From the NCBI RefSeq assembly GCF_034702125.1, contig NC_085872.1, positions 27,022,002-27,086,001 of the forward strand: a stretch of 64,000 nucleotides of DNA, given 5' to 3'. Under the pieces are notes generated by a model. That model made no database searches. It worked only from the letters and a program-made list of their open reading frames with translations, and was not told the origin of the DNA. Shown in pieces: positions 1-64,000 of the stretch; within the stretch, counting starts at the first letter, position 1, and every line of letters starts with the position of its first letter. The position numbers and the translations under genes were made by a program. Origin of the DNA: Engraulis encrasicolus. Its lineage: Eukaryota; Chordata; Actinopteri; Clupeiformes; Engraulidae.

Positions 1-263
1 ATTTTGGTATCAGCATTCCGGCAATTTAATGTCACCATTCCGACACTTGTGGGGAGCTGTCCATGGTCATGGTGCGAGAGATCGCTCGTGCGTCGGCAGC
101 AATCCACCGCCAGCCTCCTTTTTCTTAAATGTAAAAAAATAATGATCCCCATAGGCGCAGGATATTTTTTGGGAGAGAGACCGCTCGTGCGTCTTAACAC
201 TTGACCGCGGTGAAAAGTGAAAAGCTGCCGAAAATAAAAAGCACAAAAGTGACACTGACAAAG
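1..263. repeat. Dispersed repeat, partial copy of the adjacent inverted-repeat element
   Basis: Positions 66-256 repeat, in the same orientation, pieces seen again at 330-538: the 'gaccgctcgtgcgtc' block, 'taatgatcccca', and the stretch running into 'gtgaaaagctgccg'. The first 60 bases ('cagcattccg', 'gagctgtcc') resemble 8395-8600. No coding sequence is recognised. It looks like part of a tandem or truncated copy of the element beginning at 264. Confidence 0.6.
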
Positions 264-3145
264 TACAACGTACAGACACACATAATTGTCTTTAAAATAG
301 AGCCTAAATCAAGTTCATTGGCTGAATAATGATCCCCATGAGCGCAGGATATTGGGAGAGAGACCGCTCGTGCGTCGGCAGCAATCCACGCCCCACCCCC
401 ACCCCCTCCTTTTTTTAACATGTAAAAAAATAATGATCCCCACGAGCGCGATATTATTTATTATTTAAGCGTCTTAACACTTGACCGCGGTGAAAAGTGA
501 AAAGCTGCCGAAAATAAAAAGCACAAAAGTGACACTTCGTACAGTTCTTAGCAGCAGCTATGTTTTAAACAATTTCTGAAGACAGCTTAGGCCTACATCT
601 CGCACACATTTATTCAACAACGCCAAGTTCAAACAAACACACGCAACACTTTCACACTCCAAACATTCTGCTTGCATGCATTCAGCTCAGGTCATACAAA
701 CATCGAATTAAACAGCAACCCGCCCAACCGACACACTGATAAGCAGGCACATGTACCCTATAAAGGAAATACCGAAACTGATTAGTAAAAACAAAGACTG
801 GGGGACTCCACTATGAAAGGGGGAAATGGTGGAAACATCCAATTAAGTGCAGATAGGGGCGCGCAGGTTACAGCAGCGGCGGTCGCAATGCGGAGGACCC
901 TACAGTACTGAGGACATATCGGCGAACTTCCATACAAAAGTAATTCATTAATTAATCAGTTTGAGGATCATAATGTTGTGTCCACTGGGTAACCAAAACC
1001 AAAAACATCTTGTTGCACCATGCACAAATTGACAAGGCTTAAGACTGATGTTCCAGTCGTCCAAACAGCCACCCAAAGTATGCCTCAAAAAGAACCTTCA
1101 CCATTTTTTACTATGCTGTAGCCACGTTAAGTAAAGGGTTTTTATTGCAACTCCTCAACTTTTGCGATTTATTGGAACTCGTGCGTAGTGCAGGAAGCCT
1201 ATTAAACTTTCTGAACTGATGCTCGACATACAAAGCGCCACGACCTACTGAGGTAGCCTACAGGTTGTCCTATATGTTTTTGTAAGACACAAAATATTTC
1301 CTGAATCTCATTATAGCTAAATGTAAAAAGGAAGGCCTACATATCAGAACATGTCTTTGGTATTTCGCTTCAGGTCTTTAGTACATCCAATCAGCTGCGT
1401 GTTTAAATACTGGCATGGCGTTGCATGCCCATGCCCAATTAATTCCCATATCTGCGACAGAATAGGCCTAAAGTCCCCGTTTTTTTTCACGATGATCAAT
1501 TCCCTTGTTCGTCTTTCAGCATGCATGTAAATGTCATATGCTGGCGGACAGCTGAGATCCACATCCAATGATATTCATTCTAAGCGTTTACATGAGACAC
1601 TTACTGTAAGTCCGATTTAACTCACTTTAAATCTGATTAAAACTTAATTCCACTCTAAAAATATCATGTAAACAGTTACCGAACAGGATTTAAGTTTATT
1701 CCGATTTAAACTTAAGTCCGATTAAAGTGGGTGGTTTAATCCTCTTTTAAATCCGATTAAACACGTTCCTCTGTCATGTAACCTTTTATTCGGAATTACA
1801 ATAAATCCAGTCGTTCCACGCATGCTCGTTGACCACATGATGGCGCCAAGAGACCGTGCTCTTTGCCAGTGAGAAAAACATGGCGGCACTTCCTGTTGAT
1901 TTTCACATGAAAGTTTTGCTTAATTTAAAGTCCCTAAGCGACTATAAATGTTGTGGCTTCCATATATTGATGTAAAAGTGCCCCACGAAGTAATGAAGCA
2001 CAACAAAGTTACTCCACATTACCATTTGACCACTTGTTTTTCTATGCTAACAGGGTAGCTAATGTAGCATTGTAAATGATCCAGGGAGAAAGGGGGAAAT
2101 GTTGTGATTTCAGTCCGCCTGAGGCAACGACTTTCGTGGGGAAGATGACCTGCATCTCGGTGGCATTGGACCACGCCCCCGTGCCTTATTTGGCTCGCTC
2201 AGCACGTGCGTCCTCAGTCCAATCGCAATGCTTTATTTTCCCCAGACGTTTAATCGCATTTAAGTGAAAGTGCCATGTATACACATTGCAAAATAACTCT
2301 TAATCCGATCTATTGTACTGCCGAGGTTTTCACATGGTTGATCTGAAAATCCATGCTCTGTGGTTTCTTTGAAACCACAACTGAAGTCGGGGAAGACTCA
2401 CCCCCCCATTTAGCATACATCACGCATGTTGGGGTACGCGCTGTTTTTCGAAGTTAAGCGCGAGGGGTGTGGTAATATTTCAGGGGGGAGAGCGTCAATA
2501 TTATTTGGCTACTTCAAGCAACACTGAATAGGCACAGCAACCTCCATAGAGAAAACGTATTCATGTTGAAGCCCACCACAGGAACACGACCTCACACCAC
2601 CAAAGGAAACTAATAAAGAAACAAAAAGACAGAATGGAGAACTCTCACTCTCACCTCTTGTTTAAACTTAAAGCATGACACACATATTCCAGGTTCAGCT
2701 CTCTCGCTCTCTCTCTCTGGCATTTCCAGCTGGGGGGCGCACAGCGAACTGTCCACGCATGTGCTGCTGAAATCATTTGAAGTTCATCTGTCAGCGAACC
2801 GAATGCCAGCGTTGTCCTGAATACAGCTTATGAGGCTTCATTTTGATTGACAGCATTCTCAGTGGTTTAAGGTAAAATAACTTGAGGCAATTGTCACTTT
2901 TGTGCTTTTTATTTTCGGCAGCTTTTCACTTTTCACCTCGGTCAAGTGTTAAGATGCACGAGCGGTCTCTCTCCCCTAAAATATCCTGCGCTGGTGGGTA
3001 TCATTATTTTTTTACATGTGGTGGATTGCTGCCGACGCACGAGCGGTCTCTCTCCCCAAAAATATCCTGCGCTCCTGGATCATTATTCAGCCAATGAACT
3101 TGATTTAGGTTCTATTTTAAAGACAATTGTGTGTCTGTACATTAA
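264..3145. mobile_element. DNA-transposon-like element with ~265-bp terminal inverted repeats
   Basis: The block at about 264-538 reappears reverse-complemented at about 2888-3145 over nearly its whole length, with small indels. Landmarks are 'cagacacac', 'aatcaagttcattggctga', 'cgctcgtgcgtcggcagc' and 'aaagctgccgaaaataaaa'. About 2.3 kb lies between the arms. No transposase frame is visible there, so the element is non-autonomous or the arms belong to a foldback. The 3' end of the neighbouring LINE abuts the right arm. The superfamily is not identified. Confidence 0.6.
540..2880. other. Non-coding interior of the inverted-repeat element
   Basis: No gene is recognised. Around 1590-1760 there are several copies of 'tccgattta'-like words in both orientations, and 'tttacatg' words near 1590 that are complemented near 2270 and 2330, suggesting a decayed MITE. 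At 2730-2800 a stretch resembling 8360-8450 ('actgtccacgc', 'gctgaaatc') is another dispersed repeat copy. Confidence 0.4.
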
Positions 3146-3353
3146 GTTTAGTTTAGTTTAGTTTATTTAGTTTAGTTCAACAGGGACCATGCACAATACA
3201 CATTGATTACAGAAGTAAAAAGATGGCTTGTGCCAGATTATAGCTATATAGCTAATTTCCATCTGCAGTCCCTGGACAGGTAAAACAAATATTAAAATAC
3301 AATAACATAGACAAGATATAAACAAGTAAGCACATCCATAGGCCATAGGTCAA

Positions 3354-3355
<2 letters not shown>

Positions 3356-3413
<58 letters not shown>
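3356..3413. repeat. (CA)n microsatellite in the LINE 3' region
   Basis: Uninterrupted CA dinucleotides lying between the pol stop and the 3' tail of the minus-strand LINE. Confidence 0.95.
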
Positions 3414-3417
<4 letters not shown>

Positions 3418-3458
3418 ATGGCATACAGTGTGAGTCATATTTTAAAAAAAACATATGA

Positions 3459-4687
3459 TTAATGTTGACAAGACTGGTTGGTTAATATCCATTTTTTCAC
3501 ACCCCTTGAGAAGGCCTGATAATCAGTAATACTTTTTAGGTTACTGGGTAGACCATTCCATGTTTTAGTTGCCCTGAAGGAGAAGGCTGACTGAGCAAAA
3601 GCAGTTCGTCGGATTGGGAGACTACAATCACCCCTAATGGTGGATCTTGACGTTCTGCTCATCAATTCAGAGCAGGGTTGAACAAATGTTCTTAGGGGTG
3701 GGGGTGCTGCATTGTGAATAATTTTATGGATTAGCCGCAGATCAGAAAATTGTATGATGTTTTCAAGGCTGAGCATATTATACTTGCTCAGTATAGGACA
3801 ATGGTGGTACTGAAAAGATCTTCTATCTAGGACCTTCAGGGCCTGCTTGTATAGTGAATCAATGGATTTTAAGACAGTCTTGTTGGCCTGGGACCAGCTT
3901 GATAAACAATAATGCAGGTGGGACATGATCATAGCATTGACATAAGTCACAGCAGCATCAATACTCAGAGAGTTACGGATATGTCTAAAATTTGATATGC
4001 TATACTTTACAGTATTACCCAGCTTTTTAATGTGTTTCTTAAAACTAAGAGTAGAATCTAAGGTCACACCTAAATATTTAAACTCATCAACATTATTTAG
4101 CTTTGTTCCATCAACATATATGTCTGGAACAACATTTAGTTTAAATCTATTGTGAAAATACATTGTGACAGTTTTGTTGGTATTTAGTGTGAGACAAGAG
4201 GCTTTTAACCACATTGAGACCTTAGTTAGTGTTTGAGTCAATTTGCTGGCCACCTGTACCGGATCTTTGCCGTGTGTAAATAATACAGTGTCGTCAGCAT
4301 ACATCAGTATCTCCACACCCTCACATACAGATGGAAGATCATTTATGTAAGTGCTGAACAACAAAGGTCCCAATATGGAACCTTGTGGCACCCCCATAGA
4401 GCATGCTTTTAAGGAAGATATTTTATCATTTATCTTAACACATTGGGCCCTATTTAATAGATAGGACTCTATCCAGTTTTGTACACCTGGAGCCAGCTGA
4501 AAGCACGCCAGCTTTGAGAGGAGTACTGGATGATTGACTGTGTCAAAAGCCTTGCGAAGGTCTAAGAACACAGCACCCACCACTCCTCCATTATCAAGAT
4601 TTGCCTTGATGTGTTCTATAAAATAGCAGCATGCAGTGTCGGTTGAGTGGTTGGCTCTAAAACCAAACTGCATGGGGTGCATGAGTT
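3459..4687 (-). pseudogene. LINE pol, reverse transcriptase palm and C-terminal part
   Basis: About 407 codons ending in a TGA. It carries the palm and thumb blocks: FGFRANHSTDTA, AVFLDLRKAFDTV, GVPQGSILGPLLF, MYADDTVLF, then the C-terminal 'thumb' and tail with LHYCLSSW and WNGLPSNLKS. The catalytic FLDLRKAFD and YADD aspartates are present, so this part looks functional. It is separated from the upstream part only by the one-base shift near 4686. Confidence 0.85.
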
Positions 4688-4689
4688 TT

Positions 4690-6174
4690 TTGTGTTTAAA
4701 TGCTCCACAAGCTGTTCAGCAACTGTTTTTTCTATTATTTTCGAAATGGCCGGCAATATACTAATGGGTCTATAATTAGTGACATCCTGTTTGTCCCCAG
4801 CTTTAAAGATAGGAGTCACTATAGCTGTTTTTAGTACATTAGGAAAATAATTTTCCTCCAAGGACTTGTTTACTATATGAGCTATGGGAGTAGTTAAGAC
4901 ATCTTTAAATTTCTTTAGGAGAAAGGTGTCCATGCCCCAGATGTCTTTAGCTTTGGAGGTGGATATAGTTGATAAAATTTTATTTATTTTTACTTCATCT
5001 ATAATATTAAAATCCAAGACAGAGATTGCACAATTTTGAACACAGAATTGAGATCTGTCTAGATTGGTTGACGGACAAGGAGCTGATGTGCTGCCACCCA
5101 ATTCTAAAACAGAGTTAATAAAATAATCATTAAAACTATTTGCAATTATTAGACTATCATTTTGCAATGTGTCATTTATTTTAAGATTAAGGGGTACAGT
5201 CTCTTTGCGTTCTTTTCCTGAGAGTTGATCAATAGTTCTCCATAATAACTTTGAGTTACCTTTTGCTTGTTTTATAATATCAAGAAAGTAGTTTGCTCTG
5301 GCCTTCCTAAATTCTGATGTGGCCTTGTTCCTAAGGCCTGTGTATAACAGGCGATCCGTAACTAGACCAGACTTAAGTGATTTTTTCAGGGCTGCATCCC
5401 TTTGCTTAATAAGTTTTAATAATAAGGTGTTAAACCAGGGCAATGTTCGCTTTCTCTGTCTGCGAGGAATGTTTTTGGTGTATTTGGATAATAGACCTTT
5501 GATGGTATCCAGTAGGTCATTGCATGCTTGTTCACAATTCTTATCCTTTACAACATTACCCCAATGTGTTTCCTTAAAGTCTGTTTCTAGGTGCTGCATT
5601 TGTGACTTGGGAATGAGTGAGATATATTGTTTTCCTTCTGGTGTGTTGTTCCTGAATCTTTTTTTGGAGAGCTGCCTTGCTACTAGAGTAAGATTATGGT
5701 CTGATAGCCCAGTGACTAGATTATATGTTTTTGATATGCGTTCCCTTTTATTTGAAAATATCAAATCCAGTAGTGTCTTTGAAGACTGTGTGATCCTCGT
5801 TGGATTTTCTATCAACTGGGTTAAGTGAAATTTACATGCAATATTTTTTAGTTTTTTCCTTCTTGTTTTGTCTAGCCAGTTTAAATTCAGATCACCCATT
5901 AGTAACACTTCTTTACCACAACATGCTTTGAGAACATCAGACAGTTTCTCAAAAAACGTGTCATTATCAGACGGTGGTCTGTAGAGAACAATAACATTAA
6001 ATGACATCTCGGGAGAAATACTAATTGTGATACCAACACATTCAAGATCATTTGGCAAATCAATCTGTTGACACTGCAAGTGTTCCTTTACGTAAATCAT
6101 GACCCCGCCCCCTTTGCCATGTCCACGGTCGCGTCTGAAAACTTTGTAACCAGGGATACTGTACACACCCGATG
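4690..6174 (-). pseudogene. LINE pol, endonuclease to fingers region of reverse transcriptase
   Basis: An open frame with endonuclease blocks (GGGVMIYVKEHL, VLYRPPSDND, MGDLNLNWLD, DLIFSN, GLSDHNL) followed by the start of reverse transcriptase (TPIFKAGDKQDVTNYRPIS, PAISKIIEK). It runs out of frame at the T6 run at 4686-4691; the rest of the reverse transcriptase continues in the next frame. One lost base in a homopolymer would explain this, whether a real mutation or a sequencing error. Confidence 0.8.
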
Positions 6175-6182
6175 GTGTAGTA

Positions 6183-7565
6183 CAAAGGTGGCTAACCCGC
6201 GACTCTCGAGCCGCATGCGGCTCTTTGACCGGTGTCTTGCGACTCTTGCGTTCATGTCCAAGTTTGTGTTTAGGCTACGTCTTATAGAAAATATGCATTG
6301 GAATTGCGCGCACAAAGTTGATGGCAAATACGTGTCCTGTGGTCTTGGTACTACAGAAGGCCTTGCCTAAATGTGTCCTGAATGATCACGTTGGTGCGTG
6401 ACATTTGTTACTGCAAATACAAGACGTGATTTAAGCCTATGTTCTAAAAATAGCGCTTTCAAAACCGCGTCTTTCGCTGACTAGACAACATAGCGGCAAA
6501 AATGTTTTAACCTGAAAGATTTGGCCATCACTCCTCAATAAGAAAATGTGCTGTCCATATTTGTAGATTCTATCGCTCGGATATGGCGGTTATAAATGTG
6601 CAAACTATGTGAAGAGAAAGGCGCCTGGAGCAGAGATGCGCCGAGAATCTCTGTCCTGCGTAGCCAGCTCGGCGCTCTGTTAGGAGGAGTGTTCATGGCT
6701 ATTGACCCGAATGTGAAATTATGTTTTTGGTTTAAAATAGTCTTATTTTCGCGGGCTATAGACAAAATAGCACCATACATAATGTTCTATCCTGGTTTTC
6801 GCTGTGAATGTCGGCCGTGGTCTATCAGCCATTGTCAAAGCGGTGCGGGCAGACAGCGTGCAGGTGGGAAACAATTTCAATCCACTTGTCGCTTGTCCGC
6901 GCTCAGTTTAGTCTCAAAAAGAAAACTTTGGGTTTTCCCCTGGCCGACTGCAGCACCCGCTGAAACATTAATGTGTAAAATGAACGGCGATTTGACGAAC
7001 CACCTTGTTTTGGATGGTGTCGTCAGACATCCAATGATCATCGGAGCGCAAGAAAGCGGTGCCTGTGCGCCTAACCCCCGAATGAGCTAAGAGAGGCGGA
7101 GAATCTTTGTGCCGCATTACTTCGTGCTCTGTTATAACGAGTGCTCATGGAAATTATGCTGAGAAACGTGTTTTATTAAAATATGAAAGAATTTATGAAC
7201 ATAATTTTGACCTGTGTACCCTTGTCTTCTTATGTAAAACAACAATTTTATCTTGAAAAACCCTTTTCCCCCAAACAATTGAAGCAGTAAAAAAAAAAAA
7301 GGGGGGGGGGGGGGTATCTTATATTCAGGATTGTAGTCAGGCCATTAAGTTGGAGTGTAACATCAATCTGACACTTGTGTGTGTGTGTGTGTGTGTGTGT
7401 GTGAGAAAAGAAGAGATGGTTGTGTAGCCTATTCTGGTCTGTGGTGCGAGAAGGATGAGTGATGCATCTTTATATGCCCGCGTGATGTTTGTGTGCCGAT
7501 GTGGCTCTTTGCTGTGACACATTACAAAATGTGGCTCTTGGTCTCCGACTGGTTGGCCACCCCTG
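6183..7565. mobile_element. Non-autonomous hAT element inserted in the LINE
   Basis: The element begins 'caaaggtggctaaccc' and ends as the complement of 'caggggtggccaacc', a hAT-type terminal inverted repeat. It is flanked by the 8-bp duplication gtgtagta (6175-6182 and 7566-7573). The 1383-bp interior has no transposase. A GT microsatellite lies at 7375-7402. Ends rich in 'gcggctcttt' and 'tgtggctcttt' are further hAT-like terminal sequence. Confidence 0.88.
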
Positions 7566-7573
7566 GTGTAGTA

Positions 7574-8076
7574 GGTTTCAACCAAGTTTCGGACAGACAC
7601 AGGTAATCGACGTTTGAGTCTGTCAGAAGGTGCTCGATTTGTTCAGTTTTGGACACTAAGCTCCGAATGTTCAAATGTCCACCAAAGATTCCCTTGGGTT
7701 TTAGCTTTGGATCCCAGAGAACTCGCGCATGATTTACAGTCTGAAACATCCTGATTTTTTGTTGTTTTATTTCCGCAATACCCCGACAGCAAGTCTGTGC
7801 GGATTTCGAGGGTGAAATAAGCAAATCCCCTTTCATATTATCCACTTGCAGTTCAGCTTTACCTTGTGCTGTGGCATTGTCAAGCAGCCCGCCATTGGAA
7901 AGTTGGACCACAGCTTCCATAGCCTGCCCAAGGTCTCCAGGTGTAGCGTGGCGCAGCAGCTGGCCATGTTCAAGACCCACCGGGATTTGACGTTGTTCAT
8001 CCCGCGGAAGCATACTGTTTCCTGGCCCAGGGTTGAGATGAATGTCGCCGCTAAGGAGGAGGATGGTACACAGCAT
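7574..8076 (-). pseudogene. LINE pol, 5' endonuclease portion (split)
   Basis: Begins with an ATG at 8076. The first ~20 codons contain SGDIHLNPGP, and towards the lower-coordinate end come LNIRSLVSKTEQI and YLCLSETWLKP, the N-terminal blocks of apurinic-type endonucleases of L2/CR1-group LINEs. Coding is cut at 7573 by the hAT insertion. Removing that insertion and one copy of its duplicated target gives a frame continuous with the segment at 6174. Confidence 0.8.
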
Positions 8077-8339
8077 CGTTGTGAATCTTCGATCACCGGG
8101 AGGTGTTTTGTTCCCCTCTTCTCGCCTGAGTCGCGTAACGCGCGACCTCTACGCGCCCGTTTGTCAGAACGGTGGAATACAGGGTGAAAGCACCATAGGG
8201 AAGCCGCTGTTTATCGGTGTAGGCAATTGTCACAAAAACAAATGGCATCAGTTTTACACTGTCAAATGAAATATCGGCTACACAACGAGCCATCACCCCT
8301 AATCATCAGTAAATTACTGAGTGGGTGCAATCATTCTGG

Positions 8340-8620
8340 CTTGACTTGCATGTGTCTTTTTCTCTGCTTTTGCAGCTGGTGCAGCCCTATTATTCCATGG
8401 TGAGCTGTCCACGCGTGTGGTGCTGAAATCGCGTGTCGGAATGCTGGTATGTTGAAAAAAACAAAACAAAAAACACCATTCCAACAAAAGAAAAATTGAA
8501 ATTCGGAATGAGGGGACGTTTCATTTCTGAAGAAAATATCAGCATTCCGACAATTGAATGTCAATGTCGGAATGACGGTACGTCGGAATGGCAGCATGTA
8601 ACCGGCAAGGGTGGCTGAGC
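8340..8620. repeat. Dispersed repeat related to 1-75 and 2730-2800
   Basis: Contains 'gagctgtccacgcgtgtg' and several copies of the word 'cggaatg' or its complement 'cattccga', matching the first 75 bases of the window and in part 2730-2800. No coding capacity is recognised. Confidence 0.5.
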
Positions 8621-9224
8621 ACATAGTCCTCTAGGTAAGCTGGAGGTTGTCTTCTCCGGCTGGGGCGAGGATAAGGCTGATGTGCTTCACCCTGGACATC
8701 TCTAGAAGCAGCCATGACGCAGATGATGTACAATCCGGCGATAAGAAGGACCAATTTTGTAGGATATTATGATGATGAAAATACTGGTCGTACACCCGCT
8801 GGCCTAATTCTTCGGTCAGAAAGAATGCAGCTGTAGGCTAGAGGTTGAGTCTTGCCATTTATTAATTAAACATTGAGGAAATTGTATGTTGTGTCGTCGT
8901 GGCTTTCATTGTGTGGAAGTTGAAAAGGTTGTTACAGTGTGGTTCTCTATACAAAGACAGAAATAAAGGGAAAAATAGGACAATGCTAAGTTACTCACAT
9001 TACAAACGTCCCATTCACAGTATCTGCTTGAGGATAATGACAGGAAAAGTACTGCACACATCAGTAATAACATAGTGATAAACAGTAGTAAATTGACAGG
9101 TATAAAGCATTAAAACAGCACAGGGAACCGTACAGCACTGAATATATGAAATGCTAACAAAGAACACCGTGTACAGGATTGCTAACACGATATTGCTGAG
9201 TCACAGAACATTCTAGACATTTCC
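8621..9224. other. Stretch without a recognised gene, possible coding remnant
   Basis: On the minus strand from an ATG at 8714 a short frame reads MAASRDVQGEA and then RRRQPPAYLEDYVL. The second phrase resembles linkers in fish retroelement polyproteins, but the frame is short and has no convincing neighbours. The rest (8750-9224) shows nothing I can identify. Confidence 0.3.
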
Positions 9225-9590
9225 AATTACACAGAAAGATTGTCTGGCTTCAATACAAAGTTATAAAGGACTGTAGAAACGAAATAAATGGCTGAGGGGG
9301 GCCTGTCAGTGTGGGTAGTAGTGACAGGCGCATAGCCAAATGTGTCTGGCAAACTGCTACTGGCCTACTGCTGATAAGGAGAGGTTGATCTTGGATGCTC
9401 ATGAGAAAAGCCCATAGTACTTAATGGATAAGAAGCACGCTTTGCATTCTCCATTTCGATAGCAAGCTGTTCCATTTCAGTGCTTAAACTTTTACATCTC
9501 TCCTCTAATCGATCTACACAGAAAGATTGTCAGGCTTCAATACAAAGTTAGAAAGGACTGTATCAACGAAATAAAGGGCTGTACAAATGA
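9225..9590. repeat. Two direct copies of a ~70-bp unit flanking a short coding remnant
   Basis: The unit 'cacagaaagattgt' ... 'cttcaatacaaagtta' ... 'aacgaaataaa' occurs at about 9231-9296 and again at 9514-9580 with a few differences. On the minus strand between them, 9511 to 9365, a frame preceded by a pyrimidine tract and AG reads RLEERCKSLSTEMEQLAIEM and ends at TAG 9365. It looks like the coiled-coil terminal exon of a decayed gene or transposon. Confidence 0.45.
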
Positions 9591-10960
9591 AATAAAGCCT
9601 TACAAAGAAAATATGGGTACTTACAGTTACATTCACGCACAACAACACAGAAACACTTCCAAACGAAGTCGGAGAGTCCGGGAATGCGACTGCATGATAG
9701 AGAATGTCCGGGCATGTTTCATATCACGCAGCTAAAACATGCATTCAAAGCGTGATCAGTCTCTTAAAGCAACAGCGTCACATTTCTTAAGAGCAAGTAA
9801 CTTGCATAGGAAAATGTACACATATAAGAAGTAAGGCATTTAAACATATGAATGCAGGGAATTTACACATGAAAGCAGGGAATTTTGTACAGGTGTGCAA
9901 ACAAATATTAAAGGACCACTCTAATAGAAAACTATAAGTTTACATGGTTTCAAACGTGTTTTCATGTGTCCAGAAACAGAACTCTAATGTACAGAAGTTG
10001 TTTTGTTCAGTAGTAAGGACTGTTTGTAAACGTTGTTTTAACCGTTTTTCAACACTCTTAGTCCCGCCCCCCAAAAACAAACACGAGCCGGAATTGATGT
10101 CAGAAGATGAAAAATCACGTCTCAATCCACGCACTTGTGTCAGCCAAAATATCTGCACTTATTTGCCGTTAAGCTGAGGGTGGGAAGTGCACTGCATCTC
10201 AGTAGGCCTACATAGTGCACAGTGCGGGGAATGGAACGTACACCAGGTCATTAGCAGCGCCTTAGCTAACTGGATCTGTGCACACTGTGGGAGCTGTGAA
10301 ATTTGAGTGCGGATACGATAGTGATGTTATAGTTCAAATATACTATCTCTTTGTGTTATAGAGTGCATGGTGTTCATTATCCAAGACAGCGAACAGTTTG
10401 CAAAGAAATGTTTTCAATTTCAATGAAATAGAAAGTCTAACAGCACGAGTTCTGCAACTACAAGGCTAGCTTATTAGCTTTCCCCACGTCTCCACACTAC
10501 CAAGCAAACTTCCAAGCACAACACCACTGTATAAAATATAGGACACCGTCCACAGACATGGAGTGAAACAAATAGCTCTAATACCAAATCTGCCCCCCGA
10601 CATTTTCGCTGTTGGGGTGAATACACAGTTACATTGTAAGCTTGACCTCAAAAGACACGTAGCAACATGGGGTTTCTAAACAGTCTGGAATAGCCAGTAG
10701 CACCAAAAGAGTAGAACATGTCACACGGAGATTATGTATCTGACACACTTACAATCTATGTTCACACCGGTATACGGTAGCTGAACGGTCAATCAAGGGA
10801 GCCAAAGTTACGGAAAGTGTTTCATCTGTTACATACTGTATCATATTTACAGCTATTCCACCCACCCAACCCTGAAAGCACAGTAGGTCGACGAAGCTAG
10901 CAGGCTAGCTAGTCCTACTCACCGATGTGTTGACTGACACCCAGGCGAGCACCATTAGCA

Positions 10961-11661
10961 CATACCTGTCAACCATCCCTAATTTCCCGGGAAAATCCCT
11001 ATTTTTGACTCATTTTCCGATCTGATTTTTTTCCCGGAAATATCCCGGATTTTTCACATTATCAAACAACACAGTTGGTCCAGTGGGCTATTTATAGGCT
11101 ACCCACGGCCCTGTCCGACGAGCCACACCCCCTCTTGAAAAGAGAGACAGAGGGTCTTGCAAGCTACCTGCCAGAAGACGGTATGCCAGATACCAAGAAT
11201 TGAAGTTCCTTGAAAATACGAGCTGTCAACCTCGAGCTCCGGAGTCCGTACCACTTGTGCGCCCACTCTTTTCCTCAGAAACCGTCAGTTCATGCAACGC
11301 ATAAAACAGCCTCGTAACAGCGAATCATGCGATTAACCTAATCACAACCTGTACCAGCACCAAGTTTTGCACGAACAGACAACTTGTGCGACAAAACAAC
11401 AAGAAGAAACTCATTGCGCTCATTTCATTGTTTTGTTTTCATTGCATTGTTTCTCCACGCTGTAAAACATGTGCTGAGGGATTTTAGACAGGATCTGTCT
11501 TTGCACGCGCGCTGTTGTGAAAAGCAGAGTAGAACGCACCGTCCGATCTGTCTCTGTCATCCCGTTGACGGTCAAAATTTGGCCTTTAGAAAATGTTCCT
11601 GATTTTGGCTCAAAATATGGGAATTTTCCCGGATTTGGGGAGTTCAAAGTTGACAGGTATG
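10961..11661. mobile_element. Non-autonomous hAT element
   Basis: Starts 'catacctgtcaacc' and ends 'gttgacaggtatg', inverted ends of hAT type. Both sides carry the perfect 8-bp duplication cattagca (10953-10960 and 11662-11669). Subterminal 'cccgggaaaat'-like words occur at both ends. The 701 bp hold no transposase. Confidence 0.9.
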
Positions 11662-12100
11662 CATTAGCAGTCTCACGATCCGTTTCCAATACAGTATCTG
11701 TCAGGGCTCCTATGAATTATAATTTCAACGATCGAACACCCCATTCTTGCCTGCCGTCAATCTTCGTGCTGCTATCGTTTCACATTGTTAGCCTTGTCAT
11801 TTCTCCAGCTGCTACTGTATGTTTTTGCAATGGCCAGGACAACAATCGCGGTCTTTACAAATTACATCAACATACTGTGTTTGAAAAGTGATGAAATCTG
11901 TAAGAACTAAGTTGTAATGTAGACTCGGAAGTACATTTTCAAACTTTATAGTCAGTCAGGACAGCGTCATGTCTGCAACTCATCTGGAGTCGCACTTTGG
12001 CTTGCTAGCTCAGCTGTAGCTCTACCTGCCTTCGTTGGAGTAAACAACACTCCCCATCCCATGGCTCTGAAATATCTCTATATACGGCTCTGTGAAATAT

Positions 12101-12416
12101 CAGTGGTTCTTAACCTTTTTTTCTTAAAGCACCCCCAAACCCGTGGCCAAGATAAGCTGTGCACCCCCATCCCAAACGTCCACATATGCACTAAAAAAAT
12201 ATTGAAGTGATTAATTACAATGATTCTTGCTAGAGACAGTACTCAATACTCAATGACTTTACATGGGGACCAAAGCATGTTCTAATTTGGTCTTGATTTG
12301 GCCTAATTATAATGCTCACAAGCCGAACTTTGATCACAACCTCAACACAAAATTCTGTGCACAAAATTCCGGGCACCCCCTGAAATGTCATGCGCACCCC
12401 AGGTTAAGAACCACTG
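12101..12416. mobile_element. hAT-like MITE with CAGTGGTTCTTAACC ends
   Basis: Begins 'cagtggttcttaacct' and ends with its complement 'ggttaagaaccactg', a classic hAT MITE end. It sits between two copies of 'atctctatatacggctctgt' (12073-12092 and 12417-12436), so it lies in a tandem duplication rather than showing a plain 8-bp duplication. Confidence 0.75.
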
Positions 12417-13008
12417 ATCTCTATATACGGCTCTGTGAGATATGAGGTAACGGTGCCACCTAGTGGTTTGCCAACATGTAGGCACAACAACTACCGGTAC
12501 CCACAGTAGGCCTACAATGCCATATAAAACAGCGTTGAAGCATTTTAAAAAATCTGGTTTTAATTCCATTAAAAATCGATATTTCCGGAGTCATGAAATG
12601 CATCGTGTGACGTCACATCCAATCAGAAATTTTTATTTTGTAAATTCACTAAAAACTATAAAATTATAAACCCAAATGATTTTTTACTTAATTAATTATT
12701 CAGGTTCATGGGTTTTGAATAATGGCGCATATAACATGTAAGAATGTTTTTTTATTAGAGTGGTCAATATTTGAAATTACAAAATCCATTCTATTTCAAT
12801 CCATTCCATTTTTTTCTGGATATATTGCACATTTTGTAAGTAGAATTAAGGGGTGCCAAAGCTGATAGGTGGCTCTTTAATTGTGTGCACCTCTGTAACA
12901 TTCATGTTCCACTTCCTGCCTGTTTTTGTCAGTTTTGTCTGTTTAGTAAGTGTAGAATTCTTGCACACCTCCTTTGGTCAGGAGTGGAACCCCTGGGTCA
13001 CCAACGTT

Positions 13009-13123
13009 AAAGCAAAGAAAGCTCCCGCGCACTATTCACATTTGCATGGTTTACTGCAACGTTTCGGTCTACTGACAGTAAGCCATGCAAATGTGAACAG
13101 TGTGCGAGAGCTTTCTTTGCTTT
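13009..13123. repeat. Foldback palindrome (copy 1 of 3)
   Basis: Left arm 13009-13056 and right arm 13076-13123 are near-complementary, with distal ends 'aaagcaaagaaagctcccgc' on the left and the complementary 'gagctttctttgcttt' on the right. The 19-base loop contains 'aacgtttcggtc', the complement of the 'ccgaaacgtt' motif also found in the palindromes at 36.7 and 37.4 kb. Confidence 0.8.
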
Positions 13124-13249
13124 GTCTTTCATAATCAACAGACACAAATCTCTCACAAGGCACTCCGGCTTGCATGATAATTGCACAAACATAATTCATA
13201 CCAATGGCAGTGGAGCACTGAGTACACAGTCTTCAGAAATGCATGACGA

Positions 13250-13401
13250 CATGGGGGCCGCTAGGGGGGAAAGTGGTACAGATTCTAAGGGCCCAAGCAC
13301 TGACAGGGGCCCTCAAGGGGGCCTAAGCACTGAGAGTGGCCCTTAAGGGGGGCCAAAATTTAAATATTTCATGGGGCCCAACATTTCTGGCAGCGCCCCT
13401 G
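13250..13401. mobile_element. Short hAT-type MITE
   Basis: A 152-bp GC-rich insertion beginning 'catgggggccgc' and ending 'gcgcccctg', flanked by the perfect 8-bp duplication catgacga (13242-13249 and 13402-13409). The interior is rich in GGGCCC-like words. Confidence 0.75.
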
Positions 13402-13406
13402 CATGA

Positions 13407-13871
13407 CGATTTAGTCATTGTCGTTTTGCAATGGGCATTAGGTGTGGCAGATTGTTTCTTCTTCACAATATTGTTACAGATACATTTTCTTGGAATGAGG
13501 GTGTCATGATAGTGATCGTTTCCAAAGAAGGGAGGTGTTCAGGTTCAACACATTACATTGTGCGGCGGCCCACATAACAGGAAGAAGTCAGACTCAGTCA
13601 TTCCAGGATACCCTATGACAAGATACAGGGCCTTTAGTAATGCATTGCAACTTGGTCATTGCCATTCTGGTAACAGCTAATTTATAACAGGGGAAGTGTC
13701 CGGGTTAATCTGTCACTTTCGGCTCTCTGTAATGTCCCAGCAATGTAATGTCACAGCAACGATCACTATCATGACACCCTCATTCCAAGAAAATGTATCT
13801 GTAACAATATTGTGAAGAAGAAACAATCTGCCACACCTAATGCCCATTGCAAAACGACAATGACTAAATCG
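13407..13871. repeat. Long inverted repeat, ~113-bp arms
   Basis: Arm 13407-13520 ('gatttagtcattgtcg' ... 'atgatagtgatcgtt') is reproduced in inverse complement at about 13757-13871 with almost no mismatch. The spacer is ~236 bp and non-coding. The left arm starts inside the right target duplication of the preceding MITE, so the MITE landed at the edge of the inverted repeat. Confidence 0.85.
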
Positions 13872-14720
13872 ACAGTGGCTGCTAGAAAATAGACTGTCAT
13901 TGCATGTGGGGAAAACTGAAAGCATTTTATTTGGTACCAAACATAGGATAAAAAAGGCACCTAAGTTAAAAGTCACATGTAACGGTAACAAAATACAAAC
14001 AAAATCAACAGTTACATATCTAGGTTTAACACTGGATCAGACTTTGACTGGTCATTCAATTGCGGAGAAGCTATTGTATAAAAGTGCCTCTAAATTGAAA
14101 TTTACGTAACACAAGGCAATTAGATTTTAAAGTTAAAAAACTTCTTGTGTCAGCGCTTGTGCAGTGCCATTTTGACTATGCCTGCTCAGCATGGTACAGT
14201 GGCCTTTAAAAATAAAATGCAGGTTGTGCATAACAACATGATCCGTTTTATATTAGGTAAACCATCTAGGTATCATGTTACTTCAAATGATTTTAAGAAA
14301 GTGGACTATCTGCCTGTGAATTTAACGGTTGAACAGCTAAAACTGAATCATATGTTTAACATTATGAATGGGATAGCCCCTAAGTACTTGGGATCCCAGA
14401 TTGTAATAGTGCATACTCAACATGCCCATGGAACAAGAGCAAGTGTTCGCTCCTGTAAGGTACCAGCTTCAAAAAGCACAGCTCGCAGAAAAAAATAGTG
14501 TTTTAAACAAAGAGTTAGAGTATTTTTGTGGAATAAAGTGGAGAACTAGGTGACGTAGGAATGTGATGGCATATGTGTATGTGATATCTGTTACATGTTT
14601 TTGTTATGTCTTGTCCTTCCATCAGGGACCATGTTGGAAATACCGGTAAGTGTTTACGTTTTTACATGTTATCCCTTGGATACCTTTTGTGTTCCTATAT
14701 CCATAAATAAACCAAACCAA
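13872..14720 (+). pseudogene. LINE reverse transcriptase C-terminal remnant
   Basis: Frames on the plus strand match the region after the YADD motif in non-LTR reverse transcriptases: HVGKTESILFGTKHRIKKAP, VTYLGLTLDQTLTG, then in other frames DYACSAW and LKLNHMFNIMNGIAPKYLG. Several frameshifts and stops break it. The 3' end near 14705 is AT-rich with AAACC units. It starts directly at the end of the inverted repeat and is 5'-truncated. Confidence 0.75.
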
Positions 14721-15242
14721 ATGTTGTAACTTTGAGTCTTTTCGGCAAGGAGTGAGCGGGTCCATCGGTGGGCCCAGCTGAACAAATAGGCTACCATACC
14801 CAAAATATCACCCCAAAAGTTATGTAACATTAGCAGACATCTTAAAATTTATCATCAATGACTATTGACAGAATTCTCAATTCTCAGGAGTCACTCCTTT
14901 AACCTGAATCATTAACCTGACAGCTTGCATTCCTTTTACTTCAGATCATCAACACCTCACTACAAACAGGCATATTCCCAGGCTGTCTGAAAGAAGCAGT
15001 TGTGAAACCCTTACTGAAAAAGAACAACCTGGATGCACTGGTACTAAACAACTATAGGCCAATATCCAAATAATAGAGAAAATTGTTTTTAACCAATTAA
15101 CTGCCTTTCTAATGTCTAATAGCTATTTTGATAAGTTTCAATCAGGTTTCCGTGCCTACCACAGCACTGAAACAGCTCTTATTAAAGTTATGAATGACAT
15201 AAGATTGAATTCTGATGCTGGCAAATCATCCGTCTTGGTGCT

Positions 15243-17210
15243 CACTGATTCTTGAAAGTTTGGCAAAAACATGTCCCAGCAGTAAAATATTAATTCTGTT
15301 GAAAATCAACTAAATTTTCACAAACAAAATGAACCCAGGTAATGGCCAAGGGGTCTGTTACACGAATACACAGTTGTTTGAAATATTTAAGTGTAATTTT
15401 ATTACTTTTCATGGCTATAAACCTGTCCACCCCCTGTAAAAACGCCTGTCCCAAGGACTGGCATCATCATTTCAATTGACTTAAAATACAAAAAATCACT
15501 AACAGAATTGAACAATATCGCCATGATGTGGAAGACTATATTAAAGTGGTTCTACAGATGTGCACATAGTGGATGTAAAACAATATTTACTATTATTTAC
15601 TGATTGCTCAAAATGTGTCCAGCATATTGGTCACCACCGTCAGATTTTTTCTAAAAGACAATAAAATCAGGTATGCACAAGGTAATTTTCATTACTGAGG
15701 ACCCCTTTTCAAACCTTTAGCTCTACTGAATACTTCACCATCACTGAAGCTCCTGTAAGTATATTAGTTTGTCCTCAATTTGTTAATTTGTTTGGACACT
15801 GGTACTGTCCCAACCATAAACTGTCAACACCGTCGGGGGTTTTAATAGTATTGTATTACATTAATGTTAATAAATATAATTTTTTTCAGAAAAGGTATGA
15901 AGCACCCAAGAAACAGAGCGAAAATGAAATGGCTAATGTGAACAAACAATGCATAATATTTAAAAGAGTGTTTTTTTGTCTCACACCGTCAGATGTCACC
16001 ACCGTCAGATTTTGTTCTGCTCATCATGTTGTTCCATATTTTACTAAATTGTGCTGGTTAATGAAACATTACTAGGCATGTTAGTAATAATTGTGATCCA
16101 AAATTATACTCTAGGCACCACTGAGGTGCATTTGGAGGTTTTTTTTGTCAGAAAACCTGACGGTGGTGACATCTGATGGAGTTCACCAAAAAACACATGT
16201 TTTACGTGTTTTTGACATGTTTTAAGAATATGCATACAATAAGTATCTACAGTTATGTTGAATTGTTAAAGTAATTCACTTTAATACAGTAAGCATGTCT
16301 TTTTACTTCTAATTCTGTCTGCCGCTGTTGACAAAACAAGAAAGAGCCCATTTTATGAAAAATGTTAAACATGGGGAGCTTGGCCAATGCATTCACTGCA
16401 CAGCCAAGACCTACATCTATGATAATACACCTCTATATTTTGGATTTGAACAACTTAAAAGCTGTTTTTACCACATTTTCAACAACCAGTGGCTTACTTC
16501 CTAGATAATCTAACTAATGAAGAAAAAACACATGCTCATGGCACACATAAAAATAAAGTGTTTATGCAAGATGCCATTGACTTGAGAGGGCTATTTATTT
16601 TGCTAAATGCAGGTACTAATTAGGCCACTTTCACCACTCTCAGATTACTGTCACCACCGTCAGTTCTTAAGTCACCACCGTAAGAAGGAGTTTTGGACAT
16701 TTTAAATGAATGTGCTTACAACATTTTCCTTAGGAGTTGTTGAATTATCAAAGTAATAGCCAATTTAAGCCTACATGAATATTTGTGAAATTACAAAAAA
16801 TTGTTTGTTCTATTTAGGCGTTAAGTAAGCATCGTATGACGGTACATATTTTAAAATTAGAACACATGAAACAGTATTAAAATAGAACAAAAGTGAATTT
16901 TCAACATTTAAAAGCATATGTGTGAACCAAAAAATACACATAATCACTTAAAAACTCCAGATACATATGCAACCAAATCAATACAATTTTAATAACTTTT
17001 AATTGTGTCTGACGGTGTTGACAAAAAACAAGGTATGATCGGAGAAGAGCCTGATTTCTGAAAAAAATACATAATGGGGAGATTGGCCTTGTGCATTTCT
17101 GAAAAGCCAAGACCTTAGTCTACGAGGATATACCATATAATTTTGTAATTCACTTTGTTTTTTTCTGTCAACATTACAACCTGTTTTAGCCGCTTTCTCA
17201 AGAATCAGTG
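15243..17210. mobile_element. CACTG-ended DNA element (CMC/Chapaev or EnSpm type, non-autonomous)
   Basis: Starts 'cactgattcttgaaag' and ends 'ctttctcaagaatcagtg', a terminal inverted repeat, with the 4-bp duplication tgct on each side (15239-15242, 17211-17214). Inside, the word 'caccaccgtcag' or its complement recurs near 15632, 15996, 16155 and 16652, with variants elsewhere. Such subterminal repeats are typical of CACTA-like elements. A ~140-bp block near 16310-16440 is repeated at 16995-17140. No transposase is seen. Confidence 0.75.
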
Positions 17211-17823
17211 TGCTACTAGATTTAAGTGCAGCTTTCCATACAGTTGATCATGCTATACTACTACATAGACTGGAACACTGGGTTGACTTTACAGGCATAG
17301 TGATCAACTGGTTAAAATCGTACTTACAACAAATACGTTTTTTTTGTCGCCATTGGAAGACATACCTCATCACCGATGTCTCTGAATTGTGGGGTCCCCC
17401 AGGGCTCCATTCTGGGACCACTACTGTTCAATCTGTATATGTTGCCACTGGGACACATTATCGAGAATAACTCCATAAATTACCATAGCTATGCGGATGA
17501 TACCCAGCTCTACTTATCTATGTCCCCCAATGACTACACTCCCCTTGAATCACTCTATCATTGCATGGACCAAATTAACAAATGGATGTCTCACAATTTC
17601 CTCCAGCTGAACACAGATAAAACTGAAGTAATTATATTTGGGAAAAGAGAGGAGAGACAAAAGATTGCTACTATCCTTGAAATGAAGGGACTGAAAGCAA
17701 GGGAAACAGTTAAAAATCTTGGGGTCCTCATTGACAGTGACCTAAACTTCAACAGTCACATGAAAGCTATTACTAAGTCTGCATTTTATCACATAAAGAA
17801 AACATCTCTAAATTCAGGGGCCT

Positions 17824-18461
17824 CAGTGGCGTAGCTAGAAAAGAAAATCTAGGTGTTCCCAAGAAAATACAGGTGTTCCTTATTTATTTATTTATTTTTC
17901 TAACTCAGAGTAAACACATCATAGCACATTTGCACGGATCGGCCTACTATCACGGTGTCATACTATTACGCATACTATTACGCATGAATCATGATTGGCA
18001 AACCCAACCTAACTTATTTGTTGCTATATTTGCGCTGCAACTGAATTCAAAGGGATGCATATTGGCTTTAAATATACATCAATTATCTCATCAGAGTCCA
18101 TTCCTTGGCGAGCTCCTTTTCAAACATTGACTGGGAGTGTTGCCAATACAACCTGTTAATTCTTGAAAACACGGTGGCTCTGGTGTGTAGGGCTACATAA
18201 TATTATTAAGGAAATGTTGAAACTAGCAGAAAACCAATCCACCAGTTGGGCTGCGTTTGAAACGTTATTTAGTGTTCAATTTATATCCCGAAATTGGGAA
18301 ACAACAAGGACAGACTCCAACGCAAGGAAGGCAAAACACAGCCATTCTGGCTAGTAGCAGAAGTTTTCACAAACCCAAAAGGTCGACCGGTTTAACCAAA
18401 ACAAAAGAGAAAAGAAAAGGATGGGAAGAGGGGTACAGACAGGTCTGGCTGGAAGAGGCGC

Positions 18462-18557
<96 letters not shown>

Positions 18558-19792
18558 CGTGGGTAATCACGGTTAGCACGAGCAACAGTCAGCTTACCGG
18601 TAGTCCAGACAATCAGAAAGTAAAGGAAATCTCTTCACGGTACATTACCTGTTCCGAGCGTCCCAGCGTCCCAGCGTCCCACAACTCCAAACGAAATACA
18701 CAATTCACACTTGGTAGCAGTCCGAGTTGGTAGTCAGTCGGCGTGTTACTCCCTCCACAACTAATGCTACTCCTCCACCAAGTAGAACACACCGTTTACA
18801 GGCATCTCCATACTGGCATTCTTAATGCGAAATCTCCCCTAAAGATCATAATGTGATGTTGTTTAATCCATTTCGTGTTAGTTATGCTAGCGACTGGACT
18901 TCTTTATGGAGCGTTCATGCGGGGTATCAGCTGCATCAAAATCTTCAAACTTGTTTTTAAAACTACCGCGTCTGTACTGTCTGTGTCTGCGCGCGCGTTA
19001 TCGTTCACGCCTTCATGGTCTCTATATTATATTTATTTTAGGAGCAACGTACAAATGAAAGGGTTGAAATCCATACTCGTCGCCTACATGTGCGGCCTTT
19101 TTATCATTTCGTTTCCATAATAATTTTAGGCACATAACGCTCGCGCCCTCCGCAATTTAATAGTGCACTCCAACCAACTGTATCGGGCGAAATCATTTAG
19201 CTATCCACTGACTGCTTCAGGGATTGGGAAAGCTTTCAGATCGCTCTGGCATTTAGGCACGTCTACAGAAGAGAGATCTGGGATCCCCAAGCTAAATGTA
19301 TTTTGGTTCATCTATAGCTGCATCATCCTCTACTCACGCAGACCCTTAGTGCTTCGTGCATCTTCGTTACACTTCGTGAATATACATCTGCGTGAGAACC
19401 AGGTTATCATCCTCTCGGATGGTGTGGGTAATAAGGCTAACTGTGGGCTCACTTGGTGGTGTCGTGGACCTGTTTTTTGAAGGGAGAACCTCTGCGATTC
19501 TGGAACCTGAAGTCTATTGGACCTAATTTCGATGAGAACTCTGTTTCATCGCAGCATATTTTAGAACCATCATGTTGCACCACTGGTATAGCCTAGGCTA
19601 TTCAGTAGCCTATCGATGATGTGCGATTCTAGAGGTAGTTCTATTACGGGAGGCTGCATGTAAAACCTATGGTTGCACTCCCGACGCGTGCGTTTACAAT
19701 CGGTTGTCAAGTGACGCCAATTTTTTTAGGTGTTCCAGCTATGAAAGTAGGTGTTCCCGGAACCCTCTGGAACACCTGTAGCTACGCCACTG
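17824..19792. mobile_element. hAT-type element inserted in the L2 LINE
   Basis: Begins 'cagtggcgtagctag' and ends 'ctacgccactg'. The sequence ggggcct flanks both ends (17817-17823 and 19792-19798, overlapping the terminal G), one base short of a perfect 8-bp hAT duplication. The 1969-bp interior carries a long GT microsatellite and no transposase. 'aggtgttcc' words occur near both ends. Confidence 0.75.
18464..18556. repeat. (GT)n microsatellite
   Basis: About 46 uninterrupted GT units inside the hAT element. Confidence 0.95.
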
Positions 19793-20545
19793 GGGCCTGA
19801 TGTCTAAACATGATCTGGAGAAGCTAATACATGCCTTCATTTAGTAAAGTTGATAACTGTAACAGTCTTTTTATTGGCCTCCCCAATAAGACCATTAAAC
19901 AGCTTCAACTGGTACAAAATGCAGCTGCAAGGGTTCTTACAAAGACAAGGAAGTTTGACCACATTACTCCAATTTTAAGATCGCTCCCAGTAAGCTACAT
20001 AATTGATTTTAAGGCAATGCTACTTGTGTTTAAATCATTAAATGGAATGGGACCCACATATCTACTGGATATGTTTCAGCTGTATGCACCAACCAGGTCA
20101 CTAAGGTCAACGGAGAAGAATTTGCTGGTGATTCCAAAAGTCAAAACAAAGTGTGGAGAGGCAGCCTTTAGCTTCTATGCTTCAAAGCTTTGGAACCAGC
20201 TTCCAGATGACGTAAAAAATGCACCCACTATTGATAGCTTTAAATCTAGACTCAAGACAAAGCTGTTCTCAGATGCTTTCCCCTATCTTAAATTACATAT
20301 CATTCTTTTTTTATTATTATTATTTTTATTTTTATGTTTATTTAATTTGTTTTATTTCATTTTATTATTATTTTTACCTTGTGTTTTATCTTAATGTTTT
20401 AAATGTTTTTTGACTCTAATTCATTTCCTTCTTTCTTCCCTGTTTCCTTTCATTTACATTTGTTAACTTTGTGAAGCACATTGAGTTGCACCTGTGTATG
20501 AAATGCGCTATATAAATAAACTTGCCTTGCCTTGCCTTGCCTTGC

Positions 20546-20875
20546 ATTCCTTTTACATGATCAGTCTGAAAATGAAAATAGTTACAGGAGGGAAAGTTAA
20601 TGAAACTAAATCCACCTTTATCTCTATGGCCACGCCTTCCTGATGGAACAGATTTAAAAACTTGCTCAGGTGTCTCAAGTATGTTTATGTGTACACACAG
20701 TTGTCAAGCTACAGGCTTGACAGGTCTGCTAGGATGACAGGTAGGCTATTCCTACTGGTATAAATTTCTTCTTTCAAATGCTATTTTGTTACTGCGATTT
20801 TGTCTCAATGTGTACTTGTTTGATGACTTGTTTTCAGATTTTTCGAGGAAGCTCAGTGGAGGGCTTCTCATTTTC
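20546..20875 (+). promoter_or_regulatory. Probable 5' flank and first-intron end of the vwa7-like gene
   Basis: Non-repetitive sequence between the L2 tail and the first coding exon. A pyrimidine-rich stretch ending 'gttttcag' at 20837 could be a splice acceptor for an upstream non-coding exon that I cannot place. No TATA box or CpG cluster stands out. Confidence 0.3.
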
Positions 20876-23800
20876 ATGCTCCTTCAGACCCAAACCTTTT
20901 GCTTCAAGGTGCTGCTCTTCTCAAAGAAGCCTCACACTACCACCCATCAGCAAATGACAGAGACTGCTATATTGCAGACCACAGCAGAGGCCTGCAGGAC
21001 TCTGGCACAGGCTGAGGGAACAGACTTTGTGCTTCCGGTGAGATTATCATAGGCCTATATACAATATTAGCACCCAAATGTTTTTGTTTTGTTTCAGTCT
21101 CTTGCCAGCTGTTCAGCAGATTTATGCTTGGTATTCTATTCTAGTTTTTGCTAATTGCTTTTTTTTCCTCCACAGAAACCACTTACAGCAGAGTCCTTGG
21201 CAAAGGCTTGTGTGGCATCTGATTCTGCCAAACATTTTCGGAGTTCAATTAACCGCATCAGACTATTTAATGGTCTTACAGATTTGTATGTATTTTCGGA
21301 GGAGCGCCATTTTGACAATGAGAAGATTTTAGGTGGCAGACAGCGTATCAAACTTGGCTTAGACGCAGTGAAGGCAAATATCAAACAGGATAACTTTGAT
21401 GCAGCAAGGAGGTCACTGGGACAAACCCTTCATACCTTACAGGTATATAACACCTCAATATACGAATTCATTTTCTTTATGTTAATATATGTTTATGCAG
21501 TGTCTATAGGATATATGTTTATACAATGTACAAGATAAACAGCCTCAGTGAATTTTAAGTGTTTGCATGTATACAGGACTTCTATAGCCACAGTAACTGG
21601 ATTGAGCTCGGACGGAGGGTCCCTTTCTCTGCTCTCATCAAACCGGATGTAGAAATAAATAACATTGCAGGTAAACTTACCTTTCCATATGGTTTACAAC
21701 TGTTACTCAAAAAAACAGATTTATTTGATTATTTATTTATGTAGGTATTGGGACCCCTACCTGTGGAAACTGTGATGGACAAAACTGTAATAATATCCTG
21801 CAGAGCATCATTGATGGACAGATACTGACCACTGGATATTTCGGTCTAAATCCTTTCTCAAAACCACCTGGTAAGCACAAAGCTAGGAGGGAGTCAGTGT
21901 ACAAGTTCAAGCTCAGGTCTGACTTTCAAAAGAAGTTCTAAATAAAAAAATAAAAAATAAAAATAAAAAAAGATTAAAATAATAATAATAATAATATAAT
22001 AAAATTTAATTTAATTTAATTAAATGTAATAACATTCTCTCTCTCTTTCTTTGTTTGAGTACACAGGTAAGTGCAGTCATGGAGGATTTGGGGATGTCAC
22101 AAGTCTATTTCATCCCAAACGTGGCATAAACAAAGACGATGAGGACTCGATTCATGGGGGCCTGCACGCTACTGCTGCTGCAGTCGCCACCAATGCCACC
22201 CAAGAACTCCTTCAGGACATCAGAGGTGCTGCGGGGGATAAGAACTTCCTAAGGTACAAACTAGGGACCTCTCACACCTCTGATTGTACCCTGGTGATAA
22301 TGCCATAATATACACAGCTTTGACTGGACCTGGAAAAGGGAAAGCTGCCCCTCTCAATGCATAGAATGTAATAAGTACCCAATTCTGGGCCCACCCTCTC
22401 CCTGGGCCAAGGACAACGAACCCCTTTGTCATCCCCTGTCGACTTCCCTGAACAGTGTACGATTAAAATCTTACACTCAATTTAATCAACACAAAGACAA
22501 GCATAAGATGGTTGAAATGTAAAATAGAGAGTTGTGTCATTATTGTGTCAAGTGTCATTATTTGTGTTTAAAGTCCTGCACAGGTCTGGTCTGTGCCGCC
22601 AATACGTCTCTGATCCTTCCTCTCACACCCTTTTCTGCTCCCAAGTCACTCTCGTCTTCTTCATAACTTTTTCTCGGCCACACTGTATCAAAGCCCTTGG
22701 CGTGTTCTGTATATAAGTGATATAAAAACAAAAGGACTTGACTTGACAAACCCCATCAGTTACACTTTTGATCTCCTTGCAGGCTTATGGGAATGACAGT
22801 GCCATCGTCAGTCCTGTGCTTTGTCATTGACACCACAGGAAGCATGAGTGATGACATCGCAGAGGTCCGGCGGGTGACTGCAAACATTGTGAACAGTAGA
22901 CGGGGAACTCTGGATGAACCTCCAGAATACATTCTAGTGCCATTCAATGACCCAGGTACATCCTGATAACTTGACTGTTGTTGTAGCTGTTTTTTTTTTT
23001 GCTTTGTTTTGTTTTGAAGTGACGCAGCGTTGTTCTCTAGAGTTTGGCCCTCTCATGAGGACTACAGATGCAGATGTGTTCATAGCGCAAGTGAATGCCC
23101 TCACTGCTACTGGAGGCGGGGATACTCCTGAGATGAGTCTGTCAGGACTGCAGGTACAACTGCTAAAATTCATGTTGTTGCAATAATTTGCTTGACAAGG
23201 AGTTACAAATGATGAAAGCAGATAGGCAATGTACTGTTCTAGGTTGCCTAGCTGGTTCTTCAGGTTTCAACTGTCATTTTTTCTCTTCTTGTCATCAGTT
23301 GGCATTAACAGGGGCTCCAGAGGAATCTGAAATATTTCTTTTCACTGATGCACCTGCCAAGGATACCCACTTGAGGAGCACTGTTCTTGCACTGATTGAG
23401 CGCACAAGATCAGTGGTGAGGATTGCTTGAGTAGTTATCCTATCCTGTCATCTGAGGTTTGGAACAGTGTAATGTGGGTCTGCTTGTCTGTCTCTCCTTA
23501 GGTATGTTGCCAAAACTACTGAGGTAAAACTAGGCAGGGTCAAATTCAATGTCACCGTACTGTAGCTTAACAGCCTGCCCGTTTGTTTTGCCAAGCGTCA
23601 CCTTTTTTATAATCATCTATGGGAAATATGATCACTTTCACACCATGTTTTACACCACTTTCTTCCCTCAAGCACATTGAATGACAGCTGAGTAGGTCTA
23701 TGGTAATGGATTTATAAGTCTATGGTAATACACAACGATAATAAGTACACCCCTTTTGAAAAGCAACATTTCAAACAATATTTGGTATCACTTTACTTGA

Positions 23801-26800
23801 CGTCGGTGTCATAAGCATGTCATTACAGTGTCAAACTTACAGTGTCAACTACAGGGTTGTCTTTGCCATAACCGAATGTCACTTCAGGCCAACAGTCATA
23901 AAATGTTTATGACATGGATATAATTTGTATGACACTGTAATGACATGCTTATGACACCGGCGTCAAGTAAAGTGTTATCCAATATTTCAATAACCACACG
24001 TTATTTCCAAAATATGCATAGAGTAAGTTTAATACAACATGTGTTGAGCTTACAAGAGTAAAGTAAGGTTAATATTAAACTTAAATGACATATTGTTCCA
24101 TTTTTGAGAAATCAAAATTGAGAACACCCCTACGTTAAAATCCCATTAAGAGGGTCATGATTTGCCTTAGTAGTCATGGTATATGTTCACATGCATGTTT
24201 CTTTGGGTGAAATTCAGCTTCTTGATGTTGACGGCATTCATACAGCCCAAAATGTCTGTCCCACAACCATGCTTGACTGTAAGCATGGGACAGTTTTCTT
24301 TGTACGACTCACTTGCTCACCACCACACATGCTTGACACCATCATATATAATACAACAAATTTGTTCATCTTGGTGTCATCAAACCACAGGACATGGTTC
24401 CAGTAACCCATATCCTTAGTCTGTTTTTCTCTGATGAGACCGTTGTGGGGGCTGCCCTGTGAGCCTCAGCTTGGACTGAAGGTGTTCTCAACTTGAAGCA
24501 AAAAAGTGAATTTCCAGCAGATGATTTCCCTTTAGGGTTGTTCCCCGTGCAAAAATGAAGTTTAATACAAAAACTATGTTCACCCTCTGTGCTGTTTGTG
24601 CGCATTAAAAGTGCTGGTTTGGCGTTTCAGCTGGTTACACGCGGCTACGGTAAGAACCGTGCGTTTCCCCAGTCCAAGCCTCATTGCCCACTGATTGTGG
24701 GCACTTGTAATTATAGGCCTACCTATCAGCTATGTGACCTATAATAAAAGTGAAGTGCTACCGCATGTGGCTAAAACTACGCTAAAACCTACCTGTAGGT
24801 GAGAATAAAATGGCTCCTACAATCATGATAAAGACAGATGGTGTAATGGTAACCAAGACAGCAAAGAAAACCGTCCCATGCTTACAGTCAACCATGATAG
24901 CGGGACATACATGGTTTGGGGCTGCATGAATGCAATCAACATTGGGAAGCTGAATTTCAGTAAAAGAAAACATGCATGTGAACATATACCATGACTACTG
25001 AGGCAGATCATGATCCTCCTCTCTTTGGGATTTTAACATACTGTAGGTGTAAACTCACTTTCACATCATTTCACAAAAATGGAAAATATGTCATTTAAGT
25101 TACATTATTAACCATACTTTTCTGTTTTAAGTTCAACAGATGTTGTATCAAACTTACTCTATGCACATTTCGGAAATATGTGTGCTTATTGGAATATTGT
25201 TTAAAATGTTACGCAAGGGGTGTACTCCTTATTGCTGATCATTGTACGTTCAATTGAATGTTTGATTGATTGGTGTCACTTTAAAACTCTTTCTCACATG
25301 AACCCCAGACAATTGGCACCTTCTTGGCAGTCTCCATAGCTGGTGTGTGAATGTGTTTGTGTATTTTAAAGCACTTTGAGTCAACTGTATGGTTGTGTTA
25401 TTGTGCTACAAATACAGTACATTGTGATTGAGTGATTTATTGATTGAAAATGTAATTTACAGAACATTATATTCAGGTATCTGTTTTATTCTGCATGTAA
25501 TGGAAACTGTATGTTCTACTCCCTACAGGTAAACTGCATGTTGACAGGGTCACTGGGATCCCGCAGACGCAGGGCGGATGATGACAGTGGACAGAGTCAA
25601 GGGCTTCGGCTGTCCAGTCGGACGTCCACTCAGCTGTACGATGATCTGGCCCAGGCATCAGGAGGACAGGCCATCAAAGTCACCAAGGCAAACCTGCCGC
25701 AGGCTACCAGCATCATAGCAGATTCCTCCGGAGAGGCTCTGGTAATAAACTACACAATGAGTTGTGATTTTGACTGAGTGTTCACATGTGAGGGGATTCA
25801 CAATGGCATTTTAGCACTGGCAACTGTTTTGCTCACAGACAGCTTAGTTTCATCATAGTGCTGTCAGAGTATAGTTGCTGCTCAGTGCAGTTTATCCTAT
25901 TCATCACATCTAACTGATAATCGCTATATGGCAATAGCCCATACATTACATATCCATCCTGACTTACATAGCCATCCTTAGCTTACATAGATGTAACTCT
26001 TTCTGTAGGTGACCATATTTCAGGCTGTGAGAAACCCAGGAAAAGCAGATAATTTCTCCTTCACTGTGGATAATTCTCTGAGAAATCTGACCATGTACAT
26101 CACAGGCACCTCTCCCACATTCACCATCACAAGCCCGGCAGGTTAGTGGGTGACACACATCACACATCACAAAGGTATATTGTTTTAAACCTCACAGGAA
26201 ATAAGAACCGGAAATTGTATTTTCATTTTAAACATTGTTAATTGAAATCACTCACACTTCGTCATATAGTTTTTAGAGTATAACATCAAATACCATTTTC
26301 ATTCTGGGATATTTGACTGAGCATTAAGATGTAATAATCTGTGCATGAAGCTGCAATAATCTAATACTGTAATCTCTTATTGGTGATAATTTTGGTGATA
26401 AAATTGGTGATAATCTGAAGCGACACTAGAGTTGCAATAAGATATGGAGATGAGACCCTGCCATGGCCAACCGGTAGGGTACTCAACTGCCATGCGGCCG
26501 ACCCTGGTTCGATTCCTGGCCCGGGTCCTTTGCCGACCCCTCCCCATCTCTTTCCCCATTCGCTTCCTGTCCACCTCTCAATCTGTCCTGTCATCAAAAT
26601 GGTCGTAAAGGACCTAAACGAATATCTTTAATATATGGAGATGAATGCGATGTGGTTCTCTTACAGGCATGACACAGAGTAACACTGCCTCCACTGGAGC
26701 TGTGGGGACCATCCAGTCAGTGGGAAACTTCTGGACCGTCCGCCTGAACTCCACAGGCCAGGGAGGACTATGGGGCATCAGCATGGCGTCCACACAGCCC

Positions 26801-29395
26801 TACTCCATCAAAGTCACTGGTAGCTGTCTCCATGGAAACACTAGATTTAGAATGACATCGTCTGCAAAGCAATCATTCCAAAAGTGCACTCATGTACAAA
26901 TTGACAATAAAAAAATATTTATAGAACAGTAATTTAAACAATCACTCGGTCAAAAAGTTAACCAACTTAACCTACGTAGTGAATAGAGAAGTAGATTTGG
27001 AATTTCTACATTGCATTAAAATTGTTGAAAAACATTTTAAGTCCACAATGCCCACTTGCTCATGACTACTCTGTGCTTTGTAAATAAAACCACGAGTTGA
27101 TTGTCAGGCGTAGGCATAAGGGTTGGTGTTTCTATGCGAGTTACTACTGGAATCACGTTACAGTGTTTCCTCACTGCTTTAATACAGTAGCCTCAACTCA
27201 AACTCCAAAGACAGTTAGGACACCAAGCCCTAATTTTTAATTCATCTGATTACAGGGTTATGAATTTTGAATTAAACTTTTTTCATCACTTGCCAAATTT
27301 GGCAAGTAGTAGATGTTAATTGTACTAGCCAAACATACACACAATATCAGTCAAAGTGGCTGGTGAGATTTCTTTTCTACCAGCCAAACTGAGTTTTTAC
27401 CAGCTGTTGGCCAGTTGGCTGGTGTCAATTTAGTGCCCTGCCTGGTTCTATCATTATTAGTCTTTTCCTGAGAATGATCTCACTCATCACTTCCAAACTT
27501 CTTTTCGATATCTCATCCTGCTGATTTGAACGCAGGGCTACGTCATTTCACAACTTTTCAAACTGTATCATTATGCATTTTTAATTTATCATAGGCCTAT
27601 TTATTGTGACACACAATGACTTGCTATGTCACGCATGCACCATGTTATTGTGTGCTAGAGATGGGATCTAAATTTTTGTTTTCCCCTGGCTGCGCGAACC
27701 TGGCTGCCCACAACTCCACCTCTGATTGTTGGAAACCGCTGTCAGTCAAAAAAATTAGCTCACATGGTTGGCTGCCAGTGTCTGGCCCCTCCTCACAACA
27801 CCGTGTTTATAAACACGGTGAACCCAGGTGTAAAAATAATGTGAAGTAACATGAAAATATTTTCACTTTTTTCAGGTCAGAGTGGCATTGACTTCCTCTT
27901 TGACTTTGTGGAGATATTCTCAGGTGCTCATCCGACATTTGACGTGTTACCAGGCCGTCCTTCTGCCAGTAAGACAATCTACCAACCTACACCACTTGCA
28001 AGGCCACTACTATCTACATACAATTCAACATACAATTCAGCATACTACATGCACAAGTGAAATGTTCTTCAAATTCATTCCACAGATGAGAATGCCACAC
28101 TCCTCCTGACAGTGACAGGAGGCGACAGTGTCAGTGTTTCTGAGGTGTTGCTGGTTCCCACATCGGGAGCAGAGGCGGTGGACACAACAGTGGAGGAAAG
28201 AGAAGGAGGGGACTACCTGGTGACCGTGGATAGGCTGCCAGAGGGCGAGTTCAACATTCGGATCAGGGGGGAGACAAATGCAGCCTCCAGGGCGTCGCCG
28301 GATGTGTTTGAGAGACAGTCATCCACCCAGCTCAGGACGTCTAGTTTGACAGTGACAGTGGCTGTGAGTGACAGGGGCTGTACCCCCACCTGTATGAAAG
28401 CTGAAGGGTTTTATGAATCCTTGTATTCAATGAGTGTTTTGTGGTCCTTAACATTTTCTCTCAACAGGCATTGAATGAGACTTGGGAGCCTGGCACTAGC
28501 CTGACCGTCCCCTTCACCGTGTCCACTGATGCCACCGGTGACATCACCATCCGAGCGACCAACGATCGTGGGTTCACTTCTGAGTCCCCCGCCTCTCTGA
28601 CCCCGGGGACAGGAGGACAGGCTGAAGGCACGGTGACTCTGACCGCTCCGCCCAGCACCACCTCAGGCACTGACGTCACGCTCACCATCGAGGCGGAAAC
28701 TGCTGGGGCCACAGATTCCAACTACGCTGTGCTCCGCCTTTCAGTTGTTGCTGAGGTAACACTTTTGTTTAAACCTGTTTTTGGCCATTCTATTTCAGTT
28801 TTTGCCATTATGCAATTTCATTCTTAACACGTCACCCTTCACACACTAGCATTTCTGTGCACTTAGTTTCAGAAATCCCAACAGTTCATAAATGAATGTT
28901 GATCTCTTTCAGGTAACTGATCTATCCGCTCCCACATGTGACATAGTTGGTGTGAATGCAAACTGCTCTGGCAACTGCAGCCTGTCGTGGGAGTTACTGG
29001 CCAATCTGACGGACGGCGACGGCACGGGCATTGAGCGCATCACAGTCCGACAGGGCAGTGGCAGCCTCAACACAAGGGTGGTGACGGGTTCGGACGGCGT
29101 GAACGTGACTCTGGCCACCTACACGGCGTCCTGCTGCTCTGAGGAGGTGGAGCTGGTGGCTGTAGATGCTGTGGGGAATGTGGGGACCTGCTTCAGGTCC
29201 ATAGCCCCCCCACCCACCACGGCCACTTCTCCTACACCCACCACTACCACAATGCAAACTGAACCTGTGGCTGAGACAACTTGGGATGACATCGATGACA
29301 GCATCTTCTCGGGGCAGTCGAGAAGTCTGGACTTGGGTCTTCCACTCTGGCTCAGCCTGATTTCCTTCTGGCTCGTTGGGCCTCTGCAGCCCTGA
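20876..29395 (+). CDS. vwa7: von Willebrand factor A domain-containing protein 7-like
   Basis: Fifteen coding exons join in frame to 966 codons: 20876-21037, 21176-21442, 21577-21670, 21745-21870, 22067-22253, 22783-22955, 23020-23153, 23299-23415, 25529-25741, 26009-26141, 26667-26819, 27876-27968, 28086-28363, 28468-28755, 28913-29395. All introns are GT-AG. The order matches the VWA7 (G7c) family: an N-terminal region with MTETAIL and LQDFYSHSNWIELG (residues ~75-150), Cys-rich CGNCDGQNC and GKCSHGG, then a von Willebrand A domain (~235-345) with a MIDAS-like DTTGSMSDD and GGGDTPEMSLSGLQ and FLFTDAPAKD. C-terminal beta-rich domains follow, then a Thr/Pro stretch and a hydrophobic tail (LPLWLSLISFWLVGPL) suggesting a membrane or GPI anchor. 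Human VWA7 is about 890 aa. The start ATG 20876 is the first in frame, but its leader is short, so an upstream start is possible. Confidence 0.88.
21915..22035. repeat. A/T-rich low-complexity tract in intron 4 of the vwa7-like gene
   Basis: Runs of AAAAATAA, AATAATAAT and TTAATTTAAT between exons 4 and 5. Confidence 0.8.
22540..22750 (+). repeat. LINE/SINE 3'-end-like fragment upstream of exon 6
   Basis: Ends in 'gtatataagtgatataaaaa' and 'gacttgacttgac' units, resembling L2-type tails. It lies about 30 bp from the acceptor of exon 6 of the vwa7-like gene. Confidence 0.4.
23742..25235. mobile_element. Tc1/mariner-derived palindromic element in intron 8
   Basis: Ends 'agtacacccctt' (left) and 'aaggggtgtact' (right) begin long inverted repeats. 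'gcatagagtaagttt' near 24016 is mirrored near 25160, and the transposase-like block at 24180-24300 is mirrored at 24860-24990. The right copy reads YMVWGCM and NIGKLNF, a remnant of the Tc1 transposase block around the second catalytic aspartate. It is an inverted-duplicate remnant, not autonomous. Another MITE is inserted in its left arm. Confidence 0.75.
23770..23990. mobile_element. MITE nested in the Tc1 palindrome
   Basis: 'ggtatcactttacttgacg' at the left is mirrored by 'cgtcaagtaaagtgttatcc' at the right, with further inner symmetry ('cataagcatgtcattacag' and its complement). The word aatat flanks both sides. Removing it restores the arm symmetry of the surrounding Tc1 palindrome. Confidence 0.8.
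26454..26632 (+). mobile_element. tRNA-derived SINE with perfect target duplication
   Basis: The head contains RNA polymerase III promoter boxes: A-box-like 'tggccaaccgg' (26464-26474) and B box 'ggttcgattcc' (26506-26516). A non-tRNA body follows ('ccccatctctttcc', 'cttcctgtccacctctc', 'tgtcctgtcat'), as in widespread fish SINEs. The 12-bp duplication atatggagatga lies at 26442-26453 and 26633-26644 with no mismatch, so the insertion is recent. Its 3' end is 34 nt before exon 11 of the vwa7-like gene. Confidence 0.9.
27256..27441. mobile_element. Possible degraded hAT MITE in intron 11
   Basis: Starts 'cagggttatgaatttt' and ends 'aatttagtgccctg' with internal 'ttggctggt' words. The ends are only loosely complementary and the 8-bp flanks match at 5 of 8, so this is weak. 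Confidence 0.35.
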
Positions 29396-29427
29396 GTCTG
29401 ACTCATCACCTGATCCTCTGTTATCAT

Positions 29428-29711
29428 CAGGGCCGGATTAACGCACAGGCTAGATATGGCTGCAGCCTAGGGGCCCCCACCTACCAGGGGCTCCCTGAAT
29501 TGGCCAAAAGTGAAAATTTACAGAATTGTGACAAGATTGAAATGGTAAAAATTCATCTGTCATGTAAAATACAGTTGGTAGACATGTTATCCTTAATTCC
29601 TTACTCAAAATTATGACACTGTCTATTTAAAATAGTAGGGAAATTTGCCCTCCAGGGGGCCCCACAGGAACCCGTAGCCTAGGGGCCCCAGGTCATCTTA
29701 ATCTGTCCCTG
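29428..29711. mobile_element. hAT-type MITE just after the vwa7-like stop codon
   Basis: Starts 'cagggccggattaac' and ends 'ttaatctgtccctg', flanked by the perfect 8-bp duplication gttatcat (29420-29427 and 29712-29719). 'cctaggggcccc' words occur near both ends. It begins 33 bp after the stop codon and so probably lies in the 3' untranslated region. Confidence 0.9.
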
Positions 29712-30258
29712 GTTATCATGTGCCTGTTGCCTCATGTGACCAGCATCTCAGCACTACTAAACTTGTTTGAAGAAGTATTTTTTTTCATAAAGTTCCTTTA
29801 CTACTTTACTAAAAGCACATGCCGAAATTGTAAGGCTATTTTACGTCTCGATTAAAAATAAATACATAAATGAGCTTTCAGCACAATATTTTTTTTTACC
29901 TCCAAAGTGTGTCCCAAGTCTAGAAACTTCTTGATTGTAAGATGTTATTAATTATACAACACTAAGATGTGTCAACAATATATTGTAACAGGGCTGTGCC
30001 TGTTACTTCCTGTAACTGGGCATGCTGGGAGTGGGTTATTTTGCTAATGATAATAATCTATAATAGTCTTTAAACTGTTGTTTGGGAATGTTTAATGTAC
30101 TGGGGTGTTATTGTGTGCATGTTGTATTCACAATGTTGGGGTGGATGGGCTATGATATGTTTGCCACCATTGTAATGGAAATTGGGGCAGGGATACCCCT
30201 GGCTGTTAGCCTTGTGCTATGTTGCCTGTGAAATTAAACCTGAATCTACTTAAATTTA

Positions 30259-30746
30259 GGGTAACACTTTACTTGACGTGTTACTGCATAACACATTCAT
30301 AACAGCTGTTATAACGTCTACACGAAGAATTCATGATTGTGTCATAACACATTCATACCAAACCTTTCATGAACGTACCGTACAGAATGGCCGCAACTTG
30401 TCAAAATAAAAGTCAACAACCGCAAAAGAGAACCATACCCCTTTGGATCCACAGCGCCTTTCTGCATTGCATCTGGGTCAATGATTTCGACAGCGTCAAG
30501 GTGTAGAAGACCCATATTTGATTTATAATTTATAAGATTTGCATACCAGTAGGCTGGTTTTGTGATATTTTGCTAATTGGCATGTTGTTTACTTTTATTT
30601 TGACAAGTTGCGGCCATTCTCTACGCTAGGTTCATGAAAGGTTTGGTATGAATATGTTATGAAACAATCATGAATGCTTCGTGTAGACGTTATAACAGCT
30701 GTTATGAATGTGTTATGCAGTAACACGTCACGTAAAGTGTTACCCA
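30259..30746. mobile_element. MITE with ~150-bp inverted arms
   Basis: 'gggtaacactttacttgacg' at the left is mirrored by 'cgtcacgtaaagtgttaccc' at the right. Inside, 'agacgttataacagctgtta' and 'tgacaagttgcggccattct' also recur in both orientations. The word aattta flanks both sides. The ends are related to the MITEs at 23770 and 33492. Confidence 0.85.
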
Positions 30747-31395
30747 ATTTAGTAGTAGCAGTAGTATATCTACTGCTATGGTTCCTGATTTTGTCCCATT
30801 ATCAACATACTGTGATTGAAATTAAAGAATAAATTCCTGGTCTGATAACAAAACATAGCTTTTTTATTACATGTGTGTTCATGTTTTAACAGTGTAAGAC
30901 ATTGTTTGAAAAAAAAAACAAAGAGCGCAAAGGTTATGCACATGTAGGCACTAAAACAATCTATTCTAAAGGCCTGATCTTTGCACATAAAAAATTAGTA
31001 TAAAGAGGTAATTTGATGTCGGCAAATACACAGCCTAGCCACACACAAAAATGTCATCACCACAAAAAAATGTTTGCACACTAATATGAATTGCTTCAAT
31101 AAACGTCTGCAATGTCTGGACTGGAATTACGTATTTCCATCTAGCCTTGTATCGGGATCTTGAATTGTTGATGGTACACTATAAACACTGTGGAAAGCCT
31201 TTTTTATTTTTCATGTATCCTTCATTTATCTAGAACTGTCCCATTGAGACTGGGAGTCTCTTCTGCCAGGGAGTCCTGGTCTTCCAGCACATCCCAAAGA
31301 TTTTAATGAGGTTGAGCTCTGGACTGTGTGGTGGCCAATGCATGTGTAAATAGAAATGCACTCAGAGAGTGCAGACCTCCGCCAAGGAAGCTGTT

Positions 31396-31530
31396 TAATA
31401 GACTCTGCCCTGATGAAGGCCACTCCTTGGCCGAAACATGTTGGCGTTTTTAACTTTTCTACTATGATTTAGCCATTTAATAAAGCTATTTTAACTTTTT
31501 TGGGAAGAGTGCCTTGGATACCTCGTTTCT
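31396..31530 (+). mobile_element. Penelope-like retroelement end fragment
   Basis: Contains the hammerhead-like core, then 'aataaagctattttaact' and 'gaagagtgccttgga', features I know from the terminal repeats of vertebrate Penelope/Neptune elements. It interrupts another dispersed repeat: sequence at 31355-31395 and at 31676-31720 is found together, without this insert, at 38665-38775. Confidence 0.5.
31407..31445 (+). ncRNA. Hammerhead-ribozyme-like motif
   Basis: Order: stem I strand GCC (31407-31409), core CTGATGA (31410-31416), one extra A, helix II GGCC/GGCC (31418-31421 with 31429-31432, 7-nt loop), core GAAA (31433-31436), the palindrome ACATGT (31436-31441), putative cleavage after GTT (31440-31442), and stem I strand GGC (31443-31445). 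This is the type I layout described for Penelope elements, where very short stem III makes cleavage depend on dimers. The extra A before helix II departs from the consensus, so activity is uncertain. Confidence 0.45.
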
Positions 31531-32673
31531 TTGGCTTCCATTTTTTGACCAAAGAGCACCTTCAGACTACCAACCAAAAACATTGTAGCCCTCCAAACTT
31601 TTCCTATTGTTCCTGTTTGATAGGCCACTTGACTATGTTACTACACCCTAAATGTATTTTATACATGTATACATCTTTCTGTCTTGTCTTTGTGGAGTTA
31701 GAAACTAGAATGTGAAAATTGTCCCCATTCCACAGTGGTAAATCCTGGATTCGGACCATCTCCAAGCAGTAATCACTTGCTCCTTAAGTCATTTCCAACA
31801 ACTCCACTAAATTTCATCCAAATCAGTCCGTACTTCTTGAGTAATCCTGCTGACAGACAAACCAAAGCAACTGAAAACATTACCTACTCTTTAGCACCCT
31901 AAACCCCTCTGGTGCAATGACTTGCTTCTCATTTCTTTTACAACTACCTATGTCAGAAGACAGATCCTGGGGGTCATGTTAAAGAGATTTAGTCTGTTTA
32001 AGAAGGATCAAAATCATGGGCATCAGCAACTTTTGGTATTATAACTAGGTTCAGCTACAATATGTGTTCAAAGGAATACAGCAGACAGCATAGGCCTAGT
32101 GAATGAACAGACAATTCCACTAATCTTTTTTTCTTTCCTGATGGAACTGTAATATTCCAACATGACAATAACAAGACTTATTGGGCTGAAATTTGAAAGC
32201 ATGGTTCAGGGAGCATTAAACATCCTTTTTACACATGGATTGGCCACCACAGAGTCCAGACTTTACACATCGTTCAGGCTCTACCATTAATACAAGATTG
32301 TGATTAAAACTTAATACAACACTGGAAGGGAATAAATCCAGACAGACAATGTAGAAGTTTCTTGAAACAATACACCACCGATTCTGTGGCGTAAGCAACG
32401 CTAAAGGCGATACAACAACATATTAGTGTGTGTGACGATTATTTGTATGGCGACGGTTCTTTTTTGGCCACACTGTGTATCAATTTGGCATCTAAAGAGG
32501 TATTTGTAAAAGCATTTTAAAGAGGCAGTTTAGACAAAGATTGTATATGAAAAATCTACAATCATGTAATAAATGAGAACTGTGGTCCTTTTTCCTATCA
32601 CATCATCAAGTACATTCTATATTATAAAAAATAAAAGGTTCCAGTTGTCTAAATCTACTAAATAGTAAATTGT

Positions 32674-35600
32674 TTAACATACAATGTCAGCAGCAATCTT
32701 GTAACATAAAATACATTCAGAATCAGTGAATAGCACCACAGATGTCAGCTGAGCGTCACTCATGTACTTCTCTATGCTGGCTCCCAGGAGTTTCTCCATT
32801 TTGCACCACTGAAAAACAAGTGCAACATGAGTCATGACAAATGCATAATTACAAGGGCTGTAACGATACACTCAACTCACAATTCAGTTCCCATCAGTAT
32901 TTTTGACCTACGTCTCGATACACCCCATAATTTTTTAAATCTATGAAGACTATGATAGTGTCTAAGTAGAATAGGTCACACAAGCCTCCTAAATATAAAA
33001 TATATAAACATTTTAAAAACAGTAATGATGATGATTTGAAGCACCATCACATCATATCATGTGGCTGTTTTCTAGACTGAAAGGTAACAAAACTTTAAAG
33101 GGGTGCATCACGATACTGCCTTATTGCATTACGATACAGTATCTTGGCTGTGTGTATCGTGATTTCTGGGTTCGTTACAATATTATTACAGCTGTGATAA
33201 TTACCGTTATATTACTTTTATGTTCTTACACTCCAGGCATTCTTAGTATTTAAACTTGCACCATAACGAAAAGAACACTCATGCTTAAACTGTTTAAAAT
33301 CCTACGTTACAGGGCAAAAACCACATTGTCACAGCTATACTACCCATCATTTCAACAGATAGTATGCATGAATTGTATGGAAGATGCATCACACGCAATA
33401 CTATACGTACCATGAGGAACAGGGCAGCCATTTCACTCGCACCTCCTTTTCACCCTGTAGAGACATGCGCAAAAATAAAACATGAAAGTTTGGTAACACT
33501 TTATTTTAGGGATACATCTATTAGCACTAATACATACAATGTGCCTGTATAGGTAACTTGTAAGGCATGTACAAAGCAAAATCAAACATTTGTTAGGCAT
33601 GTATTCGCAAATGTCTTGTTCATGCACAATAAGGGATTTATTACCAACTTAACCTTAGTAAGGACCTAGTAGGCCTTAGCATTTGCTTAGTACATGCCTT
33701 ACAAGTTACTTATGCAGGCATTAAAGTGGTAGTTCGCTATTTTAGACATTAAGCCTTGTTTGTGTGACTTCTGGGGTGAAGTAGAGATGTTCTCATCACA
33801 ATTTTGACATTTGGTGCTGAACGGAGCATTTGGGTATTCAAGACTGCAGCCCCCCCACCTTTACATTGACTCCAATGAAGCACTCAAGCAATCGATCATA
33901 AAATGGCATTAAACTTTCGTTTGCAGAGACATGAAACTCACCGAGTGGTCAGAGGTGGGTAGCGATACGTTGGCTCGAAAATCACTGCGAAATACGCTTT
34001 AAGAGAAGATATATTCATTATTGTCCGTCTTCATTGATTGTATGGGTTTGACTAGTATTACTCCGCGCGACCGGAAATGGGGGTGCGTTTGTTTACGTTA
34101 CTATCTATGGTTTGTATGCAAGCTGTAGTTTTTGTAGCCAGTCCCGCTCAAAGATAGCCGTTCTACCTCGCTCCTTGATGTCTACATAAACAACACACTA
34201 TCGCTACCTACTGGCTGGATGTCTACTGCTATTCAACGGCGTCTGGGGAAAAATAGGTCCGCCAAATGCTAAACAACAGTTAGAAGGCATATTTCGCTGC
34301 AATTTTCGGGTCAATTTATCGCTGTCTACCACTGACCACACGGTGAGTTCCATGTCTTCTCAAACAAAAGTTTAATGCCATTTTATAATAGATTGCTTGA
34401 GTGCTCTATTGGAGTCAATGTAAAGGTGGGGGGCTGCAGTCTTGGATACCCAAATGCTCCGTTCAGCACCAAATGTCAAAATTGTGATGAGAACATCTCT
34501 ACTTCACCCCAGAAGTCACACAAACAGGGCTTAATGTCTAAAATAGCGAACTACCACTTTAACATTGTATGTATTAGTGCTTATAGATGTATCCCTAAAA
34601 TAAAGTGTTACCTAAAGTTTTGCACTGGATGTTCATTTAGTAAGCAAGTCACTAATATTCTGCAAAAACTTTTTCACTTACATCTTCTGCAGTTCTTTTC
34701 TTGATGATTTTTTCGACAGGATGTAGGGCACCGTTGACATCATGTTTACACTCTGAAATAAAACAAGAAGGCTGTATGAGAATCTAGAAGTACTCCTCAC
34801 ACACACACTTAATACAAGCAATAACCAAAAATTGACAATAGTCCTAATTTTAAATTCACCTGCTTCTATCACTCTTCGTCTTTTCCTGGGAATCTCCTCA
34901 CTCGTCAGTTCAAAACTTCTTCTTGATACATCATCCTCTCCCTGGAGATCTGTCCGCTCATCAGCTTTAGATTTCATGTCAGACGAGCCCCCTTTAATCC
35001 CACCTTCAGGCAGCAAATCATTTGGAGTCTCCTCTGCGACAGAGTCAGCTGGTTTCTGCTGCAAGGATCTTGCGTCCACAATTGCGAAGCTAGTATCCAG
35101 TTTCTCAGAAGTGTCCTCAGCTCCGCTCTGGGTGCTTGACGTGGCTGTGCAGCTCCTGAGTGGAAGATTTGGTGACGACGACGGTGATGGGGTCCATCCT
35201 GCCGAGCGACCACGGCGCCTTGCAACAGGAGATGCTGCCTGGTCAGATTCCGGAACAGCGCTGGCTTCAATATCCTGCACTGCAGCGGCTGACGGCTCCA
35301 AGGACATACTGGAGCTCAGTTCTTCAGGACCAGCAGAGGCTGTTGTCTGCAGGTTCATCTGCGGAGGCTGCTGCACGAGGGACAGTTGCTTTTCTGCCGA
35401 CTCGACTTGATCACCGAGGAGACCTCCATTCATGCTGTTGAGGAGGTCATCAAACTGTACAGAAGGGCGGACGCCTGAGGGGTTGTTTGGCGCACCCAAA
35501 GACTCCAGGCATTCTTTTTTTTGGCCAGGAGAAAGAAAAAAAAGGGAGTTATCATATGCCATAAAGGGAGCCTAGTCATTTCAGGACTCATGCAAGTCAA

Positions 35601-38600
35601 TATCCGCACATCCTACAATAATGAAGTTTTACAGATGTTTTACCAACTAAGAAAGTTCTTACTCCAAAAGGCATTATTTGTCTTTGTCACATTGCTTATC
35701 TCTGTAAGACAAGATCTTCAGACAAGATACTTACGCATTTTAAACATTTGCCAAGTAGGAAAGTCTTTAAGATGCACCCTTATTTTTCTATATTTTGCAC
35801 GTGGTTCATCTTGAGTTTGGAGGACCTGAGCAGGGCTTGTGATCTGTTGTGGGGGTGAAAAGGGGGTGAAGTTCTCCCTACCAGGAGGTCGGCCATGCTG
35901 CTGAGGCAGCGGGGGCAGGTCAGCCTGGTCTGACTCTGAAGTGGGGCAGAAATCTGGATCCTCAATGCTGTCCTCCATCTCCTCCTCCTCCTCCTCCTCC
36001 TCCTCGTCCTCCTCTTCTTCCCATTCACTATGGTGCTGTTCTGCTGTGGTAGTGGCAGCTCTTGCCCGCAGGTTCATCTGATGGGGCTGCCGGTCCCCTG
36101 CAGCCTCTGCTGACCTCACTGGAGAAGTCAGCAGCTCCTGCTGCTCGTCTGTCACACTGCTCAACATTATCTGGTACTCTTTGGCGACCCACAGGAAGAA
36201 AAAAACAAAACACAAAACAAATGAAATATTTAAATATATATATATATATATATTTTTTTTTTTTATTTAATATTAAAATATTTCGAGGTGCAAGAGATTA
36301 GTGTTCATTTGTCTCCTTCGAAACGCAACTCATTCACAGGAAACACTACATGAAGTACGAGAGTATTGGCATTGTTGTGATGATTCTTACCATATGGCTG
36401 CACTGCTGGCTCCATATTCACTTGGTTCTCTACTTTCACCATCGTACACGCCAGGGATAGTTCCATGGCCTGTGAAATCGAATTGAATTCAAATGATAAA
36501 TAAATGCATTATAAATGCATTATTATGAATTGCATGTAAAAGTTATACAAAGAGTAGAGACCATTTTCTCTCGCACATGAAATAAAAAGGGGCACATTTC
36601 CACAGATGGTGACTCAACAATTTAATGCAGTTCCAGTCACTCATCTGGCATTGCACCCCATTACGTTGAACTTCGGCTTTTTTTCGCACACCTCAGCTGG
36701 CAGGTGCGTCGGAGATGGCACCATGGGTTACTCAGCAATAGTTCAAAGAAACTCCCGCACACTGACCATTTCGCTGTTCTTTCTTTAATAAACGACGTTT
36801 CGGTACTAGACCTTCATCCGGGCCGGATGAAGGTCTAGTACCGAAACGTCCTTTATTAAAGAAAGAACAGCGAAATGGTCAGTGTGCGGGAGTTTCTTTG
36901 AACTATTGCACCCCATTAGAAAGACTTCAAGGGAGCCAGAAATAGTTTGAAAACAGTTCGGAGAAAAAAAGCAGAAAAAGTGTCAATGCATCGTTCCTTG
37001 CCATATTAATGAGGCGCCATTGTTGTCTGAATCAAACAGACACTACTCTGCTACGCGTCACATAAATGAAAATTCCAGCTGCAATCCTACGTGTTTAGTC
37101 CTAGTCCATCCCCTCGGGTTGATTCCCAAGGGCAGTGGTTCTCAACATTTTTTTGAACAAACGCCCCCTTGACCTCATCATAAGCCTACCAAAGCCCCTT
37201 GACATTCATAACCCTGCCAATGACCCCCTTTGTATTGAAAATCAAAACAGACTATGCCCCCCAATGGTAACTAAGCCCCACCCCCACTCAGTTGTATCCT
37301 TCTCAATGCCCCCCCCTAGAGCTCCCCAACGCCCCCTGGGGGGCTGTAGCACCCCCGTTGAGAAACACTGCCCTAGAGGTATGGGTGGAGCTTGGTGGAA
37401 CTGCTTTCATCGGTCAAGACTCAGGTAACTGGTGTGTGTAGTGTAAAGAAATCCCGCACACTGTCCATTCCACCAACAAACTTTAATACAATGTTTCGGT
37501 CATTCGACCTTCTTCAGGTAAAGTTACAAACACAATTCAAATTCAGGTTCAGGTTTGAATTGTGTTTGTAACTTTACCTGAAGAAGGTCGGATGACCGAA
37601 ACGTTGTATTAAAGTTTGTTGGTGGAATGGACAGTGTGCGGGATTTCTTTACACTTGAATGACAAGCCCACTGGGATGACATCCTACGCAACTGCCCAAC
37701 TACAGAGGTGTGCAAAAGCGTCTTTGTTGACCTGGTGTGTGTAGAAAGTATATTGAAAAATGTCAAACACCATTTTCTGGTACACATAGGTGCTCGTTTA
37801 CAAACATTTGTGTTGTGAGGAGGGGCAAGATGCTACACAGCCAACCGTGTGAGCTCATTTTTTGACCAACGGCAGTTTTCAACAATCAGAGGTTGGACAG
37901 TGCGCAGCCAGGGATTGTTTACAAACGGTAGACCCATGTATACATACCTCAGTTTTCTCTGGAGCAGGTTGCCTGTGGGCCAGTGCATTATGCAACGGCT
38001 CCTGTTGTTCCCCAACTTGATCACTGGGCCGATGCTGATCCTGATGTGCATTTGGAGCACACGGCTGCTCCCGTTCCTCCAATCTCTGTGTGAGGGTTTC
38101 CACTTGTTTTCTTGTTTTCATCAACTCGTTTTCTGTGTCCATGTAGATGTGGTCAAATATGGAAACAATTTCTGAGGTGGTTTTCACCATCAGAGACTCC
38201 ATGAGGGCCAGTATCTTGGTCCTGAACTGGACGAGCTTGGCCGGAGGTTCGGGTTTCGTTGGTTTTGGTTGCGGGGGGACTTGCAGGGGGACTTGCAGGT
38301 CTTGCAGGTTGTGACACTGGTTTTCATACTGTTTACACTGAAAAGACACGTGACAAATGACAAGAGGACATTGTTATTTCCTGCAGTAGGATAACTCCTC
38401 TTAGCTTTCGCCAGATTGTTTGATGGAGTCAACAGTCGCCTTTCGCCCAGGCTACGGTAACATGAGGGCAAGGGGCAAGCGTGTCTAAGGCAAAACACAA
38501 CTCCACAATTTGGTAAAAGCACAACTATTGTTCATCAATATAAGCTACTGGTAACTAGTCATAGTAACAGCCGATTGTATTCTCACCAAATACACACAAC

Positions 38601-41600
38601 CCTGTCATCACGTTGCAGTGCTCACAGACATGAATGAGCATACCGCAATCATTTGAAACTAGACACACACAGAGAGCGCAGACCTCCACCAAGGAAGCTG
38701 CTAGATAGAACATTAGACTATGTGTTGCACCCTGTCTTTCTGCCTTCTTTTTGTGGAGGTAGAAACTGAAATGTTTTGCCCTCTCCCGGAATTCAATTTG
38801 TGGTCACTAGGGGCGTCTAGATTTATAGGCCAGCAATGGTGAAGAATCTTTAACAGACCGACGTGAACGAAAGCATAACCTCCTTGGCAGAGGTAATCAG
38901 GCAACACATGTATGCAGGGTATCAACAGGTTCGACCAAGTGAAAATTAAGACATTTTAATACCCTTTTCTAAATAAATGAAGACCAACCTGTAAGATCAT
39001 ATACAAGAAAGTACAGCTTAACATCCAATTGGATGTTTTACACTACTAGTTAACATCCCCTAAAAATGACAATGCCTAATTGCATTAAAGATGATTACAT
39101 TACACATCAAATGCTTTGTCCTTGTCTGCTTTGGTCTGTTTGCTTGGTTGGGTTTAGTTTTCATTTTGTCTGATTTGTTCCTAACACAGTGTAGTTGTGA
39201 ATAAATAAATAATAATAAAAAAATAACTGCATTGCAAAAACTGCAGTTTCACTGTACTGCTAGTATAGTTAAAGACAGAATGCAATGGTTTTGACACAAA
39301 AACACTGCAATCCTGCAAACATTTTTCCGATCTTCTAGCGTCGTTTATGGTGAGCCTGGCCAAATTGTTGCCTCATTTTCCTGGTCTTAGCTGATAGGAG
39401 TGGCACCAAATGTGGTTTTCTGCTGCTGTAGCCCATTTGCCTCAAGATTTGATGTGCTGTGTAATCTGGGATTTTCTTATGCAAACCTCGGTTGTAATGA
39501 GTGGTTATCTAACTTAATGTTGCCTTTGTATCAGCTCCAAGCAGTCTGGCCATTATCCTCAGACCTCTGCCATCAACAAGGCATTTTTTGTCTTTTTCGC
39601 ACCATTGTTTGTAAACCCTAGAAATGGTAATGTGTAAATATCCCAGTAGATCAGTCTTTTCAGAAATATTCAAATCAAGCCTTTCATCACCAATAGCCAT
39701 GCCATGTTCAAAGTCATTTATATAGCCTTTCTTTCCCATTATGATACCCGGTTTGAACTGCATAAGATCATCTCGACCATGTCTACATGCACAAATGCAG
39801 AGTTGCCCCCCATGTGATCGGCTGATCAGAAGTTTGCCTCAATGAACATTTGTAACAGGTGTTCCTAATGAAGTGGCCGGTGAGTGCAAATCACCAATTG
39901 AGCCAAAACTGGCTGTTTGAAAAGTTGTGTCAGAGACGAGCTAAATGCATTACAATAGAGAATCTTTGCTTGTGTCCCTTGATGATTGGTACCATGCACT
40001 GCACATTGTGCGTCAGCAGGTGGCGACAAAGCGTAAGTACAATAAGTAAGAATAATGTAGGCCTACCATGGGCAGACGTAAAATTCTCTCATAGGCCTAT
40101 TTCATGCAGACGCAGTTACAAACACAATAATAGTTTTACGGATTCTATTATAAACCTTGCATGTGCACAATCAGTTTCAAAAGCAGCAAAGGCTCAGCCA
40201 CAACAACGGCGAATAAACAGAAAACAAGTAAGCCTACTTCGAACAAAGTCCTGTGCTGTCGCATGGCGAAAAACAGACACGGGCGTGGAGTTGCTCGTTT
40301 TTTTGGTTTTGTTTTGTTTTTTCCACGACTGACTTTTTGTCATTATAGTAGTTGCTGCCACCAACTCATTTTTAAGCATTGGGTTAGACTAAATGCTGCA
40401 ACTCAACACATTATCTTGATTAATCTTCCAGCAAGAAAATGGTTGAACTAGCTCCCATATTACCTCGGCCTCCGGAGTAGTCGTAGAGCCGCACACACCT
40501 TGGATGCTAGGTTGAGCAGAGCAAAACATTCTGAGCTGCCTCTGCTGAGCTTTCGCGTAGGCAACATGTTTTGAGCTGAGCATATGGGAATCCAGCGCCT
40601 TCCTCCCCATCGTGCTTAGCTTAAAAATTTTACAGCACAACGCGCAGATGGCCACGCGGGTATCTGTGGGTACAGCCCTGAGCCACAAGGAATATTTCGG
40701 GTCTTCCAGCCATTTCGGACTAAACCTGCACTTTCCCATCTCTCCGAACAGATGTTAGTTAACATACACAGACCTATGAACATTCAACTCCGCCAGTCTA
40801 ACAACGACGGGTGCTCGTAAAGTCCAAGCAATGGTTGCGCGAAGGTTCTCGCGCCACGCGTGGCTACCCCACCCCCATTCACACACGGTTCAACAAATAG
40901 TCTAGGTGACGGTTCATCTCTAAATTTGCCTAAGCACATGTAAGGCATTTAGATTGAAATGTTAAGACAAAATAAGACTTTTCAAGGCCTTATTTGACCA
41001 AATGAAAAGTAATACAATTTAAGACATTTCAAGGACGGGTCCGCGGCCAGCTGTGTTCTTCATAGTTTTCTGCAGTGTATTTAAATGGCATACATGTTAA
41101 ATTTTGTCCTTTTTCTTTTCATAGTTTATTTCTAAAATGTATGCTGGCCATCGTAATCTTTTCCAGGAATATTCACGAGGTGCTGGCCACATAGAAAACA
41201 CCATTGCGACATTCTCCCCACCACGTTTAAGTGTGCAGCACGCCCACATTCCATTTTCCCCGCTGCTGCGCGCGCTGGAATTTTGTTTTGATCTTGTAGC
41301 AGCACATGCATGCAGTTGGGTGGGTGCAATTATGTTTAGCCAGCCCTATGTATATTTAATTCGATATTATTTCATGCATTCCCCTCGGGATCATTAAACC
41401 ACTGCCCTTGGAGACTATATAGGAATACTACCTCCAATGTTCTCTGATGCTTTCGTTTGAGGTGCTTGATCATGGCCGTCGTGCTGCTGTGAAAAGCCAT
41501 ATCTGCTTTGCAGTGCACACATTGCACTATATTTTCAGTCCTGCTACGTGTGAAATGGTCCCAAACTAAGGACGTTTTTCTTGTTTGCCTCCTGGCGCCG

Positions 41601-42278
41601 TTATTTGCCGCCATCGTTACGCATGGAAGGTTTTTAAGTGAACAACTTGCCCCTTGGATATCCTGTCTGAAGTGTCCGCTAGTTATAAACATCCGGGTAA
41701 ACGACGTGCAAAGGTATCTCCTCTATGGCACAATACAAAGGAACACTCGCTGTGGTCTAGTTCTACCACAGCCCTTCTAAGTGGTTCAACACACCAGAGG
41801 TCCGACAATTCAATAGCCCTTGGTGTTCTGTGAGAATTTCATCAATAAGTCCATTACTGGCACAGACATGAGACTGAAATTATGGTTCTAATGTCAGACG
41901 ATGTTAATTAGCCTACATTTTAGTGTTCTGATTTCCATGCTTAAATACATTTTGAAATGTCAGAATGTTGCATAGTAGCAGTAGCCTACAGCATGCATAT
42001 TATTTTCAAAGAATGGCCGGATAACCAACAATTGTTAACTGTCTTTCCAAATAGTCGCCCACCTTCATCCGTCTAAAAAGTTCTGGGTGTCTGTCGCGCA
42101 GATGGGACATTAAATTGGTGGTGTTCCCTCCTTTTGCCGCGATTCTCCTTCCACATGTTTTGCAGATAGGATGGCGATCTTCAACCAGCCGTCCAGTGGC
42201 ATCTTTCCTATACCCAAAGAATTCCCACACTTCTGATTTCCTCTTGGCCGGTCTATACAGCTCAATCGGCGCAGACAT
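32674..42278 (-). CDS. Leader coiled-coil / acidic protein with three alternative zinc-finger first exons
   Basis: Five common exons (minus strand): 38337-37948, 36176-35735, 35513-34860, 34752-34682, 32808-32674, ending TAA. All junctions are GT-AG and keep frame (563 aa). The first common exon has no usable ATG; it opens after 'cttttcag' in phase 0. Upstream are three ATG exons each ending in phase 0 at a donor (42278-42063, 41614-41432, 40739-40464), giving proteins of 635, 624 or 655 aa. Common residues ~36-90 match the leader of the neighbouring C2H2 genes (ME-S-L spacing, KQVETL-RLEER). Residues ~181-200 are almost pure Glu/Asp, encoded by a CTC repeat. Later are Ser/Pro-rich segments and a basic patch PRKRRRV. 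No C2H2 array is present. A nuclear DNA-binding regulator is likely, but the function is unproven and the choice of first exon is inferred. Confidence 0.65.
32858..33185. mobile_element. Probable MITE with 'tgtaacga' ends
   Basis: 'gggctgtaacgatacactc' at the left and 'gttcgttacaatatt' at the right are partly complementary, and 'cgatac' words recur between them. This resembles a common fish MITE, but the ends are degraded. It lies in the last intron of the leader/acidic gene. Confidence 0.45.
33492..34612. mobile_element. MITE with ~80-bp inverted ends, opened by a second element
   Basis: 'ggtaacactttattttaggg' at the left is mirrored at 34593-34612, and the symmetry continues inward ('agcactaatacatacaatgt', 'taacttgtaaggcatgtac'). 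The word aaagttt lies on each side. The inner TTAA-flanked element interrupts its right arm at 33721. Confidence 0.85.
33725..34558. mobile_element. TTAA-flanked foldback element (Kolobok- or piggyBac-like)
   Basis: Flanked by TTAA (33721-33724, 34559-34562). Ends 'agtggtagttcgctatttta' and the complement; the two arms stay complementary for roughly 200 bp (landmarks 'acttctggggtgaagtagag', 'atttgggtatccaagactgc' with one difference, 'aatggcattaaactt'). The ~400-bp centre has no coding sequence. Confidence 0.85.
36220..36270. repeat. (TA)n and poly-T low-complexity tract
   Basis: About ten TA units followed by a T run in the intron between common exons 1 and 2. Confidence 0.85.
36736..36908. 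repeat. Foldback palindrome (copy 2 of 3) with hammerhead-like cores
   Basis: Arms of ~84 bp ('caatagttcaaagaaactcc' outward end) meet at 'ccgggccgg' with one mismatch found in the arms. Each arm carries CGGATGA-A-GGT-loop-ACC-GAAAC (right arm 36824-36847), a hammerhead-like layout in which the essential U4 of CUGAUGA is replaced, so it is probably inactive. Confidence 0.9.
37133..37370. mobile_element. hAT-like MITE with CAGTGGTTCTCAAC end
   Basis: Starts 'cagtggttctcaacat' and ends 'gttgagaaacactg', with C-rich interior ('acgcccccttgac', 'aacgccccctgggg'). The flanks cccaaggg and ccctagag match at 6 of 8 positions, a worn hAT duplication. It lies between two of the palindromes. Confidence 0.7.
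37441..37654. repeat. Foldback palindrome (copy 3 of 3) with hammerhead-like cores
   Basis: Arms 37441-37541 and 37554-37654, 101 bp each, two mismatches noted. The right arm reads UAC (37575-37577), CTGAAGA (37578-37584), A, GGTC/GACC helix II, GAAA (37598-37601), ACGTT, then GTA (37606-37608) pairing with UAC. One core base (U7-side) and the extra A differ from the hammerhead consensus. The outer ends share 'agtgtgcggga' with copy 2. Confidence 0.9.
38655..38905. repeat. Dispersed repeat with 'cagacctccaccaaggaag' (RTE/SINE-like)
   Basis: Shares 'gcagacctccnccaaggaag' and 'gtggaggtagaaact'-type words with 31355-31395 and 31676-31720, and ends near 38880 with the complement-like 'ataacctccttggcagagg'. 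Similar sequence is common in fish genomes, but the family is not certain. Confidence 0.5.
39375..39886 (-). mobile_element. Tc1-like transposon, 5' half
   Basis: The minus strand begins at the terminal repeat 'cactcaccggccacttcat' type end (39886) and encodes a transposase start: MGKKGYINDFEHGMAIG, SEKTDLLGYLHITISRVYKQ, WCEK, KCLVDGRGLRIMARL (39763-39509). These are the paired-type helix-turn-helix of Tc1 transposases. The frame breaks soon after and the catalytic half is absent. The same family's 3' half appears at 45740-46165. Confidence 0.85.
40464..40739 (-). CDS. First exon candidate C: hAT-type C2H2-like zinc finger
   Basis: 92 codons from ATG 40739 to a GAG/GTAATA donor, phase 0. The N-terminus MGKCRFSPKWLEDPKYSLWL followed by CALC (Cys32, Cys35) and SHMLSSKH (His52, His58) belongs to the finger found at the start of several hAT-derived vertebrate proteins. 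A Ser/Thr-rich linker follows. It is not followed by a transposase. The stretch upstream (40800-40860) is CpG-rich ('gcgcgaaggttctcgcgcc'). Confidence 0.6.
41432..41614 (-). CDS. First exon candidate B: BED zinc finger
   Basis: 61 codons from ATG 41614 to a GAG/GTAGTA donor. BED signature: SLVWDHF (Trp18), CVHC (Cys32, Cys35), TTAMIKHLKRKH (His51, His56). It ends in phase 0. The sequence differs strongly from candidate A, so this is not a recent duplicate. An upstream start without ATG is possible in the open frame but less likely. Confidence 0.65.
42063..42278 (-). CDS. First exon candidate A: BED zinc finger
   Basis: 72 codons from ATG 42278 to an AAG/GTGGGC donor. It has the BED layout: aromatic start SEVWEFFGY (Trp18), CKTC (Cys39, Cys42) and HLRDRH (His59, His64), as in ZBED proteins and hAT transposases. 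It ends in phase 0, fitting the common exon at 38337. On its 5' side are an NRF1-like palindrome 'acgcatgcgt' (42355-42364) and ETS-like GGAA words (42376-42390), consistent with a TATA-less promoter. Confidence 0.65.
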
Positions 42279-42399
42279 ACTTTCCTACAACGAGCAATTT
42301 CAACACGCTTGTTGATATAATTAACTGCAAAACATTGCCAGACCTCCTTCAGACACGCATGCGTAATAACTCGCCACTTCCTTTTCCGGTCAACAGGAG

Positions 42400-43230
42400 G
42401 ACCATAAAAGGAATATGATGATGGGAATATGTGAGTTCGACCTCTATTCTAATTTCTCTGGTTCGACATGTTTCAGGTCAGGTCAGAGCATAGAACTGGA
42501 TCTAGTTGGTTAACATTCACATGGAACTCAAAATCGTGTATCATGAATATCCATAAAACACAAAGATGCATGTACCATTTCCTTTTACCCTGGCCTACTA
42601 CATGCTGCTTCTCCCTGGAGTAGAAGCACACTGGCCTTCTGATTAGAAAGAAACAATTACTTACTGTATTGTTCTAGGCCTACATGTCGCAGTGTCCCCT
42701 GTTTACGGGAAAGCTTTATTTTTTTTTAAGTCTCAACTTTATTTTCATGTCATGTAGCCTATTATTGTTTGATTTTACCATTATTTCTTCACATGCAGAA
42801 TTAGGCCCTGAAAACACTGGTTGGTTTGTTGGGTGATGTCATGAGTGTTTCTATGTTGTAGTAAAAAAAAGGTCTTACGACACACTCAATTGGGAGTCCA
42901 CCATGCCCAAGGGCCAAAGCCAAGAGACTGCAAGTGCGACCTCCTCGAGGACATTTATACATGTGGATGTGTGGACGCACTATGCGGAGGATGTGCACTA
43001 TGCATTCTGTTCTGTCTTGTACCCCCCCTCCAAAAATAAATAAATATAATAAACAAATTATAATAAATAAATAAACAACCCACTATCATTTTGTTTATAC
43101 AAATTCAGTATTTGTATTTGCACTACAACTTTTTTACATAGCCTAATATCATTTAAAATATACACACACCTTAATACATAATTCACCACTGCACATTAAG
43201 TGTTTTTTCCCTTTCTTTTTGTCTTTCTTC
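42400..43230. other. Intergenic stretch without a recognised gene
   Basis: AT-rich with one TAGGCCTA octamer (42675) and A/T-rich runs near 43030-43090. Nothing coding is recognised. Confidence 0.5.
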
Positions 43231-43974
43231 TTACATATAATTCTGACACATATTATGTCCACTGTTAGCTGATGAATGACTTCTTTCCATCGACATATCC
43301 TGGAACACAAGAAGATATAACCGTTAGATAATAATCATGGAATTGCAAAAAAGGACAAGCACATTTTGCCTAAATACGGTAGGCCAAAACCGACTTACTG
43401 CTTTCTCCTTTACTTAGTTGCATTTTTTTGTTAATCATTTGTGGTTGTTGCTTCTAATACTGATGTTATTATTGTGATTTTAATGTGAAAACTGCAATGT
43501 GAAAACTGCACCTTTGCTCTCCTCCTTAGATAATCCCTTCTGTTGTGAAGCATTTTCGTACAGCGCACAATCACCTCCATTTCCCTTCCAGAAAGCTGAG
43601 GCATTGCTGAGATTATCTGTGTACATCGAAGGAAACATGTTTTGTTAGCTCTGTTCCTCTTGTATAAAATATCTTTAACTCAAAGACAACTGTGTGGATG
43701 TTGTGCATCAACAAACCTTAGCTGTTATTGGGCCCCAATCAATATTCCTGCTGTATGACGCCCTTTGCCATACTTGGGACTGCATCAGAATTTGCCTGGC
43801 TACACTCTGTCAAACATCACATTCATTAGCCGTGCTGAGGTGCACTTTAAAGCAAGCATGGGAAAACCATGTGAACATGCAAAGGCGGATACTTACACTA
43901 AATGTCCTTTGTCTGCTTTTGGGTCTCCTCTTTGCTGCTTGCATGGTTGTCAGTCTGGAAACGTTTTGAATAAC
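43231..43974 (-). CDS. Possible small three-exon gene, 73 aa, unknown
   Basis: Minus-strand exons 43974-43897 (ATG 43944), 43616-43512, 43299-43231 (TAA). Acceptors 'ttcgatgtacacag' and 'cttgtgttccag', donors GTAAGT and GTGCAG, all in phase 0. The product is MQAAKRRPKSRQRTFS, then a stretch with PQLSGREMEVIVRCTKML and DYLRRRAK, then a polar tail ending NYM. The N-terminus is strongly basic (possible nuclear signal). An acceptor-like 'cttttgcag' precedes exon 1, so a non-coding first exon may exist. It matches no family I know and may be a chance or decayed structure. Confidence 0.35.
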
Positions 43975-44886
43975 CTGCAAAAGACAACAAGAGCAGTCAG
44001 ACAGTGACTCAGTCCCCTGCCTAAGATGGACGTCATGTGTGTTTCACATCTCAAAACTTTGCTGCAAACAGACAAAAAAAGACATGGGGGCAAGTAGTAG
44101 GCCATTCTATTACCAAATCACCCCATGAATACTTTAATACAGCAATCAATCAGTTCTGGATTAATTGTCATTCTCTTGTTTTTTTTAAAACATTTCCATA
44201 AGTGATCATGACTGTGGGCTTACATTACATTTGGATTTGAATGATATACAGTACATGTAGGTGTTTCAATGTTGCTGAATATTTTAAGAACTTTTTATGA
44301 AGATATGTTACACTTTGACGTTAAGTGATGCTGTGATCAGTTCCCTTGATGCACAGTACGTGTGCAGACTGCAGAGGCATTTGGGTTTTCTGACTTGACA
44401 ACAGTCAGAGCATCTGACCATGCCAACATGGTGTAGGTGTAGACCAAAAATAGGGAGGCACAGTCTTTCTTTAAATAAGAATGCTGCCATTGCCCCTCAA
44501 ACAAAATGTCATAATTATCACAGATCAAGACCAGTTAGGAAAGGTGAGTGGATTAAAAATAAAATAAAAAAGAAACTCCCACATCTAGTGTTAAATATCG
44601 TTATGCATAATACAAGGAGATTGACCAAAACTTCAAACTACTGTTGAATAAATAGTTCATACCACCAACCCAAATCGAGCCACCTCTGCATAGTTTCCTA
44701 ATTTTAACATGTTTTCACACAAAATAGTCGTTTATGTCCAGTGGTAAGAACATGAATGTTACATAATTTGCAAATAGCAGTCATTGGTGAAAGTTTGGTA
44801 GAAGCTCAAAATCTCTGTTTTGAGGACTAATAGCGTCAGTTTGTATGGAGGGAACTCGTATTCCTCGCGGTCCAAATACTCATCAC
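43975..44886. other. Intergenic stretch without a recognised gene
   Basis: Only short spurious frames on both strands; no repeat with clear ends is visible. Confidence 0.5.
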
Positions 44887-45005
44887 CAGGGCCCTAAATG
44901 AAACACCAGCCAAATGCTGGTGAAATTTTTACTAAGCACTTTGACCCATTAGTGAGTGCCTGTTTGGCTAGTAAGGTTAAGATAAATAGTTCATTTAGAG
45001 CCCTG
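44887..45005. mobile_element. 119-bp hAT-type MITE
   Basis: Starts 'cagggccctaaatgaa' and ends 'ttcatttagagccctg', flanked by the perfect 8-bp duplication ctcatcac (44879-44886, 45006-45013). Confidence 0.9.
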
Positions 45006-45739
45006 CTCATCACCCATCATGCCACACGTGGTGTCGGGACCAAGTGAACAAGAACTGGTCCACCAAAGTCACACTAACATACTGAGTGGGTGGGAACTGG
45101 GAGGGCAGTGGTACAGTGTCGATATGTTTAAAATGGATGTTTCCTGGATTCGAGGTGATAATCTGAAACAAATATTACTTGCATCAGAAAATAGAATTGC
45201 GTTTCTTTGGTACCTTGCTGCTAAACAATATACATTACACTTTACAAACACTTTGTAAGGTAGACCTCTATACTGATTGGTAACAGAAACCAGCCAACCA
45301 CTAATGCATTTATAAATGCATATAAAAAATATCAAGGCTAAGTAAAGATAAAGTTCAACTGAAGCACCATAATAGGAATCAAGTCATTTGACTTTGAATG
45401 TGGTGAGGTGTCATATTGATTTGATTTGGTGAGGTGCCATATCATGCCAACAGGTGGTGAAAGTATGTCACAAACTGCTGAACAATCAGGGACAGAGAAT
45501 GAATACACACCAGGCACAAAAATAAACAAACACTTGAGAATCTTAAATTACCGCTTGTTACAACAGAAATATGCAGAGTATTGGGACACACCAAACTTAG
45601 AGGCTACAACAGAACAACACTCAAGAGTACCACGTCTGCTCACAAGGTTAGCTTGGACACAGCCTGCCTTCTGTCAACAGTTCATGATGCTGATGCTGAT
45701 GTAGATTAGAAGAATAGGGTGGGGTTGGGAACATGTCCT

Positions 45740-46165
45740 GGATCAACTGAGCAAAGGTTAATCACCACCGCCTACCTGAGTGTTGCTGCTGACCATATCC
45801 ATCCCTTTATGATCACAGTGGACAGAATGGCATCTTCTCATGGATACTTCATGAAAGAAATGCAGCTCGATGCAAAGCTCAGATCATCACACACTGCTTT
45901 CTTAAACATGACAAATGTTCAGTGTACTCCAGGGGAGCTCCACACCACACGCACCAGACCTGAATCCTCATGTGTCTTTTTGGGAGGGCAGGGAGATTTG
46001 CATCATGCAACCAGCATATCTGCCACAGCTGTTTGACATTTCAATATGAATCCAAATCTCTGTGGCACTTTTGTCTAATAGTTTGTGGAATCTACAACAA
46101 CCAGAGGTAAGGCAGTCCTGAAGGCAAATTGGGGTCTAACCTGGTCTTTGCAAGTTATGCCAAAT
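45740..46165 (+). mobile_element. Tc1-like transposon, decayed 3' half of transposase
   Basis: The plus strand keeps AYLSVAADHIHPFMITVD, AFLNM and, near the end, KAVLKANWGLTW, matching the catalytic half and C-terminus of the Tc1 family whose 5' half lies at 39375-39886. The aspartate-containing blocks are eroded and frames shift several times. Confidence 0.7.
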
Positions 46166-46365
46166 AAGGTTACAAGACAAAGACAAAAAAAGAAAAGAGA
46201 AATGATCTACAATTGTATCCAAAGGCTCCAGCAGCTAAATTGCCAAAACTTGCAGCAACTATTGTCCATTTGACTAGTCTACATTAATAACATGCTTATA
46301 AAATAATTTGTTTACATTCCATTGTGCCGTACAGGAACCTGACTCAATTAAGAAATGATATGTCC

Positions 46366-46371
46366 TTTATT
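46366..46371 (-). terminator. Polyadenylation signal AATAAA for the five-finger gene
   Basis: TTTATT on the plus strand, i.e. AATAAA on the gene strand, 135 nt past the stop codon. Confidence 0.5.
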
Positions 46372-46505
46372 GTTTTGATTTTTAATTTTAATTTTAATCT
46401 TCGCTCATTCAACTCTTGACAGACTCTCATCTTTTTTTTTTCGGACAGGCCATGAAAATGAAACTGCACATCAGCCACATCATCATATAATAAAATATCA
46501 TATCA

Positions 46506-46953
46506 TCACAGGCAGATCCCACTAGGCCTGCTGTGTCGTCGCAGGTGAACTCTCAGGTTGCTGGAGCGAGTGAACCTCATGCCACAGTAAGCACAGCCGA
46601 ACACCTTCTCTCGTGTGTGGATGTTCTGGTGCTGGTTGAAGTTGCTCTGCCGCGCAAAGCCCTTTCCACAGTGGTTGCAGACGTAGGGCTTTTCGCCCGA
46701 GTGGTGCCTAAGGTGGATCTTGAGCTCAAAGTTATACACAAAGCTTTTGTCACAGTGGGGGCAGCTAAGAGGCTTCTTCCCTGTGTGGGTGAGCATGTGG
46801 GCCTTGAGGTGGCACAGGTGCTGGAAGCCTCTGCCGCACTGGGTGCACAGGTGGCGCTTGTCAGTGTGGAGCTTCAGGTGAGCTTTGAGGTACTTGTAGG
46901 ACGAGAACCTCTTGGGACAAAAGGGGCAGCTAAAAGACTTTTCCTGACGGTAG

Positions 46954-46992
<39 letters not shown>

Positions 46993-48244
46993 GACACGGG
47001 CGGGTTTTCGCTCAACACTAAGCTACTATTAGGCATCGGGTATCCAACAACGCCCTGAACCTGTACATCAGATCCAACTGACTTGTCAGGGAAATCTGCC
47101 GTTACCGGATTTAAGAGCAGGGGCGGAACCTGACTGCTCGGCTCCGCCAATGTGTCCAACTTAACAGAATATGACATTACGTACGTGTCTGCCTCCTGTG
47201 ATGCAAGAGGGGAGATATTGTTAATGGTCTCTACCTGCATCTCCTCTCGGTTCCAGGTTCCTCTGGAGAGTGTCTCAGATGGATTCGCCATGTCTTGACA
47301 AAGCTCTGCGTCCTCACTTCTCGGGTTCCACACAGGTAAGGCCTCCTCCTCCTCTTTCACAAGAGACGGGACTGCCTCTGCCTTAAAGTCCAGTGGGGCG
47401 GAGGGGGGAGCCAAGTCACTGCTGGAGCTGCTGTGGCGACTGCTGCCTGGTAGAGCTACCATGGAGAGCAGGGCTGGCTGTGCTACATGTGATTCCGGAA
47501 TGCTCTCTTGTGCATGAGGGGATAGAACCCCAGCAGGTTCTGTGTTCCTGTTTCTCTGTGTGGCGATGAAGGAGGGATCACACTCCTGGATTATTGTGGA
47601 TCCAGTTGAAATAGGGCTCTGTAATGTCCACTGCTTGTCTGGCGTTGAAGATAGGGATGCCACACTGTCCTCTTTGTGTGCACTGACAGAGGCTACACAA
47701 GGCTTGGTTTCATGCGCCTCTGTCGAGTTCCACACCTCCTCTTGAAGAAGCTGTCCACCCTGGCGGTGCTCACTGACACTGAGGCTTAAACACAGAGTGT
47801 CTGCCTCTGCGCGCGCACACGCACACACACACACACACACACACAGATAATAAAAAACAGTAGTTAGTACTGACATGAAGCATTCTGTGCGTAACAAGAA
47901 TATATTTATGTAATATTGCCTAGAACTACCAAGGCACAGCAATATTCATACTAGTCATATTTACCAGCGTGTGTCTCACTTTGGGTGCCATCGCTTGACG
48001 CACCAGGTCTTCCGCAGTTAATACACCTCGACCGCTTCACTTTTTCACGCTCCTTTTCCCTTAGTTTCAGCTCAGACAGCTGTAATTTCAAGCGCAGCAT
48101 CTCTACTTCTTGCCTTCCACGACCCACTTCCTCCAAAAAGCTGTCTTCCACTAGCCTAGTAATCTCGTACATAGCTGACTTGAGGACAGTCTCCATTACG
48201 CTGGAGAGCTGAGCCTGAAAAGTGAGCACAAGGGCATTTGGCAT
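46506..48244 (-). CDS. C2H2 zinc-finger protein with leader coiled coil, five fingers
   Basis: Two coding exons, 48244-47965 and 47806-46506 (526 aa), joined in phase 1. Start MPNALVLTFQ; an upstream TTG frame is ignored. Residues ~5-60 form the leader (LTFQAQLSSVMETVLKSAM, VEDSFLEEV, EVEMLRLKL) that probably dimerises, followed by CINCG. The middle is acidic and Ser/Pro-rich with 12 consecutive Gln encoded by CAG (46955-46990). From ~383 five C2H2 fingers: CPFC...HLKLH, CTQC...HMLTH, CPHC...HLRHH, CNHC...HQNIH, CAYC...HLRRH. Helix residues -1,2,3,6 read S-K-Y-A, H-C-H-A, Y-F-E-I, R-S-N-Q, R-S-N-V. A nuclear transcription factor is expected. The acceptor of exon 2 follows a TG repeat instead of a pyrimidine tract. 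Confidence 0.85.
46955..46990 (-). repeat. (CAG)12 polyglutamine tract in the five-finger gene
   Basis: An uninterrupted trinucleotide run on the coding strand, giving 12 Gln just before the first finger. Confidence 0.95.
47807..47845. repeat. (CA)n/(TG)n microsatellite at a splice acceptor
   Basis: On the gene strand this is a TG run followed by 'cgtgtgcgcgcgcag', immediately before the coding exon at 47806. Confidence 0.9.
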
Positions 48245-49470
48245 CTTCAAGAGCAGAGTTGGCTATTCGGGGATGCGATGAAAAGTTGATCTTATTTAGG
48301 GTGTATTTGGCGCCCTGTAGGGAAACAATTTCATTTTAGCAATACATAAGAAGATAAGGAGAATAGTTTACGGCATCTCAAATTCAGAAATGAGACAGTC
48401 AACATCTATGGCGAACGAATTACCTGCAGGCCTATGTATCGTCACAAAAGATGCTGTTACTGTAACATGTTTGCAACGTGCGCAAAACCCCTTGCAATAA
48501 GGCACACTAAACATCTAATCTCACACCACTCGAAGGTCGAAGCGAATACCCTTTCTCGATAAGCTATGACATGGATTCCTACATTAGCAGTCTACTCACC
48601 AGTGGTGGGCTAGTCACAACTGTTTATTTATCAACAGCGGGTCGGCTGATTGTGTACCATTTTGACAATCAATAGCGTTTGACGTTTTTTCTGTGTGGCC
48701 GTGGCCGTTCAACGATGTTCATCTGTAGATATGGTAACGAAAATATCTTCACTGCCACCTATGTGTGTGGGTGATTTCATCTCTAGGTCTGTTTCACCAG
48801 ACAGAGGATGTGGCTAGCTAGTCTATTTCACTTCTAGAACTATTCCTAAGGGTGGCGCTGGTCGCACATGTTGTCCACAGTCTGGTGTGTAGACTGGGCA
48901 TAATCTAGATTCTACAAGGACTGTGCACTGTGGCGCATAATACACCGCCCAAAGAATAAAGGGAAAACGGTTACCAAAACAACGGAATGCAACTCCAGGT
49001 CAGTCCTAGGATGAAACTCAAATTTGTTTTGCGTACTGTTGTGAAAGTTGAAGCAATGGAGGTTATACAATCCATCACAAAAATAGAGTTATTCCACAGG
49101 TGGTGTCCACAGACCATTTTTCTTTTTTCATCCTTTCTTCCTGGTTTTCTGTCACATAGGCTATGCATTTTGGCAGTTTCACACCCCTGCAAAACAATGA
49201 ATTTGCACATTCACCATTGGTAGGCCTACCCTACCCTGTACTCTTCTCAAATGATGTTGCAGGCAACATAATCTCCATGGCATCTCCAGGTTTGACATGT
49301 CTGTCACATGTTCAGTCTGAACCTGCTTTCATCTGTGAAGAGCATAGGGCACCAATGGGGAATGTGACCATCTCAATGTTCTCTAGGCCCATGTAGCCTG
49401 CGTTAGTAGTTCTGCCAGGAAGACTCAGATCACCTATGCATTTCGCAGAGCCAATCAGCGGCTGCCATCT
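48245..49470. promoter_or_regulatory. 5' flank of the five-finger gene and spacer
   Basis: The first few hundred bases upstream of ATG 48244 should hold the promoter, but no clear TATA box is seen. 48760-49470 has no recognised gene; one TAGGCCTA is at 49221. Confidence 0.3.
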
Positions 49471-49479
49471 CCTTTATAG

Positions 49480-49815
49480 CAACGTGTCTAACTCTCCCTT
49501 CTTGCTGGCTATAGGCATGGCCGGTCCGAAATCTCCTCCTCCATCCCCACCGCCACCAGTTGGGTCCAGTCTTCCTGTCCGGGGGGTTAAAGGTCCAGTT
49601 CCTGCTGCACGGCTACGGCAGGCTCTACTGGATCCGCCAGCGCAAGACCCGGGCTGATGATTGGACCTCCGCCAAATACTGTCTACTTATGCCAATTCCA
49701 TTGTCAACTACGTTAACATTCAATCGCTAAATACGAATTGCTCTCTCTGTCTACTTATGCCAATTCCATTGTCAACTACGTTAACATTAAATCGTTAAAT
49801 ACGAATTCCTCTCTG
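49480..49815 (+). repeat. GC-rich coding-like fragment followed by a 69-bp direct repeat
   Basis: On the plus strand one frame reads LLHGYGRLYWIRQRKTRADD and WTSAKYCLLMPIPL to a stop at ~49730; the base use looks coding but I do not recognise the family. The unit beginning 'tctgtctacttatgccaatt' occurs twice in tandem (49677-49745, 49746-49814) with few differences. Confidence 0.4.
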
Positions 49816-49824
49816 AGTCTTAAT

Positions 49825-51154
49825 CAGGGCTGTAGTGGAGGGTAAACGCACGTAAACGCCGTTTACGCACCTCTGGAATTTAGGAAATAGCGTTTACCCA
49901 CCTCTATTAGCGTTTACCCACCTCTAAATAGCGTTTACGCAGCTCTTAATGGCAATTACGCACGTCAAAGTTCCCTGCGCCTTGTGATCTGCCGTTGGAA
50001 TAATCCAAAATAAATTTGGTGTCATTTAAAAAATATTGTTGAACATAGGCTACTTAACGCTTTAGTAGGAATCATTTTCATCCACTCCAGGTTTCTCTCT
50101 ACCGTTCGCAAATTAGTCACGCCCTTCTCATCAAATCTAGCCACTTGGCAACGTTTGTCCGAAAGAAGTAGAACTAGGGGACAAGCCAGTGCGTGCGCCC
50201 CATGTTTACAAGCGAAAGCGCATCTGCCCGCCGGTTCTACGGACGGCAATGCCGATAGAAACGCAAATGCACGTTCGCGGTGGAGTTGGGGAAAAAATCC
50301 CGCGTGTGAAGCCAGGTATGAAAGTAACCTAACACAGGAGTAAGCCTAGTAAACGCCACCAAATCCATCATTTTAGGGAGGTACAAGTTTTGTTACACCT
50401 TTGTCACGACTTATGAATGGTAGGTAAAACTCCAGTTCCTCTCTTAATGGCTGCAGTGCCTATTGCTAATCTATGAGCAACCATGCCACTACAAGTAGGC
50501 CCTAGCCTAGCTAAGTAGGCCTAATGGATGATGGTGGAGGGGTAAATTGTGAGGTGTCTTATAAAAATATAAGCCTAAAATGTAGCCTAATAGCACTTCA
50601 TTATCAATTCAGTTGAAAACCACAAATGCTGTGTTTTTTATATTTAGTTTCCAATGTTATAGCCTAATGCCATTCATCTTTGTGGGGAATGGCTGAGATG
50701 GGCCTACAGTACATGATGGTGAATCTATTTTTAAAAACCTAATGCAGAAAGTGGAATAGGCCTATGAAATTGAGCTGCATTGTTATGCTGTTGAGCTACT
50801 CCAATATAGGTGTTAGGCCTGGATTGTAGCAAAGGCACACTCTGCATCATATGATCACACAAATTATGTGATAGGCCTATAGGCCTAACTGAAGAGATTT
50901 TAATTGTCATTTATAGTAGACAAATGAATGTGCATGCCAAAAAGTTCTAGTGGCTTTTAAACAAATGACCATTTTGGATGCGTTGATACCGATACTTTAT
51001 AGGCCTACTATCATGCCTGGCCTCATACCCATTTTCATACCTGTAGATACACAGATACACCGATGATAGGCCTACACGCGTCGCGTCGCGTCACGGTCTG
51101 TCTGATCAAAAAAATCATAGTTTACCCACCTCTAATTTGACCACTACAGCCCTG
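49825..51154. mobile_element. Non-autonomous hAT element, 1330 bp
   Basis: Starts 'cagggctgtagtgga' and ends 'ccactacagccctg', flanked by the perfect 8-bp duplication gtcttaat (49817-49824, 51155-51162). 'gtttac' and 'cacctct' words recur near both ends. No transposase. The interior holds six TAGGCCTA octamers. Confidence 0.92.
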
Positions 51155-51172
51155 GTCTTAATGGCAGAACTA

Positions 51173-51531
51173 TACCCAGGTAGCAAAGTTTATCTGGTCC
51201 ATGGTTGGCCCGATCCTTTTTTCGCCAGTGAAAACAGTCGGTCCGATTCTGGCTTTGTCCGCGGCCCAATAATGGTCCTATGACCGTATGCCGACAGTGT
51301 CGGCTCAGTGTTGGCTCAGTTACTGCATGAGACTGACAGTTATTTTCAGTGTCGGCAGAGTGTTGGCTCAGTTAGGCTAGCCTACTGCATGAAGTGACAG
51401 TTATTTTCAGTGTTCTATGAAGTGTTGGCTGAGTCACGGTAACCAGTGTTCCAGCCGAGCCGACTCTCAGCCGACAGTGCCGACATTCTGCCAAGTTTGG
51501 GCCGACTGTTCTTAACGTTTTTTGCTACCTA
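51173..51531. mobile_element. MITE with 'aggtagcaaa' ends
   Basis: 'aggtagcaaa' at the left and 'tttgctacct' at the right are complementary. The interior contains 'ttggcccgat', 'gccgacagtg' and a ~50-bp segment repeated in direct orientation ('tgacagttattttcagtgt'). Confidence 0.65.
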
Positions 51532-51589
51532 CACAACTTGTGCCGTGCCCCACCATCCCGCTCTATAGGCCTAAGCAGCAGCATAGACC

Positions 51590-52225
51590 CCACTTGTAGA
51601 TACCAGGCTCTCGTGCATGCCCTCCTCATGAAATCTCTTTCTGACCATCCCATCTGATTCTGACCACCAACATGCACGTCATCTGCTCATTTTGCAGGGC
51701 TCTGGCTTTGCTCTTCCTGTGCCATCTGGCAAAAGGAAGGATATGGCAAACCTGGGTTGTAAACCGCCCCATTGACTCCACCACATTCCCTGGAGTGCTC
51801 TGGACACTGATGGGAGACACGGCAAACCTTCTTGCCACAGCACACATTGATGTGCCATCCTGGGTGAGTGGCACTAGCTGAACAAATTCAGTGGGTAATA
51901 GACACCATCTCATGATACCTAAGTAGGATGAGTAGGATATTGACAAATGCACACCAAAAAAAAAAAAAAAAGCCAGAAAGGATGTAAAAATGGAAATGGC
52001 TGTGGCCACCACCTGCAGAATAACGGTTTTGTGGACGTTTTTGTTGTTGATGTTACTTTTATTTCTACTCATTACTTGTTAAATGTGTACAACAAACAAT
52101 GAGTGTTGCTTCCTAGCTGGACAGGATCACACTTCTGTGATTGACCTTCAGCTGCATTGCATTGTTTTGGTGCTCCCTTTATTTTTTGGAATAACTGGAA
52201 TACCTTTGGTGAGGGCATCAGTCAA
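51590..52225. mobile_element. Degraded DNA transposon of a family common in fish
   Basis: Contains 'ctcatgaaatctctttctga', 'ttttgcagggctctggc', 'cttcttgccacagc', 'gatgtgccatcctggg', 'tgttgcttcct' and 'gtgctccctttatttttt', in an order I remember from a very widespread fish repeat. Open frames are short. The superfamily is not certain (Tc1-like termini suspected). Confidence 0.5.
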
Positions 52226-53199
52226 CATTTTTCACCAGCGAGACAATACAGTAACCATCTTGCTTTTAAAATAGCCCCAGACTAAAACATACACAACAAA
52301 TAGCTGAAACCCATCACTCTTGTTTTGGGTAAAACATATCATTTAATTTCTTAGGCCAATCTTACCTTGAGTTCAGGAATTGGGTTTTAATCAAACTACT
52401 GTATATCTGAACAAGTGAAGTGTTTAAACTTTAAGGGGATTCAGGCATCAATAGTGAAAAGGACATAAATAGAGGGGGCACTGGATATTGCGATATATTA
52501 AACACATCCGTGTACAGCCAAGTCATCTCCAGACAAGAGTCTGGGAACGTCCAAATCCAGATGATGTCTGCATTGTCTGAAATGCTGTCATATCAGTGGA
52601 GTGGAGTGATTTGAAATTATTGAATTTGACAAGCACTTGAAGCTATGAGAGTGCAATTACTAAACATACAATTTCAACAATTTTCATGAAATAATGACAT
52701 TATTCCATCTGTCTAGTTAAGGTTCAATTTAATCTAAAGAAAAACATAATTAATTTACATTACATCACATTTAATTCTTTGGAAAGGACTGCGAAAAAGA
52801 TAAATACTATACACATGTATTGAAAAAAACCAAGATGAAAATGTACATTTGCGTTTTGAAAACAGTTTGCATTTATTGCTTTACCACTGTTCACCACTCA
52901 CCCAATACACCACAGTGCCTGTTAAGATAACATTAGAATCAAATGTATGAACAAAAACATCTAACTCATAATATGAAATATTTTTTCTGGGGCTCAGTTT
53001 AAATACCACTTAACATTCAATAAACATTAACATATAGAGGTAGAGGTAATGAAAGAAACCGGTTTCCATATAAAAAAGTATATAAGATCATGATAATCAG
53101 ATTTCCTTTCAATCTGTTCCTTTCCAACCCATATTAGTGTCCAAAACAAGCACCAGGCAGGTGGCAACTGTACTGTACAGGGGCCTACTGCAACAACGG
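52226..53199. other. Spacer and 3' untranslated region of the three-finger gene
   Basis: AT-rich, no gene recognised. AATAAA on the minus strand (TTTATT at 52872-52877), ~325 nt past the stop codon at 53200, is a possible polyadenylation signal. Confidence 0.4.
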
Positions 53200-55088
53200 T
53201 CACAAGTGAGCAGTGTGGATTCTCTGGTGCCTTTTGAGGTTGCACTTCTGCGTGAACCGCTTGCCACAGTCCGAGCATATGTAAGGTCTCTCCCCGGTGT
53301 GCACCCTGCAGTGTGCCTTCAGGTTGCTCAGCTTGGTGAAGCTCCTGCCACACAGGGCACAACAGAAGGGCCTCTCGCCTGTGTGCGTCTGCTGGTGGGC
53401 TCGCAAGTGACACAGGTGGGAGAACCCTTTCCCACAGGTGTTGCAGCTGTGTGGCGATTTTGACGCGTGGTGGTGGTGGCTCAGGTGTGTTTTGATGTTC
53501 GCCATCTGTGCGTAGCCGCGGCTCAAGTGGAGGGCGCCGATTCGCCTTCCTCCACTGGCGAAAGCCCGCTGGTGATGGTGGAGCTGCGCGGGCCTCGTGG
53601 TGGCGCTCTTGTAGAGCGAGGCGGCGGCGCTCCTGTCCCCCTCAGCAGCAGCAGCCAGGTTTGAAGCGGCTACCACTTCTGGCTGAGCGAGACCTAGACT
53701 TTGCTTTCTGACCGGCTCGTGGTGAACCACGGGTTGAGTGGCCAAGCCACCGTCGGTTCTGTGCCGCTGGGGCTGGGGAACCCCCATTACCTGGTCTATT
53801 TGACGACGGCTCGGTGACGTCTGAGGCGCGATGGGAGCCCTTGGCCTGTTTACTTTGGGAGGGTTACGCACCCCGTTGTCTCGAGGTGCCTCCTCCTCCG
53901 CGCTTCCCCTCCACTGGGGATACCCAACAACCATCGTCTGTTTGGCCAGCAGGGAGTCAGAGGGCCCGGCGTGATGCCGCACGTTAACAGGCTCTGTGGA
54001 GGTCGTGGAGGTGTTGGTGCCTGCCCGGAGTTGAGATGATGGAGGTTTGGTTTGGTCTTTTGTTAGGAGCTCAGGTCCTGGTTGTGTTCTCATGGAATGA
54101 CACCTAGAGGATGCTTGGTCCTTTGATCCTTGATTGCTCATGCCGCCTTTGGGATGTTTCATTTCCACCTGCTTGGCTACTGCCTCAGAGCGCTTACAGT
54201 CACTCTGTACACCTGAAGTGTCTTTCTGGGGTGTTTGCCTGTCTCCTGAGAAACGATGGGTTAGTCGCGACCCAATGTCCTGGGAGTCTGCTGAGTCCGT
54301 GAGGATCTCTTTCTTCACTATGTCCGAAGGTTGAACACCATCCAGTTCTATGACCTGGAACACATGTTTGAAAATAATGTTTAAAAAAAACCCTTCAAGA
54401 TCTCAATTCAGGTGTGTCTAGAAACTAAAAGGCTGGAGAGTGTCCTTACCTTGAATTCCCTTTCTGAAGCCGGAGAAAGGATTTCCTCTTGTGCCTCTTC
54501 CCGGTCACAGCTGCTCCACTTTACACCCTCCTGCTTTATAGCAAGGCCTTCCCCTCCACCTTTAATTTAAAAAAAACAATTGCATGAATACAATTAAGTG
54601 TAATACGCACAAGACAACAAGCAGTAAGAACGGCTATAGTGTCCAAAGCATTGCTGCACACATACAGTAAGCTGCATGCAAAATAACTGCTCATGGTGGG
54701 CTTTCAAATGATTTTGCATTTGGGCCTACAACAGGGCTCATTATTTCACATTCAGCTCTTCAGGTCATACCAGACAGCATTTGCTGATAATGTCAACACC
54801 TTATCTTATCTTTTGACACCCACCAGGTATTGACTCATTAGAGATGGGGGTCCTTCCACAGTCGGCACATCTCCCTCTCCGGCTTGTCTCCCATTCTTTC
54901 TCCTTAAGTTTTAGCTCAGACTGCTGTAGCCTGAGCCGTAACAGCTCCACTTCTTGCTTTCCACGGCCCACTTCCTCCAAAAGGCTGTCCTCGACCAACC
55001 TGGTGATCTCGTACATGGCAGACTTCAAAATAGTCTCCAAGACATTAGACAGCTGGGTCTGAAAACTGACGATGATAGTCTCTGACAT
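53200..55088 (-). CDS. C2H2 zinc-finger protein with leader coiled coil, three intact fingers
   Basis: Exons 55088-54824, 54559-54450, 54354-53200 join in frame (509 aa). Start [10 protein letters not shown] is chosen because the neighbours start at the same point; an open stretch of 14 codons lies upstream. The leader (~residues 6-60) has [16 protein letters not shown] and [11 protein letters not shown], then CADCG. A middle exon contributes a VK-x-E-like motif (AIKQEGVKW). From ~423: CNTC...HQQTH, CALC...HCRVH, CSDC...HQRIH, linked by TGERP. Helix residues H-C-H-A, K-S-N-A, Q-C-N-R. Just before them, [17 protein letters not shown] looks like a fourth finger whose cysteines are lost. Likely nuclear transcription factor. 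Confidence 0.85.
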
Positions 55089-55139
55089 ATTTCGTGTTAC
55101 AGACTGCGCACTTCCAATTGAAGCCTTCACAATGATATA

Positions 55140-56828
55140 TCTTGGGCTAAGTTCACTTAAATCTGAATGTTAATATCTATTTGACATCCAGTCCGAGAGA
55201 GAAATCATGTCAAACCAGTGCATTCAATCCATACCTAGAAGGAGCCAGACATACCGCGATTTTCGTACACACTACACTCAATGCGACGGGCTCTGGCAGA
55301 GAGCGTTCACACAGGGCATACCGAGATACCCCTCAACGAAATTAAATAACTCTAGCAGCAAACCGTAGTCTGCATTATCGTCTACATTTGCCAGGTTAAA
55401 GCTATTTGATGGTGAGTAGTTCTAGCCTGCTGTGACAGCTAGCATGGTACCTTCGATACCTGGTAAGTTAGGCGTAAATTGGAGAAAAATATCATCAAGT
55501 CCCATAAACCGCATCAAGAAATTACAAAAGTGGACCATTACACAACAACTGACTGCTGTCTGCTGTCTAGATTTTACCAAGTTGGCTGGCTGATGGACGA
55601 AAGTCCCTGCTACAAACATCGGCGTATAAATCGACAACCTTGTTGTAAACAGTGATGTCATCCTGAAGTACGGTGGCCTGCGAGCGCAACATTTTGCGTT
55701 TTGCTAAATTGAGACGCGGCCACAACAGCGACCACATACCACATCCCGTCAGCCTCGTGCGCTCCCCTTTGTCAGCAGCAGCACAGAGAAGCAATATCTA
55801 GACACTTGCATTTTCTCAATCCAGCTTGACTAATAACATACTTTGTAAGAACTACACAATGTTTTTGACAGTGAAAGTGATATTCCAAAACGCCAAATAG
55901 CCATTTAATATAATTTTCTTCTGTGGCCATTGGAACTGGGTTAGTATGTTTTGTTTGTTTAGGAATTCATGTAAAAAGGAGGAAAAAAGTAAATGCATAG
56001 TGTTTTGGAAAAGAGATTTTGCTGTTAGCAGTTGCCCAAGTGGTTGGACTAGTTGTGACTAGGACTCTGTACCTCTGTATGCCTATATAATATGGTTATG
56101 ATATGGCATATAAATAGGTTATCTTCCTTGAGACATGAAAAAATAACGTACCAAATATGCAAAGCTGGACCATTTTGGACCCCTGTTTTTGGATGCCAGG
56201 CAACTAGAGGTATTACACTAGGTATACTTTTGATTCCTGGCAGGCATCCAAGTGCTGTAAGATTTACTTTTCAGTGCATACCGCATACTCACCAAAGTAC
56301 AGTCAGAGAGATTCTAGAATGAGAGGGGACATATGGCGGCCATCTTGGTGACGCCTCCGGGGTGCTATTTCGCGATTAAGTAGACCAGATCTGAGAGTCA
56401 ATGGGAAAAATGAATGGGGAAACTGAGTATAGGACGGAGGGGAACCCAGCGGTTGTGAAAACCATATGGTTGAAACGACCGTGAAAAACTGATCAATCTA
56501 GACTACTTGGTTGTGTCATACGAGTCAAAATAAAGCTTTTTGAGCCACTTTTCTCACGGTTTTTTTGACAGAGCGCAGGCGCAGTAGTTCCATAACGGCA
56601 CGAGAGCAACGGCTTTTCAAAACTGAGCATGTGCATAATTTCGCGTGCGCCGATGCAGCCAGATGATTGGATCACTGGCAACGCAGCTCAGCAGGCACAT
56701 TGGCTCTTATTACCAGAAAGGCGGGAGATGTGCGGGTAGACGCCATATTTGCGTTACGAATCTTCACCGTTAATTTCTATGTACCTGTTCTATCTCCTCT
56801 TACTAGAATATTTCTGGTACAGTCCTAG
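55140..56828. other. 5' flank of the three-finger gene and spacer
   Basis: No recognised gene. 56290-56760 is GC-richer with 'ggcggccatcttggtgacgc', which may be a dispersed repeat or promoter-like DNA, but no ends are clear. Confidence 0.35.
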
Positions 56829-58822
56829 CATAGGCGCCGACTTCGGGGGTGCTCCAGGGCCCGGGCACCCACGAGAATCTGTGGGCACCCACGGAAAATA
56901 TGGGCACCCCATGCGCACCCATGGCCAATTCCGCGCGCTACAGTAATTTGATCAACGAGAAATCTTCTAAATCTTGCACGCTAAGTTTTAGAGCGTGTAT
57001 CTAATTCATTTGGAAGATTGTCAGACTTATATACCCATCCTGTTTGAAATACATCACGGTGGGCAGTGAAGTGTAATCCTTTCCATAATACAGGGGCAGC
57101 AGAATCTCTACAAGCAAACATTATAATTATAGTATTGTGTTTTAAGTGAAATCCTGACGTTCATTTTAGGCATATTTAGTTAATGTCTGTCAGAGAATGT
57201 TTCAAATAGATTGATTTGTGAAGATGCTAAACTGTGTAAAGCATGATGGGTAGACGGGTCGAGAGAATTCGAGACCTCTTCCGGCTGCCTGGGTTGGTTC
57301 CAGAACAATGATCAATCCATTCTGGCAGATTAAACATATTGCTTTATTTTCTGTTGTTTTTTAATTGTTTGTCGATATAAAAATGTTAACAGTCAGGGGA
57401 TAAACATGTCATCTTGTATGCCTACTGTAAGCTATTTCACGCCAATCGTTTTTTGTCCTCTGCGGTTGCTCTTGTACACAATCAGTAACCATAGAAACAT
57501 GTTTGGATTGACCGTATGGCATACAGGGCTTTTGCCCAATGGACTGTTGATGAGTCGTGCTGCTAAAGCAGACCTCTTCGAGATAGCAGATATTGATAAA
57601 GCTCGTTGTCTGTTAGGGTAAAAAAAAACTCATAGATAACTAAAATTCCGTTGAAGGCTTCATTGTCGCTCTAAATATCTGCTGGAGTCTTGACTAAAAA
57701 TGCCCGGTTGGAGTTTTCAGAACAGTGCAGTGTCTATGCAGACGGTTCCGAAGTTGAAGTAGGCCCTAGTTCTATCACAGAGTCAGACTACGCGTGAAGC
57801 TGTATAATTATGTTGCTCATTATTTCACACGTTATGGAAGTTATCGAAGGATCTAAGCCTACTTGTCACTACAAGCTAGGACTTCTTACATACAAAGGAT
57901 AGCAGTTGGAAAGTTTAGCCCACTACAAAATGGTAAGTCACTGTCATCCTGCTAATCCCATGTGTAGCACCGCCGTGTGCTGTTTATTTGATATTTCTCT
58001 ATGCTCTATGGGTCTTTAGTGATGGTATGACCAAGTTGAGCCTAAATATCCATGCTTGTTGTGCGCTGTTGGATGGTTTTGCCATTGTAGGCTATATGCG
58101 GCTCTGGCTGCTAACATTGTTGGGTTTAGTTGTGACTGAGTAGCCTGGTTTGAACATAGCTAGCATGAAGTGCGTGGTATATAAACGCTGTGTTGCAAGT
58201 GACTGAACGCCAGTCTGAATTCACTGTGGGCGCTCGCGTTGCTGCTGCTGTTATTGTTTTCAATTGAGATCCTCTTTGGACGTCTGTATTAGGCTACTGC
58301 ACAATGCTGCTATGCTTCATAAAAATGTATTTGAAGACATACAACTTTCACATGCATGGTTTCATTTTAGTAACTGACTGCATAGTCAGTGACTGCAGAC
58401 TTAGCTTTAGTGGCATGCTCAAGGAAAATCTTGATCTTCTAGCTTCACAGCTGTGTTCATTTTAAACACGGTCACCTTTAGTCATAATGCCGTCTAGAAA
58501 AAGGCACCGGCAAACGTGATCTGGGCTTTGCGTTTAATTTATAGGCCCTTCACCATGTAAAGCAATTCCATTTTCAATCTCAATTCAAATATAGGCAAAT
58601 TTATTGTAAAATAGCCTATTGATTTGACAACCACAACGAAAATAAATAAGCTTAGAATACATTTATTATGTAGCCTACTCATTCAAATAAAGTCACCAAC
58701 TCATGAACCGGTTATGTTGTTGGAAAGCAAGGCATGGCAAACAAACGGGACTTTCTGTGGGTCGCGACCCCCAGTTGGGAACCGTGAGCACCCACGGGAC
58801 AAAACAAAAGTCGGCGCCTATG
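56829..58822. mobile_element. Non-autonomous hAT element, ~2.0 kb
   Basis: Starts 'cataggcgccgactt' and ends 'aagtcggcgcctatg', flanked by the perfect 8-bp duplication agtcctag (56821-56828, 58823-58830). 'gcacccacg' words lie near both ends. Short frames inside do not resemble a transposase. Confidence 0.92.
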
Positions 58823-59284
58823 AGTCCTAGCAATTGTATCTTTATTCAGTTGATATGGCTAAACTTGAAACTTGTAATAGCATTCTTAATATGAGCATGT
58901 TATACATGCCATTTTTCAGAAAATAATTAAATACAGTTTATACAAGTTTGTTTTATTACAAAATGTAGTCACAATCATCTCAAAACAGAGAAATTCAACA
59001 TGATCCATTTCTTTAAATACGAAAGACATTTTCCTTGCAATAACTTCAGCATGTGTATCCAAAAGTTAAAAACACTGGTGGTAATAATAAAATATAGTAC
59101 AATCACAACATCTTTGAAGTTCAATGATGGCATTTAAAAAATAAAAAAACAGACAACAGTAGAGAACATCTAGAAACACAACTAGCATCTACAACCAATA
59201 TATACACATAAGTTGTCCGCCACACAATACTATACCAATGTTCCAAATCGCTGGTCAAATGTCATCAACATTCATCCATGAACA

Positions 59285-61401
59285 TCAGTTTCTGAAATCA
59301 GGCCTGTGTTTGCGCTGGTGTGATTTCAGATGGTCCAGCCGTTTGAAGCTGAGGCCACATACCGTGCAGGAGTATGGGCGCTCTCCCGTGTGCGTCCGGT
59401 AGTGGACCTTCAGTATGTCCGCTCGGGTGAAACTTTTATCACACAGAGTGCAACTGTGTGGCTTCTCCTGCGTGTGGATCCGCTGATGCAGCTTCAGATT
59501 CCACAGGCGGCTGAACTTGTTGCCGCACAGAGAGCAGCAGTACGGCTTGTCCACGGCATGGCTGCACTGGTGCTTCTGGAGGTCGCCAGACGATGGGAAC
59601 CCTTTGCCACAGTGGCTGCACAGGTGGAGGCCTTCCCCCTGGTGGATGCGCTGATGGACTTTAAGGTTGCAGGCCTGGGTGAACGTTTTCCCACACTGGT
59701 TGCATGAGTAGCGGCTAGAGGATGCTGCTCGGTGGGACTGCATGTGGGACTTGAGGGACCTGGCATCGGGGAAACTGATTAGACATTGGCTGCAAGTGTG
59801 CAGCCTCGCTTCGCCGCCGTGCTCAGCCACACCGTCAGTCGACGGCAACGCCGCGTGGCTGTAGGGGTCTCCTGCATACATCTGTTCGTGTTCAGGATGG
59901 ACCAGCGATGAACTGCTAGGGAGGAGTCCATGCTCTCTCTGCCCGTCTTCGTCACCGTGCTGGTACATGGTGCTCGTGTTCTCCAAGCAGCCATCCTCGT
60001 TGATCAGCAAGTAGTTCAGATCTGCCGAACTAGCGTTGCCGCACGAAAGTTCTGCTGGTGACCGTCCATGAGACCTGAGTGTGCTTCTCCTCCCTTTTTG
60101 GAAGCTGGACGCGTGTGTGCGCCCACTGCTCTCCTCCATCACACCAAAATCACCAGGCAGATGAGTCTGCATGGCTCTGAAGCCGACAGCATCCTCCTCT
60201 CTTGCAGGAGAGTTTGACAAACCACGCAAGTCCCCCATGTCCAGATCCTGGCTGTTGTAAGACGTCTCAAAATGACCAAGTTCATCCATGCTGTATCGCA
60301 ATCCCTGTGGGCCCTCAGTCTCCCTGTCTGGGCCAGGGTCTTGGGACCGGCTCAGCGGTTCCGCTTCCCACTCATCCCGGCACTGTCCGAGTTCCTCACC
60401 GCTGACACACTTACTTGAAGATGAGTGGAACAGCTCTCCCTCTGCTTGACAGGAAAATACAAAGGAAAAAGGAATATATTAGGTCTGTTCCATTTTCTAC
60501 CTGACCATGCAATAGACAAGACTTTTGAGTTATGATTTAATCACATAAGTGTGCAGCATCATTCCTTTCAGAAGTCATATACTGTGTGTTCAAACCATTG
60601 TCAATAGCTGTGTACAGGTAGATTATTGTGGCAGTCACACACACTGTGTAACTTAAGATCTAAGATAATTCAATTGAACACACTCACCTTCCATACACAT
60701 ACTCCACTTGTCTGAGTGCTCCTGCACATTTCGCAAAGTTTCCTCTTTCCGCTGCGAGTATTCCTTTACTCTTCCCGTAGTAATATCCTGTAGATAACGA
60801 GGAAAAAATGAATGAATATTACTTTTTTTAAAAGCAACTGGGGCAGGGTAATTAGTTATAATACCTGTGTACCTGACTGCTGATTACATGGAAAAAAACG
60901 TACCACATCCCCAGAAGTTGAACCTGCTGCTGTTTCTGGCTGAATCGCATTGAAGGAATCTTCCTCAGTGTTGCTACAGCTGTTCCAGCCATCCTCATGG
61001 CTTTTCTCTTGCTTCAGCCCACTGCCTCTATCTAAGGTTTAAAAAATGTTTTGTTAAATAGCATGCCATAATTCAAAGCACTCTAGACACGTTATTGTTG
61101 CCGTTTCTATATTTTACTTACTCGACTGTGTCTCTCCACTCCTGTCTACAGGGTTCTCGGAGGTACCATCTGCCTTTCCACAGTTTACACACCGTGTTCG
61201 GCGTGGGTTGTCGCGGTCTTTACGTCTATTCTCAAACAGTTGTAGTCGCTTCTTTAGCGACTCGACTTGTTCTCTGCTTCGAGACACTTCCTCTAGAAAG
61301 CTGTCCTCTACCAACCTTGTAATTTCAAACATGGCAGCCTTAAAAACAGTCTCCATCACGCCGGATAGCTGAGACTGAAATGTTATTATCACCTCGGACA
61401 T
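59285..61401 (-). CDS. C2H2 zinc-finger protein with leader coiled coil, six fingers
   Basis: Exons 61401-61122, 61031-60904, 60787-60688, 60444-59285 join in frame (555 aa). Start MSEVIITFQ; an open stretch upstream is judged 5' UTR. The leader (residues ~6-60) has QSQLSGVMETVFKAAM and REQVESLKKRL, then CVNCG (Cys71, Cys74). The middle is acidic, with two short exons. From ~385 six fingers: CSQC...HMQSH, CNQC...HQRIH, CSHC...HQCSH, CSLC...HQRIH, CTLC...HYRTH, CTVC...HQRKH. Helix residues -1,2,3,6: A-S-L-H-adjacent for the first, then Q-C-N-V, S-G-D-K, R-W-N-L, R-D-I-V, R-D-H-S. A nuclear DNA-binding regulator is expected. Confidence 0.87.
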
Positions 61402-62287
<886 letters not shown>

Positions 62288-62865
62288 CTTCAGACCTCAA
62301 GCACAGCAGAATGGAAGAGCAGGGCAACACCTACATAAAATAATGAAACAAGGAAATGATATTATAAACTGATAATTCAAAATAAAAAAATAAATATATT
62401 TAAATATAATACTACTATAATACTACTATTTAAATATTATTTATATTTATATACATACAATTAACATTAAAATAAAGGTTTAAACGTAGGCTAATTAATA
62501 GCAGCTTTTTCACCACACTTAGAAAAAAACATTTATCTTCACACTGCAAAATACCTCTTGCATACAGCTGAAACATATCCAGCTGGTTCCCATCATATCA
62601 AATGTTTTTAACACAATTGATACAGGCCATTTAAGTTATCATATGGAAATGAAGACATCTCCTGATCAATATCAGTCCAGTTCGCAGTTTGACCTGGGGA
62701 GTAGACCTATGCAAAACTGGGTAGGCCTAAGTAGTAATCCAGGTTAAATTAACCTTGAGGTAGTGGTAAATTACTTATTTTCCTAACTAAATGACACCCA
62801 TGATATCTATTAGCAGATTTACCACTTCTTGCAGGTTAACTTGGCCAGGTTTATCACGTGATAAA

Positions 62866-62900
62866 CAAATGAATGAATGAATGAATGAAGGAATGAATAA
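62866..62900. repeat. (AATG)n microsatellite
   Basis: About seven tetranucleotide units with one change. Confidence 0.85.
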
Positions 62901-64000
62901 ATTAATTTCATTTTTTTTTTCACAGCATAATTTATCTGTCAATGAGACGTAAAAAGTTTGACAGCATGGAGAAAGGAATGCCCATGAAGCAGTAAGCTTA
63001 AACTTAGCTAGTTTCCTGGAATACTCCCCTGCAGACTCAAGTTCGAATACAAAAGCCTGTATGGATTTTAGTGCATGCTATAGCCTGGTCTACCAGTGCC
63101 GGATTATACATACCGGTGGCACAGAGGCACCAACCATTTACAGCCAGTTAGGGGGCACCACATGACACAAAATTAAATTAAAGTTTTTAAGTTATTTAAT
63201 TTTTACTTTTTTGAAAGTAGGTCTCACAGTACCTGGTTAGAATTTCTGTCTAGGACGTGGCATATGGGAGTGACTTCTGTGCCGCAGTCATGTCAGATTA
63301 GGTTCGTGATGAAACAGTCACATGCTTTTGCTAGGCAGTACGCATTCACACTTTGCCAGTGTGGTGCATTCTAACCAGGGCCCAGACCTAGGCCAACTTG
63401 GCCCTGCGGCCACAACCCAAACCGGCCTTCAAAGCCACTTAATCATTTTCCTAGGTGCTTCATGTGCCATCCAGTAGTGTACAATGAACTGGTAGGCCTA
63501 TAGTCCTTAGGCCAAGCCGGGTCCGGGTGTTGGGGGGGCCCAAGGGGGGCAGAGGACCAGCGACCCCAAGGGGCCAGGCTAACCACGACCCAAACCAGCC
63601 TTCAAAACCACCTTGAGCACTGGTTGGAGTTGGTAGGCCCTAATCAAAAATACTGAATCAAACCAAGATAACGCAAAACACGCCCACTCAATGCAAAAGC
63701 GTCTGCTCAAGTTGGGTCTCCTAAGGGGGCGTTGTCCCCTACTTCTTCTTCTCTTTTTGAGGTGTTTGCGCAAGACATGCGCTACCGCCATCTACAGCGC
63801 TATGGGGACTTCATTGATTCTCAACCTCAGGACTCTGAAGGTCTCCTAACCGAAGGTCTCCTAAAGGGGCGTTCACCCGACATAAGGTGGATACCGGAAA
63901 AGAAACAAAATGACGCTTCTTGTTAGATCCACCTTCTTTGCCCTAATCACCCACCAACTTCCACAAAGACATAGCGCTTGTGCCCAACACAAGCTTGTGC
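62901..64000. other. Stretch without a recognised gene, partly repetitive
   Basis: 63085 ('cagtgccggattata') resembles the start of the hAT MITE at 29428, but no other end is seen. 'acccaaaccngccttcaaa' occurs at 63415 and 63588, and the GC-rich 'ggggggcccaaggggggc' near 63530 recalls the MITE at 13250. No coding sequence is identified. Confidence 0.35.

Follow-up and report, generated by a model that had tools for sequence, protein, structure and literature searches.

In a 64,000-nt window of Engraulis encrasicolus contig NC_085872.1 (the whole stretch of DNA analyzed), three finger-coding open reading frames (ORFs), here called A, B and C, lie on the minus strand upstream of exon b1, the first of seven exons (b1 to b7) of a shared coding body. 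Each opens with an ATG, ends at a phase-0 GT donor, and contains a finger of the form Cx2C-x15/16-H-x4/5-H. We propose, with a confidence that we put at about even, that they are three alternative first coding exons of one gene, in which promoter choice decides with which DNA-binding segment a shared chromatin protein begins. The initial annotation had described three same-strand ATG exons ending in phase 0 at GT donors, and their coordinates, strand, ATGs, phases and donors are all as it claimed. Its statement that each carries a BED or hAT-type finger holds for A and B, which exceed the Pfam zf-BED cut-off, whereas C matches in spacing only.

Exon A: 42063..42278, minus strand; ATG, BED zinc finger, 216 bases, 72 codons, phase-0 donor AAG/GTGGGC.
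Exon B: 41432..41614, minus strand; ATG, BED zinc finger, 183 bases, 61 codons, phase-0 donor GAG/GTAGTA.
Exon C: 40464..40739, minus strand; ATG, finger-like segment Cx2C-x16-H-x5-H, 276 bases, 92 codons, phase-0 donor GAG/GTAATA.

Exon A matched zf-BED at 1.6e-8 (34.8 bits) and exon B at 1.3e-11 (44.8 bits), both against a gathering cut-off of 20.6. In the PDB, A matched ZBED1 (2ct5, 7.8e-9) and ZBED2 (7.3e-4), and B had no match. B also shows a trace of DUF659 at E = 0.08, below that family's cut-off, and has a second in-frame ATG at 41692 that would extend it to 87 codons, in a frame open upstream from 41722. An AG stands directly before the ATG of exon A. No Pfam family reached its cut-off in C, where the best hit was zf-C2H2_2 (E = 0.039, 14.6 bits, cut-off 26.9), followed by BED (E = 0.084, 13.4 bits, cut-off 20.6) and the C17orf113 finger (E = 0.68, 10.3 bits, cut-off 29.5), whose profile was covered nearly end to end. 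Its best PDB match reached only E = 3.4, and an AlphaFold model of C, built from the single sequence without an alignment, was all-helical and too poor to judge (pLDDT 58.7). C may thus be a hAT-type finger on its Cys/His spacing, at scores below all cut-offs.

The phase-0 donors scored 8.16 for A, the highest of the three, 6.08 for C, and a weak 3.51 for B, a value equaled or exceeded by 13% of the GTs of that strand; the scores come from a position table of approximate vertebrate frequencies and are meaningful only relative to one another. C also contains a stronger donor after 40499 (9.27) in phase 1, which, joined to b1, reads GTG TAA and so stops immediately. When ATG ORFs of 60 codons or more were required to end at a phase-0 donor no weaker than that of B, exactly A, B and C remained on the minus strand of 38338-43200; the locus holds two or more candidate start exons, each with its own ATG, in a common compatible phase. 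Three shorter phase-0 ORFs were listed as well, of 20, 23 and 30 codons. Dinucleotide shuffling, repeated 300 times, gave a mean of 0.31 such long donor-ending ORFs, with three or more in 0.7% of the shuffles. Frame fit by itself is weak evidence, because 38338-43200 also has two such ORFs on its plus strand, with no finger matches. The finger pattern occurred four times on the minus strand of 38338-43200, in A, B and C and once at 38680, outside any such donor-ending ORF; in the shuffles its mean was 0.23, with three or more matches in 0 of 300. The strong part of the evidence is that the fingers coincide with the phase-fitting ORFs.

The body reads as a complete 572-aa frame with six introns, all GT-AG and in fitting phases, and a stop at 32772.

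b1: 37948..38337, minus strand; helical leader, opens in phase 0 after TTTTCAG.
b2: 36391..36469, minus strand; body exon.
b3: 35735..36178, minus strand; acidic Glu/Asp run.
b4: 34860..35513, minus strand; Ser/Pro-rich, with a basic KRRR stretch at its end.
b5: 34682..34752, minus strand; body exon.
b6: 33411..33454, minus strand; first part of the chromodomain-like end.
b7: 32772..32808, minus strand; rest of the chromodomain-like segment and the stop TAG.

Exons b3, b4 and b5 each begin in phase 1. Only two acceptors passed a simple test between 37900 and 40400, that of b1 among them. The in-frame ATGs of b1 lie only at codons 46, 50, 66 and 73, which agrees with the earlier reading of the exon at 38337 as opening in phase 0 without a usable ATG. 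For the leader, a single long helix is predicted over residues 33-90, with ten-residue block means of 90-98 pLDDT, and this modeled helix would fit a coiled coil. Because the first ATG, at codon 46, falls inside the predicted helix, b1 is unlikely to serve as its own start, and on this model the body likely needs an upstream start exon. At the other end of the protein, the C-terminus matched Pfam Chromo at E = 0.0063 (16.8 bits, cut-off 25.1; profile positions 3-35 of 53), below the gathering score for membership, and its best PDB match reached only E = 0.56.

The leader resembles those of three neighboring C2H2 genes (hmmsearch E = 0.0044, best domain 0.0069, among 1620 ORF pieces of the window, the next best at E = 0.24), with 20-23% identity. 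When one C2H2 leader was compared with the body by pairwise BLASTP, the leaders did not align. Homology of the leader to the local C2H2 leader family is accordingly borderline; if true, it would tie a gene with BED fingers to a fish family of tandem C2H2 genes through a common leader and would explain the source of the body.

We searched for the remainder of a transposase, with which the finger exons might alternatively have been joined. No hAT domain was recognized at Pfam E values up to 1 in the six frames of 38341-43000 and 43001-46000 or in the minus frames of 29501-32700 and 32701-38338. The alternative, raised in the initial annotation, of splicing to transposase-coding exons thus finds no recognizable hAT partner on the strand over 29.5-46 kb, and no hAT transposase or dimerization region of the kind that follows the finger in a ZBED gene was recognized on the strand across 29501-46000. 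That the fingers are simply the starts of hAT elements is likewise not supported by the hAT searches over 29501-46000, which short or very diverged remnants could escape. The intron between C and b1 holds a bystander:

Broken Tc1-like transposase fragment: 39347..39840, minus strand; HTH_Tnp_Tc3_2 at 2.5e-6, below cut-off, covers about 39347-39544, the remainder being assigned by eye.

No tandem repeats overlapping A, B or C were found, NCBIfam gave no match above cut-off, and Rfam gave 0 matches at gathering score. Comparison of 38000-44000 with the rest of the window yielded one repeat match, 38646-38709 to 31336-31402; this sole non-self match falls outside the exons, so that the region is not supported as a repeat within the window. 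Searches for relatives of A, B, C and b1 in viral contigs, and of A with b1 in prokaryote genome contigs, gave pattern matches of which none was confirmed, as is expected for a fish gene.

Words typical of transcription start sites lie near each of the three ATGs, within a CpG-preserved stretch.

GCATGCG and CCGGAA: 42356..42389, minus strand; about 80-110 bases upstream of the ATG of A.
ATGGCGGC: 41607..41614, minus strand; at the ATG of B.
CGCGAGA: 40847..40853, minus strand; about 110 bases upstream of the ATG of C.
CpG-preserved stretch: 40000..42600, no strand assigned; spans A, B and C, with CpG observed/expected of 0.76 against 0.43 and 0.33 in the flanks.

We take GCATGCG to be NRF1-like, CCGGAA ETS-like, ATGGCGGC YY1-like and CGCGAGA Kaiso-like. 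Such a word occurred within 200 bases of the ATG in 3/3 exons, against 25% of CpG-matched windows, for a set of seven consensus words chosen after the sequence had been read; the starts of the three C2H2 leaders had none of the seven. Equally CpG-rich blocks of the same size made up 19 of 614. Several more CpG-rich patches, with no start assigned to them, occur elsewhere in the window.

By codon usage, frame 0 outscored the shifted frames for b1 but not for A, B or C. The codon scores of A, B and C exceeded those of 51, 54 and 55 of 57 non-genic ORFs, respectively (training on 2086 codons, in which three pieces are whole stop-to-stop ORFs that may hold some non-coding codons), and regional composition could be the cause of these high scores.

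In the model that we propose, A, B and C would each have a promoter of its own inside the 2.6-kb CpG-preserved stretch, and each, coding for a single BED/hAT-like zinc finger that differs from the other two, would be joined in phase 0 to the shared exons b1-b7. Promoter choice would then become a choice of DNA target, with the leader (partner binding) and the C-terminus (chromatin contact) constant across the forms, and two proteins paired by their leaders could bring unlike fingers together. Capture from hAT-type transposases, the remainder of which has since been lost, would be the most likely origin of the fingers. We infer the promoters, the splicing, the use of at least two of the exons, their origin, dimerization and function from the features described above. 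A stronger version, that three transposon fingers, each a promoter-plus-first-exon unit, swap specificity on a constant dimerizing, chromatin-reading body, is tentative and falls somewhat short of an even chance. If the model is true, a vertebrate gene has repeatedly captured transposon fingers as alternative first exons and thereby acquired interchangeable DNA-binding domains, which provides a natural test of one effector body re-aimed by promoter choice.

The gene with swappable fingers suggested by the initial annotation is therefore upheld in part: the body is complete, it probably needs an upstream start, the long candidates are all fingers, and no hAT transposase was recognized, whereas the donor of B is weak, the best donor of C is out of phase, and codon usage does not support the frames. 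The weak donor of B and the out-of-phase donor of C weigh toward a single true BED first exon, the other two finger ORFs being former or failed captures or rare transcripts without the body, a reading that we regard as unlikely. Exon A would be the best candidate for that role, with the top phase-0 donor (8.16) and the ETS/NRF1-like pair upstream, although B scores higher against BED (1.3e-11) and has a YY1-like word at its start, and none of the three ORFs has lost its open frame or its phase-0 AG/GT end, a loss to be expected under decay. It is improbable that the body instead begins at another, short first exon, with the finger ORFs being parts of other transcripts or of none; phase-0 candidates of 20, 23 and 30 codons are present (the count began at 20 codons), but the only long candidates are the fingers, on the right strand and directly upstream, and no hAT transposase was recognized on the strand over 29.5-46 kb as an alternative partner.

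Two further readings alter how the exons are joined. The stronger phase-1 donor of C (after 40499, 9.27) could in principle join to b3, b4 or b5, all of which open in phase 1, making C a frame-skipping start of a leaderless isoform, with A and B giving the leader form; this would require b1 and b2 to be skipped, and we consider it very improbable. The least probable alternative is that the fingers are serial, A being spliced to an exon with B and/or C to give two- or three-finger proteins through exon skipping. The frame of B, which is already open from 41722, and the AG just before the ATG of A would allow this, but by eye the AGs before B and C have no good pyrimidine tract, each exon has its own ATG, and start-site words lie near 3/3.

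The initial annotation knew of no described gene with the layout proposed here, three alternative finger-coding starts on one body, and we likewise recognized none among the matches listed from a mainly open-access literature, judged by title or the start of the abstract. In the protocadherin and UGT1A loci, a row of alternative first exons with their own promoters precedes constant exons, and the variable exons are tandem duplicates that encode cell-surface ectodomains or enzyme halves. The locus described here resembles them in its row of candidate alternative first exons ahead of constant exons and differs in that the variable exons encode DNA-binding domains, of which A and B are 26% identical over 65 residues. 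In Drosophila, mod(mdg4), like lola, joins a constant part to many exchangeable zinc-finger exons.

Host-transposase fusions of the KRABINER type capture transposase DNA-binding domains through alternative splicing (PMC8616336, on Cosby et al. 2021). As far as it was consulted, that account does not describe multiple captures used as alternatives by a single gene; in the present locus the 5' end carries three fingers, and no hAT transposase was recognized. ZBED genes have a BED finger of hAT origin (PMC3606216, PMC10027918), as A and B may, and in the accessible parts of the sources ZBED proteins typically also have a transposase region and a hAT dimerization region (PMC9859435, PMC10027918), neither of which was recognized here, with truncated exceptions mentioned (PMC10027918). 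In the fish FiNZ-ZNF genes, a separate exon encodes a conserved N-terminal sequence, the 28-aa FiNZ, reported as unique to cyprinids (PMC10547256); the predicted 58-residue helix of the leader is set apart from it by the published description, as far as available, and not by sequence. The lola gene of Drosophila produces at least 20 isoforms with a common N-terminal BTB region and unique C-terminal exons, most of them with zinc fingers (PMC1947980). Like lola, the locus described here would be one gene with a constant interaction region and exchangeable zinc fingers, but those of lola are C-terminal and chosen by cis- and trans-splicing, whereas here they would be N-terminal first exons, with BED in two of three, a helical leader and a chromo-like end. 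As part of the three-capture reading, and with the same less-than-even confidence, the locus could be seen as a 5' mirror image of lola built from domesticated transposon parts.

The reading frame of the common body, on the minus strand, is complete: its seven exons run from the first, b1, at 38337 to a stop codon at 32772 and give 572 residues, and its six introns are all GT-AG with phases that agree at every join. In order, it would encode a leader, an acidic run of Glu/Asp, a part rich in Ser/Pro with a basic end and a short chromodomain-like end, for which the Pfam Chromo match (E = 0.0063) fell under the cut-off. No relatives were confirmed among viral and prokaryote contigs. By eye, introns of the body gene also hold two long, MITE-like inverted repeats, each with arms that are nearly identical (~36740-36900 and 37445-37650). 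The initial annotation held that b1 opens in phase 0 without a usable ATG, and this was borne out: its earliest in-frame ATG is codon 46, inside the predicted leader helix and C-terminal of Phe38, a residue invariant across four leaders. Because of this position, and because the three neighbouring C2H2 genes have an ATG immediately ahead of the equivalent leader, the gene most likely begins in an upstream exon with a phase-0 end. The features concerned are as follows.

42278-42063, minus strand: ORF A, ATG start, 72 codons, phase-0 AG/GT end
41614-41432, minus strand: ORF B, ATG start, 61 codons, phase-0 AG/GT end
40739-40464, minus strand: ORF C, ATG start, 92 codons, phase-0 AG/GT end
46509-48244, 53203-55088 and 59288-61401, minus strand: tandem C2H2 zinc-finger genes, three in all, with a common unnamed leader exon

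The leaders of the C2H2 genes start at 48244, 55088 and 61401, upstream on the strand of the body. In a leader profile search of 1620 ORF pieces, the b1 leader scored E = 0.0044 (next best, 0.24), and it is 20-23% identical to the three C2H2 leaders. It thus looks like a diverged relative of them, a borderline link because pairwise BLASTP of one C2H2 leader against the body left the leaders unaligned. From an alignment of all four leaders, residues 33-90 were predicted to form a single helix (ten-residue block means of 90-98 pLDDT), which fits a coiled coil; of the proposed constant dimerising leader and acidic region, the acidic run is present and dimerisation is putative.

The three candidate first exons proved to have the coordinates, ATGs, phases and GT donors originally described, and the Cys/His spacing counted from their sequences is nearly equal (A, Cx2C-x16-H-x4-H; B, Cx2C-x15-H-x4-H; C, Cx2C-x16-H-x5-H). 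The assignment of all three to BED or hAT-type fingers held for A and B, which exceeded the Pfam BED cut-off (1.6e-8 and 1.3e-11); C passed no family's cut-off (best zf-C2H2_2, 0.039; BED, 0.084) and matches by spacing only. Among solved structures, exon A also matched the BED fingers of ZBED1 (7.8e-9) and ZBED2 (7.3e-4). With 26% identity between A and B across 65 residues, and with C matching A at E above 1 at best, the three are not recent mutual duplicates.

Over 38341-43000 and 43001-46000 in six frames, and over 29501-32700 and 32701-38338 in the minus frames, Pfam recognised no hAT domain, so the finger ORFs are not where an intact or recognisable hAT element begins. The single transposase trace in these scans was an intronic Tc1-type helix-turn-helix fragment (2.5e-6, under cut-off). 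When the minus strand was searched over the 4.9 kb ahead of b1 for ORFs that start with ATG, have 60 codons or more and end at a phase-0 donor scoring no lower than B's, only A, B and C qualified; three shorter ORFs ending in phase-0 donors have 20, 23 and 30 codons. Shuffles (n = 300) gave a mean of 0.31 qualifying ORFs, with at least three in 0.7%, and the finger pattern, observed four times, had a shuffle mean of 0.23 and reached three in none of the 300. The plus strand of the same stretch holds two qualifying ORFs and no finger match, so frame compatibility alone is unconvincing.

CpG observed/expected is 0.76 across 40000-42600 versus 0.43 and 0.33 in the flanks, a value reached by 19 of 614 same-size blocks of the window. 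Ahead of the ATG of A lie what we take to be NRF1- and ETS-like words, and ahead of that of C a presumably Kaiso-like one; a word at the ATG of B we take to be YY1-like. Such TSS-type words thus occur near all three finger ATGs and, for the seven words considered, at none of the three C2H2 leader starts. They lend modest support to promoters at A, B and C, modest because at least one of the seven occurs in 25% of CpG-matched random windows (16% of all windows) and because the words were picked after the sequence was read. Directly upstream of A, a minus-strand four-exon reading (43234-43985, spliced by eye, fitting splice sites) opens with an ATG at 43944, reaches a stop near 43234 and would encode ~102 residues with only a chance-level Pfam match. 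A neighbouring plus-strand gene (24002-29500) carries GBD_Hemicentin (galactose-binding-like, 5.2e-29) and an under-cut-off VWA-like match in one frame.

We judge it highly probable that at least one of A, B and C is a real first exon of the body gene. That all three are alternative first coding exons of one gene, as the initial annotation proposed, we rate at about even: promoter choice would select the finger, and the body would stay the same whichever exon starts the transcript. The complete body, the probable need for an upstream start and the hAT-free scans speak for such swappable DNA-binding domains; the donors of B and C and the codon usage speak against. The donor of B is weak: 13% of the strand's GTs match or beat its score. 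In C the strongest donor follows 40499 (9.27 versus 6.08 for the phase-0 donor of C); it lies in phase 1 and, joined to b1, would give GTG TAA, a stop. Since body exons b3, b4 and b5 each begin in phase 1, splicing from 40499 to one of them could yield a C isoform that lacks the leader. A codon-usage score trained on 2086 codons of local genes favours frame 0 in b1 and not in A, B or C; equally high scores were reached by 6, 3 and 2 of 57 non-genic ORFs, respectively, ranks that mildly support the finger exons and that regional composition could also explain. The main rival, a single true start with the other two finger ORFs as leftovers, we consider unlikely.

In the protocadherin and UGT1A clusters the first exons vary but encode no DNA-binding domains. 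ZBED genes are described as typically retaining the transposase region (PMC9859435; PMC10027918), host-transposase fusions as originating through alternative splicing (PMC8616336), and a C. elegans survey discusses alternative promoters with distinct starting exons among transcription factor genes (PMC3685541). Drosophila lola is described as joining a common N-terminal part to exchangeable C-terminal exons, most with fingers (PMC1947980), and its layout, with the exchangeable exons C-terminal, is the mirror of the one proposed here. Among the literature matches listed, judged by title or abstract opening, none was a gene of this layout; if expressed, the three-finger-start arrangement would be new as a variant on known kinds of gene.
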